64,000 bases of DNA. Origin: Halomonas sp. KG2 (GTDB lineage Bacteria > Pseudomonadota > Gammaproteobacteria > Pseudomonadales > Halomonadaceae). How positions within the stretch are numbered: position 1 is the stretch's first letter; each line of letters opens with the position of its first letter. The DNA lies in NCBI GenBank assembly GCA_030440445.1, contig CP098528.1, forward strand, positions 3,906,001 to 3,970,000. The letters are read 5' to 3'. Below are positions 1 through 64,000 of the stretch, piece by piece. The notes below the pieces were generated by a model, which was given only the letters and a program-made list of their open reading frames with translations, was not told the DNA's origin and ran no database searches. The position numbers and the translations under genes are program-made.

Positions 1-1296
1 TTCAATGCGTTCGCACTGGACTTCCGTGAGGCCTACGAGCTGGCCAAACAGCATGATCCAGGCTGGCTGGCCGCACAGAGCGAAAGTGCAGCCGGTCAAC
101 AGGAACGAGCGCTGGGGCGATCAGCATTACTGCCCTCGCTCAACTATCGCTACTCACGGGCTAAAAACTGGTCGGAAGTGCGGCAGGAAACACCGCTCGG
201 CTCGACCACAAGCGATATGGATTACACCAGTTATTCCTCTTCTTTCACGCTAACGCAGCCCTTGCTGGATGCAGCGGCTTTCGCCCAGTATCAAGCTGGT
301 AAAGCACAGGCCCAAGCCGCTGAGCTGACGCTTGAGCGCGCCCGTCAGGCGCTAGCCGTTCAGGTTCTCCAGGCCTACACGGGAGTGCTTTACGCCCACG
401 ACGATATCGAACTGACGACAGCCCACCTACGCGCTCTGCAAGAAGAACACGAGCGCAGCCAGCGCTTTATCGAGTATGGCGAGGGCACCCGTACTGACCA
501 GTTAGAGATTGCTGCCCAGGCACGCTTGGTGGAAGCCCAACTGATTGAAGCCGAAGACCGCTTGAGCGATGCCCACAATGCACTGCGCACCCTGACTGGC
601 ACAGGTGTCCCATCCAGTGCACTCGCCCCACTGCAGGCCGACCAGCTAGCCCGCAATGTGCAAACTACCCAGGAAAGCCCCGTGTCATCACTGGAGCAGT
701 GGCAAGAGCACACGCTGGCCCATAATCCTGAGCTGGCCGCCCAGCGCAGCCTACTGGAAGCCGCGCGTCACCAACTGAACCAGCAACGCGCCGGACACCT
801 GCCAAATATACGCTTATACGCACGCAGTCAGATATCCGACTCCAACTCTGAAAACGTCATTGGTCAGCGTTACGACACCGACAGCATTGGCGTGGAGGTC
901 AACTTACCGCTCTATTCCGGCGGCCGAGTCGTGGCGGCTAGCCGTCAGGCAGACAGTACCTATGCACAGACGCGCCATGAACTGGATGCCGCCACAATAG
1001 AAATGCTGAACGATGTCGAGCGCCAGTACCGTTTAACCCGTAGCAGCCAGCAGCGCATTGAGGCCTACCAGCAGACGGTAGTCGCCGCAACAGAACGCCT
1101 TGAAGCCACACGGCGAAGCATTCTGGGCGGCGAACGAACCAATTTAGACGTGCTAAACGCCGAGCGCGAACGTTTCGAGGCGTTACGCGATCTGTCCCGT
1201 GCCCGTTATGACTATTTATTAGCTTGGCTAACACTGCGCTGGCAAGCGGGGGTATTAAATGATGAGGACATTTCCCAAGTTGCTGGCTATTTTTAG
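1..1296 (+). CDS. TolC-family outer membrane efflux/secretion protein, 5'-truncated by window edge
   Basis: The reading frame is open from base 1 to the stop at 1294-1296, so the N-terminus, including any signal peptide, lies outside the window. About 431 residues remain. The visible protein has the two-fold repeated, alanine-, glutamine- and arginine-rich helical pattern of OEP/TolC trimers: 'ALGRSALLPSLNYRYS' near the left edge and a matching 'NQQRAGHLPNIRLYARS' in the second half. It ends with a leucine-rich helix near 'LNAERERFEALRDLSRARY'. TolC-type proteins form the outer membrane channel of tripartite efflux pumps or type I secretion systems. No inner-membrane partner is visible here; it may lie upstream of the window. 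Substrate unknown. Confidence 0.9.
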   Translation, partial: FNAFALDFREAYELAKQHDPGWLAAQSESAAGQQERALGRSALLPSLNYRYSRAKNWSEVRQETPLGSTTSDMDYTSYSSSFTLTQPLLDAAAFAQYQAGKAQAQAAELTLERARQALAVQVLQAYTGVLYAHDDIELTTAHLRALQEEHERSQRFIEYGEGTRTDQLEIAAQARLVEAQLIEAEDRLSDAHNALRTLTGTGVPSSALAPLQADQLARNVQTTQESPVSSLEQWQEHTLAHNPELAAQRSLLEAARHQLNQQRAGHLPNIRLYARSQISDSNSENVIGQRYDTDSIGVEVNLPLYSGGRVVAASRQADSTYAQTRHELDAATIEMLNDVERQYRLTRSSQQRIEAYQQTVVAATERLEATRRSILGGERTNLDVLNAERERFEALRDLSRARYDYLLAWLTLRWQAGVLNDEDISQVAGYF

Positions 1297-1397
1297 TAGT
1301 AATCTAAAATTCACTATCATAATGAGGATGAGGTAATTTCCATTCACAGCCGTTTATAACTTAAGTGCAGAGATAAGGCTCATAGGAATGTGACTAG

Positions 1398-1772
1398 ATG
1401 ACGCTGATACGTATTCTTTGGGTGGGTTTGGCAGGGTTGAGTTTTAGCATCGGCGTATTAGGCATTTTTCTACCCCTGCTGCCTACCACCGTGTTTATGC
1501 TAATGGCGGTTTACTGCGCCTCCAGAGGCTCGCCGCGCTTCGAGGTTTGGATCCGCTCCCGCCACTATGTCGGCCCCCTACTGGTTAACTGGGAACAAGA
1601 GCGCGCCATACCCAAGCGCGCTAAGATTTTTGCTGTTTGCACGATAGCGTTGAGTGCAATGATCACCGTCTGGTCACTCGGGCCTGGCTGGTTAAGCGGA
1701 GCAGTGGTGGCCCTACTAATGCTTATTGCACTTTGGCTGGCTACCCGGCCAGAGCCTTCTTCTCATAGTTAA
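1398..1772 (+). CDS. YbaN/DUF454 family small inner membrane protein
   Basis: A 124-residue hydrophobic protein. It has an N-terminal membrane segment followed by the family-typical 'GxFLPLLPTTVFMLMA' stretch, a polar central region with 'ASRGSPRFEVWIRSRHYVG' and 'AIPKRAKI', and two further hydrophobic segments at the C-terminus. Length and layout fit DUF454 (E. coli YbaN), an inner-membrane family without a settled function. It stands alone between the TolC-type gene and mgtE on the same strand, with about 100 bp and 220 bp on its sides. Nothing in the context fixes a role. Confidence 0.85.
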   Translation: MTLIRILWVGLAGLSFSIGVLGIFLPLLPTTVFMLMAVYCASRGSPRFEVWIRSRHYVGPLLVNWEQERAIPKRAKIFAVCTIALSAMITVWSLGPGWLSGAVVALLMLIALWLATRPEPSSHS

Positions 1773-1944
1773 GTATGACTGGATAGTTCATCGTTTAGTG
1801 AGGTGATCGCCACTTCCAGCTGTAGAGCTGCTTGGGCTCGATATGGGCTGGTATATCGTGCGCTTGCATCACAATACCGTCGTGGCTTTCAACCCTACCT
1901 GTCTATAACATTCATAAAGCGAGCCGCCAGGAGTTTGCACTTCT

Positions 1945-1972
1945 TTAACACTAAGCTTTTAACACTAAGCTT
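1945..1972 (+). repeat. Perfect 14-bp tandem duplication in mgtE leader
   Basis: TTAACACTAAGCTT occurs twice, directly abutting (1945-1958 and 1959-1972), 18 bp upstream of the mgtE start codon and just before its ribosome binding site (aagga at 1978-1982). It may be a simple slippage duplication or a doubled regulatory half-site. No M-box riboswitch fold was recognised here by eye. Confidence 0.8.
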
Positions 1973-1990
1973 CCAATAAGGACGGGCTCT

Positions 1991-3346
1991 ATGCGCGATG
2001 AGGAAAAATACACAAATTCAGAGGAGCAACTGCTCTATCTTCAAAAACGGTTAGATGAGGAAGATACCGCCGCCCTAAGCGAGCTGTTTGCTGAACTCGA
2101 TATTTTATCGATTGCGCGCACGCTTGAGTCTTTCCCAACCAAAACTCGCGACCGATTGTGGGAGTACATTCCTGAAGCACTGCTCGGTGAAGTGCTCGCC
2201 GAAGTCGATGAAGATATTCGTGCCGACTACATTGAAGACCTTTCTGCCAGCGATGTAGAACAAATCGTTAAAGGCCTAGATGCCCAGGAAGTGGCTGAAG
2301 TTCTCGACGTCGCCGACGAAGAGATCAAAACGACCGTCTATGCCAGCTTAGATCAAGAGATCCGCGCCCAAGTTGAGAATCTTCATTCTTATGAAGATGA
2401 CGTGGTTGGTCGTTACATGGACCCAGAAACGGTTAATGTAAAACAGGGCGTATCGCTGGAAGCCGTACAGCGCTATATCCGTATTCATCAGCTATTGGAT
2501 GATGAATCGCAACAGATCATGATTACCGACAAGAATAAGCGTCTGTTGGGCACGCTGACGCTTATTGATCTAGTCAAACAACCACAGGAGAGCGTCGTTG
2601 ATGAGTACATGGTTGCCCCCTTCACACTCAATGACCAGATGAAGGTAAGCGAGGCTGCCGCACTGCTCCGCTCTAAAGAGCTGCCTTTTGTCCCGGTTTG
2701 CGATAGCGACGGGCTGTTAGTGGGCCAGTTGAACGCCGCTGATGTATTAGAAATCACTCAAGATGATGCTGACATGACGTTAAAACACATGTCGGGCGTC
2801 AGCGATGAAGAAGAAGTCTTCACTCCGATACTCCGCAGCGCAAAGAGCCGCGGCATTTGGCTGGGTATTAACCTGCTCACTGCCTTTTTAGCGGCCTTCG
2901 TAATTGGGCAGTTTGAAGAGGTACTGGATCAAATTGTAGCGCTAGCCATCCTGATGCCGGTGGTCGCGAGTATGGGCGGAATTGCGGGCAGCCAAACCCT
3001 CACTGTGGTGATACGCGGCTTAGCGCTCGGCCAGCTCGCCGGTAATAACAAACAGTGGCTTTATAACAAAGAGCTGTGGGTGGGGATGAGTAACGGCTTG
3101 GTGTGGGCACTGGTCGTTGGTGGTATTTCCTACCTGTGGTTCGGCGATCCGCTGATTACGCTGGTGATTACGCTGGCCATCTTTGTGAATATGAGCCTAG
3201 CGAACTTATCAGGCGTGCTGATTCCCTTAGTGTTGAAAAGGTTGCAAATAGACCCCGCGTTATCAGGTGCCGTCATTTTAACCACCGTTACCGATGTAGT
3301 CGGCTTTATGTCGTTCTTGGGGTTAGCTACTTTGATTATCCTATGA
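1991..3346 (+). CDS. mgtE: Magnesium transporter MgtE
   Basis: A 451-residue protein with the standard MgtE order. Residues about 10-135 form an acidic N-domain of superhelical repeats ('LLGEVLAEVDEDIRADYIEDL', 'LDAQEVAEVLDVADEE'). Residues about 135-260 are paired CBS domains, with 'VVGRYMDPETVNVKQ' opening the first. Residues about 285-451 form five membrane segments containing the conserved 'ILMPVVASMGGIAGSQTLTVVIRGLALG' region of the ion path. The family forms a dimeric Mg2+ channel gated by Mg2+ binding to the N and CBS domains. The start at 1991 follows an aagga site at good spacing. It appears monocistronic. Confidence 0.96.
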   Translation: MRDEEKYTNSEEQLLYLQKRLDEEDTAALSELFAELDILSIARTLESFPTKTRDRLWEYIPEALLGEVLAEVDEDIRADYIEDLSASDVEQIVKGLDAQEVAEVLDVADEEIKTTVYASLDQEIRAQVENLHSYEDDVVGRYMDPETVNVKQGVSLEAVQRYIRIHQLLDDESQQIMITDKNKRLLGTLTLIDLVKQPQESVVDEYMVAPFTLNDQMKVSEAAALLRSKELPFVPVCDSDGLLVGQLNAADVLEITQDDADMTLKHMSGVSDEEEVFTPILRSAKSRGIWLGINLLTAFLAAFVIGQFEEVLDQIVALAILMPVVASMGGIAGSQTLTVVIRGLALGQLAGNNKQWLYNKELWVGMSNGLVWALVVGGISYLWFGDPLITLVITLAIFVNMSLANLSGVLIPLVLKRLQIDPALSGAVILTTVTDVVGFMSFLGLATLIIL

Positions 3347-3704
3347 CCACGTGCCCCTGGCGGGCACTGCAACATCTGAAAGGAGAAATCGCTAAGCACC
3401 GCTTGACTTGGGGGAGGCGTCCATATATTTCTGCTATGTGCGGCACGGCTCCGGATAACGCAGGGAATCAGGCAATAGGGCGATTCTGATGAGTGAGTCA
3501 TCTTCTACACAAGATGCCAATGCTCATGACAAAGCTGTCGAACGGAAAGCTGCTGGCCGAGGGAAAGAACGAGAGAAAGAAATAGACCAGCTTCACCGGA
3601 CAACAACAGTACAGCAACGGTCTGACAGCTGAACGGGTCCTCGGCATTGGATGAAGTCGAGTGAATGACCGTTAACACCTGCACGCTAATGGGGAACCGG
3701 ACAT
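3347..3704. other. Gene-poor stretch between mgtE and the aldehyde dehydrogenase gene
   Basis: This 358-bp stretch has no recognisable gene apart from a doubtful 47-residue ORF (listed separately). A weak promoter-like pair, ttgact (3403-3408) and tatatt (3424-3429) with a short 15-bp spacer, is present but not convincing. No terminator hairpin for mgtE is evident. The end near 3690-3704 supplies the ribosome binding region of the aldehyde dehydrogenase. Confidence 0.5.
3489..3632 (+). CDS. Possible small charged protein, 47 aa (doubtful)
   Basis: An ATG at 3489 opens a 47-codon frame ending in TGA at 3630-3632. The product is hydrophilic and rich in Lys, Arg, Glu, Ser and Thr ('VERKAAGRGKEREKEIDQL'), with a predicted helical centre and no membrane segment. 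The ribosome binding site is weak (aataggg about 10 bp upstream). It lies alone before the aldehyde dehydrogenase gene. It could be a genuine small protein, a decayed fragment, or chance; no family is recognised. Confidence 0.25.
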   Translation: MSESSSTQDANAHDKAVERKAAGRGKEREKEIDQLHRTTTVQQRSDS

Positions 3705-5081
3705 ATGAACAATCCGTATGAGACGATATTCCACCGCCAGAAAACAGCTTTTCTCAGCGACCGCACGAAATCACGCGACTGGCGGCTAGATCAACTCGCG
3801 AGAATGGAGCGCATGCTGCTCGAACATCGCGAACGCTGGTGTGCGGCACTTCATCAAGATTTCGGCAAGCCGCCGTTCGAACAACAGTTCGAGATCACGG
3901 TACCGATGGGAAATATCGCCTATTATCGCGACAATCTGGACCGGCTGATGGCACCGGAAGAGGTCGAAATCCCCGAAGGGCTGGCAAAGCTCGGCCAGCG
4001 CGGTGTGATCCGACGCGAACCCTTCGGCGTGACACTGGTGATCGGGCCTTTCAATGCGCCAATCCTCCTGTTGCTCGATCCGGCCATTGCGGCGCTGGCA
4101 GCGGGTAATCCCGTGATCCTGAAACCGGCCAACACCACGCCCGCAACTGCTGCGCTCTTCGCGGAACTGGTGCCGCAATATTTCGAGCCCGAAGACGTTT
4201 CCGTGGTCACTGGCGGACGCGAGGAGATCTCAGCGCTGCTGGAATTGCCCTTCGACTTCATTTTCTTCACCGGCAGTTCGGCGGTGGGCAAAGTCGTCAT
4301 GCGTGCCGCTGCCGAGCACCTGACGCCAGTGATCCTGGAACTGGGTGGGCAGAACCCGACCATCGTCGACGAAACCGCAGACCTTGATCGTGCCGCCGAC
4401 GCCATCGCCTGGGGGCATAACGCGATTTCGGGTCAATGGTGCATCGCGCCCGGTTTCGTCTGCGTACATGATAGTGTCGCAGACATTTTTGTCGAGAAAC
4501 TGAAAGCTGCGGTCACGCGCATGTACGGGGCCGATCCCTCGCAAAGCCCTGACTTTGCGCGCATGATCAGCGAGAAAGATGCGCAACGCGTTGCTTCCTA
4601 CATCCTGCCGGACAAGACCGTACTCGGGGGGCGCTTCGATGTGCCTGCCCGCTACGTCGAGCCCACCCTGCTTTATCCTTCCGACTGGTTGGACCCAGCG
4701 ATGCAGCAGGAGGTGTTTGGTCCGGTGCTGCCGATCCTGCGCTACGGCGACATGGGCACGCTGATCGAAAAGCTGAAGACAAGAGACAAACCGCTGGCCG
4801 CCTATATCTTCAGCCGCGACGAGGCGACGATCGAGCACTTTCTTCAGTCAGTGTCCTTCGGCGGCGGCTGCGTAAACCTGACCAATCTGCATTGCTGGGT
4901 CGGCTCGCTGCCCTTCGGCGGGGTCGGCAATTCAGGGATAGGGAAGTATTACGGCAAGACGGGGTTCGATGCACTCAGCAACACCAAGTCGCTGCTGATC
5001 TCGCCCGCCGACAAGACCGTCGATGTCTATCCGCCCTACAAGGACAAAGATATTAGCGCGATGCTGGCGCCGTTTTCCTGA
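3705..5081 (+). CDS. NAD(P)-dependent aldehyde dehydrogenase, class 3-like
   Basis: A 458-residue single-domain aldehyde dehydrogenase that oxidises an aldehyde to the acid with NAD(P)+. The shorter length and lack of a long N-terminal arm match the class 3/coniferyl-aldehyde type. Landmarks are 'VIGPFNAPILL' (cofactor/Asn region), 'FFTGSSAVGKVVM' (Rossmann loop), 'LELGGQNPTIVD' with the general-base Glu, and the nucleophile Cys246 in 'SGQWCIAP'. The usual Thr before Cys is Trp here, and the usual Lys after 'ELGG' is Gln. Codon usage looks G+C-rich at third positions compared with flanking genes, and a possible transposase scrap follows, so transfer is plausible. Substrate is not predictable. 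Confidence 0.9.
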   Translation: MNNPYETIFHRQKTAFLSDRTKSRDWRLDQLARMERMLLEHRERWCAALHQDFGKPPFEQQFEITVPMGNIAYYRDNLDRLMAPEEVEIPEGLAKLGQRGVIRREPFGVTLVIGPFNAPILLLLDPAIAALAAGNPVILKPANTTPATAALFAELVPQYFEPEDVSVVTGGREEISALLELPFDFIFFTGSSAVGKVVMRAAAEHLTPVILELGGQNPTIVDETADLDRAADAIAWGHNAISGQWCIAPGFVCVHDSVADIFVEKLKAAVTRMYGADPSQSPDFARMISEKDAQRVASYILPDKTVLGGRFDVPARYVEPTLLYPSDWLDPAMQQEVFGPVLPILRYGDMGTLIEKLKTRDKPLAAYIFSRDEATIEHFLQSVSFGGGCVNLTNLHCWVGSLPFGGVGNSGIGKYYGKTGFDALSNTKSLLISPADKTVDVYPPYKDKDISAMLAPFS

Positions 5082-5181
5082 CATAAAGGCTCCCCTTCTC
5101 GCCATCCTTGGCGGCCTGGTCCTGTTGGTTGTTGTTTGTAGCGTTGCAACTGGAGGGGGCCGCCGCGGTGTACTTTGCAAA

Positions 5182-5238
5182 ATGCCTAAAGCGAAGTACG
5201 CCTTTATCCATCGGCATCATCAGGCACAGGGCTGCTGA
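5182..5238 (+). pseudogene. Possible IS3-type transposase N-terminal scrap
   Basis: A short frame (18 codons) reads 'MPKAKYAFIHRHHQAQGC' and stops. 'KYAFIHRHR'-like openings are typical of the OrfB transposase of IS3-family elements, so this may be a remnant left beside the aldehyde dehydrogenase. No inverted repeats or target duplication were found, and the match is very short. It lies in the 159-bp gap between two convergent genes. Confidence 0.25.
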
Positions 5239-5240
5239 TA

Positions 5241-6362
5241 TTAGACTTGAACCCACCGCCCCGTCTGATCTGACGTTTCGATGGCATCTATCAAACGATT
5301 CACCCGCGCGGCTTCGCGGAAATCTGGATAGAGGGGACGAGCGTTAATGATACCTTCGACCAGATCACGCACCTCGATAATTTTCTGGTCGTTATAGCCC
5401 AAACCATGGCCCGGTGCGGGGCTAAAGGCCGCGTAGTCGGGGTGTTCCGGGCCTGCCAACAGCGTAGTGAACCCACGCCTGCCGTGGGCATCACCGTGGC
5501 GATATAACTGCAGCTCGCTCATGCACTCCTGATCAAACACAATGGCGCCTTTGGTGCCCGTTAGCGTGTAGGCCAAGCCCATTTTGCGACCAGCCGCCAC
5601 CCGAGACGTTTCGATATTGCCGATTAACCCTTTATCAAACCGCAGCATGGCCTGGGCCTGATCATCGTTTTCCACCGCGGCCATACCGCTGCCGTCGGCA
5701 CTGGGCCGAGTGGGAATGACAGTCTGTAGCTGACCGCAAACCTCGCTAATCCGCTGTCCGGTTAAAAATTCGGCCATATTGAGAATATGCGACCCCACAT
5801 CACCTAACGCACCGGCGCCTGCGGTGGCGCGCTTGGTATGCCAGTCGTGGGGCTTGTGCGGGTCGAGCAGGTAATCCTCGTTGTGCCGCCCACGAAAGTG
5901 AATCAGCTCACCAATTTCACCACTGGCGACAATCTGACGAGCCAACTGGGTGGCGGAATTGCGAATGTAGTTAAAGCCCACCAGGGTTTTGACGCCCGCC
6001 TTTTCAGCCGCAACGACCATTTCGTCGGCGTCTGCCGTGCTCAGCGCCAGCGGTTTTTCAGCGTAAACATGCTTGCCAGCGGCAATGGCAGCCAGGGCCA
6101 TCTCTTTATGCAGAAAGTTAGGCGCGCAGATATCCACCACATCCACCTCACTATCTTCTACCAAGGCGCGCCAATCATCGGTGGCGCGGGCAAATCCCCA
6201 GGCACGTGCTCGGCTCTCCGCAGTGGCAAGGTTAACGTCCGCCAGCAGTTCGCAAACGGGTTTAGCGGGCAGTTCAAAAACGCTGGATGCTGCATTAAAG
6301 GCAATGGCGTGGGCTTTGCCCATAAAACCGGTGCCGATTAAGCCAATCTTGAGGGTTTTCAT
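5241..6362 (-). CDS. Gfo/Idh/MocA family oxidoreductase, second inositol-type dehydrogenase
   Basis: A 373-residue NAD(P)-dependent oxidoreductase. The N-terminal Rossmann motif 'GLIGTGFMGKAHAIAF' and the family catalytic signature 'YAEKPLALS' are clear. A C-terminal substrate domain follows, with 'DVGSHILNMAEFL' carrying the active-site Asp and His region. It is the last gene of the inositol unit and lies 75 bp after mmsA, behind a strong hairpin. IolG elsewhere in the locus (17842-18837) is the better candidate for myo-inositol oxidation, so this paralogue may act on another isomer such as scyllo- or chiro-inositol, or on an inosose; that is inference. The start has agggat about 9 bp upstream. 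Confidence 0.88.
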   Translation of the reverse strand: MKTLKIGLIGTGFMGKAHAIAFNAASSVFELPAKPVCELLADVNLATAESRARAWGFARATDDWRALVEDSEVDVVDICAPNFLHKEMALAAIAAGKHVYAEKPLALSTADADEMVVAAEKAGVKTLVGFNYIRNSATQLARQIVASGEIGELIHFRGRHNEDYLLDPHKPHDWHTKRATAGAGALGDVGSHILNMAEFLTGQRISEVCGQLQTVIPTRPSADGSGMAAVENDDQAQAMLRFDKGLIGNIETSRVAAGRKMGLAYTLTGTKGAIVFDQECMSELQLYRHGDAHGRRGFTTLLAGPEHPDYAAFSPAPGHGLGYNDQKIIEVRDLVEGIINARPLYPDFREAARVNRLIDAIETSDQTGRWVQV

Positions 6363-6387
6363 TATGGTTATCCCTGTTCTAAAACAA

Positions 6388-6412
6388 CAACGCCGGGCTG
6401 GGCCCGGCGTTG
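6388..6412 (-). terminator. Strong hairpin between mmsA and the terminal dehydrogenase gene
   Basis: CAACGCCGGGC (6388-6398) pairs perfectly with GCCCGGCGTTG (6402-6412) across a 3-base loop. On the minus strand it is followed by the T-rich run TTGTTTTA. It sits between the mmsA stop and the start of the next gene, so it can act as an attenuator or partial terminator that lowers expression of the last gene. Confidence 0.75.
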
Positions 6413-6437
6413 AATGGTGTCGTGCCCCGTAGACTGT

Positions 6438-7940
6438 TTACATGGTCGGCATGGTGAAGTGGTTAGTCTCTTCACGAATGCCGCTGGGCCAGCGTTGGGT
6501 GATGGTTTTCATACGGGTGTAGAAACGCACGCCGTCGGGGCCGTGCATATGCAGCGGGCCAAACAGCGAGCGCTTCCAACCGCCAAAGCTGTGGAACGCC
6601 ATGGGTACCGGAATCGGTACGTTAACGCCGACCATACCGACCTGGATCTGCTCGCAGTATTGGCGCGCCGCATCGCCATCGCGGGTAAAGATTGCCGTGC
6701 CGTTGCCGTATTCATGAGCGTTGATCATGCTGACCGCTTCGTCGAAGCTGGTCACACGAGCAATCGCCAACACCGGGCCAAAGATCTCCTCGGAGTGAAT
6801 ACGCATTTTTGGCGTCACATGATCGAACAGAGTGCCGCCAATAAAGTAGCCATCGCCTGCGCCATCAACCGTTGTCTGGCGACCGTCGACCACGAGTTCT
6901 GCGCCTTCATCCACACCAACCTGAATATAGTCAGCTACCTTGTCGCGATGCTCGCGGGTGATGAGCGGCCCCATATCGTTATCAGGGCCATCAACCAGGC
7001 CAGGCCCGACCGTCAAATTATCCAGTTCAGCCACCAGCTTTTCACGCAGGCGGTTGGCGGTATCTTCGCCCACGGGTACAGCAACGGAAATTGCCATACA
7101 GCGCTCGCCTGCTGAGCCATAGGCCGCGCCCATCAGGGCGCCCACGGCTTGATCGAGATCCGCATCGGGCATAATCACCATATGGTTTTTAGCCCCGCCC
7201 AGCGCCTGAACACGCTTGCCATGCGCTGATGCGGTAGCGTAGATGTACTCGGCGATGGGTGTGGAACCCACAAAACTTACCGCTTGAACACGCTCATCAG
7301 TGAGCAGCACATCGACCGCTTCTTTATCGCCATTGACGACGTTAAAGACACCATCCGGCAGGCCCGCTTCGCTTAACAGCTCGGCTAAGCGCAGCGGCGT
7401 GGAGGGGTCTTTTTCCGAAGGCTTCATGACGAAGGTGTTGCCGCAGGCCAGTGCAATGGGGAACATCCACATGGGCACCATAGCGGGGAAGTTGAACGGC
7501 GAGATACCGGCGCACACGCCCAGCGGCTGCATCATCGAATAGCTATCAACGCCGCTGCCGACGTTCATGGAGTGCTCGCCCTTCTGCAGGTGGGGAATGC
7601 CGCAGGCAAACTCAACCACTTCCAGGCCGCGGGTCACTTCGCCTTTGGCGTCAGAAAACACCTTGCCGTGTTCGCTGGAGATGAGTCGCGCCAGCTCATC
7701 GGTGTGCTCTTCAACCAGCGCTTTAAACTTAAACAGAATACGCGCGCGCTTTAGCGGCGAGACTTTTGACCAGCCGGCAAAGGCTTCGTCGGCGATGCGC
7801 ACGGCTTCACGAGTTTCATCAACGGTGGCTAGCGCTACCTGGGCGCTTTGTTCGCCGGTGGCCGGATTATAAACCGGCGAAGTGCGCTGGCTCTGACCAG
7901 TGGAGAACTCACCATTAAGATAATGGGATAACATCTTCAT
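6438..7940 (-). CDS. mmsA: CoA-acylating methylmalonate-semialdehyde / malonate-semialdehyde dehydrogenase (IolA/MmsA)
   Basis: A 500-residue enzyme that oxidises malonate semialdehyde with NAD+ and CoA to acetyl-CoA and CO2, the last step of inositol breakdown. It also acts on methylmalonate semialdehyde in valine degradation. Features: '[14 protein letters not shown]' with Asn150, '[13 protein letters not shown]', and catalytic Cys281 in 'AGERCMA', the arrangement seen in the CoA-acylating branch. '[13 protein letters not shown]' lies near the C-terminus. The ATG at 7940 has aggag six bases upstream, preferred over the in-frame ATG two codons later. Position inside the iol unit supports the IolA role. 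Confidence 0.96.
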
Positions 7941-7976
7941 AAAAGCTCCTGATTAAAAGGCGGCGACTGGCACTGT

Positions 7977-8879
7977 TTAGCTGGCAATGTCGAAACCTGC
8001 CTGCTCGGCAAGTTGGCGCAAGTTGCGATACCCCAGGCGGGCATAGGTCAACGGATGGGCGACTTCAGGGTCTTGTTCGGCTTCAACCACTAACCAACCC
8101 TGGTAGCCCTGTTCGCACAGGTGGGTTAAGGCGGGCAGAAAATCCACATTGCCATCCCCCGGCACCGTAAACAGGCCGTCTAACACGCCGTTTAAAAAGC
8201 TTTTGTCGCGGTTGCGCACTGCGTCCAGCACAGGGAAGCGCAAGTCTTTGCAGTGCACATGGTGGATACGTTGGCTGTAGCGTTTGGCGATGGCGAGCGG
8301 GTCGCCGCCTGCACCGCGCAGATGACCAAAATCAAGCAGTAGCCCTACGCCTTCGCCGGTGTAATCCATTAAGCGTTCAACGTCGGCCTGGCTTTCGATC
8401 ACCGTGCCCAGGTGGTGGTGATACACCAGTTGAATGCCCTGGGATTTCAGGTAGTCACCCACCACCTCAAGGCCATGCAGCAGGCGCTGCCACTGTTGCT
8501 CGGAAAGATGCGGACGCTGTGAAAGCGGACGCTCCTGATCACCGTGTACACAGTGGGTAACTTCACATAGCACCATCACCTTAGCGCCGCACTGCTTGAG
8601 CAGGTTCATGTGATCCTGAATAGCGCCAATCTCTTCTTCAGGCGTGCGTTCCAACAGCTGCGCGGAGTACCAGCCCGACACAAGCGCCAAGTCGTGGGCG
8701 CTAAGCACCTGATTCAAGGCGTCAGGCGTGCGGGGAAACTTGTTACCTAATTCAAAACCACTGAAGCCTGCCTCACGCCCCTCTTTCAAACAGGTTTCCA
8801 GCGGTGTTGCGCCACCCAGGCTGGGTAAGTCATCGTTGGTCCAGGTGAGCGGATTGATGCCTAAAGTAACCGTTGGCAT
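7977..8879 (-). CDS. iolE: myo-Inosose-2 dehydratase IolE
   Basis: A 300-residue TIM-barrel protein of the xylose-isomerase-like fold. The N-terminal 'GINPLTWTNDDLPSLGG' is characteristic of IolE. Metal-site segments typical of the family follow: 'VYHHHLGT', 'LLLDFGHLRGAGGDP', 'IHHVHCKDLRF' and 'LVVEAEQDP'. It dehydrates 2-keto-myo-inositol to 3D-(3,5/4)-trihydroxycyclohexane-1,2-dione, the substrate of IolD encoded just upstream. The gap to iolD is about 86 bp and holds only an imperfect stem (near 8916-8942). aagga lies 8 bp before the ATG. Confidence 0.96.
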   Translation of the reverse strand: MPTVTLGINPLTWTNDDLPSLGGATPLETCLKEGREAGFSGFELGNKFPRTPDALNQVLSAHDLALVSGWYSAQLLERTPEEEIGAIQDHMNLLKQCGAKVMVLCEVTHCVHGDQERPLSQRPHLSEQQWQRLLHGLEVVGDYLKSQGIQLVYHHHLGTVIESQADVERLMDYTGEGVGLLLDFGHLRGAGGDPLAIAKRYSQRIHHVHCKDLRFPVLDAVRNRDKSFLNGVLDGLFTVPGDGNVDFLPALTHLCEQGYQGWLVVEAEQDPEVAHPLTYARLGYRNLRQLAEQAGFDIAS

Positions 8880-8965
8880 AGCGTATTCCTTGTCATTTTT
8901 GTCTGAGTATTTTTGGCGTTAGGGCGCTTTACCCTATCGCCGACTCTCTGATGTTCTGCATTCGA

Positions 8966-10813
8966 TTAGCGGGCCTGGCGCTGCTTGGCTTCGCGGTAAC
9001 CTTGATAGGCTTTATTGACGGCTTCACGCTTGGAGACCTCGGGCACGGCTACTTCCCACCAGGCACCGCCTTCTTGGGTGCTGGGCAGTGGATCAGTATC
9101 CAGGGCAATCACGTAGGTCGAAGAGGCGCTGCGAGCGCGCACCAATGCCTGCTCTAGTTCCGCAATGCCGCTCACTGATTCAGACTCACAGCCCAACGCT
9201 TTAGCGTGGGCGGCAAAATCGGTTTTCGGTGCGCCCGCCTCGACAGTGCGGCAATCTTGCAGCAGGTTGTTAAACCCCGCGCCGCCGGTGGCGTGCTGCA
9301 AGCGGTTGATACAGCCATAACCGCGGTTATCCAACACCACCACAATCAGCTTGTGGCCCAGCATCACCGATGTCGCCAGCTCTGAGTTGTGCATCAGGTA
9401 GCTGCCATCGCCGACCATCACCACTACCTCGTTGTCGGGCTTGGCCATCTTGACGCCCAGCCCACCGGCAATTTCATAGCCCATGCAGGAGAAACCGTAC
9501 TCAACGTGGTAGTTGCCAGGGCCCGAACATTGCCAGAGTTTGTGCAGCTCGCCGGGTAAACCACCGGCAGCGCAGACCACGGTTGTATCGCTGCCAGCCT
9601 GGCGATTGACGGCCCCTATTACCTGAGCATCGGTGGGCAGCGCTAGCCCTTGATCTGCGGTTACACGGCGCACTATTTCGGCCCATTCGCGTTTGAGCGT
9701 GCCGGTTTGTTCGCGCCATTCATCGCTACCGCGCCACTCGCCCAGCGCTGCGTCGAGTTGCCCCATCCCGATCAAAGCATCGCAGCTAAGCGGCAACGCT
9801 TGATGCTTCAAGCTATCGAAACGGCCAACGTTAAGGGTGATCAGTGTTTTATCGTTGTCTTCAAACAGCGCCCGAGAGCCAGTGGTAAAGTCCTGCAGTC
9901 GTGTGCCCACCGCCAGAATGACATCCGCCTGCTCCGCCAACTGGTTGGCAGCTGCACTACCGGTCACCCCAATGGCACCCACAGCGCAAGGGTGGCTATC
10001 GGCCAGCGCGCCCTTCCCCGCCTGGGTTTCAGCCACCGGAATAGCGCGCTTTTTGGCAAACTCGGCTAAGGCATCGCAGGCAGCCGCGTAATGCACGCCG
10101 CCGCCAGCAATGATCAGCGGGCGCTTGGCCTGTTGCAGTGCGGCGATGGCTTGGCGAAGCTCGTAAGCATCCGGTGGCGAGCGGCGAATGCGGTGCACTT
10201 TGGGGGCAAAAAATGCCGCAGGATAATCGTAGGCAAAGGTTTGCACATCCTGGGGCAGCGCCAGGGTCGCGGGGCCGCAGTGTTCAGGGTCAAGCAGAGT
10301 GGCAATCGCCTGAGGCAGGCTGGTCAGCAACTGCTCGGGGCGGTTAATGCGGTCGAAGTAGCGCGATACCGGGCGAAAACAGTCGTTGACGCTAATCGTC
10401 GGGTCACCGAAATGTTCCACTTGTTGCAGTACCGGATCCGGTTCGCGGGTGGCAAAGGTGTCCCCCGGCAGCAGCAGGATCGGCAAGCGGTTGGCGTGAG
10501 CGAGCGCCGCGGCGGTGACCATATTGGTCGCCCCTGGGCCGATGGAGCTGGTCGCCGCCATTAGGCGCTGGCGGCCATTGGCTTTGGCAAAGGCAATCGC
10601 CGCGTGGGCCATGGACTGCTCGTTATGGGCGCGAAAGGTCGGCAATTCGTCTTGCACGTGGTAAAGCGCTTCGCCTAACCCCGCCACATTGCCATGACCA
10701 AAAATCGCAAACACCCCCTCAAAAAGCGCCACTTCTTGGCCATTGATCTCAATACGCTGAGCGGAGAGATACTTGACCAGTGCTTGAGCCATGGTGAGTC
10801 GAATGGTGCTCAT
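8966..10813 (-). CDS. iolD: 3D-(3,5/4)-trihydroxycyclohexane-1,2-dione acylhydrolase (decyclizing) IolD
   Basis: A 615-residue thiamine-diphosphate enzyme that opens the ring of the IolE product to give 5-deoxy-D-glucuronate. The N-terminal PYR domain carries 'GVFAIFGHGNVAGLGEAL' and 'RAHNEQSMAHAAIAFAK', the latter with the activating Glu. The central domain has 'RPLIIAGGGVHYA'. The C-terminal domain has the ThDP/Mg motif 'GDGSYLMHNSELATS...VVVLDNRGYG'. It starts one base after the iolC stop, so the two are very likely translationally coupled; the ribosome site gaggagg overlaps the iolC end. Confidence 0.97.
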   Translation of the reverse strand: MSTIRLTMAQALVKYLSAQRIEINGQEVALFEGVFAIFGHGNVAGLGEALYHVQDELPTFRAHNEQSMAHAAIAFAKANGRQRLMAATSSIGPGATNMVTAAALAHANRLPILLLPGDTFATREPDPVLQQVEHFGDPTISVNDCFRPVSRYFDRINRPEQLLTSLPQAIATLLDPEHCGPATLALPQDVQTFAYDYPAAFFAPKVHRIRRSPPDAYELRQAIAALQQAKRPLIIAGGGVHYAAACDALAEFAKKRAIPVAETQAGKGALADSHPCAVGAIGVTGSAAANQLAEQADVILAVGTRLQDFTTGSRALFEDNDKTLITLNVGRFDSLKHQALPLSCDALIGMGQLDAALGEWRGSDEWREQTGTLKREWAEIVRRVTADQGLALPTDAQVIGAVNRQAGSDTTVVCAAGGLPGELHKLWQCSGPGNYHVEYGFSCMGYEIAGGLGVKMAKPDNEVVVMVGDGSYLMHNSELATSVMLGHKLIVVVLDNRGYGCINRLQHATGGAGFNNLLQDCRTVEAGAPKTDFAAHAKALGCESESVSGIAELEQALVRARSASSTYVIALDTDPLPSTQEGGAWWEVAVPEVSKREAVNKAYQGYREAKQRQAR

Positions 10814-10814
10814 C

Positions 10815-12773
10815 TTACGCCTCCTCGGTGTGGGCCAGCGTTTGCGGCTGCGCCTGCCTTAATTGCCGCCACGCCGTTATCAGTTCGGCATAGTTCTGGG
10901 CGACGCGCTCTACCAAACTAGCGTCGTCGATACGCCCGGCCAGCCAATCACGACTCGCACTGGCAAATAGCGTGCGGCCAACGGTGAAACCCTTACAGCA
11001 GGCATGATTGGCGGCTGCTTCAAAGCCGCGTTTCATGTCGTCCATAGGGGCGTCGAGTCCGAGCAGTACAACCCCACGGCAGTAAGCATCCTCGCGCTCA
11101 ATCGTCTCGCCCACCGCCTGCCAGGCAACATCCGTCATTGAGGGTAGCTTCCACCAGTCTGGGCGAATGCCTAGGTTGTAGAGCCGCTGAAGGCTGCGCG
11201 GTAGCGTCGTGTTATCGCTTGGCATATCAGCGGGAGGGATTATCTCAATCAGCAACTCCAGCCCATAAGCACAGGCCGCCTGATAGAGCTGGCGCAGACG
11301 CTCTTCCTGCTCCAGGCGCAGTGAGAGTTCATCGTCAGGGTGGTAAAACACCAAGCATTTAATGATCTGTTCTCTAGGCCAGTTGCGTAGGCAGGCACCT
11401 AAGTCATCGCCATGCTGGAAACGCAGCGGGCGTGAGCCTGGCAGCTCTACCGGTCGACCAATCCACCAGCCTTTTCCACTGGCATGATTGAGCGCGTCCT
11501 GACCCAGCACGTCATCAACCAGGATCGCGGGAGTGGAGATACCGCCCAGCTTGGCGCCCTCTTCAGCGGCGCTGACCAAGAGTTTTTTGAGTGCTGGCAG
11601 CCGCGCGCTGTTGGCATGCTCTTCGCGGGCCATATCGGTAAGCTGGCGACGATGATCAAATGCTAACCCCAGCACTTCGGGCCATTGAACGGGCACCCGG
11701 GTAGTGACGCGGTGCAGATGATTCAGGCGTTGATCGATATCCGGACGGGGTACCTCATCCCGGCGCGCCAAGTAATCAAATAACTCGTCTTCGGTGGGCA
11801 TGGCGGGGGCACAGCCGTGGCGGGAGACCACCAGCGCGCCGCAGGCATTGGCATAGCTGGCACTGGTTTGCCAGGATTCATTGCGTAGCCAGCCACGTAG
11901 CAGCCCACTCATAAAGGCATCGCCAGCGCCCAGTACATTGAGTACTTCGACCTGAACGCCCTTGACCAGAATGCCATCTTCAATGCGGTCAGGAATCGCC
12001 CCTTCAAACACGACACAGCCCATGGGGCCCAGCTTGCATACCAGGGTCGCCTGGCTAACCTCACGCACCGCGCGCAGGGCCGTTAAGGTGTCGGTGCTGC
12101 CACCGGCAATATGAAACTCCTCTTCGGTGCCCACAATCAGGTCAAAATCTGGCAGCCAGCGCTGCAGGCCGGTGGTCACTTCATCATCGGCGATAAAGCG
12201 GGTTTCGCCATCGCCGGGGTTGGTCAGCCCCCACAGCACGGGGCGGTAGTCGATATCCAACACCCGCTTCACGTCATGCTGGGCGGCAGCGTCCAGTGCT
12301 TTGCGGCACGCCCGGCGAGTGGTATCGGTAGAAAGGTGGGTGCCGGTAATCGCCAGCGCCTTGGCCCGAGCGATAAATTCAGGGTCGATGGCGTCGGCAT
12401 CGATGGCCATATCGGCACAGTCGCGGCGGTAAAATAGCAGCGGGAAGCTTTCGCGATCTTTTAACGCCAGCAGCACCAAGCCGGTGTGGCGCTCAGGGTC
12501 GGTTTGTAGCGCAGAGGTATCCACCCCCACTCGTGCTAATTCCTCGCGAACAAAGTTGCCCATTTGTTCATCGCCGACCCGCGAGAGCATGGCAGACTTC
12601 AATCCTAAACGAGCGGTGCCGTAAGCCATATTGCCCGAGCTGCCACCTAGGTACTTGGCAAAGCTCGCCACGTCTTCTAAACGGCTGCCAATCTGCTCGG
12701 CGTACAGGTCGACCGCCACACGTCCCAGGCAAATCAGGTCTAGCGGCCGGTGTTGACTATTGTTATTCAGCAT
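10815..12773 (-). CDS. iolC: IolC kinase fused to DUF2090 aldolase-like domain
   Basis: A 652-residue fusion. Residues about 10-330 are a PfkB/ribokinase-type sugar kinase: 'LGGSSGNMAYGTARLG' near residue 42 and the catalytic 'GAGDAFMSGLL' with Asp285. This half phosphorylates 5-dehydro-2-deoxy-D-gluconate. Residues about 340-640 are a DUF2090 barrel related to class I aldolases ('LLIEIIPPADM', 'GVVLLGLDAPMDDM', 'KGFTVGRTLF'). It is thought to cleave the phosphorylated product to dihydroxyacetone phosphate and malonate semialdehyde, replacing a free IolJ. No separate iolJ is present in the locus, which fits this. ggggaga precedes the ATG. Confidence 0.94.
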   Translation of the reverse strand: MLNNNSQHRPLDLICLGRVAVDLYAEQIGSRLEDVASFAKYLGGSSGNMAYGTARLGLKSAMLSRVGDEQMGNFVREELARVGVDTSALQTDPERHTGLVLLALKDRESFPLLFYRRDCADMAIDADAIDPEFIARAKALAITGTHLSTDTTRRACRKALDAAAQHDVKRVLDIDYRPVLWGLTNPGDGETRFIADDEVTTGLQRWLPDFDLIVGTEEEFHIAGGSTDTLTALRAVREVSQATLVCKLGPMGCVVFEGAIPDRIEDGILVKGVQVEVLNVLGAGDAFMSGLLRGWLRNESWQTSASYANACGALVVSRHGCAPAMPTEDELFDYLARRDEVPRPDIDQRLNHLHRVTTRVPVQWPEVLGLAFDHRRQLTDMAREEHANSARLPALKKLLVSAAEEGAKLGGISTPAILVDDVLGQDALNHASGKGWWIGRPVELPGSRPLRFQHGDDLGACLRNWPREQIIKCLVFYHPDDELSLRLEQEERLRQLYQAACAYGLELLIEIIPPADMPSDNTTLPRSLQRLYNLGIRPDWWKLPSMTDVAWQAVGETIEREDAYCRGVVLLGLDAPMDDMKRGFEAAANHACCKGFTVGRTLFASASRDWLAGRIDDASLVERVAQNYAELITAWRQLRQAQPQTLAHTEEA

Positions 12774-12863
12774 AAATGTCTCCCCACGTCACAAATTCGT
12801 GGTATCGGGCAAAAGAGGGCGCTGGGCATAAAAGCGTCTTGGGTGGCTATCGATGAGGCTTGC

Positions 12864-13664
12864 CTAAAAGGAGAAGGCAGCACGGAATCGATCAAGGGCG
12901 AGGCCGTCATCGCCAGAGGCCCAACCTTCTAACCCCACCGTGCCGCGATAGCCTATGTCGTTCAGCGCTTGAGCAATGGCCGGGTAGTTAATCTCGCCAG
13001 TCCCCGGTTCGCAGCGCCCAGGCACATCGGCTACCTGCACTTCACCAATGTACGGCCCGCAGCGGCGAATCAATTCAATCAGATTACCTTCGCCAATTTG
13101 GGCGTGATAAACGTCTAGCATGATGCGCAAGCTAGGCCGGTCGATACTCTCCACCAGCGCAAGCACATCTTCCAGGCGAGCAAACGGCACGCCGGGGTGA
13201 TCAACCTCGGTATTAAGGTTTTCAAGCACGAAGGTGACACCGTGCTGCTCGCCGAGATCTGCCAGCCGATTGAGCGTTTCGCGGGCTTTTAGCCACATAG
13301 CGCCCGTCATCTGCTGGCAAGGCTGAACGGGCAACCCATTACCATCTAGCCCGGTGCCGTGAAGGTTAAGGCGCGGAATGCCAAGGCGCTTTGCTACCTC
13401 AACCGACTCAGCGGCGGTGCGTAGCAATTCATCTGCCCCGGGGGCATCTGCCAGGGTGCCGGTGACATAGCCGGTCATGGACGAAAACGTCGCCCCGCTA
13501 TTGGCCAGCGCGTCAATGTCGTGCTTCGTCCAGTCCCAGATTTCGACTTGAAAGCCCAGTTCAGAAATATGCTTAACGCGTTCCAGCATCGGCAAATCGC
13601 AGAAGATCATTTCAGCACAGACAGCCAGCGTGAACGGCGATGATGGGGACAACTTATTCATCAT
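12864..13664 (-). CDS. Hydroxypyruvate isomerase-like TIM-barrel protein of the iol locus
   Basis: A 266-residue sugar isomerase/epimerase of the AP-endonuclease-2 TIM-barrel fold. Typical metal-site segments are 'FVLENLNTEVDHPG' (Glu), 'RIMLDVYHAQIGEGN' (Asp, His), 'IGEVQVADVPGR' and 'YRGTVGLEGW' (Glu). Overall it resembles hydroxypyruvate isomerase (Hyi) and the IolH/IolI proteins of inositol clusters. Between the ABC ATPase gene (6 bp gap) and iolC, it probably interconverts inosose isomers or a related cyclitol; the exact reaction is inferred from location only. Two adjacent ATGs are possible starts. Confidence 0.85.
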   Translation of the reverse strand: MMNKLSPSSPFTLAVCAEMIFCDLPMLERVKHISELGFQVEIWDWTKHDIDALANSGATFSSMTGYVTGTLADAPGADELLRTAAESVEVAKRLGIPRLNLHGTGLDGNGLPVQPCQQMTGAMWLKARETLNRLADLGEQHGVTFVLENLNTEVDHPGVPFARLEDVLALVESIDRPSLRIMLDVYHAQIGEGNLIELIRRCGPYIGEVQVADVPGRCEPGTGEINYPAIAQALNDIGYRGTVGLEGWASGDDGLALDRFRAAFSF

Positions 13665-13670
13665 GCTTCC

Positions 13671-14558
13671 TTAATAACCGCTTGCCGCTCGCGGTGAAGA
13701 TTGCTCTGCACTGCTTGCATCGGCAGGCTGAGTGTCTTGGTCGGCTAAGCTGGCCTTCTTGGCTTTATCTTCCCGCTGGAATTCCGCAAGCTCTGCATCC
13801 AGGCTTTCAAGCTCAGCGCCACCCGCCATCATGTTGAGCACTTCTTCGCGGCTGACTTCTTCTTTGCGGAAGGAGCCCAAACTACCGCCGCGTGACAATA
13901 GGGTGAACGCATCCGCCACTGGGTAAGCATGGTGGACGTTGTGGGTAATAAAGATAACCGCCAGGCCATCGGCGCGGGCTTTGGCAATGTAGCGCAGTAC
14001 AACAGACGCCTGCTTGACCCCAAGCGCGGACGTGGGCTCATCCAGAATCAGCACTTTGGCACCAAAGTAGACGGCACGAGCAATCGCCACACACTGGCGC
14101 TCCCCACCAGAAAGCGTGCCCACCGGCTGGCTTGGGTCGCGTACATCAATACCGATTTTAGCCATTTCCTCTTTGGCAACCCGGTCGGCATATTTCCAAT
14201 CAATCCGCTTTAAAGGCCCCCAGCCCACCGTCGGTTCGCGCCCCATAAAAAAGTTACGGGTAATCGACATCAACGGCACCATTGCCAGATCCTGGAAAAC
14301 GGTCGCGATACCAGCGTCTAATGCATAAGCTGGGGACTTGAAACGAGCGGGTTTGCCATCCAGTAGCATTTCGCCGTGGGTGGGCTGGTGAACACCGGAA
14401 AGGGTTTTAATCAACGTTGACTTGCCAGCACCGTTATCCCCTAGCAGGCACATAACCTCACCGGAGTAGACCTGCATCGAGATATCACTTAAGGCGATAA
14501 CACTGCCGAAGTGTTTGCTGACACTGCGCATTTCAATCATTGGCGTACGTGTGGTCAT
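13671..14558 (-). CDS. Inositol/sugar ABC transporter ATPase, single nucleotide-binding domain
   Basis: A 295-residue ATPase with Walker A 'GDNGAGKST' (residues 40-48), signature 'LSGGERQ', Walker B 'VLILDEPT' and the switch His in 'FITHN'. Unlike RbsA-type sugar importers, which carry two fused ATPase domains (about 500 residues), this has one domain plus a charged C-terminal tail of about 50 residues ('[19 protein letters not shown]'). It would work as a homodimer with the permease encoded 1 bp upstream. ggagg near the permease end sets the start. It powers import of the ligand bound by the 15745-16695 product, presumably myo-inositol. Confidence 0.93.
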
Positions 14559-14559
14559 G

Positions 14560-15690
14560 TTATTTGGCCTCCATCGCCTTTTTGCGCATGTAATTGTTGA
14601 ATAGCACCGCCACCAGCAACATCACGCCCAGGAAAACCTGGAACCAGTCGGTATTAACGCCGGTGTAAAAAATGCCCATTTGCACCATGCCAAAGATCAG
14701 TGCGCCTAGAGCTGCGCCGATAGCGGAGCCATAACCACCGGTCAGCAAAGCGCCACCAATTACCACCGCAATAATGGCTTCAAGTTCTTTTAGTAGGCCG
14801 CGGATGGTGTCCGCCGAGCCGGTATCCATCACCTGTATGCAGGCAAAGATGGTGGCGGAGAAAGCGGTAAACATAAACAGTGAAATCTTGACGCGCTGGA
14901 CGGGGACGCCTGAATTGCGCGCCGCATTGGCATCGCCACCGCTAGCGAATATCCAGTTGCCGTAAGGCGTGCACAGCAGTACCCAAGTCGCTACAGCGGT
15001 TAAGCCCAGCCACCAGACAATCGAGACGGGAATACCGGTGACCGTGGGGTTGCCCGCAAAGTTGGTCGCCATCCAGCCATTTGCTGCCATCCAGCTAAAT
15101 AGGCCCGTCGCGACTTCTCCAGAGAAAAGCGCCGCAAACCAATCTCCGGGGATATGATCCTGCACTCCTCCTACCTGAGTACGCCCCGTCAACAACCGGC
15201 TAGTACCGATAGCCAGGCCGCGCAGAATGAACAGGAAGCCCAGGGTAACGATAAATGACGGCAAGCCTGTTTTATTGACCAGATTACCGTTAATCCAGCC
15301 CACCAGACCCGCACAGGCGAACGCCAATAGAATTGCGGCCCATAGCGGCCAGCCATACTCCACCGCGGGGATGGCAATCAGAATGCCTGCCAGGCCAATC
15401 ATCGAGCCAATCGAAAGATCAAACTCTCCGCCGATCATCAGCAACGCGGCCGCCGTGGCGATAATGCCGAGCTGAGCGGCGACTTCAAGAAAATTAATAA
15501 TACCCGCTGGGGTAAACATTCCGGTGCCGCTGGAGGCAGCGATAAAGAAGGCAAGCACCAACACGGCACCGGCCAGCGCCCCCAACTCCGGGCGATTAAG
15601 CGCTTTCTTCCAGAAAGAGACTCTCTGGATACGCTCATCTTGATCAGCCGCTGCTGGCGCAACCGATGGTTTCGTTTCAGTGGAATTCAT
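14560..15690 (-). CDS. Inositol/sugar ABC transporter permease (RbsC type)
   Basis: A 376-residue membrane protein with roughly ten hydrophobic segments and a polar N-terminal extension. Family marks of the RbsC/XylH permeases are '[19 protein letters not shown]', '[35 protein letters not shown]' and '[33 protein letters not shown]'. It pairs with the ATPase gene 1 bp downstream and the periplasmic binding protein gene 54 bp upstream. A large periplasmic loop near residues 160-215 is longer than in ribose permeases. Confidence 0.94.
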
Positions 15691-15744
15691 AGCGATCGAC
15701 TCCCAAGGCTCGACACCGCCGAGCCTTTTCCGATTAGGTAGTTA

Positions 15745-16695
15745 TCAGCGGATGCCCTGACTACTCAGCTCAATGACCTGAGCAGCGTTTTCTTGAGTAA
15801 CAAATCCAGGGCCGGTGGCAACATCCCCTGCGGGCAGCAGACCGTTCTTGACGAACTGATCTAGGAACATGACAGGTAAATAGCCCTGCATGTACTGCTG
15901 TTGGTCGATCGCAAAGTCCAGTTCACCCGCATCCAAGGCTTCCAAAATACCGGGTGAAAGATCAAAAGTACCAAGGGTGAACATATCGGTTGCCCCCTGC
16001 TCACGCATGGCCCGAATCATCGGATCAGCGGCCAATGCACCCAAAGTCAGCACACCACGTACATCACTGTTCTCATTAAGGTAAGCGACAATGGCATTGC
16101 GAATATTGGTGGGGTCGTAAGTGGTCGCTAGCTGCTCAGCATTGCCATCGAAGCCGTCGACAAAACCATCACAGCGCTGGTCCAGTCCTTGGTTGCCTTG
16201 TTCATGGTTAACGCAGACGCCTTTCTCAACGCCCATTTCCTGCATGCGCTCAGCAGCCTGCTTACCTGCTTCATACTCACTTTGCCCAACGTGCAGCCGG
16301 GCACCATAATCCCTTGCCACATCGCCACCGGAGTTAATGGTGATGACGGGTATGCCGTTATCGACAGCATTTTGGACAGCGCCACCCAGGGCATTTTCGT
16401 CAGTGAAAGAAAGGATCAGACCATCAGGGTTCGACGCCACCGCCGCTTGAACAAGCTGCTGCATTTTGGCCATGTCAAAGGTGGAAGGCGCGCGATACTC
16501 CAGGCTAGCCCCGACGGTTTCGGCGGCGGCTTCTGCGCCGTTTTTCACTACCGACCAGAAAGGATCAGAGGGAACGCCATGGGTCACCATGACGAAACGG
16601 CTCTCTTCTTGCTCTGTTTCTTGTGCTTGTACGGCACCTGCCATTAATGCCGTGGCGGCGGCAGAGGCTAGAAGCCATTGAGATAGACGTGCCAT
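15745..16695 (-). CDS. Periplasmic sugar/inositol-binding protein of ABC importer
   Basis: A 316-residue type I periplasmic binding protein. A clear signal peptide of about 24 residues ends at 'AGAVQAQETEQ'. The mature part shows the RbsB pattern: 'MVTHGVPSDPFWSVVKNGAEAAAETVG', 'GLILSFTDENALGGAVQNAVDNGIPVITINSGGD', and 'GVLTLGALAADPMIRAM'. It is the first gene of the minus-strand inositol unit and its promoter region carries the proposed IolR operators, so inositol is the likely ligand. The 54-bp gap before the permease gene has no strong hairpin. gagga lies 8 bp before the ATG. Confidence 0.93.
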   Translation of the reverse strand: MARLSQWLLASAAATALMAGAVQAQETEQEESRFVMVTHGVPSDPFWSVVKNGAEAAAETVGASLEYRAPSTFDMAKMQQLVQAAVASNPDGLILSFTDENALGGAVQNAVDNGIPVITINSGGDVARDYGARLHVGQSEYEAGKQAAERMQEMGVEKGVCVNHEQGNQGLDQRCDGFVDGFDGNAEQLATTYDPTNIRNAIVAYLNENSDVRGVLTLGALAADPMIRAMREQGATDMFTLGTFDLSPGILEALDAGELDFAIDQQQYMQGYLPVMFLDQFVKNGLLPAGDVATGPGFVTQENAAQVIELSSQGIR

Positions 16696-16757
16696 AAATA
16701 ATTCCTCATAACGTTATCGTTGTTGGTAGGGAAGTGGCATTAAATGCCTTGGCGTTA

Positions 16758-16773
16758 TGAAATATAGATTCCA
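16758..16773. promoter_or_regulatory. iolR: IolR operator candidate 1
   Basis: TGAAATATAGATTCCA is a near-palindrome (TGAAAT / ATTCCA, one mismatch) in the divergent promoter region. It fits the GGAA-N6-TTCC consensus that I recall for rhizobial IolR except for one base. It lies exactly 60 bp (start to start) from the second copy, about six helical turns, which would suit looping or co-operative binding. Confidence 0.6.
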
Positions 16774-16817
16774 AACATCGGTTATAGCAAATTATTTATT
16801 CTATACTTTGGTATAAA

Positions 16818-16833
16818 TGGAATATTTATTCCA
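16818..16833. promoter_or_regulatory. iolR: IolR operator candidate 2
   Basis: TGGAATATTTATTCCA has perfect 6-bp arms (TGGAAT / ATTCCA) and a GGAA-N6-TTCC core. It is between the binding-protein gene and iolR, overlapping an AT-rich stretch (16787-16820) that probably holds the promoters. Binding by the RpiR-type regulator encoded next door would control both divergent transcripts. Confidence 0.7.
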
Positions 16834-16910
16834 ATCAACTAGACTGCACAGCAACGAGTCACTTTGCTCAGTACTGCATATCCACTAGTACATAAGCAGA
16901 AGGGTGCTAG

Positions 16911-17804
16911 ATGGGCCAACGCGAAGGAATTTGTATGCCACAACCACCACAGAGCTACCGTGAGTTGGAAACGCTGATCACCGCCGAGTACGCCACACTG
17001 AGCAAACGCTTACAGCAAACCGCGCGCTTTATGCTTGATCACCCTCAGGAAGTTGCTTTAGCGACCGTGGCCAAAATTGCCGAACAGGCGGATGTCACGC
17101 CATCCACCTTAATTCGCTTGGCCAATAGCTTGGGCTTTAAAGGCTTTTCCGAAATGCAGCAGCTGTTTCGCAGCCGCCTGGTCGATGAGTTGCCTAACTA
17201 CACCGAGCGAATTCGTGCAGTACGCAGCGCCACCGGAGAAACACCTGATAGCACCCAACTATTATGGGAGTTCGCTGACGCCAACCGCGCCGTGCTTGAG
17301 CAGTTACCCAGCCGTATTGATCCAGAGAGCCTAGAGAAGGCGCTAGACATTTTTGAAAAGGCCCATGCGATTCATGTGATGGGCGCACGACGTAGCTTCA
17401 TGGTCGCCAGCTACATGACCTATGCCCTGGCGCATGTGGATAAACCTGCGCTGCTGGTCAGTGGTTTGGGGGGAATGTACGGCGAGCAACTGCGCGCGAT
17501 GAGCCAACATGACGCCCTACTGACCATCAGCTTCTCTCCCTATGCCGAAGAGAGCCAAAAAGCCTGCGAAGACGCCCATCAGCGCGGTTTACCCATTGTG
17601 GTGATTACTGATTCAAGCCTCAGCCCACTGGCGCGTTTCGCGGATGTTACTTTCGTGGTTAACGAAGCTGAAGTGAAAAGTTTTCGCGGCTTGACCGCAT
17701 CGCTCTGCTTAACCCAAGCCTTGGCAATTGCACTGGGCGTGCGACAAGACAAATCCCGAGACAAAGCCCAGGAAAAAGCCTCAACTAAAAAACGTAAGAC
17801 ATAA
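16911..17804 (+). CDS. iolR: MurR/RpiR family transcriptional regulator, probable IolR
   Basis: A 297-residue regulator with an N-terminal RpiR winged HTH (residues about 15-85, 'VAKIAEQADVTPSTLIRLANSLGFKGFSEMQQLF') and a C-terminal SIS sugar-phosphate-binding domain (residues about 130-270, 'AIHVMGARRSFMVASYMTYAL', 'LLTISFSPYAEES'). Such proteins repress sugar operons until a pathway intermediate binds the SIS domain. The location between the two inositol transcripts identifies its targets. Two starts are possible, each with a good ribosome site: ATG 16911 (agaaggg) and ATG 16935 (gaagga), the latter giving 289 residues. The C-terminal tail is unusually lysine-rich. Confidence 0.92.
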   Translation: MGQREGICMPQPPQSYRELETLITAEYATLSKRLQQTARFMLDHPQEVALATVAKIAEQADVTPSTLIRLANSLGFKGFSEMQQLFRSRLVDELPNYTERIRAVRSATGETPDSTQLLWEFADANRAVLEQLPSRIDPESLEKALDIFEKAHAIHVMGARRSFMVASYMTYALAHVDKPALLVSGLGGMYGEQLRAMSQHDALLTISFSPYAEESQKACEDAHQRGLPIVVITDSSLSPLARFADVTFVVNEAEVKSFRGLTASLCLTQALAIALGVRQDKSRDKAQEKASTKKRKT

Positions 17805-17841
17805 ACACCAAGCCAACAGCAACAACAAAACAGGAGTGCTT

Positions 17842-18837
17842 ATGAAACTCGCGCTTATCGGCGCTGGGCGCATCGGCAAAGTGCATGCCCAGGCCATTTA
17901 TTCACACCCCAACGTGACGCTGGTTGCCGTGGCTGATTTTCATCAGCCTGCCGCAGAAGCTCTGGCCAAGCAGTACGCTAGCCGAGCAGCCTCTGTGGAT
18001 GAAATCTTCGCAGATGATGAGATTGATGCCGTGCTGATCGCCTCAAGCACACCTACTCATGCGGAGTATCTGGAGCGTGCCGCCCGTGCAGGCAAGGCGG
18101 TTCTGTGCGAGAAACCTATCGCCCTGGATTTAGCGCGCACGCGCGATGCCCTACAGGTACTTAGCGAACACCCGGTGACCTGTGCGTTAGGCTTTAACCG
18201 TCGCCACGACCCACAGTTTGCAGCATTGAAAAAAGCGATTACCGAAGGGCGTATTGGCGCACTTGAAACGCTGACGATTATTAGCCGCGACCCCTCTCCC
18301 CCGCCTGCTGAGTATGTGGCTGAATCCGGCGGTCTGTTCCGCGACATGATGATTCATGATCTTGATATGGCTCGCTGGTTGCTTGATGAGCCTATTGAAA
18401 GTGTCTTTGCCGTCGGTAGTAGCATCATTGACCCAGCGATTGGTGAAGCAGGTGATGTGGATACCGCCATGGTCACCCTGACCACCGCCAGTGGCAAGCT
18501 TTGCCAAATCAGCAACTCACGGCGCGCCTGCTACGGCTATGATCAGCGTATCGAAGCCTTTGGCAGCCAAGGCATGCTGCAAGCCCAGAACGAGAGCGAT
18601 ACCCGGCTGCGTTTTACGGGTGAAGCAGGCCAAGTGGAAGACAAACCCAAGTGGTTCTTCCTGGAGCGCTACGCCCAAGCCTACCAACTTGAAATTGGCG
18701 ACTTTGTCGCCGCCTGGCAAGAGAAGCGTGCGCCACTCGCCGGTGCCCAAGATGGCCTAGAGGCGTTGCGCTTAGCCGATGCAGCGGAGCTTTCATTGCG
18801 TGAAGGTCGCAAAATTGTGCTCGACGCCTCGGCCTAA
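17842..18837 (+). CDS. iolG: Inositol 2-dehydrogenase IolG
   Basis: A 331-residue Gfo/Idh/MocA enzyme that oxidises myo-inositol to 2-keto-myo-inositol (scyllo-inosose) with NAD+. The Rossmann motif is 'LIGAGRIGKVHAQAI'; the catalytic Lys is in 'LCEKPIALD'; the substrate site includes 'FNRRHDP' and 'MMIHDLDMARWLLDEP', typical of true IolG. The start at 17842 follows caggag; the frame extends further upstream but only into the end of iolR. It lies 37 bp after iolR and 86 bp before iolB, presumably in one transcript. Confidence 0.95.
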   Translation: MKLALIGAGRIGKVHAQAIYSHPNVTLVAVADFHQPAAEALAKQYASRAASVDEIFADDEIDAVLIASSTPTHAEYLERAARAGKAVLCEKPIALDLARTRDALQVLSEHPVTCALGFNRRHDPQFAALKKAITEGRIGALETLTIISRDPSPPPAEYVAESGGLFRDMMIHDLDMARWLLDEPIESVFAVGSSIIDPAIGEAGDVDTAMVTLTTASGKLCQISNSRRACYGYDQRIEAFGSQGMLQAQNESDTRLRFTGEAGQVEDKPKWFFLERYAQAYQLEIGDFVAAWQEKRAPLAGAQDGLEALRLADAAELSLREGRKIVLDASA

Positions 18838-18923
18838 ACAGACGCAAACGGGTCTGTGTAGACCTTTCATATCGACAACGACTAGCTGCCAACCGAGCAG
18901 CTAGCCATCAGAAGGAGCGATAT

Positions 18924-19727
18924 ATGGCTTCACTACTGGTACGCCCCACCGCCCCAGATGCCCAAGGCACCGTGATTGACGTTACCCCTGAATCGGCTGG
19001 CTGGACGCACGTTGGCTTTCGGGTGCATAAACTCACCAAGGGCCAGCGCCTGGAGGCCAGCAGCGATAACCAGGAAGTCTGCCTGGTGCTGCTCACCGGG
19101 CGGGCCACAGTGACCTGCGGCGAGCACCGCTTTGAAGACATCGGCAAGCGCATGGATATCTTTGAGCAGATCCCTCCCTACGCGGTTTATCTGCCTGACC
19201 ATGTTAGCTACGCGGTGGAAGCGACCACAGACTTAGAGCTAGCGGTGTGCGCTGCCCCTGGGCATGGCAATCACGCCCCAAGGCTGATTTCCCCCGATAA
19301 CATCAAGCAGAGCACCCGTGGCCAGGGCACTAATACCCGCCACGTACACGATATTCTGCCGGAAAGCGAGCCCGCCGATAGCCTACTAGTGGTTGAGGTA
19401 TTCACACCTGCGGGTAACTGGTCTAGCTACCCGCCACATAAACACGATGTGGATAACTTACCCCACGAATCCTACCTGGAAGAAACCTACTACCACCGGA
19501 TTAACCCTGAACAAGGGTTCGCCTTTCAGCGCGTTTACACAGATGACAGAAGCCTTGACGAAACCATGGCAGTAGAGAACGGTTGCTGCGTGTTGGTACC
19601 CAAGGGCTACCACCCTGTGGGCGCTTCTCATGGCTACTCGCTCTACTACTTAAATGTCATGGCGGGGCCCAAGCGGGCATGGAAATTTCACAACGACCCC
19701 GACCATGAGTGGTTAATGAACGTGTGA
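18924..19727 (+). CDS. iolB: 5-Deoxy-glucuronate isomerase IolB
   Basis: A 267-residue cupin-type isomerase that converts 5-deoxy-D-glucuronate to 5-dehydro-2-deoxy-D-gluconate, the IolC substrate. Distinctive stretches are 'WTHVGFRVHKLTKGQ', 'NWSSYPPHKHDVDN' with the metal-binding His residues, 'LEETYYHRINPEQGFAFQRVYTDD' and 'PKGYHPVGASHGYSLYYLNVMAGP'. The length matches the family. The ribosome site aaggag precedes the ATG. A strong terminator follows 49 bp after the stop, closing the iolR-iolG-iolB unit. Confidence 0.97.
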   Translation: MASLLVRPTAPDAQGTVIDVTPESAGWTHVGFRVHKLTKGQRLEASSDNQEVCLVLLTGRATVTCGEHRFEDIGKRMDIFEQIPPYAVYLPDHVSYAVEATTDLELAVCAAPGHGNHAPRLISPDNIKQSTRGQGTNTRHVHDILPESEPADSLLVVEVFTPAGNWSSYPPHKHDVDNLPHESYLEETYYHRINPEQGFAFQRVYTDDRSLDETMAVENGCCVLVPKGYHPVGASHGYSLYYLNVMAGPKRAWKFHNDPDHEWLMNV

Positions 19728-19775
19728 TAGGCCGACACTTCGCCCGCTAACGTTTATTGGATGCTATGCTATCTT

Positions 19776-19798
19776 GCCCCGCTTCTGCGGGGCTTTTT
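19776..19798 (+). terminator. Rho-independent terminator after iolB
   Basis: GCCCCGC (19776-19782) and GCGGGGC (19787-19793) form a perfect 7-bp stem with a TTCT loop, followed by TTTTT. It ends the iolR-iolG-iolB transcript before the TauE-type gene. Confidence 0.93.
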
Positions 19799-19840
19799 AT
19801 TGACCACTGACATCCGAGAACTGATAACCAAGAGAGGCGT

Positions 19841-20584
19841 ATGCTCCCCGACTACTCCGTGATCGCCTGGCTGCTGATCGCATTTTCCGTTTACCTAACC
19901 GGCGTTTCAAAAGGCGGTTTTGCGGGTGGTTTCGGCACGCTCTCGGTGCCACTCATGGCGCTGGCCATCAGCCCCACCCAAGCGGCAGGTCTGCTGCTAC
20001 CGCTGCTGCTGGTGATGGACGTGTTTGCGGTGAAGGCGTGGTGGGGCAAGCAGGACGCCACTGAAGTCTGGCGCTTTGTGCCGGGCCTGTTTATCGGCGT
20101 GACGGTGGGCACGCTACTGTTTGGCAGCTTGAGCGAACAGAGCTTACGTCTGACGCTCGGCGTTATCACCTTGCTGTTCGCCGCTTACATGCTGCTTAAG
20201 CCCGTTGCCAAGCAACCGATCTCCACCCGCTGGGCACTGCCAGCGGCAAGTGTCTGCGGCTTTACTAGCTTTATGGCCCATGCGGGCGCGCCGCCGCTAA
20301 ACGTTTATCTCCTGCCGCGCAAACTATCGAAAGAGAGCTTTATTGCCACTTGCGCGGTGACCTTTGCCGTAGTCAACGCGATCAAACTAGCGCCGTATAT
20401 GTGGCTGGGTGAAATCAATGTCACCAGCGCCTGGGCGTCGTTGCTGTTGGTACCCGTCGCTTGGATCGGCGTGCGCAACGGGCTGTGGCTGCAAAGCCGC
20501 GTCAACGAAGCGCTATTTTACCGCCTCGTGATCCTGGCCATGTTCCTGGTGGGAATCAACCTAGTCTGGCAAGCGGTCAGCTAG
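19841..20584 (+). CDS. TauE/SafE (TSUP) family membrane permease
   Basis: A 247-residue protein with about eight hydrophobic segments in the two-fold TSUP layout. The family motif 'GVSKGGFAGGFGTLSVPLMAL' opens the first half and 'SVCGFTSFMAHAGAPPLNVYLLPRKL' the second. TSUP proteins export organosulfur or sulfite-like anions, or take up small carboxylates; the substrate here is unknown. It is transcribed alone after the iolB terminator and converges with the DMT transporter gene 7 bp away. Confidence 0.9.
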   Translation: MLPDYSVIAWLLIAFSVYLTGVSKGGFAGGFGTLSVPLMALAISPTQAAGLLLPLLLVMDVFAVKAWWGKQDATEVWRFVPGLFIGVTVGTLLFGSLSEQSLRLTLGVITLLFAAYMLLKPVAKQPISTRWALPAASVCGFTSFMAHAGAPPLNVYLLPRKLSKESFIATCAVTFAVVNAIKLAPYMWLGEINVTSAWASLLLVPVAWIGVRNGLWLQSRVNEALFYRLVILAMFLVGINLVWQAVS

Positions 20585-20591
20585 CGCGTGC

Positions 20592-21485
20592 TTAAAGTGC
20601 CACCAGCAGCAGCCCACTTAACATGATCAATGTACCAGCAGCTTTTGCCGTCGATGCAGGCTCTTTTAGCCACAGCACACCCATTAATACCCCCACCGGA
20701 ATAGAGAGCTGGCGCAGCGCCACGACGTAACTCACTTCGTCGGTTAGTGCCAGGGCCATGAGTACCAAGCCATACGTGCAGGTCATCATCAGCCCTGTGA
20801 CGACCAGCATCACCAGGCCTTGCTGGCGGATGGCGGGCAACCGGCGACGCTCCGTGGGTAGCAGCATCAGCAGAGGAATCGCCCAGGTTAAGGTCATCAC
20901 TGCTTGTAACACCATAAACACCGCGCCGGCGGTTAAACTGCTATGACCGGCTAGCTGCATCAACGCCAGTGCCTGCTTATCTATCAGCGAATAGCCCACC
21001 GTGCCTGCGGCTGCCAACAGTGCAAACCCCATGGCTGGTGTTAAATAGGTCGATAGCCTGCGCGCCTCTGGGTGGCTTAGCGGCAGGCAGAGTGCCCCCG
21101 CCACCACCAAGGCCATGCCAATGCCATCCGCCACATCCAACGCACGGTTGCCGAGCAGCGCAATGGATACGAGCGGCACAAGCACCACCGGCAGCGCCCG
21201 AGCGATGGGATAGAGAACGCTGACTTCCCCACGTGCATAAGCCCAGGCTAAGCCACCCATATAGAGCATTTGGCACAGCCCTGACAGCGCCAGCCATCCC
21301 CAAAATGCATTGGGTAGCGCCGCTAATGATGGCCCAAGCCACACTAGCGGCAGCAACAACGCACCGCCTGACCCGTAAGCCAAGGCAAAAAAGGCCAGCG
21401 ACGGCGCATTGCGCTTACCCAGCACGTTCCACCCAGCATGCATACACACCGAAAACAGTACTAACGCCAGTGCGGCTGGACTCAA
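20592..21485 (-). CDS. EamA/DMT superfamily transporter linked to phosphonate genes
   Basis: A 297-residue membrane protein with about ten hydrophobic segments in two EamA repeats ('[22 protein letters not shown]', 'AIPLLMLLP', '[24 protein letters not shown]'). The start codon appears to be TTG at 21485, overlapping the phnX TGA by four bases; the next in-frame ATG would delete the first membrane segment. This coupling suggests a role in the aminoethylphosphonate pathway, perhaps moving a product such as alanine or an intermediate, but nothing in the sequence defines the substrate. Confidence 0.85.
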
Positions 21486-22300
21486 GGCCGCTCTCCTCGC
21501 TGTAAACGGACATTAATGGCATCCACAACGCTTGGCAGTTCGGCGATAGTGGCAATGCTGTAGTGCGGTTTTGAGGGAGCAAACTGTGCGGCTACTCGTT
21601 CGTGGGCGGCATGACGCTCGTTATCGCTTAGCGCTTGATACTGATCATAACTCAGCCCCAAGGCGTTGCCTGAGCAAGTGAGTGCGACCGTCCACATTCC
21701 TGCACTGCGCCCTTCAAGTAGTCCGGGGGCGGTATCGTCCACCTTAATACAGGCAGCAACATCACTGATGCCTAACGCAATGACATTGGCCAGCGCCTGG
21801 GCGGGGTGTGGGCGACCGTTGGGTACCTCATCGGTGGCCACCACATGATCCACCTTCAGGCCATTATCGGCGGCTAGCGCCACCACCTTTTCCATCACCA
21901 CGGCCGGATAGCCGGAGCACGAACCGATCTTTAGCCCCTGCCCTCGCAACCAAGTGAGCGTATCCAGCGCCCCAGGAATCACCGCCGAATGATCGGCAAT
22001 TTTGGCGATCTGCAGCGGCATAAAGCGTTCATAAAGCGCCGTCACATCGGCATCAGTCGGCAGGTGGCCGACTGCTTGGAGAAAGCGCTCGGCTATCTCA
22101 GGCTGATTGCACAGCGTGTGGATATGATCCCATTTGCCCATGCCCATCGGGCCGCGTGCTTCTTCTAGGCTGATCGCCACACCCAGTTCGGCAAAGGCTT
22201 CGACAAATATCTGGGTCGGGGCGAAGGAGCCAAAATCGACCAGCGTACCCGCCCAGTCACAAATCACCGCCTGTAGGCATTGAGGAGATTGATAGTGCAT
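21482..22300 (-). CDS. phnX: Phosphonoacetaldehyde hydrolase (phosphonatase)
   Basis: A 272-residue HAD-fold hydrolase that splits phosphonoacetaldehyde to acetaldehyde and phosphate. The nucleophile Asp is in '[14 protein letters not shown]', where the Ala-Gly pair after Asp-Trp is typical of phosphonatase. The Schiff-base Lys region is in '[11 protein letters not shown]'. '[23 protein letters not shown]' is HAD motif IV. It overlaps phnW by a single base (TGATG) and the downstream transporter gene by four, indicating tight coupling. Confidence 0.96.
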
Positions 22301-23436
22301 CAGGCACTCCTTGATTCAGTGAAGAGAGAAACATTCATATCCGTTAGGGCGTCTTGAATAACGCTGAGTAACTGCTCAATTACCGCCACATCCAATTGGC
22401 CAATACAGCCGATGCGAAAACTGTCGACGTCAGTTAACTTGCCCGGATAGATCAAAAAGCCACGCGCCTTCAGCGCTGCATAGAACGTCTTAAATTCAAA
22501 CGCAGGGTCGCTAGGGCTCAAAAAGGTGGTGATGATCGGCGATAGCCACTCATCTTCTAAAAGCGTGCTGAAACCTAACGCCCGCATGCCTTTTACCAGC
22601 ACATTACGGTTATGGGTATAGCGTGCGCAGCGCCCCGTCACACCACCCTCTTCCCGATGCTGGGCAAGCGCCGCTTGAAAGGCCACCACCGTATGCGTGG
22701 GCGGGGTAAATCGCCACTGGCCGGTGCGTTCCATGTAGTCCCACTGGCCGTGTAAATCTAGGCTCAGCGAGTGGGCGCGCCCCTTACCAGCAGCAAGTAG
22801 CGTCTGGCGAATGATCACAAAACCAAAACCCGGTACGCCTTCGATGCACTTATTGGCTGAGGAAATCAGCACATCAATAGGCGTTGTTGTCAGACTGATC
22901 GGTATGCCTCCAAACGAGCTCATGGCGTCCACGATCAACGTTTTTCCGTGAGCGCGTACCACCTCAGCGATGGCTTCCAGCGGGTTCAAAATGCCGGAGC
23001 TGGTTTCGCAGTGAACTAGGAACACTGCGGTAATTTCAGCATCTTGCTGTAGCAGTGCCGCCACTTCGTCGGGTTGCGGTGGTAGGTAGTCACCTTTGTC
23101 CAGCGTCACATAACGGCGGCCCATCATATCGAGCAGTTGAGCAGCCCGCTTGCCGTAAGCGCCGTTCATTAACACCAACACCTTGCCGTCGGGGTCGGTT
23201 GCGCAGGCCAGCGCACTTTCAACGGCGAACGTGCCGCTGCCTTGCATCGGCACGCAGGCATAGACGTCGCTTGTCGCCTCGGCCATGGCAAGCAGTTGCG
23301 CACGCACATCGGCAGTGACGCGATTAAAGTCGTCATCCCAGGAGCCCCAGTCCTGCAACATGGCTGCTTTGGTCGCGTGGGAGGTGGTTAGTGGCCCTGG
23401 GGTTAAGAGATAAGGCACTTGTGAATGATTCATCAT
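22300..23436 (-). CDS. phnW: 2-Aminoethylphosphonate:pyruvate transaminase
   Basis: A 378-residue PLP enzyme, fold type I, that transfers the amino group of 2-aminoethylphosphonate to pyruvate, giving phosphonoacetaldehyde (for PhnX) and alanine. Marks: '[25 protein letters not shown]' at the N-terminus, '[14 protein letters not shown]', and the PLP Lys in '[17 protein letters not shown]'. It begins ATGATG only 2 bp from an operator-like palindrome with no purine-rich ribosome site between, and a TATAAT-like element lies just beyond, so the mRNA leader may be extremely short. Confidence 0.96.
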
Positions 23437-23438
23437 TT

Positions 23439-23450
23439 TGGTCTATACCA
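23439..23450. promoter_or_regulatory. PhnR operator candidate upstream of phnW
   Basis: TGGTCTATACCA, a quasi-palindrome of the GntR/HutC type, is 2 bp upstream of the phnW start codon. On the minus strand a TATAAT-like hexamer lies next to it (complement of 23452-23457), so a bound repressor would block transcription start. The same 12-mer, in the opposite orientation, lies upstream of phnS. Confidence 0.65.
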
Positions 23451-23489
23451 GATTATAAGCACACATTAGCCGCTGGCGTAGCGGGCTGT

Positions 23490-25184
23490 TTAGCCCGCCT
23501 GACGCCAACGCTGAGCGTTGTTTAAGAGAACGTGGGTAAGCGCAGTGTGGAGCAGTTTAACCACCAGCGAGGTCAGGAAAATCAGCACAGCCATGGCCGC
23601 GGCGCTAGCAAAATAGCCCGCCTCGTCCAGATGCAGCACCGCCACTGAAGCAAGCCGCGTATCGCTGTTATAGAGGAACACTACCGCAGACACTGTCGTC
23701 ATCGCATTGACGAACAGGTAGACAGAAATATCCAGCACGGCAGGCAGCGATACCGGCAATGTCACGCGGCTAAACGTGGTCCAGAACGGTACTTTTAACG
23801 AGGCCCCCACGGCTTCAAACTCCGGATCGAGCTGTTTCAGCGCAGTGACAGAGGTGAGGTGACACACCGTATAAAAGTGCACAAGCGTGTTGAGCACCAG
23901 AATCGCCATGGTGCCGTAAAGCCAGTTAAGGGGGTTACCTGCCTGGTTGAAAAAGAAGATATAAGCCAGGCCCAGCACCATACCCGGCACCGCCATGGGT
24001 AGCATGGCCATAAAATGCAGGCCTTGGCGCAGCGGGCGATAGCCTTCGCTCTTTTCAATCAGCCACGCATTGAAGAAAATCACCAGCGTACCCACTAACG
24101 CGACGCTAAAGGCCAGTTTGAGGGAGTTAAACCACGCCCCCCAGCCACCGCCGGCTAAGCCCTGAAAGGTGTAATGCTGCAGCGTGAACGACAGGTTATA
24201 GGGCCAAAACTGTATGAGCGAGGCATACACTGCGGTACCAATGACCAGCAGAATAATGCCCGCGACCGAATAGCACAGCAGCGCAAACGTCCAGTCTCGC
24301 AGCGGGCTAGGCGTTGGCTGCCAGGGTACTGCCCGAGCCGAGAGCTGAGCCACTTGGCGTTTCTGTATCCAGCGGTCGACGATGAACGATAGCACTGCAG
24401 GCATCAGAAGAATAACGCTAACCACCGCGCCCATTTGAAAGTTCTGCTGCCCCACCACTTGGCGATACACATCGGTGGCGAGCACACTGAATTGGCCGCC
24501 AATAATTTTCGGCACACCAAAGTCGGTAATCGCCAGCGTAAAGACCACGAACAGACATGAAATCAGCCCGTAACGCACCCCGGGCAGTGTAATCGTCAAA
24601 AATGTACGCCACTTCGGCGTGCCCAGTGCTTCTGCTGCTTCATAGAGGCGTGCATCGCTATTGGTCAATGCAGTGGTTAGCAGCATTAGCGCATGGGGAA
24701 AAATCCAGAAACTCATCCCCATCACAATGCCAATCGGCCCATAAATCGAATGACCTGCCAGCACGTCGCTCAAAAACCCCTGGTTACCAAACAGATAAAC
24801 CAAGCTAATGGCGGGTAGCAACGAGGGTGCCAAAATGGGCAAAATCGCCAACATGCGAAACAGCCGTTTGCCTGGCATGCAGGTACGGGTAATGCCGTAG
24901 GCGCATAAAAAGGCGAGCCCTGCGACGACCACCGTCGTAGTGAACGCAACGCGCAATGAATTGGCGATCGAGTTGACCAGTGCTGGCGTTTGAAAATACT
25001 GCACAAAGTTAGCTAGCCCAATAAAGTCGCCGCTGCGGTCTTGCAGGCTTTTCACCAGCATCGCAAATAGCGGAAACAGCAGGCCGAACACTAACAGCGC
25101 TACAGCCGCTAGCAGCACGATCAGGCGTATCAATGCTTCCAGCGAAGGCGTTGATGCCGTCGCTGAAAATATACTCGCCCTCAT
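23490..25184 (-). CDS. 2-Aminoethylphosphonate ABC transporter permease, fused PhnU-PhnV type
   Basis: A 564-residue protein made of two binding-protein-dependent permease halves, about 12 membrane segments. Each half keeps its EAA loop: 'EAAEALGTPKWRTFLTITLPG' in the first and 'EAVGASLKVPFWTTFSRVTLP' in the second. In other bacteria the same task is done by two proteins (PhnU and PhnV). The start overlaps the end of the ATPase gene by four bases (ATGA). It sits between phnT and phnW, 53 bp from the latter. Confidence 0.92.
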   Translation of the reverse strand: MRASIFSATASTPSLEALIRLIVLLAAVALLVFGLLFPLFAMLVKSLQDRSGDFIGLANFVQYFQTPALVNSIANSLRVAFTTTVVVAGLAFLCAYGITRTCMPGKRLFRMLAILPILAPSLLPAISLVYLFGNQGFLSDVLAGHSIYGPIGIVMGMSFWIFPHALMLLTTALTNSDARLYEAAEALGTPKWRTFLTITLPGVRYGLISCLFVVFTLAITDFGVPKIIGGQFSVLATDVYRQVVGQQNFQMGAVVSVILLMPAVLSFIVDRWIQKRQVAQLSARAVPWQPTPSPLRDWTFALLCYSVAGIILLVIGTAVYASLIQFWPYNLSFTLQHYTFQGLAGGGWGAWFNSLKLAFSVALVGTLVIFFNAWLIEKSEGYRPLRQGLHFMAMLPMAVPGMVLGLAYIFFFNQAGNPLNWLYGTMAILVLNTLVHFYTVCHLTSVTALKQLDPEFEAVGASLKVPFWTTFSRVTLPVSLPAVLDISVYLFVNAMTTVSAVVFLYNSDTRLASVAVLHLDEAGYFASAAAMAVLIFLTSLVVKLLHTALTHVLLNNAQRWRQAG

Positions 25185-26305
25185 GACTGGTTGCTCCCTG
25201 CCGGATATAAGCGGGCAGCATCGGCAGGCAAATGGACACCTAAAGTTTGTCCTAGCTGTAATCCTAGTGTGGCGCTATCACGGCTGGGAACATCAGCCAG
25301 CAACCATTGTTCGGTATTGTTAAGACGCAGCGATACCCGCTGAAACGCACCTAAAAACTCAATGCCCATGACATCACCGCTCAGCCCGGTGGTGCTGGCA
25401 CTAAGCGCTACCGCCTCGGGGCGAATGGCCAGTTGAGCTGCTTGGTCTTTCACGTAGGCGTGCGGCAGACAAGGGCATGAAATAGTGCCCAGCAACGCGT
25501 GGTTATTCGCCTGTGCGGTCACCTCTAGAAAGTTCATGGTGCCGATAAATGACGCCACAAAAGCGCTAGCGGGCTGGTGGTAGATCTCGGCAGGCGTGCC
25601 CACTTGTTCGATCACCCCGTGGTTCATCACTACGATACGATCAGCCATGGTGAGTGCTTCTTCTTGATCGTGGGTCACCATAATGGTGGTCACGCCAAGG
25701 CGCGCCTGTAGGGCTTTGATCTGATGCCGCAAATGGCCGCGCACCCTCGCATCCAGCGCTGAGAGCGGTTCATCAAGTAGTAACAGGCCGGGCTCAGTAG
25801 CCAGCGCCCGCGCCAACGCAACCCGCTGCTGCTGCCCACCAGAAAGCGCGGCAGGATATTTATGCTCGCTACCGCTAAGATCAACCAGCGCAAGTAACTC
25901 CGCCACGCGGGCATCAATCATCGCTCGATCACTGCGACGGTTGCGTAACCCGTAGGCAACGTTGTCGAACACCGTCAGATTGGGAAACAGCGCATAAGAT
26001 TGGAACACGATGCCAAAATCCCGCGCCTGCGGGGGCAGCGTGGAAATATCCTTGCCGCGCTGAATTAAGCTACCTGCTGTTTGCTGAGCTAGGCCTGCAA
26101 TAGTGCGCAACAGGGTTGTTTTGCCACAGCCAGAAGGCCCTAAAAAGCATACAAACTCGCCCTCCTGAATCTGTAGTGCAATGTTGTCCAGCGCGGTAAA
26201 GCTACCGAAGCGCTTGGTGACACCATCTATGCTTAGGTGCTCAGAGGATGAGAGGGGTTTCGCCGCCGAGTGAGCCGTCAGCGGCGATGTCAGTGTGGTC
26301 TGCAT
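25181..26305 (-). CDS. phnT: 2-Aminoethylphosphonate ABC transporter ATP-binding protein
   Basis: A 374-residue ATPase of the Fe3+/spermidine/phosphonate class: Walker A 'GPSGCGKTT', 'LSGGQQQR' signature, Walker B '[12 protein letters not shown]', switch 'VTHDQ', and a C-terminal TOBE-type domain ('[10 protein letters not shown]'). The frame continues 44 codons upstream into the phnS coding sequence; ATG 26305 is chosen because it follows a ggag at 5-base spacing and leaves the expected short leader before '[13 protein letters not shown]'. It energises the fused permease. Confidence 0.94.
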
Positions 26306-26348
26306 AACATCTCCAAGCCCCAGCCTTGGCCGGGGCAGCTGTTCGTGC

Positions 26349-27398
26349 TTACTGTTCGGTTTTGCCGTCGAAGCGGCGCTGCCACTCAGCCAGCACGCGT
26401 TCGCGGTTAACCGCGGCCCACTGGAAGTCGGCATCAATCATGCGATCGGCAATGTCAGCGGGATAGTTTTCAATCGGCTGTGCCACACCGGGATAGGCCA
26501 CCACGGCGTAGCCTTCGTTATAGAGTTCGTTAGCCTCGCGGGAAACGGCCCAATCCATCAGCGTTTGTGCAGCTTCTTGTTTGGCGGTACCCGCAACGAT
26601 GGCGGCAGCTTCCATATCCCAGCCAAGCCCCTCTTCTGGGAAGATCACTTCAATTGGTGCGCCTTGAGATTTTAACCGTGCACCACGGAAGGCAAACGAT
26701 ACACCGACTGCTGCTTCACCGGTGGCCGCCAGGCTGCAAGGAGCAGAGCCGGAGTGGGTGTAACGGGAAATATTGTTATGCAGACGGTCCATATAGTCCC
26801 AGCCCTGCTCTTCGCCCCATAGCTGCATCCAGCTGGCTACATCCAGATAGCCGGTACCGGAGGAGTTAGGGTTAGGCATAATCACATGCCCCTCAAACTC
26901 AGGCTGGGTCAGGTCTTCCCAGGAGGTCGGCATGGGCACGCCCTGACGCTCGCCTTCAATAGTGTTGTAGCAAATGGCCGCGACCCAGGCATCCATGCCT
27001 ACCCACGCTGGGTCTTCACCATCCCGGTAAGCGGCATCAATAAATTTTGGATCAAGGTTTTCAACGCCTGCGGGCGCATAGCGTTCCAACATGCCCTCTT
27101 CTTCAAGCACCAGCAGACTGGTGGCTGCTAAGCCCCAGACGACGTCTGCCTGAGGGTTATCTTTCTCCGCCAGCAAGCGCGCAGTGATCACCCCCGTAGA
27201 ATCTCGCACCCAGTTAATAGTGATATCGGGATGGGCGGCATTGAAGCGTTCGGCATATTTTTGCAGGTCATCTGACTCAACGGCGGTGTACACCGTTAGC
27301 TCAGTGGCGCTAGCCGCAGAAGTGAAGGCAACAGCAGCCGTTGCAAGCAGAGCAGCTGCAATCTGAGTCGGTTGGAACAAACGGCGAGGTTTCAACAT
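26349..27398 (-). CDS. phnS: 2-Aminoethylphosphonate-binding periplasmic protein
   Basis: A 349-residue periplasmic binding protein of the Fe3+/AfuA-like class. The signal peptide (about 31 residues) ends at 'AFTSAASA'. The mature start is 'TELTVYTAVESDDLQKYAERF', followed by 'VWGLAATSLLVLEEEGML' and 'MPNPNSSGTGYLDVASWMQ', a stretch typical of phosphonate-type members. It is the first gene of the phnS-phnT-permease-phnW-phnX group and has an operator candidate 19 bp upstream. gggag precedes the ATG. Confidence 0.92.
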   Translation of the reverse strand: MLKPRRLFQPTQIAAALLATAAVAFTSAASATELTVYTAVESDDLQKYAERFNAAHPDITINWVRDSTGVITARLLAEKDNPQADVVWGLAATSLLVLEEEGMLERYAPAGVENLDPKFIDAAYRDGEDPAWVGMDAWVAAICYNTIEGERQGVPMPTSWEDLTQPEFEGHVIMPNPNSSGTGYLDVASWMQLWGEEQGWDYMDRLHNNISRYTHSGSAPCSLAATGEAAVGVSFAFRGARLKSQGAPIEVIFPEEGLGWDMEAAAIVAGTAKQEAAQTLMDWAVSREANELYNEGYAVVAYPGVAQPIENYPADIADRMIDADFQWAAVNRERVLAEWQRRFDGKTEQ

Positions 27399-27416
27399 GG
27401 TAAGCTCCCAGCGTTT

Positions 27417-27428
27417 TGGTATAGACCA
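27417..27428. promoter_or_regulatory. PhnR operator candidate upstream of phnS
   Basis: TGGTATAGACCA, the exact reverse complement of the element before phnW, lies 19 bp upstream of the phnS start. GntR/HutC regulators commonly bind short palindromes of the form GT-N-TA-N-AC, so PhnR encoded 100 bp away is the obvious ligand. Confidence 0.7.
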
Positions 27429-27541
27429 GAAGTTTGCCGTCGTTAGATGACAGTGCGATGACGCTTGTTTGACTGATTTTTTAAGTTGTTATGTACGCGT
27501 ATGGATGGGATCTCGTGAGCGCCCTTGTCTCCGTCACCCTG

Positions 27542-28252
27542 TTACTGCTGGCCCGACAGCTCAACACGGATGCATAACGAATCGTGCAACCAGTGCTCTT
27601 CGTCATATTCGATGGGGCGCTGTTGATCATCAAAAATGGCACGGCAAATGTTGAGTCCTGCCGCGCCTGGGGTAACGAGTAATTCTTCTGCATCTAATGG
27701 CGACAGCGCTTCGGACACCATGCGTATCGAGCGATTGGCCAAGTGATGCCCCCACCGCCCTCTTAACAACCCCCAAAGTGATTGCCCGCTGTAGATATCT
27801 AGCAACTCTGGCGCACGCTCTGGCACCACCCAAAGCGACTCCACCAGCACAGCGCGATCATCCACGTAGCGGCGACGGCGAATATGGTGAAACGGCTGGT
27901 CATCGGGCAGCCCCAAGGCACGGGCAGCCACCGGATGTGAGCGGGTTTCCAGCTTGAGAACCGCCGTGCGTGGTTGCCGCCCCTGAGCGCCTACATAGTC
28001 GTTAAAGCCTGCGTCCCGGGTGGGGTCATACATCAGCCGGGCGGGTGAAATGAACCAACCACGCCGATTGCTGCGATGAATAAGCCCTTCCCCTTCCAGT
28101 TGTGCTAAGGCTTGGCGCAACGTCACCCGGGTCGTAGAGAAGCGCTCTGCCAACGCTCGCTCAGCGGGCAATTTGCCTTCCCACTGCGTGGCATGCTGGG
28201 TAATTAAATAACGAAGCTGTTCCGTTAACTGTAAATAGTAGGCATCAGGCAT
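27542..28252 (-). CDS. phnR: GntR/HutC-family regulator of phosphonate use, PhnR type
   Basis: A 236-residue regulator. The N-terminal GntR winged helix (residues about 5-70) has 'KLPAERALAERFSTTRVTLRQALAQLEGEGLIHRSNRRGWFIS'. The C-terminal UTRA ligand domain (residues about 90-230) has 'HIRRRRYVDDRAVLVESLWV' and 'NICRAIFDDQQRPIEYDEEHW'. ATG 28252 is preferred (agga upstream) over ATG 28276, which lacks a ribosome site. It overlaps the end of the HAD phosphatase gene by 8 bp and so may be co-transcribed with it. Expected inducer: 2-aminoethylphosphonate or a breakdown product. Confidence 0.9.
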   Translation of the reverse strand: MPDAYYLQLTEQLRYLITQHATQWEGKLPAERALAERFSTTRVTLRQALAQLEGEGLIHRSNRRGWFISPARLMYDPTRDAGFNDYVGAQGRQPRTAVLKLETRSHPVAARALGLPDDQPFHHIRRRRYVDDRAVLVESLWVVPERAPELLDIYSGQSLWGLLRGRWGHHLANRSIRMVSEALSPLDAEELLVTPGAAGLNICRAIFDDQQRPIEYDEEHWLHDSLCIRVELSGQQ

Positions 28253-28973
28253 GCGCCGATTTTCCTGACAAATCATTGACCGATGAAGCGTCTGTCGACG
28301 CTGCCATCCGCCAGTCTAAGCGCTGCCAGCCTTCTACACTAGCCACCTCCGCCAGCACGGGATCAGGGTTAACCGCCACTGGGCAGTCGACATACTGCAG
28401 CAGCGGGATATCGTTGCGGGAATCTGAGTAGAACGTTGTATGGCTAGGGGCAATTTTTTGCTCGGTTAACCACTGCTGAAAACGCACTACTTTCCCCCCA
28501 CGGTACGATAGTACGCCTTTGCTATGACCGGTGTAGCTTGCCCCGCTTGCCGCTTGTTCGACACTTAGCTCTACCGCCAGCACATGCTCAATCCCTAACA
28601 TCGTCGCAATCGGCGCGACCAAGTGATGCGATGACGCAGAAATGAGGACGAGGGTATCGCCTGAATGACGGTGCGCGTCCAGGCAGCGCCATGCTTGATC
28701 AAAAATACGTGGCTGCAAATGGGTAGCGACAAAGCGCTCAACTTCTTTTTGTACATCGATTACTCGGCGGCCCCGCAGCGGCGCCAAGGTCATTGCCAAG
28801 TACTCCTCTAGCTTTAACTTACCGGCGTGATAAGCCTGCTGCATCTGTTCGGCACGGGCTATAAAGGTCTCGGCATCACTGATCCACCCCTGCTCAATCA
28901 TCCATAAATTCCAGCGGTCGCTGCAGTCTCCATCCAGGAGGGTGTCATCAAGATCAAACAGAGCGAGGCGCAT
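28245..28973 (-). CDS. HAD-superfamily IB hydrolase, phosphoserine phosphatase-like
   Basis: A 242-residue phosphatase of HAD subfamily IB. Motif I is 'ALFDLDDTLLDGDCSDRW', motif II 'LVLISASSHHLVAPIA', motif III Lys in 'YTGHSKGVLSYRGGK', and motif IV 'FYSDSRNDIPLL'. The cap has the helical character of PSP-like members. The start at 28973 has aaggag well placed; the open frame continues 36 codons upstream without support. Such proteins act on phosphoserine-like or other small phosphates; the natural substrate is unknown. It is the first gene before phnR. Confidence 0.9.
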   Translation of the reverse strand: MRLALFDLDDTLLDGDCSDRWNLWMIEQGWISDAETFIARAEQMQQAYHAGKLKLEEYLAMTLAPLRGRRVIDVQKEVERFVATHLQPRIFDQAWRCLDAHRHSGDTLVLISASSHHLVAPIATMLGIEHVLAVELSVEQAASGASYTGHSKGVLSYRGGKVVRFQQWLTEQKIAPSHTTFYSDSRNDIPLLQYVDCPVAVNPDPVLAEVASVEGWQRLDWRMAASTDASSVNDLSGKSAHA

Positions 28974-29090
28974 GTGGCACTCCTTTTTTCGCGAGTTCGG
29001 CGGCGCGTAGGGTATGCCAACGATGATGACAGGACGATGACGCCATTGATGAGAATGGAAATTGCTCGCCCTACCTGTCAATAAAATGGC

Positions 29091-31829
29091 TTAAGGGGTT
29101 AACCACATTGAGGCAAACTCATCGGCGGGTAGCGGACGACCAAACCAGTATCCCTGAGCTTCGCTGCAGCCCATTTTGGCGAGCAAATCAGCCTGGGCAG
29201 GGCTTTCAACGCCTTCTGCAAGGGTTTTCATATCAAGCGTGTCAGCCATAGCGATAATGGTTTGCACAATCGCCCGATCATGGTGGTTATCGAGCATGTC
29301 ACGCACAAACGAAATGTCTATTTTTAACGCGTCCGCAGCAAAGCGCCGTAAATACGAGAGCGATGAGTAACCCGTACCGAAGTCATCAATAAACAGCGCG
29401 TAGCCAGCCTGACGCATCGCCTGAGTAATTGAGACTGCCTGATCGGGATCACGCATAAAGTCACTTTCAGTGAGTTCAAGCGCAATGGTGCCTGGAGGGA
29501 CACAGGCGGTTAGCTTAGCCACATGTGCGGTTAGCTGTGGGTCGGCAAACTGTTGCGCTGAAATATTGATGGAGAGCCTACCTGGCAGTGGCGTATTACC
29601 GGCCTGCCAAACACTTAACTGACGTGCCGCTTCTTCTAGCACCCAGTCTCCCAGCATGCGAATCAAGCCACGCTCTTCCGCCAAAGCAATAAACTCGCTA
29701 GGGCTTACCCAGCCCCACTCAGGGTCAAACCAGCGGCACAGCGCTTCAGCCCCCGTCAATGTTTTGCTCGTAAGACTGAACTGCGGTTGAAAATAAAGCT
29801 GTAAGCGCCGCTCAGTAATGGCTTGATGCAGGCGCTCGGTCATCCATTGGCGACGCTCCAGCGTCTGACGCATCGCTTGTGTATAGGGGCATACGCTATT
29901 CTCACGGCGTTTTGCGTGATGGAGTGCGATACTGGCTGCGTTAAACAGCTCACCGGCCTCCGATACATCGCTTGGATAACTAGCAATCCCGATACTGATA
30001 TCGAGATTAAAAAGACGATGCCCCAGCTGGATAGGGCGTTTGATAATTTCGCATAACTGAAACACCACTTCTTGAAGGCGAACATCCTCAATGCCGGGCA
30101 ACAGTACGGTAAATTCATCACCGGAAAGTCTTGCAACAGCGCTTTTAGATAGGCTAGCTTGCCGCAAGCGCTCGGCCACGGTTGCGAGTAACTGATCTCC
30201 TACCTCGTGGCCATGTAAATCATTTACCTCTTTAAAGCGTCGGATATCCAGCAGCAGCAGTGAAAGAGAGCCACCCTGACTAGATGCCTCTTTTCCCATA
30301 CTGGCCAATAGCTCCATAAAGCGCGCACGATTAGGCAATCCTGTTGTGCTGTCTGTATAGGCAAGACGTTGCATGTGACGATGATCACGGCGACGTTCTA
30401 GCTCACCGGCAGCACCCGTAGAGAGAATTTTCAACACGGAAGTTGCAAACGCATTGGTCGTCAGTGGTGTTTGATAAAACACCATCATCACTCCAATGGC
30501 ATCACCCTTAGCATTATCCAAGCGGCGGCCTATCCACGCCTGGGTGCTTAACGAGGTTCCCGGCAGCGTAAACGCATGGCCACTTTGAACAACGCTTTCG
30601 CCTTCAAACACGACTCTTTCAGCAGGCGTTCCCTGCAGCATAAACGTTTGGTTATCTATTAACTGACCATTCGCGACTAAACTCACGGTCTGGGCTGCCG
30701 TTGCGGGTAGCACAGCGTTTATCTTATTAGATGTTCCCAAAGGCTGTGGAACGGGTTGATCCAGTAACGCGATAAATCCAGCATCTGCTTCTAATAACGT
30801 GGCTAACGTGATGATCAACTGGTGGAAGTAATCGTCTCCTACGCGTGAGGTAACTGTAGAGGCTACTTGTACCACCGCATCCTGCACGCGTTGTGATTCG
30901 TGCTGGTCGGTCACATCTGAGATAAAGCCCTCGAGATAAGCCACATGGCCATCATCATCGATAACAGCTTGCCCTTGCTCCCACATCCAACGGTAACTGC
31001 CGTCCCGATGGCGCAATCGGTACACCACACGATACGGCTGACGCTGCTGGATTGCCTGTTGTGCGGCTAGATGAACGCGATTTTGATCGGCTTCGTGTAT
31101 GAGGGAGGCAAAACTGATGAGTCGATTATCTTGTAATTCGTCCGGATGATAGCCCGTGAGCGCCTCAGCCCCTTGGCTGACCAACTGCATCGTCCAGTGT
31201 TGATCATTTAGGCAACGGTAGGCCATGCCAGGAAGGTGATTAAGCAATGTGTTTAAACGCCGCTCACTCTCTCGGGCCAATTCTTCACTTTGACGAAGTG
31301 CTTGCTCGGCTTGGCAGCGGCCAAGCTCGGCTCCCGCTTGAGCAGCCACAATGCGCAAGATTTCGTTTTCAAGCCCATCGAGCTGCATCGGTTTATTACT
31401 TAACACCGCCAAGATGCCAATGGCCGAGCCATCGGATGAAAACAGAGGCAGTCCCATGTAACTCTCTGCACCCAGTTGGCTGAGCAGCTCGTCTTTAGGA
31501 AAGCGCGCCTGAACATCGCAGGCATACAAGCAAGGCTCTCTACCTACAACCGTTTCACAAGGCGTTCCCATGAGAGGATAAGCGATATTTTCCTGATGAT
31601 CGTTATTTGACCAAACGGCCAATGTTGTAGCCATATGCGCCTCGGTGACCACAGCGATCAACGCATGATCAATCCCAAGCAGTTGGGCAAGTTGCTCGAC
31701 AAGCGTCGTATAAAAGTCAGGTCTTCCGCTACGCCCTAAACCTTCCGCCAACTGACGGAAAATCTCCGACGCTTCGTTTCTGGTGTGCATTGGCGCACTC
31801 ACTTTTGTCATCGTAGAGCAGCTGCCCAC
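29091..31829 (-). CDS. Cyclic-di-GMP enzyme: GAF-PAS-GAF-GGDEF-EAL protein
   Basis: Up to 912 residues. Order: GAF-like region (about 25-175), coiled linker, PAS with PAC ('RLRHRDGSYRWMWEQGQAVIDDDGHV', about 190-310), second GAF-like region (about 320-475), GGDEF (about 485-640) and EAL (about 655-905). The cyclase motif is 'RLSGDEFTVLLPG' (SGDEF), without an RxxD inhibitory site. The EAL side keeps 'GAEALCRW', 'LELTESDF', 'FIDDFGTGYSSLSYL', 'LKIDISFV' and 'TLAEGVESPAQ', so phosphodiesterase activity is likely. The start is uncertain: GTG 31829 or ATG 31811, neither with a good ribosome site. No membrane segment, so cytosolic. Confidence 0.93.
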   Translation of the reverse strand: MGSCSTMTKVSAPMHTRNEASEIFRQLAEGLGRSGRPDFYTTLVEQLAQLLGIDHALIAVVTEAHMATTLAVWSNNDHQENIAYPLMGTPCETVVGREPCLYACDVQARFPKDELLSQLGAESYMGLPLFSSDGSAIGILAVLSNKPMQLDGLENEILRIVAAQAGAELGRCQAEQALRQSEELARESERRLNTLLNHLPGMAYRCLNDQHWTMQLVSQGAEALTGYHPDELQDNRLISFASLIHEADQNRVHLAAQQAIQQRQPYRVVYRLRHRDGSYRWMWEQGQAVIDDDGHVAYLEGFISDVTDQHESQRVQDAVVQVASTVTSRVGDDYFHQLIITLATLLEADAGFIALLDQPVPQPLGTSNKINAVLPATAAQTVSLVANGQLIDNQTFMLQGTPAERVVFEGESVVQSGHAFTLPGTSLSTQAWIGRRLDNAKGDAIGVMMVFYQTPLTTNAFATSVLKILSTGAAGELERRRDHRHMQRLAYTDSTTGLPNRARFMELLASMGKEASSQGGSLSLLLLDIRRFKEVNDLHGHEVGDQLLATVAERLRQASLSKSAVARLSGDEFTVLLPGIEDVRLQEVVFQLCEIIKRPIQLGHRLFNLDISIGIASYPSDVSEAGELFNAASIALHHAKRRENSVCPYTQAMRQTLERRQWMTERLHQAITERRLQLYFQPQFSLTSKTLTGAEALCRWFDPEWGWVSPSEFIALAEERGLIRMLGDWVLEEAARQLSVWQAGNTPLPGRLSINISAQQFADPQLTAHVAKLTACVPPGTIALELTESDFMRDPDQAVSITQAMRQAGYALFIDDFGTGYSSLSYLRRFAADALKIDISFVRDMLDNHHDRAIVQTIIAMADTLDMKTLAEGVESPAQADLLAKMGCSEAQGYWFGRPLPADEFASMWLTP

Positions 31830-32008
31830 AGAGCACTGTTGTAATAAGCTGTTGCAATAAAATGCAGCGGGCTACAGCATAAACAGTTATTTTACTGATT
31901 TACCATGCCTATCTATGACTCTGCTAACACACGCAGACGCTATAATTGATTATTTAGCACATAACTTAGTGGCTGCTCGCTATGCTGGACAGCACGTTGA
32001 GGGATAAT

Positions 32009-33541
32009 ATGACGAGCCGTTCAGCGGAAGACGAAACACTTTATACTTCGCTTACTAGCGAGCTTCCCAGTTTTCTTGGTAATGCGTTATTACGCTCGGC
32101 TAGCCTACCTTCGCTTCCTGGTATTGCCATGCAAGTGCTTGATATCGCGCGCTCCTCCCGAGCTTCTCTGAGTGACTATGCGCGCGTTATTGAACGCGAC
32201 CCTGGGTTAACGGCGCGCCTTATTGCGGCCGCGAATAGCGTGCACTACCTGCGTTCAGCTCATCCTGCACAAACCAGTTTGGAAGCTACCCAGCGACTGG
32301 GATTAGACGCAACGCTCGCCACTGTATTGAGCTTCACTCTGTTTCCCTGGCCACCCACAGAGAACGCGGCTCTGCAAACATGGCGACGCGCCATTGTTGC
32401 CGCCGTGGTAGCAAGCAAGCTGGCTCACCAACTCTGCCCCACACAGGTTGGCAGCGCATTCACGCTTGCCCTACTGCAAGATATAGGCATTTTGGCGATC
32501 CTCTCCACCTACCCAGACGAGGCCGAGGCACTATACGCTGAACGCAGAATGTCTCACGCACAGTTGGTCAACGCTGAACGCCGCCACTTTGGCAGTGACC
32601 ATACACTGATTGGCGCTTGGTTAGCCGCCAAGTGGGGGCTACCGCCCTCGATCGTGCATGCTATTGACCAAAGCCATGACGGTTTTTTAACCGATGACAT
32701 GGCGACACTCTGCCTGCGTTTATCCGGCCCAATTGCCGATGCTTGGCTCAGCCCTGAACCAAGCACCACCTTAGCAATGTTGCTTAGGCAGTTAGCGGTC
32801 ACAGAAACACTGCCTACGAATGTCATTGAAGCGCTTTTCCATCGCTTGTCAGAACAAATTGATTTATTAACAGATATTTTGGATCTCACCGTACCCGCGC
32901 CTGTGGATAGCCAAACACTGCTGGCGGACGCACAACAGTTGCTCTATCAACACTCTTTGACGCTCACCGCACGATTAGATGCTCAGCAACAACAGCTGGA
33001 CACACTACAGTTGCATAATTCTGCATTAGAAGAACGCAGCCGTATTGACCCACTCACTCAATTGGCTAACCGTGCGTGGTTAGAGCAGCAACTCCAGGAA
33101 CGTTTTGCGCTTTGCAATGAGCAAGGCCGCACAATGTCAGTGGTGTTTATCGATTTAGATCATTTCAAAGTGCTTAACGATCAATATGGCCACCAGGCAG
33201 GCGACTTAATTCTGGAACGTTTTGGTAAAACGCTCGCGTCATTAACTCGCTCAGGCGACTTGGCTGGGCGCTATGGCGGTGAAGAGTTTTTAATTATATT
33301 GCCCGATGAGACCGCCCAAACCGCGAGACAGTTAGCCGAACGCATTGCGCTGCATTTAAATGAGCAACCGATGTTGGAAATTGACCAAGAAGCACTGTAT
33401 ATCACTGCCTCTATGGGCATTGCGTGTTTAAGCGATGGCAACTTCAGTAATGAACGAGAGCTGATAGATGCCGCCGACCAGAGCATGTATTTCATCAAAC
33501 GCTCTGGCCGCCGGGGCATCTCCATTCATGGCCAAGATTGA
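32009..33541 (+). CDS. HDOD-GGDEF diguanylate cyclase
   Basis: A 510-residue protein. The N-terminal HDOD domain (about 20-230) has 'LPSLPGIAMQVLDIARSS', 'VIERDPGLTARLIAAANS' and 'LLQDIGILAIL'. A helical linker rich in Gln and Leu leads to a GGDEF domain (about 345-505) with 'LANRAWLEQQL', 'FIDLDHFKVLNDQYGHQAGD' and the active 'GRYGGEEFLIILPDE'. An RSGD inhibitory site sits five residues before GGEEF, so product inhibition is expected. ATG 32009 has gagggat close upstream and is preferred to ATG 31982. It is divergent from the GGDEF-EAL gene, forming a local c-di-GMP pair. Confidence 0.94.
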   Translation: MTSRSAEDETLYTSLTSELPSFLGNALLRSASLPSLPGIAMQVLDIARSSRASLSDYARVIERDPGLTARLIAAANSVHYLRSAHPAQTSLEATQRLGLDATLATVLSFTLFPWPPTENAALQTWRRAIVAAVVASKLAHQLCPTQVGSAFTLALLQDIGILAILSTYPDEAEALYAERRMSHAQLVNAERRHFGSDHTLIGAWLAAKWGLPPSIVHAIDQSHDGFLTDDMATLCLRLSGPIADAWLSPEPSTTLAMLLRQLAVTETLPTNVIEALFHRLSEQIDLLTDILDLTVPAPVDSQTLLADAQQLLYQHSLTLTARLDAQQQQLDTLQLHNSALEERSRIDPLTQLANRAWLEQQLQERFALCNEQGRTMSVVFIDLDHFKVLNDQYGHQAGDLILERFGKTLASLTRSGDLAGRYGGEEFLIILPDETAQTARQLAERIALHLNEQPMLEIDQEALYITASMGIACLSDGNFSNERELIDAADQSMYFIKRSGRRGISIHGQD

Positions 33542-33555
33542 CCGTTAGTCGTCTA

Positions 33556-34860
33556 CTATCTGTTCAGTGCCTGGGGCAGGTACAAGGCGATTTCAGGGAA
33601 GAGATGCATAAAAGCAATCGCCAGCAGCATCAGCAGGAAGAATGGCAGTGTGGCTTTCGTGATGGTGACAATATCTTTACCGGTGAGTCCTTGAATGACA
33701 AATAGGTTAAAACCCACTGGCGGTGTAATTTGCGACATCTCAACCACAATCACCAGATAGATACCAAACCAGATCAGATCAAATCCAGCGGCGCTAACCA
33801 CGGGCATAATAATGGCTGTGACTAGCAGAATCAGTGAAATACCATCCAAAAAACAGCCCATGATCAACAGCAGCACCGTTAAGGCCACTAGCAGCATCGT
33901 GGGGGATAGCCCCATTTCACCGATCGTGCGAGCTAACTGCATTGGCACCTGAGTAAAGCCCATCGCAGAGGTCAGAAATGACGCGCCAGCAATAATAAAA
34001 GCGATCATGCATGCGGTACGTACGGCGGCAAATAACGAGCTGGTAAAAATGTCTCGATTAAAGTGGCCATTAAAATGCGCAATGACCATCGACAGCACAA
34101 CGCCTACCGCGGCAGCTTCTGTTGGTGATGCTAGGCCACCATAAATCGATACGATAATACCGCCAATCAGCAACAGAATTGGCACCAGCGACCAGGTATT
34201 GCGCAGCTTCTCAACAAAGCTCATGCCCGATTCATCAGCACCGGTTAGCCCGTTTCGGTTACCTTTCAGCAGTGCCCACAGCACCAGATAGGTCATAAAC
34301 ATGGCTAAGATCATCAGCCCCGGCCCAATACCTGCCATGAATAGCCGAGTAATGGACTGCTCAGTCACGACGCCATAAACAATCAGCACGATGGAAGGCG
34401 GAATCAGCAAGCCTAGCGTTGATGCGCTGGCCAATGTACCAATCGCCATGTTGCTGTCATAGCCGCGTCGCTCTAGCTCCGGCAGGGTCATTTTCCCCAC
34501 CGTGGCACAGGTCGCCGCTGAAGAGCCACATACGGCAGCAAACATGCCGCTGCCAATGATATTGGTGTGGAGCAAGCGTCCTGGCAGGCGATTTAACCAG
34601 GGCGACAAGCCACGAAACATATTGTCGGCAAGACCTGAGCGAAACAGAATCTCACCCATCCAGATAAACATCGGCAATGCCGTTAAATCCCAACCATAGC
34701 TTGCTCCCCAAAAATCCGAGGCAAGAATAGGGCCGGGGTCGAAGGGACTAAAAAACTGAAGGGCAACCCAAGCAGTGCCAATCAGAGCAAAGGCAATCCA
34801 GACGCCACTGCCTAACAGCACCACAAGGGTGAAGATGGTAGCCAAACTAAGTAATAGCAC
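33556..34860 (-). CDS. dctM: TRAP transporter large permease (DctM)
   Basis: A 434-residue membrane protein with about 12 hydrophobic segments. TRAP large-subunit marks are 'LPMFIWMGEILFRSGLADNMF', 'FAAVCGSSAATCATVGKMTLPEL', 'TLASASTLGLLIPPSIVLIVYGVVTEQSI', and 'GCFLDGISLILLVTAIIMP'. The start is GTG 34860 with aggaga upstream. It uses the sodium gradient together with the small permease (23 bp upstream) and the binding protein. It converges with the HDOD-GGDEF gene with 14 bp between stops. Confidence 0.96.
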   Translation of the reverse strand: MLLLSLATIFTLVVLLGSGVWIAFALIGTAWVALQFFSPFDPGPILASDFWGASYGWDLTALPMFIWMGEILFRSGLADNMFRGLSPWLNRLPGRLLHTNIIGSGMFAAVCGSSAATCATVGKMTLPELERRGYDSNMAIGTLASASTLGLLIPPSIVLIVYGVVTEQSITRLFMAGIGPGLMILAMFMTYLVLWALLKGNRNGLTGADESGMSFVEKLRNTWSLVPILLLIGGIIVSIYGGLASPTEAAAVGVVLSMVIAHFNGHFNRDIFTSSLFAAVRTACMIAFIIAGASFLTSAMGFTQVPMQLARTIGEMGLSPTMLLVALTVLLLIMGCFLDGISLILLVTAIIMPVVSAAGFDLIWFGIYLVIVVEMSQITPPVGFNLFVIQGLTGKDIVTITKATLPFFLLMLLAIAFMHLFPEIALYLPQALNR

Positions 34861-34883
34861 GAAGGTGTCTCCTGGGTAGCGTC

Positions 34884-35447
34884 TTAATGCGCTTCGTTGT
34901 CGTCGATGGCGGTTGCTTCACGGAAGCTCGCAGGATCGTGGATAGCGATACGCAGCGCTATCCACAAGGCTTCCAGAAGTGCCAATGCCAAGAGCCCTAC
35001 TCCAACGACTAATACCGATTGCGGTATCCACAAGGGAATCGATAAAAAGCCTGACGATACATCGTTATATTGAAGGCTCTCTCTTGCTAGCCCAATCAAG
35101 CCATAAGCCAGCAAAAGGCTGATCACGACCGCAATGAGTAACCCAAACACCTCAAACCAGACGCGTATGGCAGAGGGTAGACGCGAGATAAGCAGCGTCA
35201 CCCGAATATGCGCATGGTGAACAAAGGTGTAAGCAAGCCCGAGAAACGTTGCCCCGACTAATAGATAAGACGCCATCTCAGAAACGCCGGTGATACTCAC
35301 GCCGAGCCGACTAAGGCCAACCAAAACAAGCAACGCATCTACTAACCGGAACGTGACCTGCAGTGCGATAAGTGCACAAATAGCCACCATACACGCGGCA
35401 GCACCCCAAGCACCGAGGCGGTAGAGTTTGTCGAATTTAAACATCAT
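34884..35447 (-). CDS. dctQ: TRAP transporter small permease (DctQ)
   Basis: A 187-residue protein with four hydrophobic segments typical of DctQ; 'YTFVHHAHIRVTLLISRLP' is the conserved cytosolic loop. Start taken at ATG 35447 ('MMFKFDKLYRLGAWGAA'). A longer in-frame start at 35513 would place a 10-bp hairpin inside the coding region and immediately follow the dctP stop, so it is rejected. Acts as the small membrane subunit for DctM. Confidence 0.9.
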   Translation of the reverse strand: MMFKFDKLYRLGAWGAAACMVAICALIALQVTFRLVDALLVLVGLSRLGVSITGVSEMASYLLVGATFLGLAYTFVHHAHIRVTLLISRLPSAIRVWFEVFGLLIAVVISLLLAYGLIGLARESLQYNDVSSGFLSIPLWIPQSVLVVGVGLLALALLEALWIALRIAIHDPASFREATAIDDNEAH

Positions 35448-35476
35448 GTTCGCAGTCTCATTGAGCGCGTGGGTGG

Positions 35477-35503
35477 TAAGGGCGGCACAATTAGCCGCCC
35501 TTA
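35477..35503 (-). terminator. Perfect 10-bp hairpin between dctP and dctQ
   Basis: TAAGGGCGGC (35477-35486) pairs with GCCGCCCTTA (35494-35503) around a 7-base loop. It lacks a T-run, so it is more likely an mRNA-stabilising or attenuating structure that keeps the binding-protein message more abundant than that of the permeases, as is common in binding-protein operons. Confidence 0.7.
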
Positions 35504-35526
35504 AAGCCAGCATTAGTTGTTAAGAC

Positions 35527-36516
35527 TCAGTTACCGCGTTGTTCGCGATAGCTCTCTAAGGCTTGTTTTGCGTCATCGTCAGCACGAGATTCCCAGTCGG
35601 CAAACAGCTCATCGCCCGCCGCTTGCAGAGCGGCTGAGACCGCCTCGTTAGGCTGAGAAACTGAAATGCCATTCTCCTTCAGCGCCTCCAGGCTAGTTTC
35701 ATTGTTCTCGCGGCTCATTTGCCAGCCACGCTCTTCAGCCCGAGCAGCCGCTTCCATCAGCGCGTCTTGGGTAGCTTCATCTAAACGATCAAAGCTGCGC
35801 TGACTCATAAACACAATATTCTTAGGCAGCCACAAGTTGGCATCGGTGTAGTCGGTCACATAGTCCCAGGCTGCCATGGAGTTGCCGGTAGAACTGGACG
35901 TAATCATGGCATCCACACGTCCGGTGCTAAAAGCGGTAGGAATATCAGACTCTTCGGTTTCTGTCGGGCTGCCACCTAAGTTATCGACGAAACGCTGAGT
36001 ATTAATATTTGGCGCACGCACCCGCAAGCCGTCGAACTGACCGGGATCCGTTAACGGTGCCGAGGTGTAAATGCCCTGCGCTGGCCAAGCGACAGCATAC
36101 AAAGGCACCATTCCTTCATAGGCAAATAGCTCAGTAATCATCGGCTTAGTGGCTTCCCACAAGGCATAGGCATCTTCATAGCTACCGGCTACCCCTGGCA
36201 GCGTATCCACTTCGAAAATAGGATCATCATTGGAAAGAATGGAGAGGAACACTTCGCCAGCATCAATCGTGCCGCGGCGCACCGACGGCTTAATTTCACC
36301 ATGTGAGACCAGAGAACCACCGCTGTGCACCGTAATGGTTAAGTCACCGTTTGTAGCCTCAGCCACATCCTCTGCAAACTGTTTATTGTTTTGGGTATGG
36401 AAACTTGCATCACCATAAGGCGTTGCCATGGTCCATTCAGCCGCATGGGCAGTCGCCACAGCGGCAAGGCTGCAAGCGGTCACTAACAGTAACGGCGTTG
36501 TTATACGTTTATGCAT
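35527..36516 (-). CDS. dctP: TRAP transporter solute-binding protein (DctP family)
   Basis: A 329-residue periplasmic protein with a signal peptide of about 25 residues ending 'VATAHAAEW'. The mature part has the DctP pattern 'TMATPYGDASFHTQNNKQFAEDV', 'GEIKPSVRRGTIDAGEVFLS' and 'LRVRAPNINTQRFVDNLGGSPTE', where the Arg binds the carboxylate of the ligand. It is the first gene of the TRAP operon, just downstream of a LysR gene and not far from pxpABC, so 5-oxoproline or a similar acid is a reasonable guess for the ligand, not shown by sequence. Confidence 0.93.
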   Translation of the reverse strand: MHKRITTPLLLVTACSLAAVATAHAAEWTMATPYGDASFHTQNNKQFAEDVAEATNGDLTITVHSGGSLVSHGEIKPSVRRGTIDAGEVFLSILSNDDPIFEVDTLPGVAGSYEDAYALWEATKPMITELFAYEGMVPLYAVAWPAQGIYTSAPLTDPGQFDGLRVRAPNINTQRFVDNLGGSPTETEESDIPTAFSTGRVDAMITSSSTGNSMAAWDYVTDYTDANLWLPKNIVFMSQRSFDRLDEATQDALMEAAARAEERGWQMSRENNETSLEALKENGISVSQPNEAVSAALQAAGDELFADWESRADDDAKQALESYREQRGN

Positions 36517-36548
36517 GGGGACGTCCTCTCATTCATATTGATGGAAGT

Positions 36549-37538
36549 TCAGGTTGATCGAGGTGTTGCTTCGGGAGTGGTAGGGGTTGCGCTAGGGCGA
36601 ACCCAGCGGCCGGTAAAACATGTGTTTGCCATGTCAGCGCACCGCTCTCTGGCATAGTTAGCTGCACATTCTTGGGCGATCCGCCCCACACTGCGACAAA
36701 AGCGAGGATGATTCGCACTGCGCCATATCACATCATAGTTCATAGGCGGCAACGGCACGGGTAGCGCTAGACGGTATAGATCACCCCGCCGCCACTCATC
36801 TAATACAGTGGCGACCGGAAGCGCACCGATTCCCAGCCCCTCCATCGTCATTCGTGCAATGGTCATCAATGTGCTAACGCTATGGATACGAGGCTGCTGA
36901 ACGCCGACATCAGAAAGGTAACGAACCAGTTCTTCGTAGGGGCGAGCCTGCCTGCCAAAGGAAATAAACGGCAACGACTGGCACCAAGCGTTGGGGTGTT
37001 CGCTTAGCAGCGCGGCATGACGAGGTGAAACAAACATGCCCATCTCATAAGGACTTAACGTCTCGCACTCAATTTGCTCCGGAGCCAAGTAACCATTCAT
37101 TGCCAGCAAAATATCAATCTCGTTGCGCATAAGCCGATCATTAAGAGCCGGCGAGTAATCAACTGTTAACTCGATAATGAGTTCTGGAAAGCGCTCAGTA
37201 AGCTGCTGAATAAAAGCGGGAAACCAGCTATGTGCAATGGTTTCAATGGTGCCAAGCCTTAGGGGTGCTGAAAATGTCTCGGCACTATCAAATAGTTTTA
37301 GCGCTTCATCACGCTGATGCAGTATGCGCTCAGCATGCAGAAAGAACTCGCGGCCACGCATGGTCGGCTGAACCGGACGCGCCGAGCGCTCAAGCAATAG
37401 CACACCTACGGTGCTTTCCAAGCGTGAAATACGCTCAGAAACAGAAGGCTGTGTGATATGTAGGCGTACCGCCGCCTTACGAAAAGAGCCAAGCTTTACC
37501 GCCCATACAAAAGCGTCTAGCTCCTTGAAATCAAGCAT
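36549..37538 (-). CDS. LysR-family transcriptional regulator
   Basis: A 329-residue regulator. The N-terminal winged HTH reads 'LDAFVWAVKLGSFRKAAVRLHITQPSVSERISRLESTVGVLLLER' (residues about 5-50). The ligand domain includes 'PLRLGTIETIAHSWFPAFIQQL' and 'IDILLAMNGY'. The C-terminal tail after about 295 is polar and longer than usual. It is upstream of dctPQM on the same strand (32 bp gap) and divergent from pxpABC (665 bp away), so it may control both. A small ORF with a strong ribosome site ends 8 bp before its start. Confidence 0.92.
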   Translation of the reverse strand: MLDFKELDAFVWAVKLGSFRKAAVRLHITQPSVSERISRLESTVGVLLLERSARPVQPTMRGREFFLHAERILHQRDEALKLFDSAETFSAPLRLGTIETIAHSWFPAFIQQLTERFPELIIELTVDYSPALNDRLMRNEIDILLAMNGYLAPEQIECETLSPYEMGMFVSPRHAALLSEHPNAWCQSLPFISFGRQARPYEELVRYLSDVGVQQPRIHSVSTLMTIARMTMEGLGIGALPVATVLDEWRRGDLYRLALPVPLPPMNYDVIWRSANHPRFCRSVGRIAQECAANYARERCADMANTCFTGRWVRPSATPTTPEATPRST

Positions 37539-37546
37539 ACATTTGC

Positions 37547-37762
37547 CTAACCAACGGTTGCAGTAACATCGGCAGGGATGCCTACACAGCGCAGGTAACG
37601 TCGCGCGCAGTGCCGCCCCCTAGCGCCATGTGTCACTGGGTGAAATGGTCGCATTGCTGTGTAATGCAATCTTAGGGCCAGCATGGTGGGATTACCCACT
37701 GTTTTTCGCTGAACAGTGTCTAGCTGAACAGCGACAAGCTGGCTCATGGCCGACGTTTGCAT
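37547..37762 (-). CDS. Possible small ORF (71 aa) coupled to the LysR gene
   Basis: A 71-codon frame ends 8 bp before the LysR start codon and has an excellent ribosome site (gaggag, six bases before ATG 37762). The product is basic and contains 'RGRHCARRYLRCVGIP' with two Cys; no family is recognised and codon usage is unremarkable. It may be a leader ORF coupling translation to the LysR gene, a small protein, or chance. Confidence 0.35.
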   Translation of the reverse strand: MQTSAMSQLVAVQLDTVQRKTVGNPTMLALRLHYTAMRPFHPVTHGARGRHCARRYLRCVGIPADVTATVG

Positions 37763-38203
37763 GTTTCACTCCTCAAAACGACTCACTGGCCGCCAATTAT
37801 TATTAGTGCTGCGGGTATTCGTTAGGGCTGGCGTGAGCGTTTTTTTATAATCTTTTATCGAGTCGCTTTATTTATTTGATAATCGTACTCCCCCCTAGCG
37901 TCAACCATTTTTCCAATAAATAACAGCACGATAGGAAGCACCGATACTAAGTATCGCTAAAAACGATTGGAACTTAACAGGATAGGTTCATATATTGGTT
38001 TTAAGACATCATAGTGATAATCAAGCTAACTATTTACAACAGGTAGTCATAACAAACACTGACAGCCGCAGCTTTAACAACAAATTCTTCAACATTAGCA
38101 CTCCGTTATTAAAAATAAGCGTTCTTGGCCAACGCTGCTAACTAACAATTCGCTGTTAACCAACAAGTGACGCTAATAAATTCAAAACAGGCTAGGAGAC
38201 GAT
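37763..38203. other. AT-rich divergent intergenic region before pxpABC
   Basis: A 441-bp stretch without a convincing ORF, clearly more AT-rich than the flanking genes. It should hold the promoters for the LysR gene (leftward) and pxpABC (rightward). A T-run (37852-37858) follows GC-rich sequence but I found no clean stem. The pxpA ribosome site (taggag) is at its right end. No LysR box could be assigned with confidence. Confidence 0.5.
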
Positions 38204-38956
38204 ATGGCAATCCCACTGCTCAACTGCGACATGGGCGAAAGCTTCGGTAATTGGTCAATCGGCTTAGATGCTGACGTAATGCCTTACGTCGATTGTGCCA
38301 ATATCGCCTGTGGCTATCATGCCTCAGACCCCCATGTGATGCGCCGCACGGTCGCCTTGGCCAGTCAACATGGCGTGCGTATTGGCGCCCATCCCGGCTA
38401 CCCTGACTTAATGGGGTTTGGTCGTCGTTCTATGGCCTGCTCGCCCGCAGAAGTAGAGGATATGATGCTGTACCAGGTCGGTGCGCTGGCCGGAATTTGC
38501 CAAGCTGAAGGCGCGACGCTGAGCTACATAAAGCCCCATGGAGCGATGTATAACGACATGGCGGCGAATCTTGAACTATTGGAAGGTGCCATGCGTGCGG
38601 TACGTGCTTATGATGCCAACCTTCCGCTAATGGTCATGGCAACTGCCGATCCGGAACCTCATCGTCAGTTGGCGAAAAAAATGGGCGTTACCCTGTGGTT
38701 TGAAACATTCGCTGACCGCGCTTATGAAGCAACCGGCCATCTCGCCTCTCGCCGCCTGGCAGGCGCTGTCCACCACGACCAAGCCACTATCGTTGCGCAA
38801 GCTGTTGCGCTCGCCAAAGGCGAGGCGCTGACCGCCCGCGACGGTAGCGCGCTGCACCTACCCTGCGACACCCTGTGCGTGCACGGCGACAATCCTGAGT
38901 CGGTGGCTGCCGTGCGCGCGATTCGTGATGCCTTTACGGCGCTGGAGTCTGCGTGA
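38204..38956 (+). CDS. pxpA: 5-Oxoprolinase subunit A (LamB/YcsF family)
   Basis: A 250-residue protein of the YcsF family. It opens with '[12 protein letters not shown]' and carries '[18 protein letters not shown]', '[16 protein letters not shown]', '[14 protein letters not shown]' and 'CVHGDNP', the conserved Asp/His/Glu-rich set. With PxpB and PxpC it hydrolyses 5-oxoproline (pyroglutamate) to glutamate using ATP. The next gene starts inside its stop region (GTGA overlap). Good ribosome site (aggaga). Confidence 0.96.
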
Positions 38957-39657
38957 AACTGCGTTTAGAAACAGCGGCCATGGACGCCGTAACGGTACGC
39001 CTGTTTGACACTATTGATGAAGCCAATATGGCGTGGATCATCGCTGCCGATCAAACCCTGCGCGATGCGCTGGGCGAGGCACTCATTGACCTGATTCCCT
39101 CCTACACCACGCTGCTGGTGCACTACGACAGCCAGCAACTCACCTTTGGCCAAGTCGCTACGCTGATTCGCAATGCCTTGCGCCACTTAACGCCTGCCGA
39201 ATCGCAGAACGGTCAGCTACATGAGGTCCCCGTGTGGTATGACGAAAGCGTTGGCCCTGAGCTTCCACTGGTGGCAAAACGCGCAGGGCTCAGCGTTGAC
39301 TCTCTGATCGAGCGTCACTGCGACCATGATTACTGCGTCTTCGCGCTGGGCTTCGCCCCCGGCTACGGTTTTATGGGGTTGGTAGACGAAGGCATCGCCA
39401 CGCCTCGCTTGAAAACACCCCGCCGCAAAGTCGCGGCAGGCAGTGTGGGGATTGCCGATCGACAAACGGCTATCTACCCGCTCCTTTCTCCAGGGGGGTG
39501 GAATATTTTAGGTCGCACCGCCGTGCCGCTATTTGAATACGCTAAGCGGGGCGAGCCGCTGCTGCGACCCGGCGATAAGGTACGCTTTAAAGCGATTGGC
39601 AAAGCAGAATTTGAAGCAGCAGGAGGCGATACAACGCCGATGGAGGAGCGGCCATGA
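38953..39657 (+). CDS. pxpB: 5-Oxoprolinase subunit B
   Basis: A 234-residue protein, start GTG 38953 overlapping the pxpA stop by four bases. KipI/AHS1 family marks are '[11 protein letters not shown]', '[14 protein letters not shown]', '[24 protein letters not shown]' and '[32 protein letters not shown]'. It forms the active complex with PxpC; the pair resembles the N- and C-parts of urea-amidolyase-type proteins. Confidence 0.96.
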
Positions 39658-40583
39658 GCCAGGCAATGCTAACGGTTAAGCAGGCTGGACCACTGGCTCT
39701 GATTCAAGACTTAGGGCGGTTCGGCGTGGGTCATTTGGGTGTCACTCAGGGCGGTGCCGCCGACTGGATTTCATTTCGCTGGGCAAACTGGCTCCTCGGT
39801 AACGCACCTGATAGCGCGGCACTGGAGATTGTTATGGGTGGCAACCTCAGCTTGGTTGCCAATGCCGAGGTGCGCTTAGCGCTCACCGGGGCCGATCTTG
39901 GCGCTACCATCGATGGACAGCCATTAGCAACCAACACAAGCTTTCTGCTGCGTTCCGGTCAAACACTCATTTTCAGCCAGCCTCGGCGTGGCCTACGAGC
40001 CTATCTGGCGTTTCCTGGCGGATTAGATGTACCAACGATTCTGGGCAGCCGTGCCTGCACTGCCCGCGAGCAGATTGGCGGGCTCCGTGACGACGGCAGA
40101 CCGCTAAAAACCGGCGACCAGCTCACCTGGCAAGGTAGCTCATCCGGCGAGCGCAGGCTGCCTGAAGGAACAGTCCCCGCCATGCCGGAAAAAAGCTGCC
40201 AACTCAGCATGGTGCTTGGCTCGCAGGCTTCACATTTCGCCGGACGTAGTCTGTACAGCGCTTTTAACCAGCCTTGGACAGTAGATAACCGCGCTGATCG
40301 TATGGGCATCCGTCTCACTGGCCAGCATCTGCATTGCACGCTCGGCGGCATTATTTCTGAAGGCATTCCCCTTGGCGCCGTGCAAATCCCACCCGACGGC
40401 CAGCCGATTGTGTTAATGAATGACCGCCAAACCATTGGCGGCTACCCACGCCTAGGTGCGCTCACCCCGATGGCCTGTGCGCTGCTTGCTCAATGCGTGC
40501 CGGGAACCGAAGTGCGTTTGAGCCCTGTCAGTGCCAGCCAAGCGCAAATTGCCTATCGGAAGCAATTAAGCCACTGGCATTAA
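39654..40583 (+). CDS. pxpC: 5-Oxoprolinase subunit C
   Basis: A 309-residue AHS2/KipA-family protein: 'ALIQDLGRFGVGHLGVTQGGAADW', 'ANWLLGNAPDSAALEIVMGG', 'RAYLAFPGGLDVPTILGSRAC', and 'DRQTIGGYPRLGALTPMACALLAQC'. ATG 39654 overlaps the pxpB stop (ATGA). It completes the ATP-dependent 5-oxoprolinase. A bidirectional-looking hairpin follows directly after the stop. Confidence 0.96.
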   Translation: MSQAMLTVKQAGPLALIQDLGRFGVGHLGVTQGGAADWISFRWANWLLGNAPDSAALEIVMGGNLSLVANAEVRLALTGADLGATIDGQPLATNTSFLLRSGQTLIFSQPRRGLRAYLAFPGGLDVPTILGSRACTAREQIGGLRDDGRPLKTGDQLTWQGSSSGERRLPEGTVPAMPEKSCQLSMVLGSQASHFAGRSLYSAFNQPWTVDNRADRMGIRLTGQHLHCTLGGIISEGIPLGAVQIPPDGQPIVLMNDRQTIGGYPRLGALTPMACALLAQCVPGTEVRLSPVSASQAQIAYRKQLSHWH

Positions 40584-40586
40584 AAA

Positions 40587-40610
40587 AACCCGCATCTCTC
40601 GATGCGGGTT
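40587..40610 (-). terminator. Terminator hairpin between pxpC and katG
   Basis: AACCCGCATC (40587-40596) pairs perfectly with GATGCGGGTT (40601-40610), loop TCTC. On the minus strand it is followed by a run of seven T, so it is a strong terminator for katG. On the plus strand no T-run follows, so termination of pxpC there is less certain. Confidence 0.88.
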
Positions 40611-40650
40611 CGGACAGGGAAGTTACTTAGAGCAAGCGTTGCTTTGACGT

Positions 40651-42864
<2,214 letters not shown>

Positions 42865-43014
42865 TCATATTGCTGTCTACAGTGTAGGTAATCAGCAAGC
42901 GTTGCGTTGATATGTACTGTTTTAAAGCACCTCACCGATAGTCACAATTTGTAATAAACCAATAGCTCGATAGTTATTTATTATTAAACTAGCTATTTCT
43001 TAGCCAATAAAAAA

Positions 43015-43037
43015 GGCAGGACGTCAGACGCCCTGCC
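43015..43037 (-). terminator. Terminator after pntB
   Basis: GGCAGGACG (43015-43023) pairs with CGCCCTGCC (43029-43037), one G-U pair, 5-base loop; on the minus strand a run of six T follows. It closes the pntA-pntB transcript 36 bp after the pntB stop. Confidence 0.9.
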
Positions 43038-43072
43038 CATACCACTATCAGGATAGTAGCGTTTTCTTACCT

Positions 43073-44515
43073 TTACTCCACCATTGGCAACAGTGCGTTC
43101 AAGCTATCCCGCGCATCGCCGTAGAACATGCGCGTGTTCTCTTTGAAGAATAGCGGGTTTTCAATGCCAGAGTAGCCCGTGCCCTGACCGCGCTTGCTGA
43201 CAAACACCTGCTTAGCTTCCCAAACCTTCAATACCGGCATACCGGCGATAGGGCTATTGGGATCTTCCTCGGCCGCTGGGTTTACGATGTCGTTGGAGCC
43301 GATCACGATCACCACATCCGTACTTGAGAAATCGTCGTTGATCTCGTCCATTTCCAGCACGATATCGTAAGGCACTTTGGCTTCAGCCAGCAGCACGTTC
43401 ATGTGTCCAGGCAGACGTCCTGCCACCGGATGAATACCAAAACGTACAGTCTTACCCGATGCCCGCAGCTTGCGTACTAGATCGCTCACCGCACTTTGCG
43501 CTTGAGCCACCGCCATGCCATACCCCGGCACGATAATCACGCTATCGGCATCGTTTAAGGCACTCGCTACGCCACTCGCATCAATCGCGACCTGCTCGCC
43601 TTCAATTTCAGCCGCTGGCCCCTGAGCACCACCGAAGCCGCCCAAAATCACGTTAACGAAGTTGCGGTTCATCGCCTTACACATAATGTAAGACAGGATC
43701 GCCCCTGAGGACCCCACCAGTGCGCCGGTAACAATCAACAGATCATTAGAAAGCGTGAAACCAATCGCCGCCGCTGCCCAGCCGGAGTAGCTGTTCAACA
43801 TCGACACCACCACTGGCATATCCGCACCGCCAATGCCCATAATCAGGTGATAGCCAATAAAGAATGACAGCGCCGCCAGCACGAGCAATGTCCAGAAGCC
43901 TGCACCGTTGAGGTACATAATCGCGAGCAGCAGCGAAAGCGCCGCAGCACCGGCGTTGAGCATATGCCCACCCGGCAGTTGGCGAGGCTTGCCATCCACT
44001 TTGCCTGCCAGCTTACCGAACGCAATCACCGAGCCGGTAAAGGTCACCGCACCGATGAAAATCGCGAACACCACCTCAATCTGCAAAAAGGTCAGCTCAG
44101 CAGGTGCCTTCGTAGCCACCAATGCGGCAAACGCAGAAAACTCTTGCATCGCGCCATCGGCGGCTTGTGCTGCCAGCACCCGGCGGCGCTCTAAATCTGC
44201 GCTCCAGGCAACAAAGACCGCTGCCAAACCCACAAAACTATGTAGTGCCGCTACCAACTGAGGCATTTCGGTCATTTCGACCTTGCCTGCGACATAGGCA
44301 CCAATCCCAGCACCGATCAACATCGCCGGAACCAGCCACCAGTAGCCGCCAATACCTGGCCCGAGGGAGGTAAAGAACACCGCTACGGCCATGCCCACAA
44401 TGCCGTACCATACGGCACGCTTAGCTTTCTCCTGATTACTCAGGCCGCCTAGCGATAAAATAAATAGCACACTTGCCGCAATTGCCGCGGCAGATACGAA
44501 TCCTTGTCCTAACAT
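43073..44515 (-). CDS. pntB: NAD(P) transhydrogenase subunit beta
   Basis: A 480-residue membrane protein of the proton-translocating transhydrogenase. The N-terminal half has about nine membrane segments ('[14 protein letters not shown]', '[33 protein letters not shown]'). The C-terminal domain (about 305-480) binds NADP(H): '[15 protein letters not shown]', '[23 protein letters not shown]' and '[23 protein letters not shown]'. The start is set at ATG 44515 (ggag upstream); the 13-codon extension beyond it runs into the pntA end. It couples hydride transfer between NADH and NADP+ to the proton gradient. Confidence 0.97.
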
Positions 44516-44531
44516 CTCGTTTCTCCGCCGC

Positions 44532-46103
44532 TTAAGATTTTTGGAACATGGCAAGCATCCGGCGTGTCACCAGGAAGCCACCCACGATATTAATCGATGC
44601 AATCAGTACTGAAATGGCCGCCAGCACGATAACGACGCCACTGCCTGAACCGATTTGCAAAATTGCCCCTAAAACAATGATGCCGGAGATAGCGTTAGTG
44701 ACCGCCATTAGCGGCGTGTGCAGCGAATGACTCACCTTCCAAATCACTTGGAAGCCAATGAAGCACGCCAACACAAACACAATGAAGTGCTGCATAAATG
44801 AGGCTGGGGCTATTTGGCCCAACAGCAACATTAGCGCGCCACCAACGGCGAGTAAGCCAGCTTGTCGCTTGGTTTGCGCTTTAAACGCCGCGTGTTCAGT
44901 AGCCTTCTTCTCTTCAGGCGTTGGTTCTTTCTCTTTTTTCTTTGGCTTCGCCGCAGCGATAGCTTTTACTTTGGGTGGCGGCGGCGGGAAGGTGATTTCG
45001 CCCTGGTGCGTGACCGTAGCACCGCGAATGACATCATCTTCCATATTGTGATGGATGACGCCGTCTTTCTCAGGCGTGAGGTCGGTTAGCATGTGGCGAA
45101 TATTGGTGGCGTAAAGCAGCGACGCTTGGGTGGCCATGCGTGAGGGGAAGTCGGTATAGCCGACCACCACGACGCCGTTATCAGATACCACACGTTCGTC
45201 CGGCTTGGTTAAATCGCAGTTACCGCCTTTTTCAGCGGCTAAGTCGACAATCACCGAGCCTGGCTTCATGGCTGCAACCATATCTTCCAGCCACAGCTTT
45301 GGCGCGGGCCTGCCAGGAATCAGCGCCGTGGTGATGACAATATCGACATCAGGTGCTTGTTCGCGGAAACACTCCAGCTGCTTCTCGCGAAACTCTGGGC
45401 TGGAGGGTGAGGCATAGCCACCGCTTTCTGAACCGTCCTGGCTATCTTCAAAATCGAGAAACAGGAATTCAGCGCCCATGGATTCAATCTGCTCGGACAC
45501 CTCTGGGCGCACATCAAACGCACGCACCACAGCACCAAGGCTAGCCGCGGTACCAATCGCCGACAAACCCGCCACACCTGCGCCGATCACCAATACTTTG
45601 GCAGGGGGAACTTTACCGGCAGCGGTTACCTGGCCAGTAAAGAAGCGGCCAAAATTATTACCCGCCTCAATCACCGCACGGTAGCCCGCGATATTGGCCA
45701 TTGAGGAGAGCGCATCCATTTTCTGCGCCCTGGAAATACGTGGCACCATGTCCATCGCAATAACAGACGCGCCCTGAGCTTTACAGGTTTCTAACAGCGC
45801 TTCGTTTTGTGCGGGCCAGAAGAACGCAATCAGCGTCTGGCCTTCGCGCAAATAGTGAGCCTCAGTTTCCGAAGGTTCACGGACTTTAATCACCACGTCC
45901 GCATCACGCCACAGCGCTTCCGCGCTTTCCACAACGCTGACACCCGCGTCGCGATACGTGTCGTCATTAAAGCCCGCGGCGGCCCCTGCGCCGGCTTCCA
46001 CCAAGCACTCATGGCCTAGCTTTTGAAGCTGTTTTGCGCTCTCAGGAGTAAGCGCTACACGCGCTTCTCCTTGAGCTGTCTCTTTCGGTGCGCCTATTTT
46101 CAC
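44532..46103 (-). CDS. pntA: NAD(P) transhydrogenase subunit alpha
   Basis: A 523-residue protein beginning at GTG 46103. The large N-terminal NAD(H) domain, related to alanine dehydrogenase, has '[30 protein letters not shown]' and '[11 protein letters not shown]'. A charged linker rich in Lys, Pro and Glu (about 385-415) leads to three or four membrane segments at the C-terminus. Single-chain alpha as in E. coli, rather than split into two genes. It precedes pntB by 16 bp. Confidence 0.97.
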
Positions 46104-46508
46104 ACGCTTTCTCCCTTGGTTAGCCCATTTCCAGCGTCATGACCAAAACAGTCACATTTTTACCCTTGGTTATTGGACGCTGGGCATTATTACTGACATG
46201 CGTCGTCGCGCCAGATAGCAGTTTAGGATCTAACGCGGCGACCGCCAGTTACTATTCAACCTTCGATTCAATTGGGTTGTTTAACTACAACACTACCCTT
46301 TTTAACAACGATTCCCCACCAAAAGTTAGAGAAAACTACTTCCAAAGTACCGCATTCAATTCACCCCACCAATGATTAACTGAAGTAGTGGGTATGGCAA
46401 TAATGATTAACCTCCAAAAACGCCCACAACAGTACTTATAACGACATTTGTCACGACGTTTGTAACGACACTCACAACAACATGCTTAACAACGCAGGAG
46501 AGTCACTT
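46104..46508. other. Divergent intergenic region pntA / pqqA
   Basis: A 405-bp stretch holding the promoters of pntA (leftward) and pqqA (rightward). A 78-codon plus-strand frame at 46139-46375 has no ribosome site, low-complexity Asn/Ser/Thr content and no family resemblance, so it is not called. The right end carries a 12-bp-period repeat (listed separately) leading into the pqqA ribosome site (gcaggag). Confidence 0.6.
46428..46493 (+). repeat. 12-bp-period repeat just upstream of pqqA
   Basis: The hexamer AACRAC (with one CACGAC variant) recurs at exactly 12-bp steps starting at 46440, 46452, 46464, 46476 and 46488; a weaker sixth copy starts at 46428. Between them lie TTTGT-like spacers. 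The array ends 15 bp before the pqqA ATG, so it lies in the leader RNA or overlaps the promoter. It is not read in frame from any start codon. Confidence 0.75.
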
Positions 46509-46580
46509 ATGTGGACCAAACCGACGTATCAGGACATGCGCCTTGGCTTTGAAGTAACGCTGTATATCTCTACCCGCTAA
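46509..46580 (+). CDS. pqqA: PQQ precursor peptide PqqA
   Basis: A 23-residue peptide, too short for routine gene calling. It begins 'MWTKPTYQDMRLGFEVTLYI' and has the invariant Glu15 and Tyr19 (three residues between) that PqqE joins and that become the PQQ backbone. aggag lies 9 bp before the ATG. It is the first gene of pqqABCDE and is followed by a hairpin that should make pqqA mRNA more abundant than the rest. Confidence 0.97.
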   Translation: MWTKPTYQDMRLGFEVTLYISTR

Positions 46581-46602
46581 TCGCTAGCGACTGAACCGCG
46601 GT

Positions 46603-46637
46603 CCCTGCCTGCCTTATTGGGTTTATATCAGGTAGGG
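46603..46637 (+). terminator. Attenuator hairpin between pqqA and pqqB
   Basis: CCCTGCCTG (46603-46611) pairs with CAGGTAGGG (46629-46637) with one G-U pair and a 17-base loop, followed by GCTTTTA. This is a moderate terminator after the precursor peptide gene, a common way to express PqqA in excess of the biosynthetic enzymes. Confidence 0.7.
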
Positions 46638-46691
46638 GCTTTTACCCAGGATTCATAGCACAACCACAGCACTCTCGTCGGAGGCCAGTCT

Positions 46692-47615
46692 ATGCAGATT
46701 TTAGTTCTTGGGGCTGCCGCAGGTGGCGGCTTTCCCCAATGGAATTGCAACTGCCCTAACTGCTACCACGCTCGCCTGGGCAGTGCAGATCATCAACCTC
46801 GCACTCAATCATCGATTGCGTTAAGCGTGGATGGCAAGCAGTGGTTGCTATGCAATGCGTCCCCAGATATTCGCGCTCAGCTCAATGCCAACCCGGAATT
46901 ATGGCCAAGCGACCTGCGTGGCAGTGGTATTCGTGGTGTGCTACTGGTAGATGCCCAAATCGACCATGTCACCGGGCTGCTCTCCTTAAGGGAAGGCTGC
47001 CCGTTAGAGGTCTGGTGCACACCTAATGTACATCGCGATTTATCGACAGGTTTTCCGCTATTTCCGATGCTGGAACACTGGGGCGGACTGCACTGGAAGC
47101 CGATTGAGCTGGAAGGTCATCAGGAAGTTGTCGAGTTTTCGATTCCCTTTCTGCCAGATATCGCGCTGACCGCCTTTGCGCTGCACAGCAATGCACCGCC
47201 CTACTCACCACGGCGCGGCGCGCCCTCCTGTGGCGATAATTTAGGGCTGTATATTGTTGATCGTCGTAGCGGCAAGTCGCTGTGCTACGCCCCTGGGCTT
47301 GGCAACCCGACACCACTGGCCATGCGTTTCTTAAACGCCGCAGATGTGGTGATGGTGGATGGCACCCTGTGGGAAGACGACGAAATGCAGGCACTTGGCG
47401 TTGGCACCTCCACAGGCCAACAGATGGGTCACCTCGCGCTTAATGGCAGCAGCGGTATGTGTGCGCTATTGAACGAGCTACCCAGCAGCACGCGGCGTAT
47501 TTTGATTCATATCAACAACACCAACCCGATTTTGGACGGCGCTAGCGATGCAGCGAAAACATTGCAGGCCGCAGGCATCGAAACCGCTTACGACGGAATG
47601 AAACTGACGTTTTAG
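46692..47615 (+). CDS. pqqB: PQQ biosynthesis protein PqqB
   Basis: A 307-residue metallo-beta-lactamase-fold protein. 'LVLGAAAGGGFPQWNCNCPNC' at the start carries the CxCxxC structural Zn site. 'VDAQIDHVTGLLSLREG' replaces the classic HxHxDH, as in PqqB. 'YIVDRRSGKSLCYAPGLG', 'VMVDGTLWEDDEM' and 'HINNTNPILD' follow. PqqB is proposed to hydroxylate the Tyr of the PqqA-derived dipeptide. Strong ribosome site (ggagg). Confidence 0.97.
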   Translation: MQILVLGAAAGGGFPQWNCNCPNCYHARLGSADHQPRTQSSIALSVDGKQWLLCNASPDIRAQLNANPELWPSDLRGSGIRGVLLVDAQIDHVTGLLSLREGCPLEVWCTPNVHRDLSTGFPLFPMLEHWGGLHWKPIELEGHQEVVEFSIPFLPDIALTAFALHSNAPPYSPRRGAPSCGDNLGLYIVDRRSGKSLCYAPGLGNPTPLAMRFLNAADVVMVDGTLWEDDEMQALGVGTSTGQQMGHLALNGSSGMCALLNELPSSTRRILIHINNTNPILDGASDAAKTLQAAGIETAYDGMKLTF

Positions 47616-47944
47616 GTCGACTTCCACAGACCTTAAACACTCTCTTATCTTAGAATTATTGAGTATTAATCTATTAACATCCAGACCTAAACCTTAGATT
47701 AAAAAAGCACTAGGTTAGTAGAATTTAAAAAACAGCAGGGCGGTAAAAGGCGATAAAAAAGACCCTGATAAAATTAAACCAAAATAAGCATATAACTTTA
47801 TAAAATAATTCAAACAGAGCGAGCTATAACCAAAAAACCTGTTTCATTAAACAAACCCTATGCATAAAAAATGGCTAAAAATAAAAACCATTTAAATCAG
47901 CAATATATACATTAGATATTACAAAAATAACCAGGAACTCGACT
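47616..47944. other. AT-rich gap between pqqB and pqqC
   Basis: A 329-bp stretch with no ORF, strikingly A+T-rich compared with both neighbours and with many A-runs. pqqB and pqqC normally lie close together, so this gap is unusual. It could hold a second promoter for pqqCDE or a regulatory leader. A small possible stem (AAATGG / CCATTT, near 47868-47894) is present. The pqqC ribosome site (agga) lies at its end. Confidence 0.6.
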
Positions 47945-48733
47945 ATGGCGATGACAGCGATAACGCCCAGTGCTTCTGCCACCCCGCTCAGCCGGGAGGC
48001 GTTCCGTGAAGCGCTAATGGGTAAAGGGCAGTACTACCATCTTAATCACCCCTTTCAGCAGGCGATGGCCAACGGCGAGCTTACCCAGGAACAACTACAA
48101 GGCTGGGTGGCTAATCGCTTTTACTACCAGTTGATGATTCCCCAAAAAGATGCCGCACTACTGGCCAACTGCCCAGATGCCGCCACCCGCAGGCGATGGG
48201 TGCAGCGCCTGCTTGACCACGACGGCCACGCCGGAGATGAAGGCGGGATTGAAGCTTGGTTAGCCCTAGGTGAAGCCGTAGGTTTACCGCGTCATACGTT
48301 GCTTTCCCAGGAACGTGTGCTACCCGGCGTGCGCTTTGCGGTGGATGCCTACCGCCACTTTGTCGCCCGTGCCCCCTGGCAGGAAGCGGCGATCTCATCG
48401 CTTACCGAGCTGTTTGCGCCACTTGCCCACCAAAACCGCCTGGACACCTGGCCCCAGCACTATCCGTGGATTAACGAGCAAGGCTATCGCTATTTTCGGA
48501 AGCGGCTCAGCGAAGCACGCCGAGACGTCGAGCACGGTCTGGAAATCGCTTTAGGCGTATGTACCACGGTGGCGCTGCAGCAGCGCGCGCTGGATATTCT
48601 GCAATTTAAGCTCGATGTGCTGTGGAGCATGTTGGATGCCATGACCATGGCCTATCAGTTAGACCGCCCGCCTTACCACACCGTCACCCGTAAAGCGGTG
48701 TATCACCGTGGGCTTGAGCACTCACATTACTAG
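47945..48733 (+). CDS. pqqC: Pyrroloquinoline-quinone synthase PqqC
   Basis: A 262-residue all-helical oxidase that performs the last ring closure and eight-electron oxidation to PQQ. Typical stretches: '[25 protein letters not shown]', '[25 protein letters not shown]', '[10 protein letters not shown]', '[20 protein letters not shown]' and '[11 protein letters not shown]'. Cofactor-free; the His and Arg residues that clamp substrate are conserved. The next gene, pqqD, is 31 bp away. Confidence 0.97.
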
Positions 48734-48764
48734 GCAATGATCGACTAGCGTTGGGGAATTCACC

Positions 48765-49067
48765 ATGTCACAGCAACTCGTCATATCACATCAAGATATT
48801 TACCAGCTGCGACGCGGTTGGCGCTTACAGTGGGAGGCCATTCAGGGCTGCCACGTTATTCTCTACCCCGAAGGTATGGTCAAGCTCAGCGCGACTGCCG
48901 GTGCGATTCTTGAGCAGGTCGATGGCCATCACTCCATCGCCGATATTATCGCCACCCTACAGCAGCGCTACCCGGGCGCGGAGTCCTTAGCAGACGATGT
49001 CATGCAGTTTATCGATGAAGCCCGCGGCAACGGCTGGCTAGCCGTGAAGGAGGTTCATTGTGATTAA
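48765..49067 (+). CDS. pqqD: PqqA-binding chaperone PqqD
   Basis: A 100-residue protein that binds PqqA and presents it to PqqE. The core '[42 protein letters not shown]' matches PqqD. It contains the winged-helix RiPP-recognition fold. pqqE begins inside its 3' end (8 bp overlap), consistent with the PqqD-PqqE complex. Confidence 0.96.
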
Positions 49068-50274
49068 TAAAACGACCTCACCGCCCTTATGGCTGCTGGC
49101 GGAACTCACCTACCGCTGCCCACTGCAGTGCGCTTACTGCTCCAACCCGTTGGAATTTACCCGTTACCAAAACGAGCTGGATACCGACGCGTGGTTTAGC
49201 GTGCTGCGCCAAGCCAGGGCGATGGGGGCAGCACAGCTTGGCTTTTCCGGCGGCGAACCGTTGATTCGTCAAGACCTGGAAGCGCTGGTAGGCGAAGCAC
49301 GCCGGCTAGGCTTTTACACCAACCTGCTGACCTCCGGTGTAGGCCTCACTGCCCAGCGGGTAGACGCCTTGGCAGAAGCAGGCCTGGATCATATCCAGAT
49401 TAGCCTGCAAGCCGCCGACCCCGAACTAGCCCAGGCGCTGGCAGGTTCTGCCAAGGCCCACGCCAACAAGCTGGCCATGGCCAAAGCGGTCAAGGCCGCT
49501 GGCTATCCCATGGTATTAAACGTGGTCTTGCATCGGCACAATATCGATCAAATTGGCGATCTGATTGCCCTCTGCGATGAGCTAGGTGCGGATGCAGTTG
49601 AACTGGCCAACTGCCAGTATTACGGCTGGGCGTTTTTGAACCGCCAGGCGTTGATGCCTACCCGTGAACAGCTGGTACGCGCCGAGGCGGAAACCAATCG
49701 CTGGCGTGAAACACTGGCGGCACGTGGCCGCGATATGTCATTACTATTTGTGGTGCCGGACTACTTTGAGCAAGCGCCTAAAGCGTGCATGGGTGGTTGG
49801 GGCAGTATCTTTATGACCGTAGCCCCAGATGGCGCCGTGTTGCCCTGTCACAGCGCCAGGGAACTACCGATGGCATTTCCGAACGTCAAAGAGACGTCGC
49901 TACAGGACATTTGGTACCAAAGCGATGCATTCAACCGTTTTCGTGGCACCCAGTGGATGCCTACGCTTTGCCAACAGTGCGACGACCGCGATAAAGACCA
50001 TGGCGGCTGCCGCTGCCAAGCCTATTTATTAACCGGCGATATGAACGCCACCGACCCTGTGTGCCAGCACTCTCCCCAGCATGGGTTGTTAGACAGCCTA
50101 ATCGCAGAAAACAGCCACAACACGCCCGATCAAGCGACGCTGATTCCCCGCAATGCCCGCCAATCAAAGCAGTTGCAATCAAAGAAGTTACAAAGTCAGG
50201 CTGAACGTCAAAGCCAAAATAGCTCAGCAGAGACGTTGTCCCGCCAACCACTTGAGCTGATTTATCGACAATAA
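49060..50274 (+). CDS. pqqE: PqqA peptide cyclase PqqE (radical SAM)
   Basis: A 404-residue radical SAM/SPASM enzyme that links Glu15 and Tyr19 of PqqA. Radical SAM cluster: '[14 protein letters not shown]' (CX3CX2C). SPASM cysteines: 'ACMGGWGS', '[11 protein letters not shown]', '[19 protein letters not shown]'. Start is GTG 49060 with aaggagg upstream. The last 50 or so residues are a Gln/Ser-rich tail of low complexity ('[20 protein letters not shown]'), longer than usual. Confidence 0.97.
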
Positions 50275-50298
50275 ATCTGTTTATCAGTAATAAAATGA

Positions 50299-50895
50299 TT
50301 AAGGCTCGCAGGTGGCTCGCTCAGCATGAGCGGGCAACTGCGGGCAAACGGCTGCTAACGACTGTCCACTCGCTTGCCAGCCATCCACCCCATTTGGGTA
50401 CCAATAGAGCTCTTCATAGCCCAGTGCCTCAGCGCGCCGTGCAGCATTCCAGGAAAGCCAGCAGTCAGCACGGCAGAAGAACACTAGCGGCGCGGCGTCA
50501 GCACGCTCACGCTGCGCATCCAGTGCCGTGGTGAAATAATCCACCCACTGCTCTTCCAAACTAGCCGCGCCCACATTAGGCAGCCAAATACTGCCTGGAA
50601 TCGTTAAGTGCGCACTGTCTTGCAGAAAAAGACCGTTATGCCAGGGCAGCGCATAGACATCCACCAGGATCACTGGCGGTGACGCCAGCAGCGCTTGAAA
50701 AGCATGCTCATCTAACGTGGTCACCCCTGGTAGCGGCGCGGTAACCGGCGCTTTAAAAGGCGGCAGGCGGTAGCCTTCTTGGTTAAATGCCGCGGCGGGC
50801 GCTTCAGCGCCTGCCACCCCACTGAACACGCCACTTCCCCACACCAAACAGAGGAGGTAGCGGCACACAAAGTGCGCCGAAGGTTGTGTCGTCAT
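50299..50895 (-). CDS. PQQ-dependent catabolism-associated CXXCW rhodanese-like protein
   Basis: A 198-residue secreted protein. The signal peptide (about 25 residues) is followed by a rhodanese-like domain in which the active loop is replaced by 'FFCRADCWLSWNAARRAEALGY', the CXXCW motif seen in proteins next to PQQ-dependent dehydrogenases. 'PNVGAASLEEQWVDYF' and 'LYWYPNGVDGWQ' also fit. Start ATG 50895 (ggga upstream); a longer in-frame start overlaps the preceding gene. Function unknown; a periplasmic redox or sulfur-handling role in the quinoprotein system is plausible. It ends 24 bp from pqqE, convergent. Confidence 0.9.
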   Translation of the reverse strand: MTTQPSAHFVCRYLLCLVWGSGVFSGVAGAEAPAAAFNQEGYRLPPFKAPVTAPLPGVTTLDEHAFQALLASPPVILVDVYALPWHNGLFLQDSAHLTIPGSIWLPNVGAASLEEQWVDYFTTALDAQRERADAAPLVFFCRADCWLSWNAARRAEALGYEELYWYPNGVDGWQASGQSLAAVCPQLPAHAERATCEP

Positions 50896-50902
50896 GGTGA
50901 CA

Positions 50903-51589
50903 TTACTCCCAATCAAACGGACAGCCGGTACAGCCCTCCATTTGGGCCATTTGGAAGTTGCCGTAGTGGATGCGTGCACCGGTCATATCAGCATCATTGA
51001 GGCGCGTGATGTTCATTTTGGCTTCTTGCAGATTAGCATCGCGCAGGTCCGCACCGATCAGGTTGACCTTATTCATCCAGGCCATCTCCAGATTGCTGCC
51101 CATCAACGTTGCTCCTTGCATGCTGGCCCCTGAAAGCCGGGCAAACTCAAGGTTAGCACCGGTCAAATCGGCATAATCAAATGTCGCTCCCTGGGCATAA
51201 ATACTCCAGCTATCCAGCCCAACCAAACTGGCATGGGAAAGATCGGCACCGCGTAAATGCGTGTTGGGCATGCGCGCACGATTGAGGTTGGCATTTCTCA
51301 GTGATGCGCCTTCAAAATCAACGCTGCGTAGGTTGCTATGGCGGAAATCCGAGCCTTCTAGGTTACTGCCCGCAAAGTTAGCGCCCTGTAGGTCAAGATT
51401 AGAAAAGTCGCCGCCGGATAAATCCATATTGGCGCACTGAGTACCTGGCACCAACTCACAGCCGTTATGCACTGGCGGTTGATACGCTTCAACATAATCG
51501 TCGGCGACAACGCTGCCTATCGCGCTAAAACAGAGAAAAACCGCCGATGCTTGGCGGCTCCATAAAGGCAGAGCATCGCGAGTTATCAT
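50903..51589 (-). CDS. Secreted pentapeptide-repeat protein of the quinoprotein locus
   Basis: A 228-residue protein with a signal peptide (about 30 residues, 'AVFLCFSAIGSVVADD') followed by a run of more than 25 A(D/N)LXX-type pentapeptides ('ANMDLSGGDFSNLDLQGANF', 'LTGANLEFARLSGASMQG'), expected to form a right-handed beta-helix in the periplasm. Two other ATGs (51604, 51619) are possible starts; 51589 gives the most compact signal peptide. It precedes the CXXCW gene by 7 bp. No enzymatic residues are seen; perhaps a scaffold or interaction surface. Function unknown. Confidence 0.88.
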   Translation of the reverse strand: MITRDALPLWSRQASAVFLCFSAIGSVVADDYVEAYQPPVHNGCELVPGTQCANMDLSGGDFSNLDLQGANFAGSNLEGSDFRHSNLRSVDFEGASLRNANLNRARMPNTHLRGADLSHASLVGLDSWSIYAQGATFDYADLTGANLEFARLSGASMQGATLMGSNLEMAWMNKVNLIGADLRDANLQEAKMNITRLNDADMTGARIHYGNFQMAQMEGCTGCPFDWE

Positions 51590-51627
51590 TGTTATTCTCT
51601 CCATTACCGTTATCTCCATTCAAAAAA

Positions 51628-51645
51628 GGGCGGCAAAAGCCGCCC
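51628..51645 (-). terminator. Terminator after the quinoprotein dehydrogenase gene
   Basis: GGGCGGC (51628-51634) pairs with GCCGCCC (51639-51645), loop AAAA; on the minus strand six T follow. It lies between the dehydrogenase stop and the pentapeptide-repeat gene and could fully or partly end the transcript. Confidence 0.9.
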
Positions 51646-51661
51646 AAGAGGTGCCAATAAC

Positions 51662-53563
51662 TTAACGGTTAGCCAGATCCTGAACGAAGGAAGGCAATTT
51701 GAAGACCCAGAACGAGCCGCCCTGAGCAATCGGCCGGGTCAGTTCAGCCATATCACCGCCCCATAGCGGCACTGCACCGCCATAACCTGCAGTAACACCA
51801 ATGTACTGCTCACCGTCCATCTCCCAAGTAACCGGTGGTGAAATGATGCCGGTGCCTACCTGGAACTTCCAAAGCTCTTCACCGGTTTCTGCATGGAATG
51901 CTTTTAAGTAGCCATCGCCAGTACCGGTAAACACCAAGTCACCGTGGGTCGCTAGCACGCCTGCCCACAGCGGCATAGGCTCTTTATGCTCCCAGGCGTA
52001 CTCACCGGTAACCGGATCAACGGCACGCAGAATACCGACGTGGTCGTCGTACATACGTTTAATGCGGAAGCCCATACCCAGGTAAGCCGCGCCTTCCACG
52101 TACTCAACTTCCTCGGTCCAATAATCTTCTTTCCAGTGGTTACCCGGCACGTAGAACAGCCCGGTGTCTTCGCTGTAAGCCATTGGGTTCCAGTTTTTAC
52201 CACCCAGGAACGGTGGTGAAACTTCAACCGGCTCAGAACGGGTTTGTCCCTCTTCCAAGCGCGGTGGGCGCTGGCCTTCAGCCTCAACCGGACGGCCGGT
52301 TTCCAGGTCAATATGGGTGGCCCAGGTAATGTTATCGACAAATGGGAAGGCGTTGATAAGCTCGCCGTTGGTGCGATCAGTAACATAGAAGAAGCCGTTA
52401 CGGTCGGCGTGGGCACCTGCATTCACCGTTTGGCCATTCTCATCTTCGTACTCAAACAAAACGATTTCGTTATTGCCTGAGAAGTCCCAGGTATCATTGG
52501 GGGTATGCTGATAGAACCACTTCACTTCGCCAGTCGAAGGGTCGATACCCAGTTGGCCAGAGGTGTAAAGGCTGTCGTAGTCAGACGGGTCGCCGTCTTC
52601 CGAGGTGCGTGCCCAGCCATTCCAGGGAGCGGGGTTACCGGCACCAATGATGATGGTATTGGTATCAGGGTCGAAACTGGCGCTCTGCCACGGCGCACCG
52701 CCACCTTGGCTCCAGGCTTGTACTTTGCCGGTGTCGCTATCTGGGTCATCGGGCCATGAAGGTGCGTTGGCATCGCCTGTCGGCGTGCTCTCTTCGCCGT
52801 TCAAACGTCCCATATGGCCTTCAACAAAGGGCCGCATCCAAATCTCTTCGCCGGTATCAGGGTCACGGGCATACAGCTTACCCACAATGCCGAACTCATC
52901 TCCCGAAGAGCCATGAATCAGCAATACGCGACCTGTTTCGCTATCTTCGACAATGGTTGGTGCACCGGTCATGGTGTAGCCCGCGCGGTGGTCACCAAAG
53001 CGCTCACGCCACACCACCTCACCGGTATCTTTATTCAGCGCCACGATGCCAGCATCCAGCGTGCCGAAGAATACCTTATCGCCGTAAATGGCCGCACCGC
53101 GGTTCACCACGTCACAGCAGGGGCGAATATCGCTGGGCAGGCGATGGTTGTAGGACCACAGCCGCTGGCCGGTGCGCGCATCAATTGCAAAAATACGTGA
53201 ATAGGAGCCGGTGACATAAATAACGCCTTCATGAATCAGCGCCTGAGACTCCTGGCCACGCTGCATTTCATCGCCAAACGAGTGAGACCACGCGGGGGTC
53301 AGCATCTCGACGTTATCGGCGTTAATTTGATTAAGCGGGCTATAGCGCTGTGCTTTCACGCCCATGCCGTACATCAACACCGTTTCAGTGTTGTTATGGT
53401 CATTGAGAATATCGTCCCAGGTCACCTCGCTGGCGTGGGCTGTCAGCGCAATGCCCCCGACGCCTAAGGCAGAAGCGTAAGCAACGGCGGCGGTGAGTGT
53501 ACGCAGGCGAAAGGGCCACGAAATTTTGCGGGCTGACGTGTTGTTATTGATAGCGTCTGTCAT
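51662..53563 (-). CDS. exaA: PQQ-dependent alcohol (ethanol/methanol-type) dehydrogenase, Ca-type
   Basis: A 633-residue periplasmic eight-bladed propeller quinoprotein. Signal peptide of about 44 residues ends 'ALTAHASEV'. Key residues: vicinal disulfide Cys149-Cys150 ('DIRPCCDVV'); metal ligands Glu223 ('SGDEFG') and Asn310 ('GAGNPAPWN'); catalytic Asp360 in 'NDTWDFSGNNE'. The residue two after the catalytic Asp is Ser362, not Asp, which in this family indicates Ca2+ rather than lanthanide use. No C-terminal haem domain, so electrons go to a separate cytochrome, divergently encoded. Start ATG 53563 chosen over an upstream extension without a signal-like start. Confidence 0.96.
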   Translation of the reverse strand: MTDAINNNTSARKISWPFRLRTLTAAVAYASALGVGGIALTAHASEVTWDDILNDHNNTETVLMYGMGVKAQRYSPLNQINADNVEMLTPAWSHSFGDEMQRGQESQALIHEGVIYVTGSYSRIFAIDARTGQRLWSYNHRLPSDIRPCCDVVNRGAAIYGDKVFFGTLDAGIVALNKDTGEVVWRERFGDHRAGYTMTGAPTIVEDSETGRVLLIHGSSGDEFGIVGKLYARDPDTGEEIWMRPFVEGHMGRLNGEESTPTGDANAPSWPDDPDSDTGKVQAWSQGGGAPWQSASFDPDTNTIIIGAGNPAPWNGWARTSEDGDPSDYDSLYTSGQLGIDPSTGEVKWFYQHTPNDTWDFSGNNEIVLFEYEDENGQTVNAGAHADRNGFFYVTDRTNGELINAFPFVDNITWATHIDLETGRPVEAEGQRPPRLEEGQTRSEPVEVSPPFLGGKNWNPMAYSEDTGLFYVPGNHWKEDYWTEEVEYVEGAAYLGMGFRIKRMYDDHVGILRAVDPVTGEYAWEHKEPMPLWAGVLATHGDLVFTGTGDGYLKAFHAETGEELWKFQVGTGIISPPVTWEMDGEQYIGVTAGYGGAVPLWGGDMAELTRPIAQGGSFWVFKLPSFVQDLANR

Positions 53564-53824
53564 GGGTTTTCCATCCGAGTAATGATCACAATGCAATGGC
53601 TGCAAAGCGGCCAAGCTGCTGCTTGCGTGGTGCCAGCAAGACTAAGTCCAGCTTAGAAGCTCGGATAACAAACCAATCTACCCCTCCAGTCGCGTTCTCA
53701 TCCTGATTTAGCACTACTTCCAAAGGAGGAGCCTAGCGATGCCTAAGGTGCTATAGGTTCGGAAGGCCTGCCTGCCTAAGCTCACTCAAGTGACGATACA
53801 TTGATCCCCTGAGGAGCATTTCCC

Positions 53825-54331
53825 ATGACCATTACAAAAACCGTACTTAAAGAACCCGTACTGGCAAAAACAATCTCCGCAACATTGCCCGTACGCCTCA
53901 GCAGCCAAGTGGGCGCTATCGCTGTTGCCGCGTTGCTGGCCTCACCGCTGGCCTGGTCTCACGGCAGCGTGACTCCTCAAGCCGTTGATATTAAAGACCT
54001 CGAACGCTTAGGTGACGAATGGCGGGAAGAGAACCCCTACCGTGATCACCCCCAGCAAGAACTTGCCATCGATATTGGTGCCCGCGCTTACAATAGCAAC
54101 TGCGCCGCTTGCCACGGGCTAGAAGCGAAATCCGGCGGCATCGCTCCCGACCTGCGCGAGCTGGAAAATGGCGCATGGGGCGATGAGTGGTTCAAAGAGT
54201 TGGTCACCAATGGTTCCGAACGCAACGGCCGTGTGCTAATGCCGCGCATGTCCGATTACGTTAGCCAAGAAGGGCTGTGGGCCATTCGCACGTGGTTGGA
54301 AACGGTCAGCATGGAAACTATCGAACAATAA
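53825..54331 (+). CDS. Cytochrome c, electron acceptor of the quinoprotein dehydrogenase
   Basis: A 168-residue c-type cytochrome (ExaB/PedF-like). A long N-terminal signal (about 45 residues, ending near 'PLAWSHGS') precedes a single haem site 'CAACHGLEAKSGG'; the axial Met is likely in 'VLMPRMSDYVS'. The flanks 'QELAIDIGARAYNSN' and 'LWAIRTWLE' match PQQ-linked cytochromes. It is divergent from the dehydrogenase gene (261 bp between starts) and begins the plus-strand accessory operon. Ribosome site: gagga. Confidence 0.94.
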   Translation: MTITKTVLKEPVLAKTISATLPVRLSSQVGAIAVAALLASPLAWSHGSVTPQAVDIKDLERLGDEWREENPYRDHPQQELAIDIGARAYNSNCAACHGLEAKSGGIAPDLRELENGAWGDEWFKELVTNGSERNGRVLMPRMSDYVSQEGLWAIRTWLETVSMETIEQ

Positions 54332-54351
54332 TCCCAACGCTGGGAGGCACC

Positions 54352-55197
54352 ATGGCAACCCTAACCGCCATCATCACGTTACAACGGCTCGCCGCGACGT
54401 TCGCCGCCCCCCTTGCCCTTCCACTCGCGGCGCTTTGCTGGCTACTGCTCGCACTGCCGACCACCGCGCTAGCCACAGCCACAGCGAGTACGGCTGAACA
54501 GGATCCGTTTAACTCCTTTATGTGGCCTGTGTACCGCGAGCGCTTTCTGGGCGATGCCCCCGTGGTGTTTGATGAACGCGTCATCGTTAACGCGCCGGGG
54601 TTCGCCGAAGACTCAGGACAAGTGCCCCTTGAACTAGATGCCAGCGCCTTAGAAGCCAGCGGCGAGCCAATCACGGACATTATTGCCTGGGTGGATCTCA
54701 ACCCGATTCCCCGCCTGTTCCGCTACTCCCCGATGAGCCATGGATTAGCCAAGCTATCGTTAAATATTCGCTTGGAACAAGCCTCCGCGGTGCGCGTAGC
54801 AGTGAAACAGGGCGATACCTGGCATGTGGGCGGCACCTACATTGAAGCGGAAGGTGGCGGCTGCACCACACCCGGCATTGCCAGCGCCGACACCGATTGG
54901 GAAACCACCTTCGGCGAGCTGCAGGGTCGGCTATTTGCCAATGAGGACGAGCAGCGCCTGCGGGTGCGCCTTTCTCACCCCATGGACAGCGGCTTAATCC
55001 CCAGCCAGCCTGCCTTTTATGTGCAGTCGTTTGAACTGTTGGATCAGCAGGGCCAGCAAGTGGCCGCCTTGGATATCGACGCATCGGTGAGCGCCAATCC
55101 CACCTTAGGGCTGCATATGCGCCCCTCACCGGGCGGTTATGTGATTGGCGCGCGGGACAACAATGGCAACCGCTTTTCTATTGGTCTGCAGCCATGA
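54352..55197 (+). CDS. Quinoprotein dehydrogenase-associated SoxYZ-like carrier protein
   Basis: A 281-residue exported protein: signal peptide of about 42 residues, then a fused SoxY-like (about 55-175) and SoxZ-like (about 185-281) pair. The SoxY part ends in 'EAEGGGCTTP' with Cys171, comparable to the carrier Cys of SoxY; the SoxZ part contains 'VRLSHPMDSG' and 'LGLHMRPSPGG'. Known from families next to PQQ-dependent dehydrogenases; what it carries is unknown. Start ATG 54352 has gggagg upstream. It overlaps the next gene by four bases. Confidence 0.9.
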   Translation: MATLTAIITLQRLAATFAAPLALPLAALCWLLLALPTTALATATASTAEQDPFNSFMWPVYRERFLGDAPVVFDERVIVNAPGFAEDSGQVPLELDASALEASGEPITDIIAWVDLNPIPRLFRYSPMSHGLAKLSLNIRLEQASAVRVAVKQGDTWHVGGTYIEAEGGGCTTPGIASADTDWETTFGELQGRLFANEDEQRLRVRLSHPMDSGLIPSQPAFYVQSFELLDQQGQQVAALDIDASVSANPTLGLHMRPSPGGYVIGARDNNGNRFSIGLQP

Positions 55198-56138
55198 AAA
55201 CCTGTTTTCTGGCCGCCTTCAGTACACTGCTGATCACGCCGCTGGCAGCCAGCGAACCGGTGATGTTCTGCGAACGTCCGCTAACCGCCCAACCGATCGC
55301 GGAAAACACCTGGATGGTGGAAGGCGTAAGAGAAGAGCTCTCCACCAGCAACTGCGGCCATATTGGCAACCAAGCGTTTATTGCTACGCCCAGTGGTGTC
55401 ATCCTCATCGACAGCGGCAGCAGCCCACACTTTGGCGACGCACTCAAAACACTGATTGCTCAGCACACCGCTCAACCCGTACGCTGGGTGTTGAATACCC
55501 ATCACCACCCTGACCACTCTTTTGGTAATGCTGCCTTCGGCGAGGCACAGCACCTCACCCTAGCCAGCACTCGTGCGTTGATGGCTCGCGACCGGGACGC
55601 ACTGATCGATAATGTAGCGCGGCTGACCGGATTGAGTCTGGATCACTCGTCTATTGCTCTGCCCGACGTGATTGAGGCTGGCAAGATAACTCTGGGAAGC
55701 TATCCGCTCACGCTGTTCGCATTGAGCGGCCATAGCGGTGGTGACCTGGTGATTATGGACCATGCCACCGACGTGCTTTTTTTAGGCGACATGGGCTTCT
55801 ACCAACGTGCTGCCGCCACTGCCCACAGCCCAAGCCTGCAACAGTGGCAGGAAGAACTGAATGATCTGCGCGCGCTCAACGCCAGCACCGCAGTACCGGG
55901 TCACGGCCCCAGTGCGCCGCCCGAAACGATCATTGGCCAAACCACGCATTACCTGGAATGGCTGGACCAACGTCTCAGTGATGTGGCTAGCGAAGGGCTA
56001 GGTGCCAATCATGCCTTGGCCGTTGAAATTCCCGACATGTTTAGCACCATGGCACTCAGCGAATATGAGTTCACCCGCAGCGTAATGCAGCTTTACCCAC
56101 GCTACGAAGCACGGTTGCTGTGGGGCACCCCACACTAA
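55194..56138 (+). CDS. Quinoprotein relay system zinc metallohydrolase (MBL fold)
   Basis: A 314-residue metallo-beta-lactamase-fold protein with a short signal peptide ('FSTLLITPLAASEP', about 20 residues) and the Zn motif 'THHHPDHSFGN' (His103, His105, Asp107, His108). Downstream His are in 'LSGHSGGDLVI' and 'VPGHGPSAPPE'. Similar to SoxH-type hydrolases and always found with the SoxYZ-like carrier; the two genes overlap (ATGA). Proposed to act on an adduct on the carrier Cys; that is inference. Confidence 0.9.
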   Translation: MKTCFLAAFSTLLITPLAASEPVMFCERPLTAQPIAENTWMVEGVREELSTSNCGHIGNQAFIATPSGVILIDSGSSPHFGDALKTLIAQHTAQPVRWVLNTHHHPDHSFGNAAFGEAQHLTLASTRALMARDRDALIDNVARLTGLSLDHSSIALPDVIEAGKITLGSYPLTLFALSGHSGGDLVIMDHATDVLFLGDMGFYQRAAATAHSPSLQQWQEELNDLRALNASTAVPGHGPSAPPETIIGQTTHYLEWLDQRLSDVASEGLGANHALAVEIPDMFSTMALSEYEFTRSVMQLYPRYEARLLWGTPH

Positions 56139-56149
56139 GGAGCACGCCT

Positions 56150-57985
56150 ATGCTGCTTACCCTGGCAGATGCCGCCGAACCCACTGACACCTTGGCCGAG
56201 TTACACAGCGATGCCCAAGCTGTTTACTGGCTCGCTCGTTGCCCGCAAACGGGCGGCATGCAACTTTGGCAGTGGCGCGCCGACAGCAACGAGACGCCGC
56301 GCTGTGTAGTAGAAGATGCCGTGGGTAGCCGCGTGAATCAGTACGGCGGTGGCAGCTACACGCCCCTACTAGAGGGCGTCGTGTGGGTGCGCCAGCACGA
56401 TCAAGCCATCATGCAGCTCGACCGCCACGGTGTAAGCCACTGCTGGCAACAGCGCCCGCAAACAGCCTACGGCGGGCTATGCGCCGACCCTAAGCGTCAG
56501 CGAGTGATTGCGGTAGAAGAGGATCATCAAGGTCAACGGCTGGTCGCCATTAATGGCGACAACAGAGCTGGCAAAAACAGCACTGACAACAACAGGCAAG
56601 TGTTGGCTGAAGGCGCTGACTTCTATGGCGCAGCGGTATTAAGCGATGACGGCAACTACCTCGCCTGGGTCAGCTGGTCGTTGCCGCACATGCCTTGGCA
56701 ACGCAGCCAGCTACATCTCGCGCGGGTGACCACCACAGGCCAGCTTGAAATACTGGAGCATTGGGATTTTGGCGCAGCAATTAGCCAGCCACAGTTTGGC
56801 CCTCACAACACGCTGATCTGTATGAGCGATCACGCTGGCTGGTGGCAACCCTGGCAGGTAAATTTGGCCACCCCTGTGTGCCTGAGCAGTGCCCCGGTTG
56901 ACCACATCACCACACCGTGGCAACTGGGTGAGCGCCAGCACCTATGGCGAGATAATCGGCAGGTATACTGCCAACTGCACCAGGGGGCAGCTCAGCTTTA
57001 TCGCCGTTGCGGCGAGCAGGTGGAAGCACTGTTACCAGCCCCCGGCCGCGTGGCAAGCATCACGCTAGCCAAGCACGGTGACTATGCCATTGTGCAAAGC
57101 GCCACCAGCGGCGCTCAGCTGATACGCTTCAACGACAATGGCTCACGCAACTGCCTAGTAGGTAAGGTCGAGGGTAACGCAACGAAAAGCCTAGTGACTG
57201 CAAACTCCTCCATCGCAGAATGGCTGGAAACCCCTGTTGGCAACGAAGGCGAAACGGTTCACGGCTTTTTCTACTCAGCCTTAGCTAACCGCGCTGCGCC
57301 GCTGATTGTACGCGTTCATGGCGGGCCCACCGCCGCCGCCTACCCTGTTTACGACCCGCTGGTAGCCTATTGGCAACAGCAGGGCTTTCACGTATTGGAT
57401 ATCAACCCCCGTGGCAGCGGCAACTTTGGCCGCCGCTATCGCGAATGCTTAGCCGGCCAGTGGGGCATCAGCGATACCAACGATGTCATCGCCCTGGTTA
57501 ACGCCGCCAGCACACGCTTCGCGATTGATACAGCACGCTGTTTTATTCGCGGCCAAAGCGCTGGCGGGTTGACTGCTCTTAATGCCTTGGCGGCCACGCC
57601 GCTATTTGCTGCGGCCACTAGCCTATACGGGGTAACCGATGCATTAACGTTAGCGGCACAAACACACCGCTTTGAATCCGGTTACCTGGGCTGGCTAATC
57701 GGAGACGAGACCCAGCTCGCCCAGCGCAGCCCTAGCTACCACGTCACCCGTTGTCAGCGCCCATTACGGGCACTGTTTATCCAGGGTGGCAAAGACGCCG
57801 TCGTGGTGCCAGAACAAACTCATGCCATGGCGCGGCATATCGAACTCCACGGTGGCGAGGCACAAACACTGCTGTTTGATAACGAGTATCACGGCATTCG
57901 CCACCCCAAAGCTCGCCAAACCATGCTGGCCCGCGAGCTAGCCTTTTATCAATCTAGCCACCTAACGACAGCACCAAGGTCGTAG
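56150..57985 (+). CDS. S9 family (prolyl oligopeptidase-type) peptidase, PqqH/PqqM-like
   Basis: A 611-residue cytosolic peptidase: N-terminal propeller (about 10-355) and C-terminal alpha/beta-hydrolase (about 370-610). Catalytic Ser is in 'IRGQSAGGLTAL', Asp in 'IQGGKDAVVVP', His in 'NEYHGIRHP'. 'LIVRVHGGPTAAAYPVYDPL' and 'DINPRGSGNFG' are typical of S9. In pseudomonads a gene of this type sits in pqq clusters and may help process PqqA-derived peptides. Start ATG 56150 (aaggag) preferred over a frame extension into the previous gene. Confidence 0.93.
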   Translation: MLLTLADAAEPTDTLAELHSDAQAVYWLARCPQTGGMQLWQWRADSNETPRCVVEDAVGSRVNQYGGGSYTPLLEGVVWVRQHDQAIMQLDRHGVSHCWQQRPQTAYGGLCADPKRQRVIAVEEDHQGQRLVAINGDNRAGKNSTDNNRQVLAEGADFYGAAVLSDDGNYLAWVSWSLPHMPWQRSQLHLARVTTTGQLEILEHWDFGAAISQPQFGPHNTLICMSDHAGWWQPWQVNLATPVCLSSAPVDHITTPWQLGERQHLWRDNRQVYCQLHQGAAQLYRRCGEQVEALLPAPGRVASITLAKHGDYAIVQSATSGAQLIRFNDNGSRNCLVGKVEGNATKSLVTANSSIAEWLETPVGNEGETVHGFFYSALANRAAPLIVRVHGGPTAAAYPVYDPLVAYWQQQGFHVLDINPRGSGNFGRRYRECLAGQWGISDTNDVIALVNAASTRFAIDTARCFIRGQSAGGLTALNALAATPLFAAATSLYGVTDALTLAAQTHRFESGYLGWLIGDETQLAQRSPSYHVTRCQRPLRALFIQGGKDAVVVPEQTHAMARHIELHGGEAQTLLFDNEYHGIRHPKARQTMLARELAFYQSSHLTTAPRS

Positions 57986-58044
57986 CGCAACAATCCCTGA
58001 AGGTGCTTAAGATAATGGTTAACAACGATAAACGAGACCGCCCC

Positions 58045-59208
58045 ATGACTTCGCCGCTCACACAACTTCGTAAGTTTGTCGCTCCTGAAATTATTTTTGG
58101 CGACGGGGCGCGCCACGCTGCGGGTAACTACGCCACGACATTCGGGGCAGAAAAGGTACTCCTGGTCTCCGACCCCGGCGTGCTGCTGGCGGGTTGGGTC
58201 GCCGATATTGAAGCCAAGCTGCTGGAAGCCAATATTGCCGTTGAGCGCTTTACCGCCGTATCACCTAACCCGCGGGTCGATGAGATTATGGCCGGTGCCG
58301 AGGTCTACCGTGAAACCGGCTGCAAAGCAATTGTGGCGGTGGGCGGCGGCAGCCCCATGGACTGCGCCAAAGGGATTGGCATCGTCACCGCCCACGGTGG
58401 CCACATTCTTGATTTTGAAGGTGTGGATACGATTAGCGTGCCCATTCCGCCGCTAATTTTCATTCCCTCAACTGCGGGCACGTCGGCGGATATTTCCCAG
58501 TTTGCGATTATTTCCGACCAACAGCGACGCATGAAATTCTCAATCATCAGCAAAGCCGTGGTGCCGGATGTGTCGCTGATCGACCCAGAAGTCACCATGA
58601 CCATGTCGCCCTATCTCACCGCGTGTACCGGGGTCGATGCGCTAGTGCATGCCATCGAAGCGTTTGTTTCAACCGGTAGTGGCCCGCTCACCGATGCCCA
58701 TGCCTTAGAAGCCATGCGCTTAATCAGCAGCCATCTTGAAGCACTGGTGGCGAACCCGGCCGACGGCGAGCTGCGTGCCCAGGTAATGCTGGGCAGTATG
58801 CAAGCAGGGCTGGCGTTTTCAAACGCCATTTTGGGCGCGGTACATGCGATGTCCCATAGTTTAGGTGGCTTCCTGGATTTACCCCACGGCTTATGCAATG
58901 CCATGCTGCTAGAGCACGTGGTGGCTTATAACTACGAAGCCGCCCCTGACCGCTTTAAGCGGGTTGCCGAGGCCGTAGGTATCGACTGTCGGGGGTTGTC
59001 GCAGCAGCAGATCAAAAAAGCCCTGTTTCAGTACTTAGTCGACTTAAAACATGCCGTTGGCCTAGGCGGAACCCTTGGTGTGATGGGCGTCTCGCGTAGC
59101 GACGTGCCTTTTCTCACTAACCATGCGCTGGGTGATCCCTGCATCTTGACTAATCCACGCCGTTCCAGCTCAAGAGACGTGGCGGTGGTTTACGAAGAGG
59201 CACTATGA
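58045..59208 (+). CDS. ercA: Fe-type alcohol dehydrogenase, ErcA-like
   Basis: A 387-residue iron-containing (type III) alcohol dehydrogenase. NAD motif 'VAVGGGSPMDCAKGIGI'; metal ligands in 'DALVHAIEAF', 'HAMSHSLGG' and 'LDLPHGLCNAMLLEHV'. In Pseudomonas aeruginosa an equivalent protein (ErcA) sits between pqqH and the sensor gene ercS and affects control of ethanol oxidation, as I recall. Start chosen at ATG 58045; GTG 58003 and ATG 58015 are alternatives. It overlaps the sensor kinase gene by four bases. Confidence 0.92.
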   Translation: MTSPLTQLRKFVAPEIIFGDGARHAAGNYATTFGAEKVLLVSDPGVLLAGWVADIEAKLLEANIAVERFTAVSPNPRVDEIMAGAEVYRETGCKAIVAVGGGSPMDCAKGIGIVTAHGGHILDFEGVDTISVPIPPLIFIPSTAGTSADISQFAIISDQQRRMKFSIISKAVVPDVSLIDPEVTMTMSPYLTACTGVDALVHAIEAFVSTGSGPLTDAHALEAMRLISSHLEALVANPADGELRAQVMLGSMQAGLAFSNAILGAVHAMSHSLGGFLDLPHGLCNAMLLEHVVAYNYEAAPDRFKRVAEAVGIDCRGLSQQQIKKALFQYLVDLKHAVGLGGTLGVMGVSRSDVPFLTNHALGDPCILTNPRRSSSRDVAVVYEEAL

Positions 59209-60902
59209 AAAAAGCCAGCGATCCCTCGGGCTTTTCGGTCAGTGACCTGCTTGGGCTTGGCCAGCAGTCGGCGCGTAAAAGCTACTATCGCGAGCTTTCC
59301 GTACGCTTAGAAGAGCTTGAGGTGGAGCGCAACCGCTATAAATGGCTGTTCGAAAACGCGCTACACGGTATTTTTCAGGCATCGCTATCCGGCAAACTGC
59401 GCGCCGCTAACCCGGCGCTTGCCGCCATGCTTGATGACAGTAGCGTGGCGCATACACTTGAGCGCTGCGCGCGCTTTGACGCGCTGTTTGTTAACGCATC
59501 TACAGGGCAACAGCTGCGCGACCTGCTGCTCGCGCAAGGCCACGTAACCGGCCAAACCACCTGGCTGCAGGGCGCATCCGGGCATCAGGTACCCGTGGCA
59601 ATTACCCTAATACGTAAGCCCGCCGAGCTTGCCGGGGACGAAGACCTGATCGAAGGCTTTGTGGCGGATATTACCGAGCGTGAACGCGCTCGCCAGCATT
59701 TAGAAACCCTCAACGCCCATTTGGAAGCCCGGGTAGTTGACCGCACCCAAGCGCTTGAACGGCTCAACGAGGAGCTTAGAAGCGCTCGCGATGCCGCAGA
59801 GTTTGCTAACCAAAGTAAAGACCGCTACCTAGCCGCCGCTAGCCATGACCTGCTACAGCCCATGAACGCTGCACGCTTATTGGTAGCCTCGCTACAGGAA
59901 CGGCTGACCGACAGCGAGAACCTGTCTTTGATTGAGAGTGTGCAAAACTCATTGGAAGGCGCCGAAGCAATTCTTTCCGATCTGTTGGATATTTCACGGC
60001 TGGATCACGGCCAAGTACAGCCACAACTTCGCCACTTTAAAATCGACGATATCCTCAGCAGTCTGGCGGATGAATTTTCCCCGGTGGCGCAACGTAAGGG
60101 GCTAACGCTGCGCTACGTGCCTTCTCATCAAGCGGTAACCAGCGACCCTTATCTACTCAGCCGCATTGTGCGCAACTTTCTTGCTAACGCCTGCCGCTAT
60201 ACCCACCGCGGCGGCATCTGCCTTGGTGTCCGCCGTCATAACGACGACAGCCTGGCTGTGCAGGTTGTCGATAGCGGTATTGGTATTCCCGAAAGTGACT
60301 ACCAGCTTATTTTTCGCGAATTTCACCAACTTAACGCTACCCGTGCACGGGACCGCCAGGGCGTTGGCCTGGGGCTTGCCATTGTCGAACGGATTAGCCA
60401 GCGCCTTGAACATCCGCTCTCTGTGCATTCTGCCCCCGGCCAAGGCTCCTGCTTTGCTGTTACGGTGCCGCGTGCCGGCGCTATTTCCTTTAGCCAAGCC
60501 CCCGCTCCCAGCGCGCCGCTCTCCGCTGGCGATGAGTTTGAAGGGCTTCGCGTGCTGATCCTGGATAATGAACCAACGATTTTGCAAGGCATGGCGCTGC
60601 TGTTAAGTGAATGGCAGATCAGTTGCGATACGGCCCTGGATGTCGATACCGCTAAAGCCTGTCAGGAAGCACCGGATATGCTGCTGGTCGACCTGCACTT
60701 AGATGACAATATGACCGGCCTGGAGGCTATTCGCCAACTTCGCCAGCACTGGCACGACCCGCACCTGCCAGCCGCTATTCTCAGCGCCGACCGCTCTGAC
60801 CACTGGCAAAGGCGACTACGCCATGCTGGCGTGCCGCAGTTAAACAAACCCGTTCGTCCCGGCAAACTGCGCGCGCTGCTGCGCAGCCTGCTCAATGGCT
60901 AA
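59205..60902 (+). CDS. ercS: Soluble hybrid sensor histidine kinase, ErcS-like
   Basis: A 565-residue protein without membrane segments. Coiled start (about 25-50), PAS (about 45-165), HisKA with the phospho-acceptor His in 'AASHDLLQPMNAARLL' (about 205-275), HATPase (about 320-435) with 'VVDSGIGIPES' and 'GVGLGLAIVERIS', and a receiver domain (about 450-565) with the Asp in 'LLVDLHLDD' and Lys in 'LNKPVRPG'. The first receiver acid pair is 'DNE', partly changed. Cytosolic sensor for the ethanol/PQQ regulon by synteny with Pseudomonas ercS. It overlaps pqqF by 8 bp. Confidence 0.93.
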   Translation: MKKASDPSGFSVSDLLGLGQQSARKSYYRELSVRLEELEVERNRYKWLFENALHGIFQASLSGKLRAANPALAAMLDDSSVAHTLERCARFDALFVNASTGQQLRDLLLAQGHVTGQTTWLQGASGHQVPVAITLIRKPAELAGDEDLIEGFVADITERERARQHLETLNAHLEARVVDRTQALERLNEELRSARDAAEFANQSKDRYLAAASHDLLQPMNAARLLVASLQERLTDSENLSLIESVQNSLEGAEAILSDLLDISRLDHGQVQPQLRHFKIDDILSSLADEFSPVAQRKGLTLRYVPSHQAVTSDPYLLSRIVRNFLANACRYTHRGGICLGVRRHNDDSLAVQVVDSGIGIPESDYQLIFREFHQLNATRARDRQGVGLGLAIVERISQRLEHPLSVHSAPGQGSCFAVTVPRAGAISFSQAPAPSAPLSAGDEFEGLRVLILDNEPTILQGMALLLSEWQISCDTALDVDTAKACQEAPDMLLVDLHLDDNMTGLEAIRQLRQHWHDPHLPAAILSADRSDHWQRRLRHAGVPQLNKPVRPGKLRALLRSLLNG

Positions 60903-63117
60903 GCTTCGTTTCCAGCCAACCTTTATTTCCCTGCCTAACGGAGCACAGGGAGCGCTGGCCCAGGCGCCCCACTTAACCCGCGCTCACGTTAGCATCGCCA
61001 TTGCGGCGGGCTATCTGGATGAGTCGCGCACCCTGCCAGGGCTGGCTCATTTGCTCGAGCACGTGCTCACTACCGCGCCGCTGGAAGCATCTTCTAACAT
61101 CAGCCTGCTTACTTGGTTTGCCCAACACCAAGGCAGCCTGAACGCCCATACCGATGACTACGTCACCGATGTACATTTCTCGATACCCGCAAACAAACTA
61201 GAAGTCGCGGCGCTCACGGTTGCCAGCCAGCTCGCCAGGCCTGCGTTTTCGCCATCCGTCATTGGTGCCGAAGTCGCCGCCATCGATGCCGAGTGGCAGG
61301 CCCGCCAGAACAGTTCGGCGATGCAACGGCTGTTGGCCATCGCCACGCTCAGCGACCCTCAACATATCGGCGCTAGCTGCCGTCACGGTAACGCGCAAAC
61401 CCTAGGCAGCGACATGGCGCTATTATTTGAGGCGCTCACCGCGTTTCATCGCGACTACTACCACAGCGGCCGCGTTAGCATCGCCCTGATTAGCCCTTGG
61501 GACACGGAAACGATGGCTCGGCTGATTAAACGCATGGCAACGCTGTTTAGCCCACCAACCCCCAGCGCTCCTTCGCTTGCCATTACGCCCCGTTGGAACC
61601 GCCTGCCCCACGCGAAGATAGCCAGGACGGGCAACGCCGTTGAGCTACTGTGGCCACTGCCCTCGGCCGTCGCTCGTCATCAACTTACCGCCCTTGGCGA
61701 CACTGCTGATCGGTTAAATCAAGGCTTCCTAGTGGAGCAGTTACCTGACTCGATTACCGACTACCACGCAGCGCTGTCCCCGAGTGGAGCGACAGACGCC
61801 TTTAGCTTAATGTTAAGCGGCACTGCGACGCAGGAGCAGATGAAAGCCCTTGCGGCTGACCTAAGTGAGCGTTTAGCAGCCTTCTTCGCAACCCTGTCCG
61901 GAACAACACCTAACGATCATGGCAACTACTGGCAGCCACCCGCTGATACGGTGCAGTTAGCCCCGGCTTGGTTTGCACACGCCCGCCACCAAGCGCTAGC
62001 TCGTCGCTTTACTGCGCAGCCCCCTGAGCATCAGCCAGGCGCAAGCCCGTTTGCCGCTAACAATGCCCGTTGGCTATTAGGTAACGCGTCTCCATCGCCC
62101 TCATCACCCGCTTTTGATGCTTTTGATAGACAACCAGCGCCTTGCCCTGCCGTGCAGCGCTGGTGCGGTCAGTACGGTGTTAGTGATGATTTCGCGGCAC
62201 TTGCCACCACCGCCTGGGCGGCCTGCTTTGTGCCCGGCGCAGTGATTGTACCCAGCCCGCTTACCGCTCAGCGGCTGGCGCTTCAGGCGATTGTCTTCAA
62301 GCAAGAGAACTCGCCCCACGGCAGTTGGGTGATAGCGATGGGTAGTCAAGCCAACCACGCTATGGTGGCGCTGTTGGAAGACGCCGTGTTAGCTGCCTCT
62401 AAGGCTCAACAAGGGCTGCTGGCTCAGCAGTTGATACAGCGCTTAACACCACTGCCTGCCGAGCCTGTGGTATGGGTTTCCCATAACACAGGCGCCGCTG
62501 CCGTTTGCCACGCGCTAGCAAACCTGGCGAGCCGCGTCGCAATACGCGCTGAGCAGCCTCCCCCTGCTAGCCCAGCGACCAGTACCGCCATCATGCGGAC
62601 ACTGAGCCTGCCGGGCACTCCCAGCCAGCGATTACTATTGGCACTTGCGGAGCAGCACCACAGCGCAGCATTTTTTCAGCAGGCGCGTTATGACCATCAC
62701 TTGGGCTATGTAGCGGCGGTTCGCAGGGGTGACGGCGCGCCTTGTTCACTTGGCTATGTCGTGCAAGCTAGTCATGCAGGGCAAGTCAGCAAAAACGCGG
62801 ACTCGGCAGGGAGGAAGCTGAGAGAGGAAAAACGGATAGCGGAAAAGCTACGGTCGATCACCGACGCCCTCTGGCAAGAGTCTGATAGCGTTCTGCAGGC
62901 ACAACTGCCAGCGCTAACACCGCCTGAAACGCCACTCGCGGCGCTGGTTCTTCAGTGGCAAAGTCTCTTGGCAGGTACCCATCAGCCACTGCATCGCCTC
63001 GGAGAACAACGCATCGATTCACAGGCCCTTACCAATTTACTCTCCCAGATAAACACCTTGAGCCACTGGCAAACCCATTGGCTGGATAGCGCTGGCCATT
63101 ATTTTGTCAACGATTGA
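60895..63117 (+). CDS. pqqF: PqqA-processing Zn peptidase PqqF (M16)
   Basis: A 740-residue M16 (insulinase) family peptidase. The inverted Zn motif '[11 protein letters not shown]' is at about residues 50-60; the third ligand Glu is in the '[12 protein letters not shown]' helix about 75 residues later. The remaining halves are degenerate, as in other PqqF. It is thought to liberate the cross-linked dipeptide from PqqA with PqqG-type help. Placed far from pqqABCDE, after the sensor kinase, and overlaps the end of the convergent regulator gene by 11 bp. Confidence 0.93.
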
Positions 63118-63778
63118 GAAACTGGGAAAAATCGATATCGTTGGCGGATAAAATCGCCTGTACTCGGCTGGTCACCCCCAGCTTGCGCAAGATCGCTGAC
63201 ACGTGGGCTTTCACCGTGGTTTCCGCAATATTAAGGTGGTAGGCAATCATCTTGTTAGATTCACCGCGTGTCATATGCTCCAACACTTGTAGCTGCTTGC
63301 GGGTCAGCAGGCGCAGTTGTTCCGCGGTAAAACCCTGATCCTGATGGCGACGCTTGCGGATACTGTCCGGTGCGCGCATGGCATCAGCCGGTAGAAAGAT
63401 ATTGCCTTCCAACACCTGGGCAATCGCGTGGCGCATCTGATCACGGGGCAGTGATTTGGTGATAAACCCCGCCGCTCCACAGGAGACTGCCTGGAGAATA
63501 ATCTGCTTATCCTCTTCCGCAGATACGATCACCACTGGAATCGTAGGCTGCTCATTACGCAGTTGCAAAAGCCCTGTTAACCCGTTCATGCCGGGCATAT
63601 TTAAATCTAGCAATATCAAATCAAGATCAGGATCTTGCTGGGCATGGGCGAGAGCTGCATCAAAGTCTTCTACCTCGATAACCTCAGCATCTGCGTAAGC
63701 TTCACGGATCACTCGCGCCATGGCATCGCGTACCAGGGGATGATCGTCGGCAATCAGGAGTTTATATGTCGCTGTCAT
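63107..63778 (-). CDS. NarL/LuxR-type response regulator (ErdR/ErbR-like)
   Basis: A 223-residue two-domain regulator. Receiver: '[17 protein letters not shown]', phospho-acceptor Asp58 in '[13 protein letters not shown]', Lys in 'GFITKSLP'. Output: LuxR HTH '[45 protein letters not shown]' (about 155-210). As the nearest partner of the ErcS-like kinase it probably activates the ethanol/PQQ genes. The last residues overlap pqqF on the other strand. Confidence 0.92.
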
Positions 63779-63903
63779 TATTATGGTTGCCTGTGGTTTA
63801 GCTAAATCCCGCTTACGGTGTCTTTTATAACACTCTACTAAGTCATCTCGATCAAGTCATCCGCCTTTAGTAAAGCAATTTCCCACCACCAAGCGGGGTG
63901 AGG

Positions 63904-64000
63904 CTACTGTTTAGCGGCGCTCTGCTTAAAGGTGCTAGCGAATTCGATCAGCGATTGCGTCAACCAAATGAGGGCTGGGTCGTTAGCATACAGCCCATGC
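63904..64000 (-). CDS. 3' end of an unidentified minus-strand gene
   Basis: A frame open from the window edge to the TAG at 63904-63906 encodes 31 residues ending 'LIEFASTFKQSAAKQ'. 'DPALIWLTQSLIEFASTF' resembles the last helix of LysR-type regulators, but this is too short to be sure. It runs in the same direction as the response regulator gene, 125 bp upstream of its start. Confidence 0.45.
   Translation of the reverse strand, partial: HGLYANDPALIWLTQSLIEFASTFKQSAAKQ

Follow-up and report, generated by a model that had tools for sequence, protein, structure and literature searches.

PQQ-dependent alcohol dehydrogenases drive methanol, ethanol, and lanthanide-dependent metabolism. The Sox thiosulfate system (SoxYZ, SoxB, SoxAX, SoxH, and SoxVW) resembles the set described here in the fold of its carrier, the position of the carrier cysteine, and a thioredoxin/CcdA-type reductase logic. 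Accessory genes of clusters of the present type have already been described, in a 2026 review (PMC12997753) and a 2024 paper, and the kind is therefore already known. In the review, Pseudomonas putida KT2440 carries a ped cluster (PP_2666, PP_2677, PP_2678, pedD, pedE, and pedF) that shares the accessory families and the ErcA/ErcS-type regulators. PMC11237559 places SoxYZ-S2 and SoxYZ-S4 fusions, together with soxH, next to PQQ-ADH or xoxF, a set with the same fused carrier, SoxH-like hydrolase, and PQQ enzyme, in passages that do not treat the CXXCW protein or reductase neighbors; the present set belongs to a Halomonas-type genome in which SoxB had no match. Our literature search returned curated names for these accessory families and found no tested function.

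Results

The window analyzed here is a 64-kb stretch of contig CP098528.1 of Halomonas sp. KG2, and all coordinates are window positions. The block from 50299 to 56138 is an exa/ped-type PQQ alcohol-oxidation cluster. Its six ORFs are open at the coordinates given below, and five of the six proteins scored above curated NCBIfam cut-offs (three of these models being of unknown function), so the six-gene quinoprotein block reported in an earlier note is real and correctly placed. The minus strand carries the genes for a CXXCW protein with a rhodanese fold (50299–50895; longest ORF start, 50979), a PedD-like pentapeptide-repeat protein (50903–51589; longest ORF from 51619), and a PQQ alcohol dehydrogenase (51662–53614; start uncertain). 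On the plus strand are the genes for cytochrome c550 PedF (53825–54331), a fused SoxYZ-like carrier (54352–55197), and a SoxH-like hydrolase of the metallo-beta-lactamase fold (55194–56138). Compared with the KT2440 ped cluster, the window has one dehydrogenase only, of predicted Ca type, and no gene separates PedF from the carrier, a place taken by pedG in KT2440. A further difference is that the genes for PedD and the CXXCW protein come after the dehydrogenase gene on the same strand.

Downstream of the hydrolase gene, the cluster extends on the plus strand through an S9 prolyl-oligopeptidase-family protein (56150–57985), which we take from context to be PqqH-like, the Fe-ADH-like regulatory protein ErcA (58003–59208; NF041833), a NahK/ErcS-family hybrid histidine kinase (59205–60902; NF041832), and an M16 peptidase (60895–63117), presumably PqqF-like, again from context. 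Also on the plus strand are pqqB, pqqC, pqqD, and pqqE (46692–50274), PqqE being assigned by TIGR02109 and the others by Pfam and gene order, and a small pqqA-like gene (46482–46580) with an E-x3-Y motif, in the form stated in PMC12423496.

Among the gene overlaps proposed earlier, that of 4 bases between the carrier and hydrolase genes (55194–55197) is real, whereas those between pedD and the CXXCW gene and between pedF and the carrier gene vanish with the likely starts, ATG 50895 and ATG 54352. Signal peptides had been claimed for all of the accessory proteins. Export was judged by a simple hydrophobicity scan, with eight cluster genes of non-exported type as controls. PedD, PedF, the carrier, and the hydrolase scored 2.1–2.4, above the controls (≤1.94). 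The CXXCW protein (1.82) and the dehydrogenase (1.58, with its uncertain start) were not separated from the controls, and their probable export is suggested by the look of their N-termini and by their families.

The dehydrogenase scored 765.1 bits against TIGR03075 (cut-off, 480.05) and PedF scored 204.9 bits against TIGR04494 (cut-off, 122). The dehydrogenase has a vicinal Cys-Cys pair and a Ser at the lanthanide-specific position (WDFSG), two residues past the catalytic Asp, where we take lanthanide-type enzymes to carry a further Asp; this position agrees with the title of reference 77 in PMC12997753. By this residue, the enzyme is predicted to be of the Ca type and not of the lanthanide type. 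It is the one TIGR03075 enzyme over the cut-off in the window genome.

The carrier scored 187.2 bits against TIGR04557 (quinoprotein-associated SoxYZ-like carrier; cut-off, 140). With the ATG start at 54352, the product has 281 amino acids and the numbering of Cys171, in the motif GGGCTTP, is exact. This cysteine, noted earlier as conserved, was invariant in 25 of 25 carrier copies and matches the SoxY carrier-cysteine position. Whereas the Sox system has a C-terminal GGC(G/A/S)G arm, the window carrier is fused with the GGC loop internal, the arm and a separate SoxZ are absent, the score against the SoxY_true model was 36 bits (cut-off, 125), and no match to SoxB was found in the window genome (G000) at E 1e-60. 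The carrier was therefore rejected as a SoxYZ of thiosulfate oxidation. That this genome has only a predicted Ca-type dehydrogenase and no SoxB match speaks against any role strictly dependent on lanthanide enzymes or on thiosulfate oxidation. Among the carrier matches listed there was no SoxZ entry; SoxZ was found by sequence. Ten SoxYZ fusions from family genomes that fell below the cut-off (107–132 bits) were not counted as carriers, and the two of these ten that were read both have an SGC motif. YeeE-like and UspA-like genes, recognized by eye and not by family search, neighbor both SGC-motif fusions.

The hydrolase scored 356.1 bits against TIGR04558 (quinoprotein relay Zn metallohydrolase 1; cut-off, 300). 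Of what we take to be the dinuclear Zn ligand set, it has seven of seven residues, and the set was complete in 23 of 24 hydrolases, which upholds its description as a SoxH-like protein with predicted Zn ligands. Its best solved match was 8d2z, an uncharacterized member of the superfamily, followed mostly by beta-lactamases; these matches do not settle the substrate.

The CXXCW protein scored 170.3 bits against TIGR03865 (cut-off, 128.05). Its cysteines are spaced as C-X3-C-W (FFCRADCW in the window), as in all 19 aligned homologs, sequences over the cut-off or their kin, from 17 of 22 genomes (G111, G035, G167, G187, and G190 being left out). Membership in the family thus held but the literal CXXCW spacing did not, and it seems that the family name, and not the assignment of the window protein, is imprecise. 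The protein was recognized as having a rhodanese fold, and its nearest solved relatives are of the rhodanese type, several of them sulfurtransferases. A profile comparison between it and a thioredoxin-like neighbor gave no match (probability, 9%).

The fused carrier was found in 23 of 200 Pseudomonadota genomes, and all 23 have a PQQ dehydrogenase. The TIGR04557 cut-off was passed in 44 genomes, but 21 passed only across stop codons and were left out; in the seven of these that were read, a SoxY-like end (GGCxG-stop) precedes the second part. The CXXCW protein was present in 22 of the 23 carrier genomes and in 0 of the other 177. In a second set of 121 family genomes, the same six genomes have the carrier and the CXXCW protein. 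Both sets are phylogenetically non-independent. The proposed genome-wide association with PQQ dehydrogenases holds for the carrier, the CXXCW protein, and the hydrolase across the 200 and 121 genomes, and suggests that these three may form a co-inherited thiol-handling unit.

Co-evolution of the carrier and the hydrolase is supported by their distances (r 0.95; 0.92 given PqqE; 22 genomes). The partial correlation of hydrolase and CXXCW protein (0.55, p 0.15; seven SoxH_1-type genomes) was not significant. Across 15 genomes, partial r was 0.86 for carrier and hydrolase, and 0.51 or 0.81 for carrier and dehydrogenase, depending on the choice of dehydrogenase. Thioredoxin-like and CcdA/DsbD-like genes follow the carrier and CXXCW genes in two genomes, which favors a reductant role. 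The earlier suggestion of the CXXCW protein as a possible source of reducing equivalents gains from these fitting neighbors, but with queries from G143 (at least 50 bits) none were detected at the best 80 of at least 568 named CXXCW loci, mainly Pseudomonas. In the ~10-kb flanks of the same best 80, the carrier and hydrolase occurred at 38 loci, ped-type ABC-transport genes at 68–69, a dehydrogenase at 62, and PedD at 36.

The pentapeptide protein was below every NCBIfam cut-off and above those of Pfam pentapeptide models; it is PedD-like and has a C-terminal CxxCPxxW. The review lists PA1981 as the Pseudomonas aeruginosa homolog in a table and describes that species as being without the other three (PMC12997753), and PMC7188995 reports that PedD abundance drops along with PedE under La. 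Given these reports and its presence at 36 of the 80 loci, its inclusion with the other three is unsupported. PedD seems to go with the dehydrogenase and not with the trio or its cycle, and a scaffold role, as once proposed, found no support in this analysis.

Discussion

The reading that we prefer, with an even chance in our judgment, is that the carrier, with its one mature cysteine, the dinuclear-Zn hydrolase, and the rhodanese-fold dithiol protein form a periplasmic thiol module that runs an adduct-clearing cycle, as may be read from family membership, co-occurrence, conservation, correlated divergence, and reductase neighbors. Cys171 would capture an adduct formed at the quinoprotein or in its surroundings, either a group derived from an aldehyde or acyl compound or a sulfur species able to attack PQQ. 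The adduct would then be split off the carrier by the Zn hydrolase, and the C-X3-C-W protein would re-reduce the thiol with electrons delivered via DsbD/CcdA and thioredoxin. The existence of the adduct, the sense in which each step runs, and all contacts between the proteins are inferred. Against this cycle, and against a simple essential role, stand the 18 of 41 dehydrogenase genomes without the carrier and the minimal phenotypes that PMC12997753 gives for RB-TnSeq of P. putida without rare earths. Also against it are two family genomes with a Ser-type dehydrogenase 75–76% identical, yet without the carrier and CXXCW protein, the location of CXXCW genes beside the transporter more often than beside the carrier at the 80 loci above, the absence of thioredoxin-like and CcdA matches from those loci, and the carrier-dehydrogenase correlation, since linked genes also correlate. 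A specific form, which we regard as distinctly unlikely, would make the trio a protein-bound periplasmic counterpart of glutathione-dependent aldehyde oxidation: aldehyde would be trapped on the carrier thiol as a hemithioacetal and oxidized by the quinoprotein to a thioester, from which the Zn hydrolase would free the acid; thioredoxin, DsbD/CcdA, and the C-X3-C-W protein would together keep the thiol reduced.

Close to a published idea is the doubtful reading that sulfur liable to form PQQ adducts (thiosulfate, sulfite, or persulfide) is instead bound by the carrier and then discharged by the SoxH-like hydrolase and rhodanese-like protein. The SoxYZ and rhodanese ancestry and the solved relatives of the CXXCW protein fit it, as do a higher frequency of SoxB in carrier genomes (8/23 versus 15/177), thiosulfate inhibition of methanol use in Hyphomicrobium (PMC12997753 and PMC11237559), and replacement of SoxB by SoxH on SoxY in one Sulfurimonas strain, reported as possible in PMC11237559. 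However, 15 of the 23 carrier genomes, including that of the window, have no SoxB match, all 23 have a PQQ dehydrogenase, and PMC11237559 argues that a direct sulfur-metabolism role of these SoxYZ fusions is unlikely. It is unlikely, too, that the trio serves to form or mend the vicinal disulfide or to assist cofactor placement in lanthanide-type dehydrogenases, as has also been published. Asp-type dehydrogenases are enriched in carrier genomes (21/23 versus 9/18 other dehydrogenase genomes; p 0.005, ignoring phylogeny) and the neighboring genes include thiol-redox functions, but the sole enzyme over the cut-off in the window genome belongs to the Ser type, and all those of G054 are of the Ser or Thr type. 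Moreover, all 31 dehydrogenases from genomes without the carrier have the vicinal Cys-Cys, as do 52 of 56 from carrier genomes; the trio is thus not needed to keep it, and the vicinal disulfide as its purpose is unsupported.

We consider it very improbable that the three proteins perform separate or general envelope thiol tasks with no common reaction and accompany pqq/xox genes through linkage. Runs of hydrolase, carrier, and CXXCW genes in whose fetched flanks no dehydrogenase was called, with gene calls that miss some genes (G028, G151, G055, and one G143 locus), a carrier-CXXCW pair without the hydrolase at another G143 locus, the frequent ABC-transport neighbors among the best 80 of at least 568 loci, and the minimal knockout phenotypes noted above would agree with this; however, co-occurrence persists where carrier and hydrolase are non-adjacent (G095, G091, and G167). 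The analysis narrows a loose association to three proteins that occur together, a defined set with a possible route for reductant, and it sets the pentapeptide protein apart. As the Halomonas-type trio occurs with a predicted Ca-type enzyme alone and without SoxB, knockouts would be feasible in a lanthanide-independent host.

Results

All six open reading frames that the earlier note had placed in a quinoprotein block were found in the window, and five of the six proteins exceed NCBIfam cut-offs. The block is part of a longer cluster running from a pqqA-like gene (46482-46580) and pqqB-E (46692-50274) through an M16 peptidase gene. The genes for the PQQ alcohol dehydrogenase (TIGR03075), the pentapeptide protein, and the CXXCW protein (TIGR03865; spacing C-X3-C-W) lie on the minus strand, and those for the cytochrome PedF, the fused SoxYZ-like carrier (TIGR04557), the SoxH-like Zn hydrolase (TIGR04558), an S9 peptidase, ErcA, ErcS, and the M16 peptidase lie on the plus strand. 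The pqqB-to-ercS order is identical in three relatives, Halomonas alkaliantarctica FS-N4, Vreelandella boliviensis LC1, and Halomonas sp. SpR8, the last with ~2.3 kb extra between the CXXCW gene and pqqE. Among 121 sampled genomes of the window's family, neither the carrier nor the CXXCW protein was found in any of the 12 other congeneric genomes. A DsbD-type protein (261.7 bits) is encoded elsewhere in the window genome.

Seven families were searched in each of 200 Pseudomonadota genomes, and carriers were counted when fused, above the cut-off, and without internal stops. The carrier was detected in 23 genomes, the dehydrogenase in 41, PqqE in 35, SoxB in 23, the CXXCW protein in 22, and PedF in 16. 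As raw counts that ignore kinship, the dehydrogenase and PqqE were both present in 23/23 carrier genomes, and the CXXCW protein was above the cut-off in 22/23 carrier genomes versus 0/177 others. The TIGR04558 cut-off was exceeded in eight genomes, and these coincide with the set of carrier genomes that also have PedF; in the remaining 15 carrier genomes, the hydrolase scored 144-204 bits against this model. The association with quinoprotein dehydrogenases that the earlier note had expected was thus found for the carrier (23/23), the CXXCW protein (22/22), and the TIGR04558 hydrolase (8/8). In the family sample, the carrier and the CXXCW protein were above the cut-off in the same six of 121 genomes (kinship ignored), all among the 24 with the dehydrogenase. 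Since each sample includes 18 genomes with a dehydrogenase but no carrier, the carrier is not needed for every such dehydrogenase.

The only carrier genome without the CXXCW protein (G019) retains the carrier Cys, and its carrier-linked hydrolase (L136, 8743-10014) lacks three of seven Zn ligands. A second SoxYZ-fusion clade in the window's family has an SGC motif (L155, 1390-2175; L157, 1468-2397) and adjoins genes that look YeeE-like and UspA-like. No PQQ alcohol dehydrogenase above the cut-off was found in three of the eight genomes having only this type.

The position two residues beyond the catalytic Asp was scored in 87 dehydrogenases above the cut-off. An Asp (lanthanide-type) enzyme was present in 21/23 carrier genomes versus 9/18 other dehydrogenase genomes. 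The single dehydrogenase above the cut-off in the window genome has Ser, and the dehydrogenases of another carrier genome (G054) are all of the Ser or Thr type; the carrier, hydrolase, and CXXCW protein therefore also occur where every such enzyme is Ca-type. In the family sample, G240 and G274 have a 75-76% identical Ser-type enzyme plus an Asp-type one, without the carrier or CXXCW protein. The vicinal Cys-Cys is missing from 4 of the 87 enzymes (L103, L104, L105, and L112) and present in the other 83.

Of 25 carrier copies, 21 have a TIGR04558-matching hydrolase no more than 600 bases away. Across 22 genomes, the carrier-hydrolase distance correlation was 0.954 (0.915 after removal of PqqE) and the carrier-CXXCW correlation 0.752 (0.622). 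In the 15 genomes with a linked dehydrogenase, the partial value was 0.86 for carrier-hydrolase and 0.51 or 0.81, depending on the enzyme chosen, for carrier-dehydrogenase. Linkage accounts for part of these correlations; carrier-hydrolase is the strongest bond among the pairs measured.

Among the 80 top-ranking of at least 568 named CXXCW loci (L203-L282; mainly Pseudomonas), carrier and hydrolase flank 38/80, the dehydrogenase 62/80, and ped-type ABC-transport genes 68-69/80. At those loci the CXXCW gene is thus linked more strongly to the transporter than to the carrier, and a possible transporter link merits attention. Despite this weaker gene linkage, genome-wide co-occurrence of the CXXCW protein and carrier is near perfect. 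The carrier and CXXCW genes precede a thioredoxin-like gene (WCPICK) and a DsbD_TM/CcdA-like gene in both G143 and G028; the thioredoxin-like gene is also present at a third locus (G143, L126). With these queries, the two genes occurred in 3/33 and 2/33 searched sequences, respectively, and in none of the 80 top-ranking CXXCW loci described above. A protein without a Pfam match at E 0.001 is common to two carrier-associated loci (L118, 5553-6167; L136, 5769-6722).

The NCBIfam model TsoB ("rhodanese/DsbD fusion-like selenoprotein") weakly matches the Cys region of the CXXCW protein (22.9 bits), a likeness that is suggestive only. The pentapeptide protein appears to be associated with the dehydrogenase rather than with the carrier, hydrolase, and CXXCW protein. 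In five of six aligned sequences, PedD-like proteins such as this one (50903-51589) show CxxCPxxW at the C terminus together with two Cys at the N-terminal end; the remaining sequence may represent a different pentapeptide protein. The PedD section consulted in a ped-cluster review makes no mention of a disulfide or redox role (PMC12997753).

Discussion

That 2026 review covers the homologs PP_2666, PP_2677, PP_2678, and PedD, and describes the first three as conserved alongside lanthanide- and PQQ-dependent dehydrogenases, accompanied in M. extorquens by a thioredoxin-like gene; RB-TnSeq effects for the accessory homologs were minimal, and redox maturation or shielding of PQQ from sulfur was proposed (PMC12997753). 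Excerpts of two other papers place SoxYZ fusions and soxH beside PQQ-ADH or xoxF, with a suggested role in carbon metabolism or detoxification (PMC11237559), and assign the genes flanking such a fusion in Hyphomicrobium rather to a PQQ-dependent alcohol system (PMC11582611). In searches of the open literature, judged from listings except for the papers cited here, we found no paper on a tested function of the trio of carrier, hydrolase, and CXXCW protein and no mention of CcdA/DsbD beside it.

The reading that we favor, at about even odds, is that this trio runs a periplasmic thiol-adduct cycle, in which an adduct would form on Cys171 of the carrier, the Zn hydrolase would release it, and reduction would proceed via the C-X3-C-W protein. 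The adduct could be aldehyde- or acyl-derived, or sulfur; our data favor neither option. No SoxB match was found in 15/23 carrier genomes, which argues against a link to thiosulfate oxidation, although other sulfur species are possible adducts. All 31 dehydrogenases from genomes without the carrier retain the vicinal Cys-Cys, which weakens the case for a role purely in disulfide maturation. This kind of gene set has already been described; the function of the trio is now more tightly bounded and open to testing.
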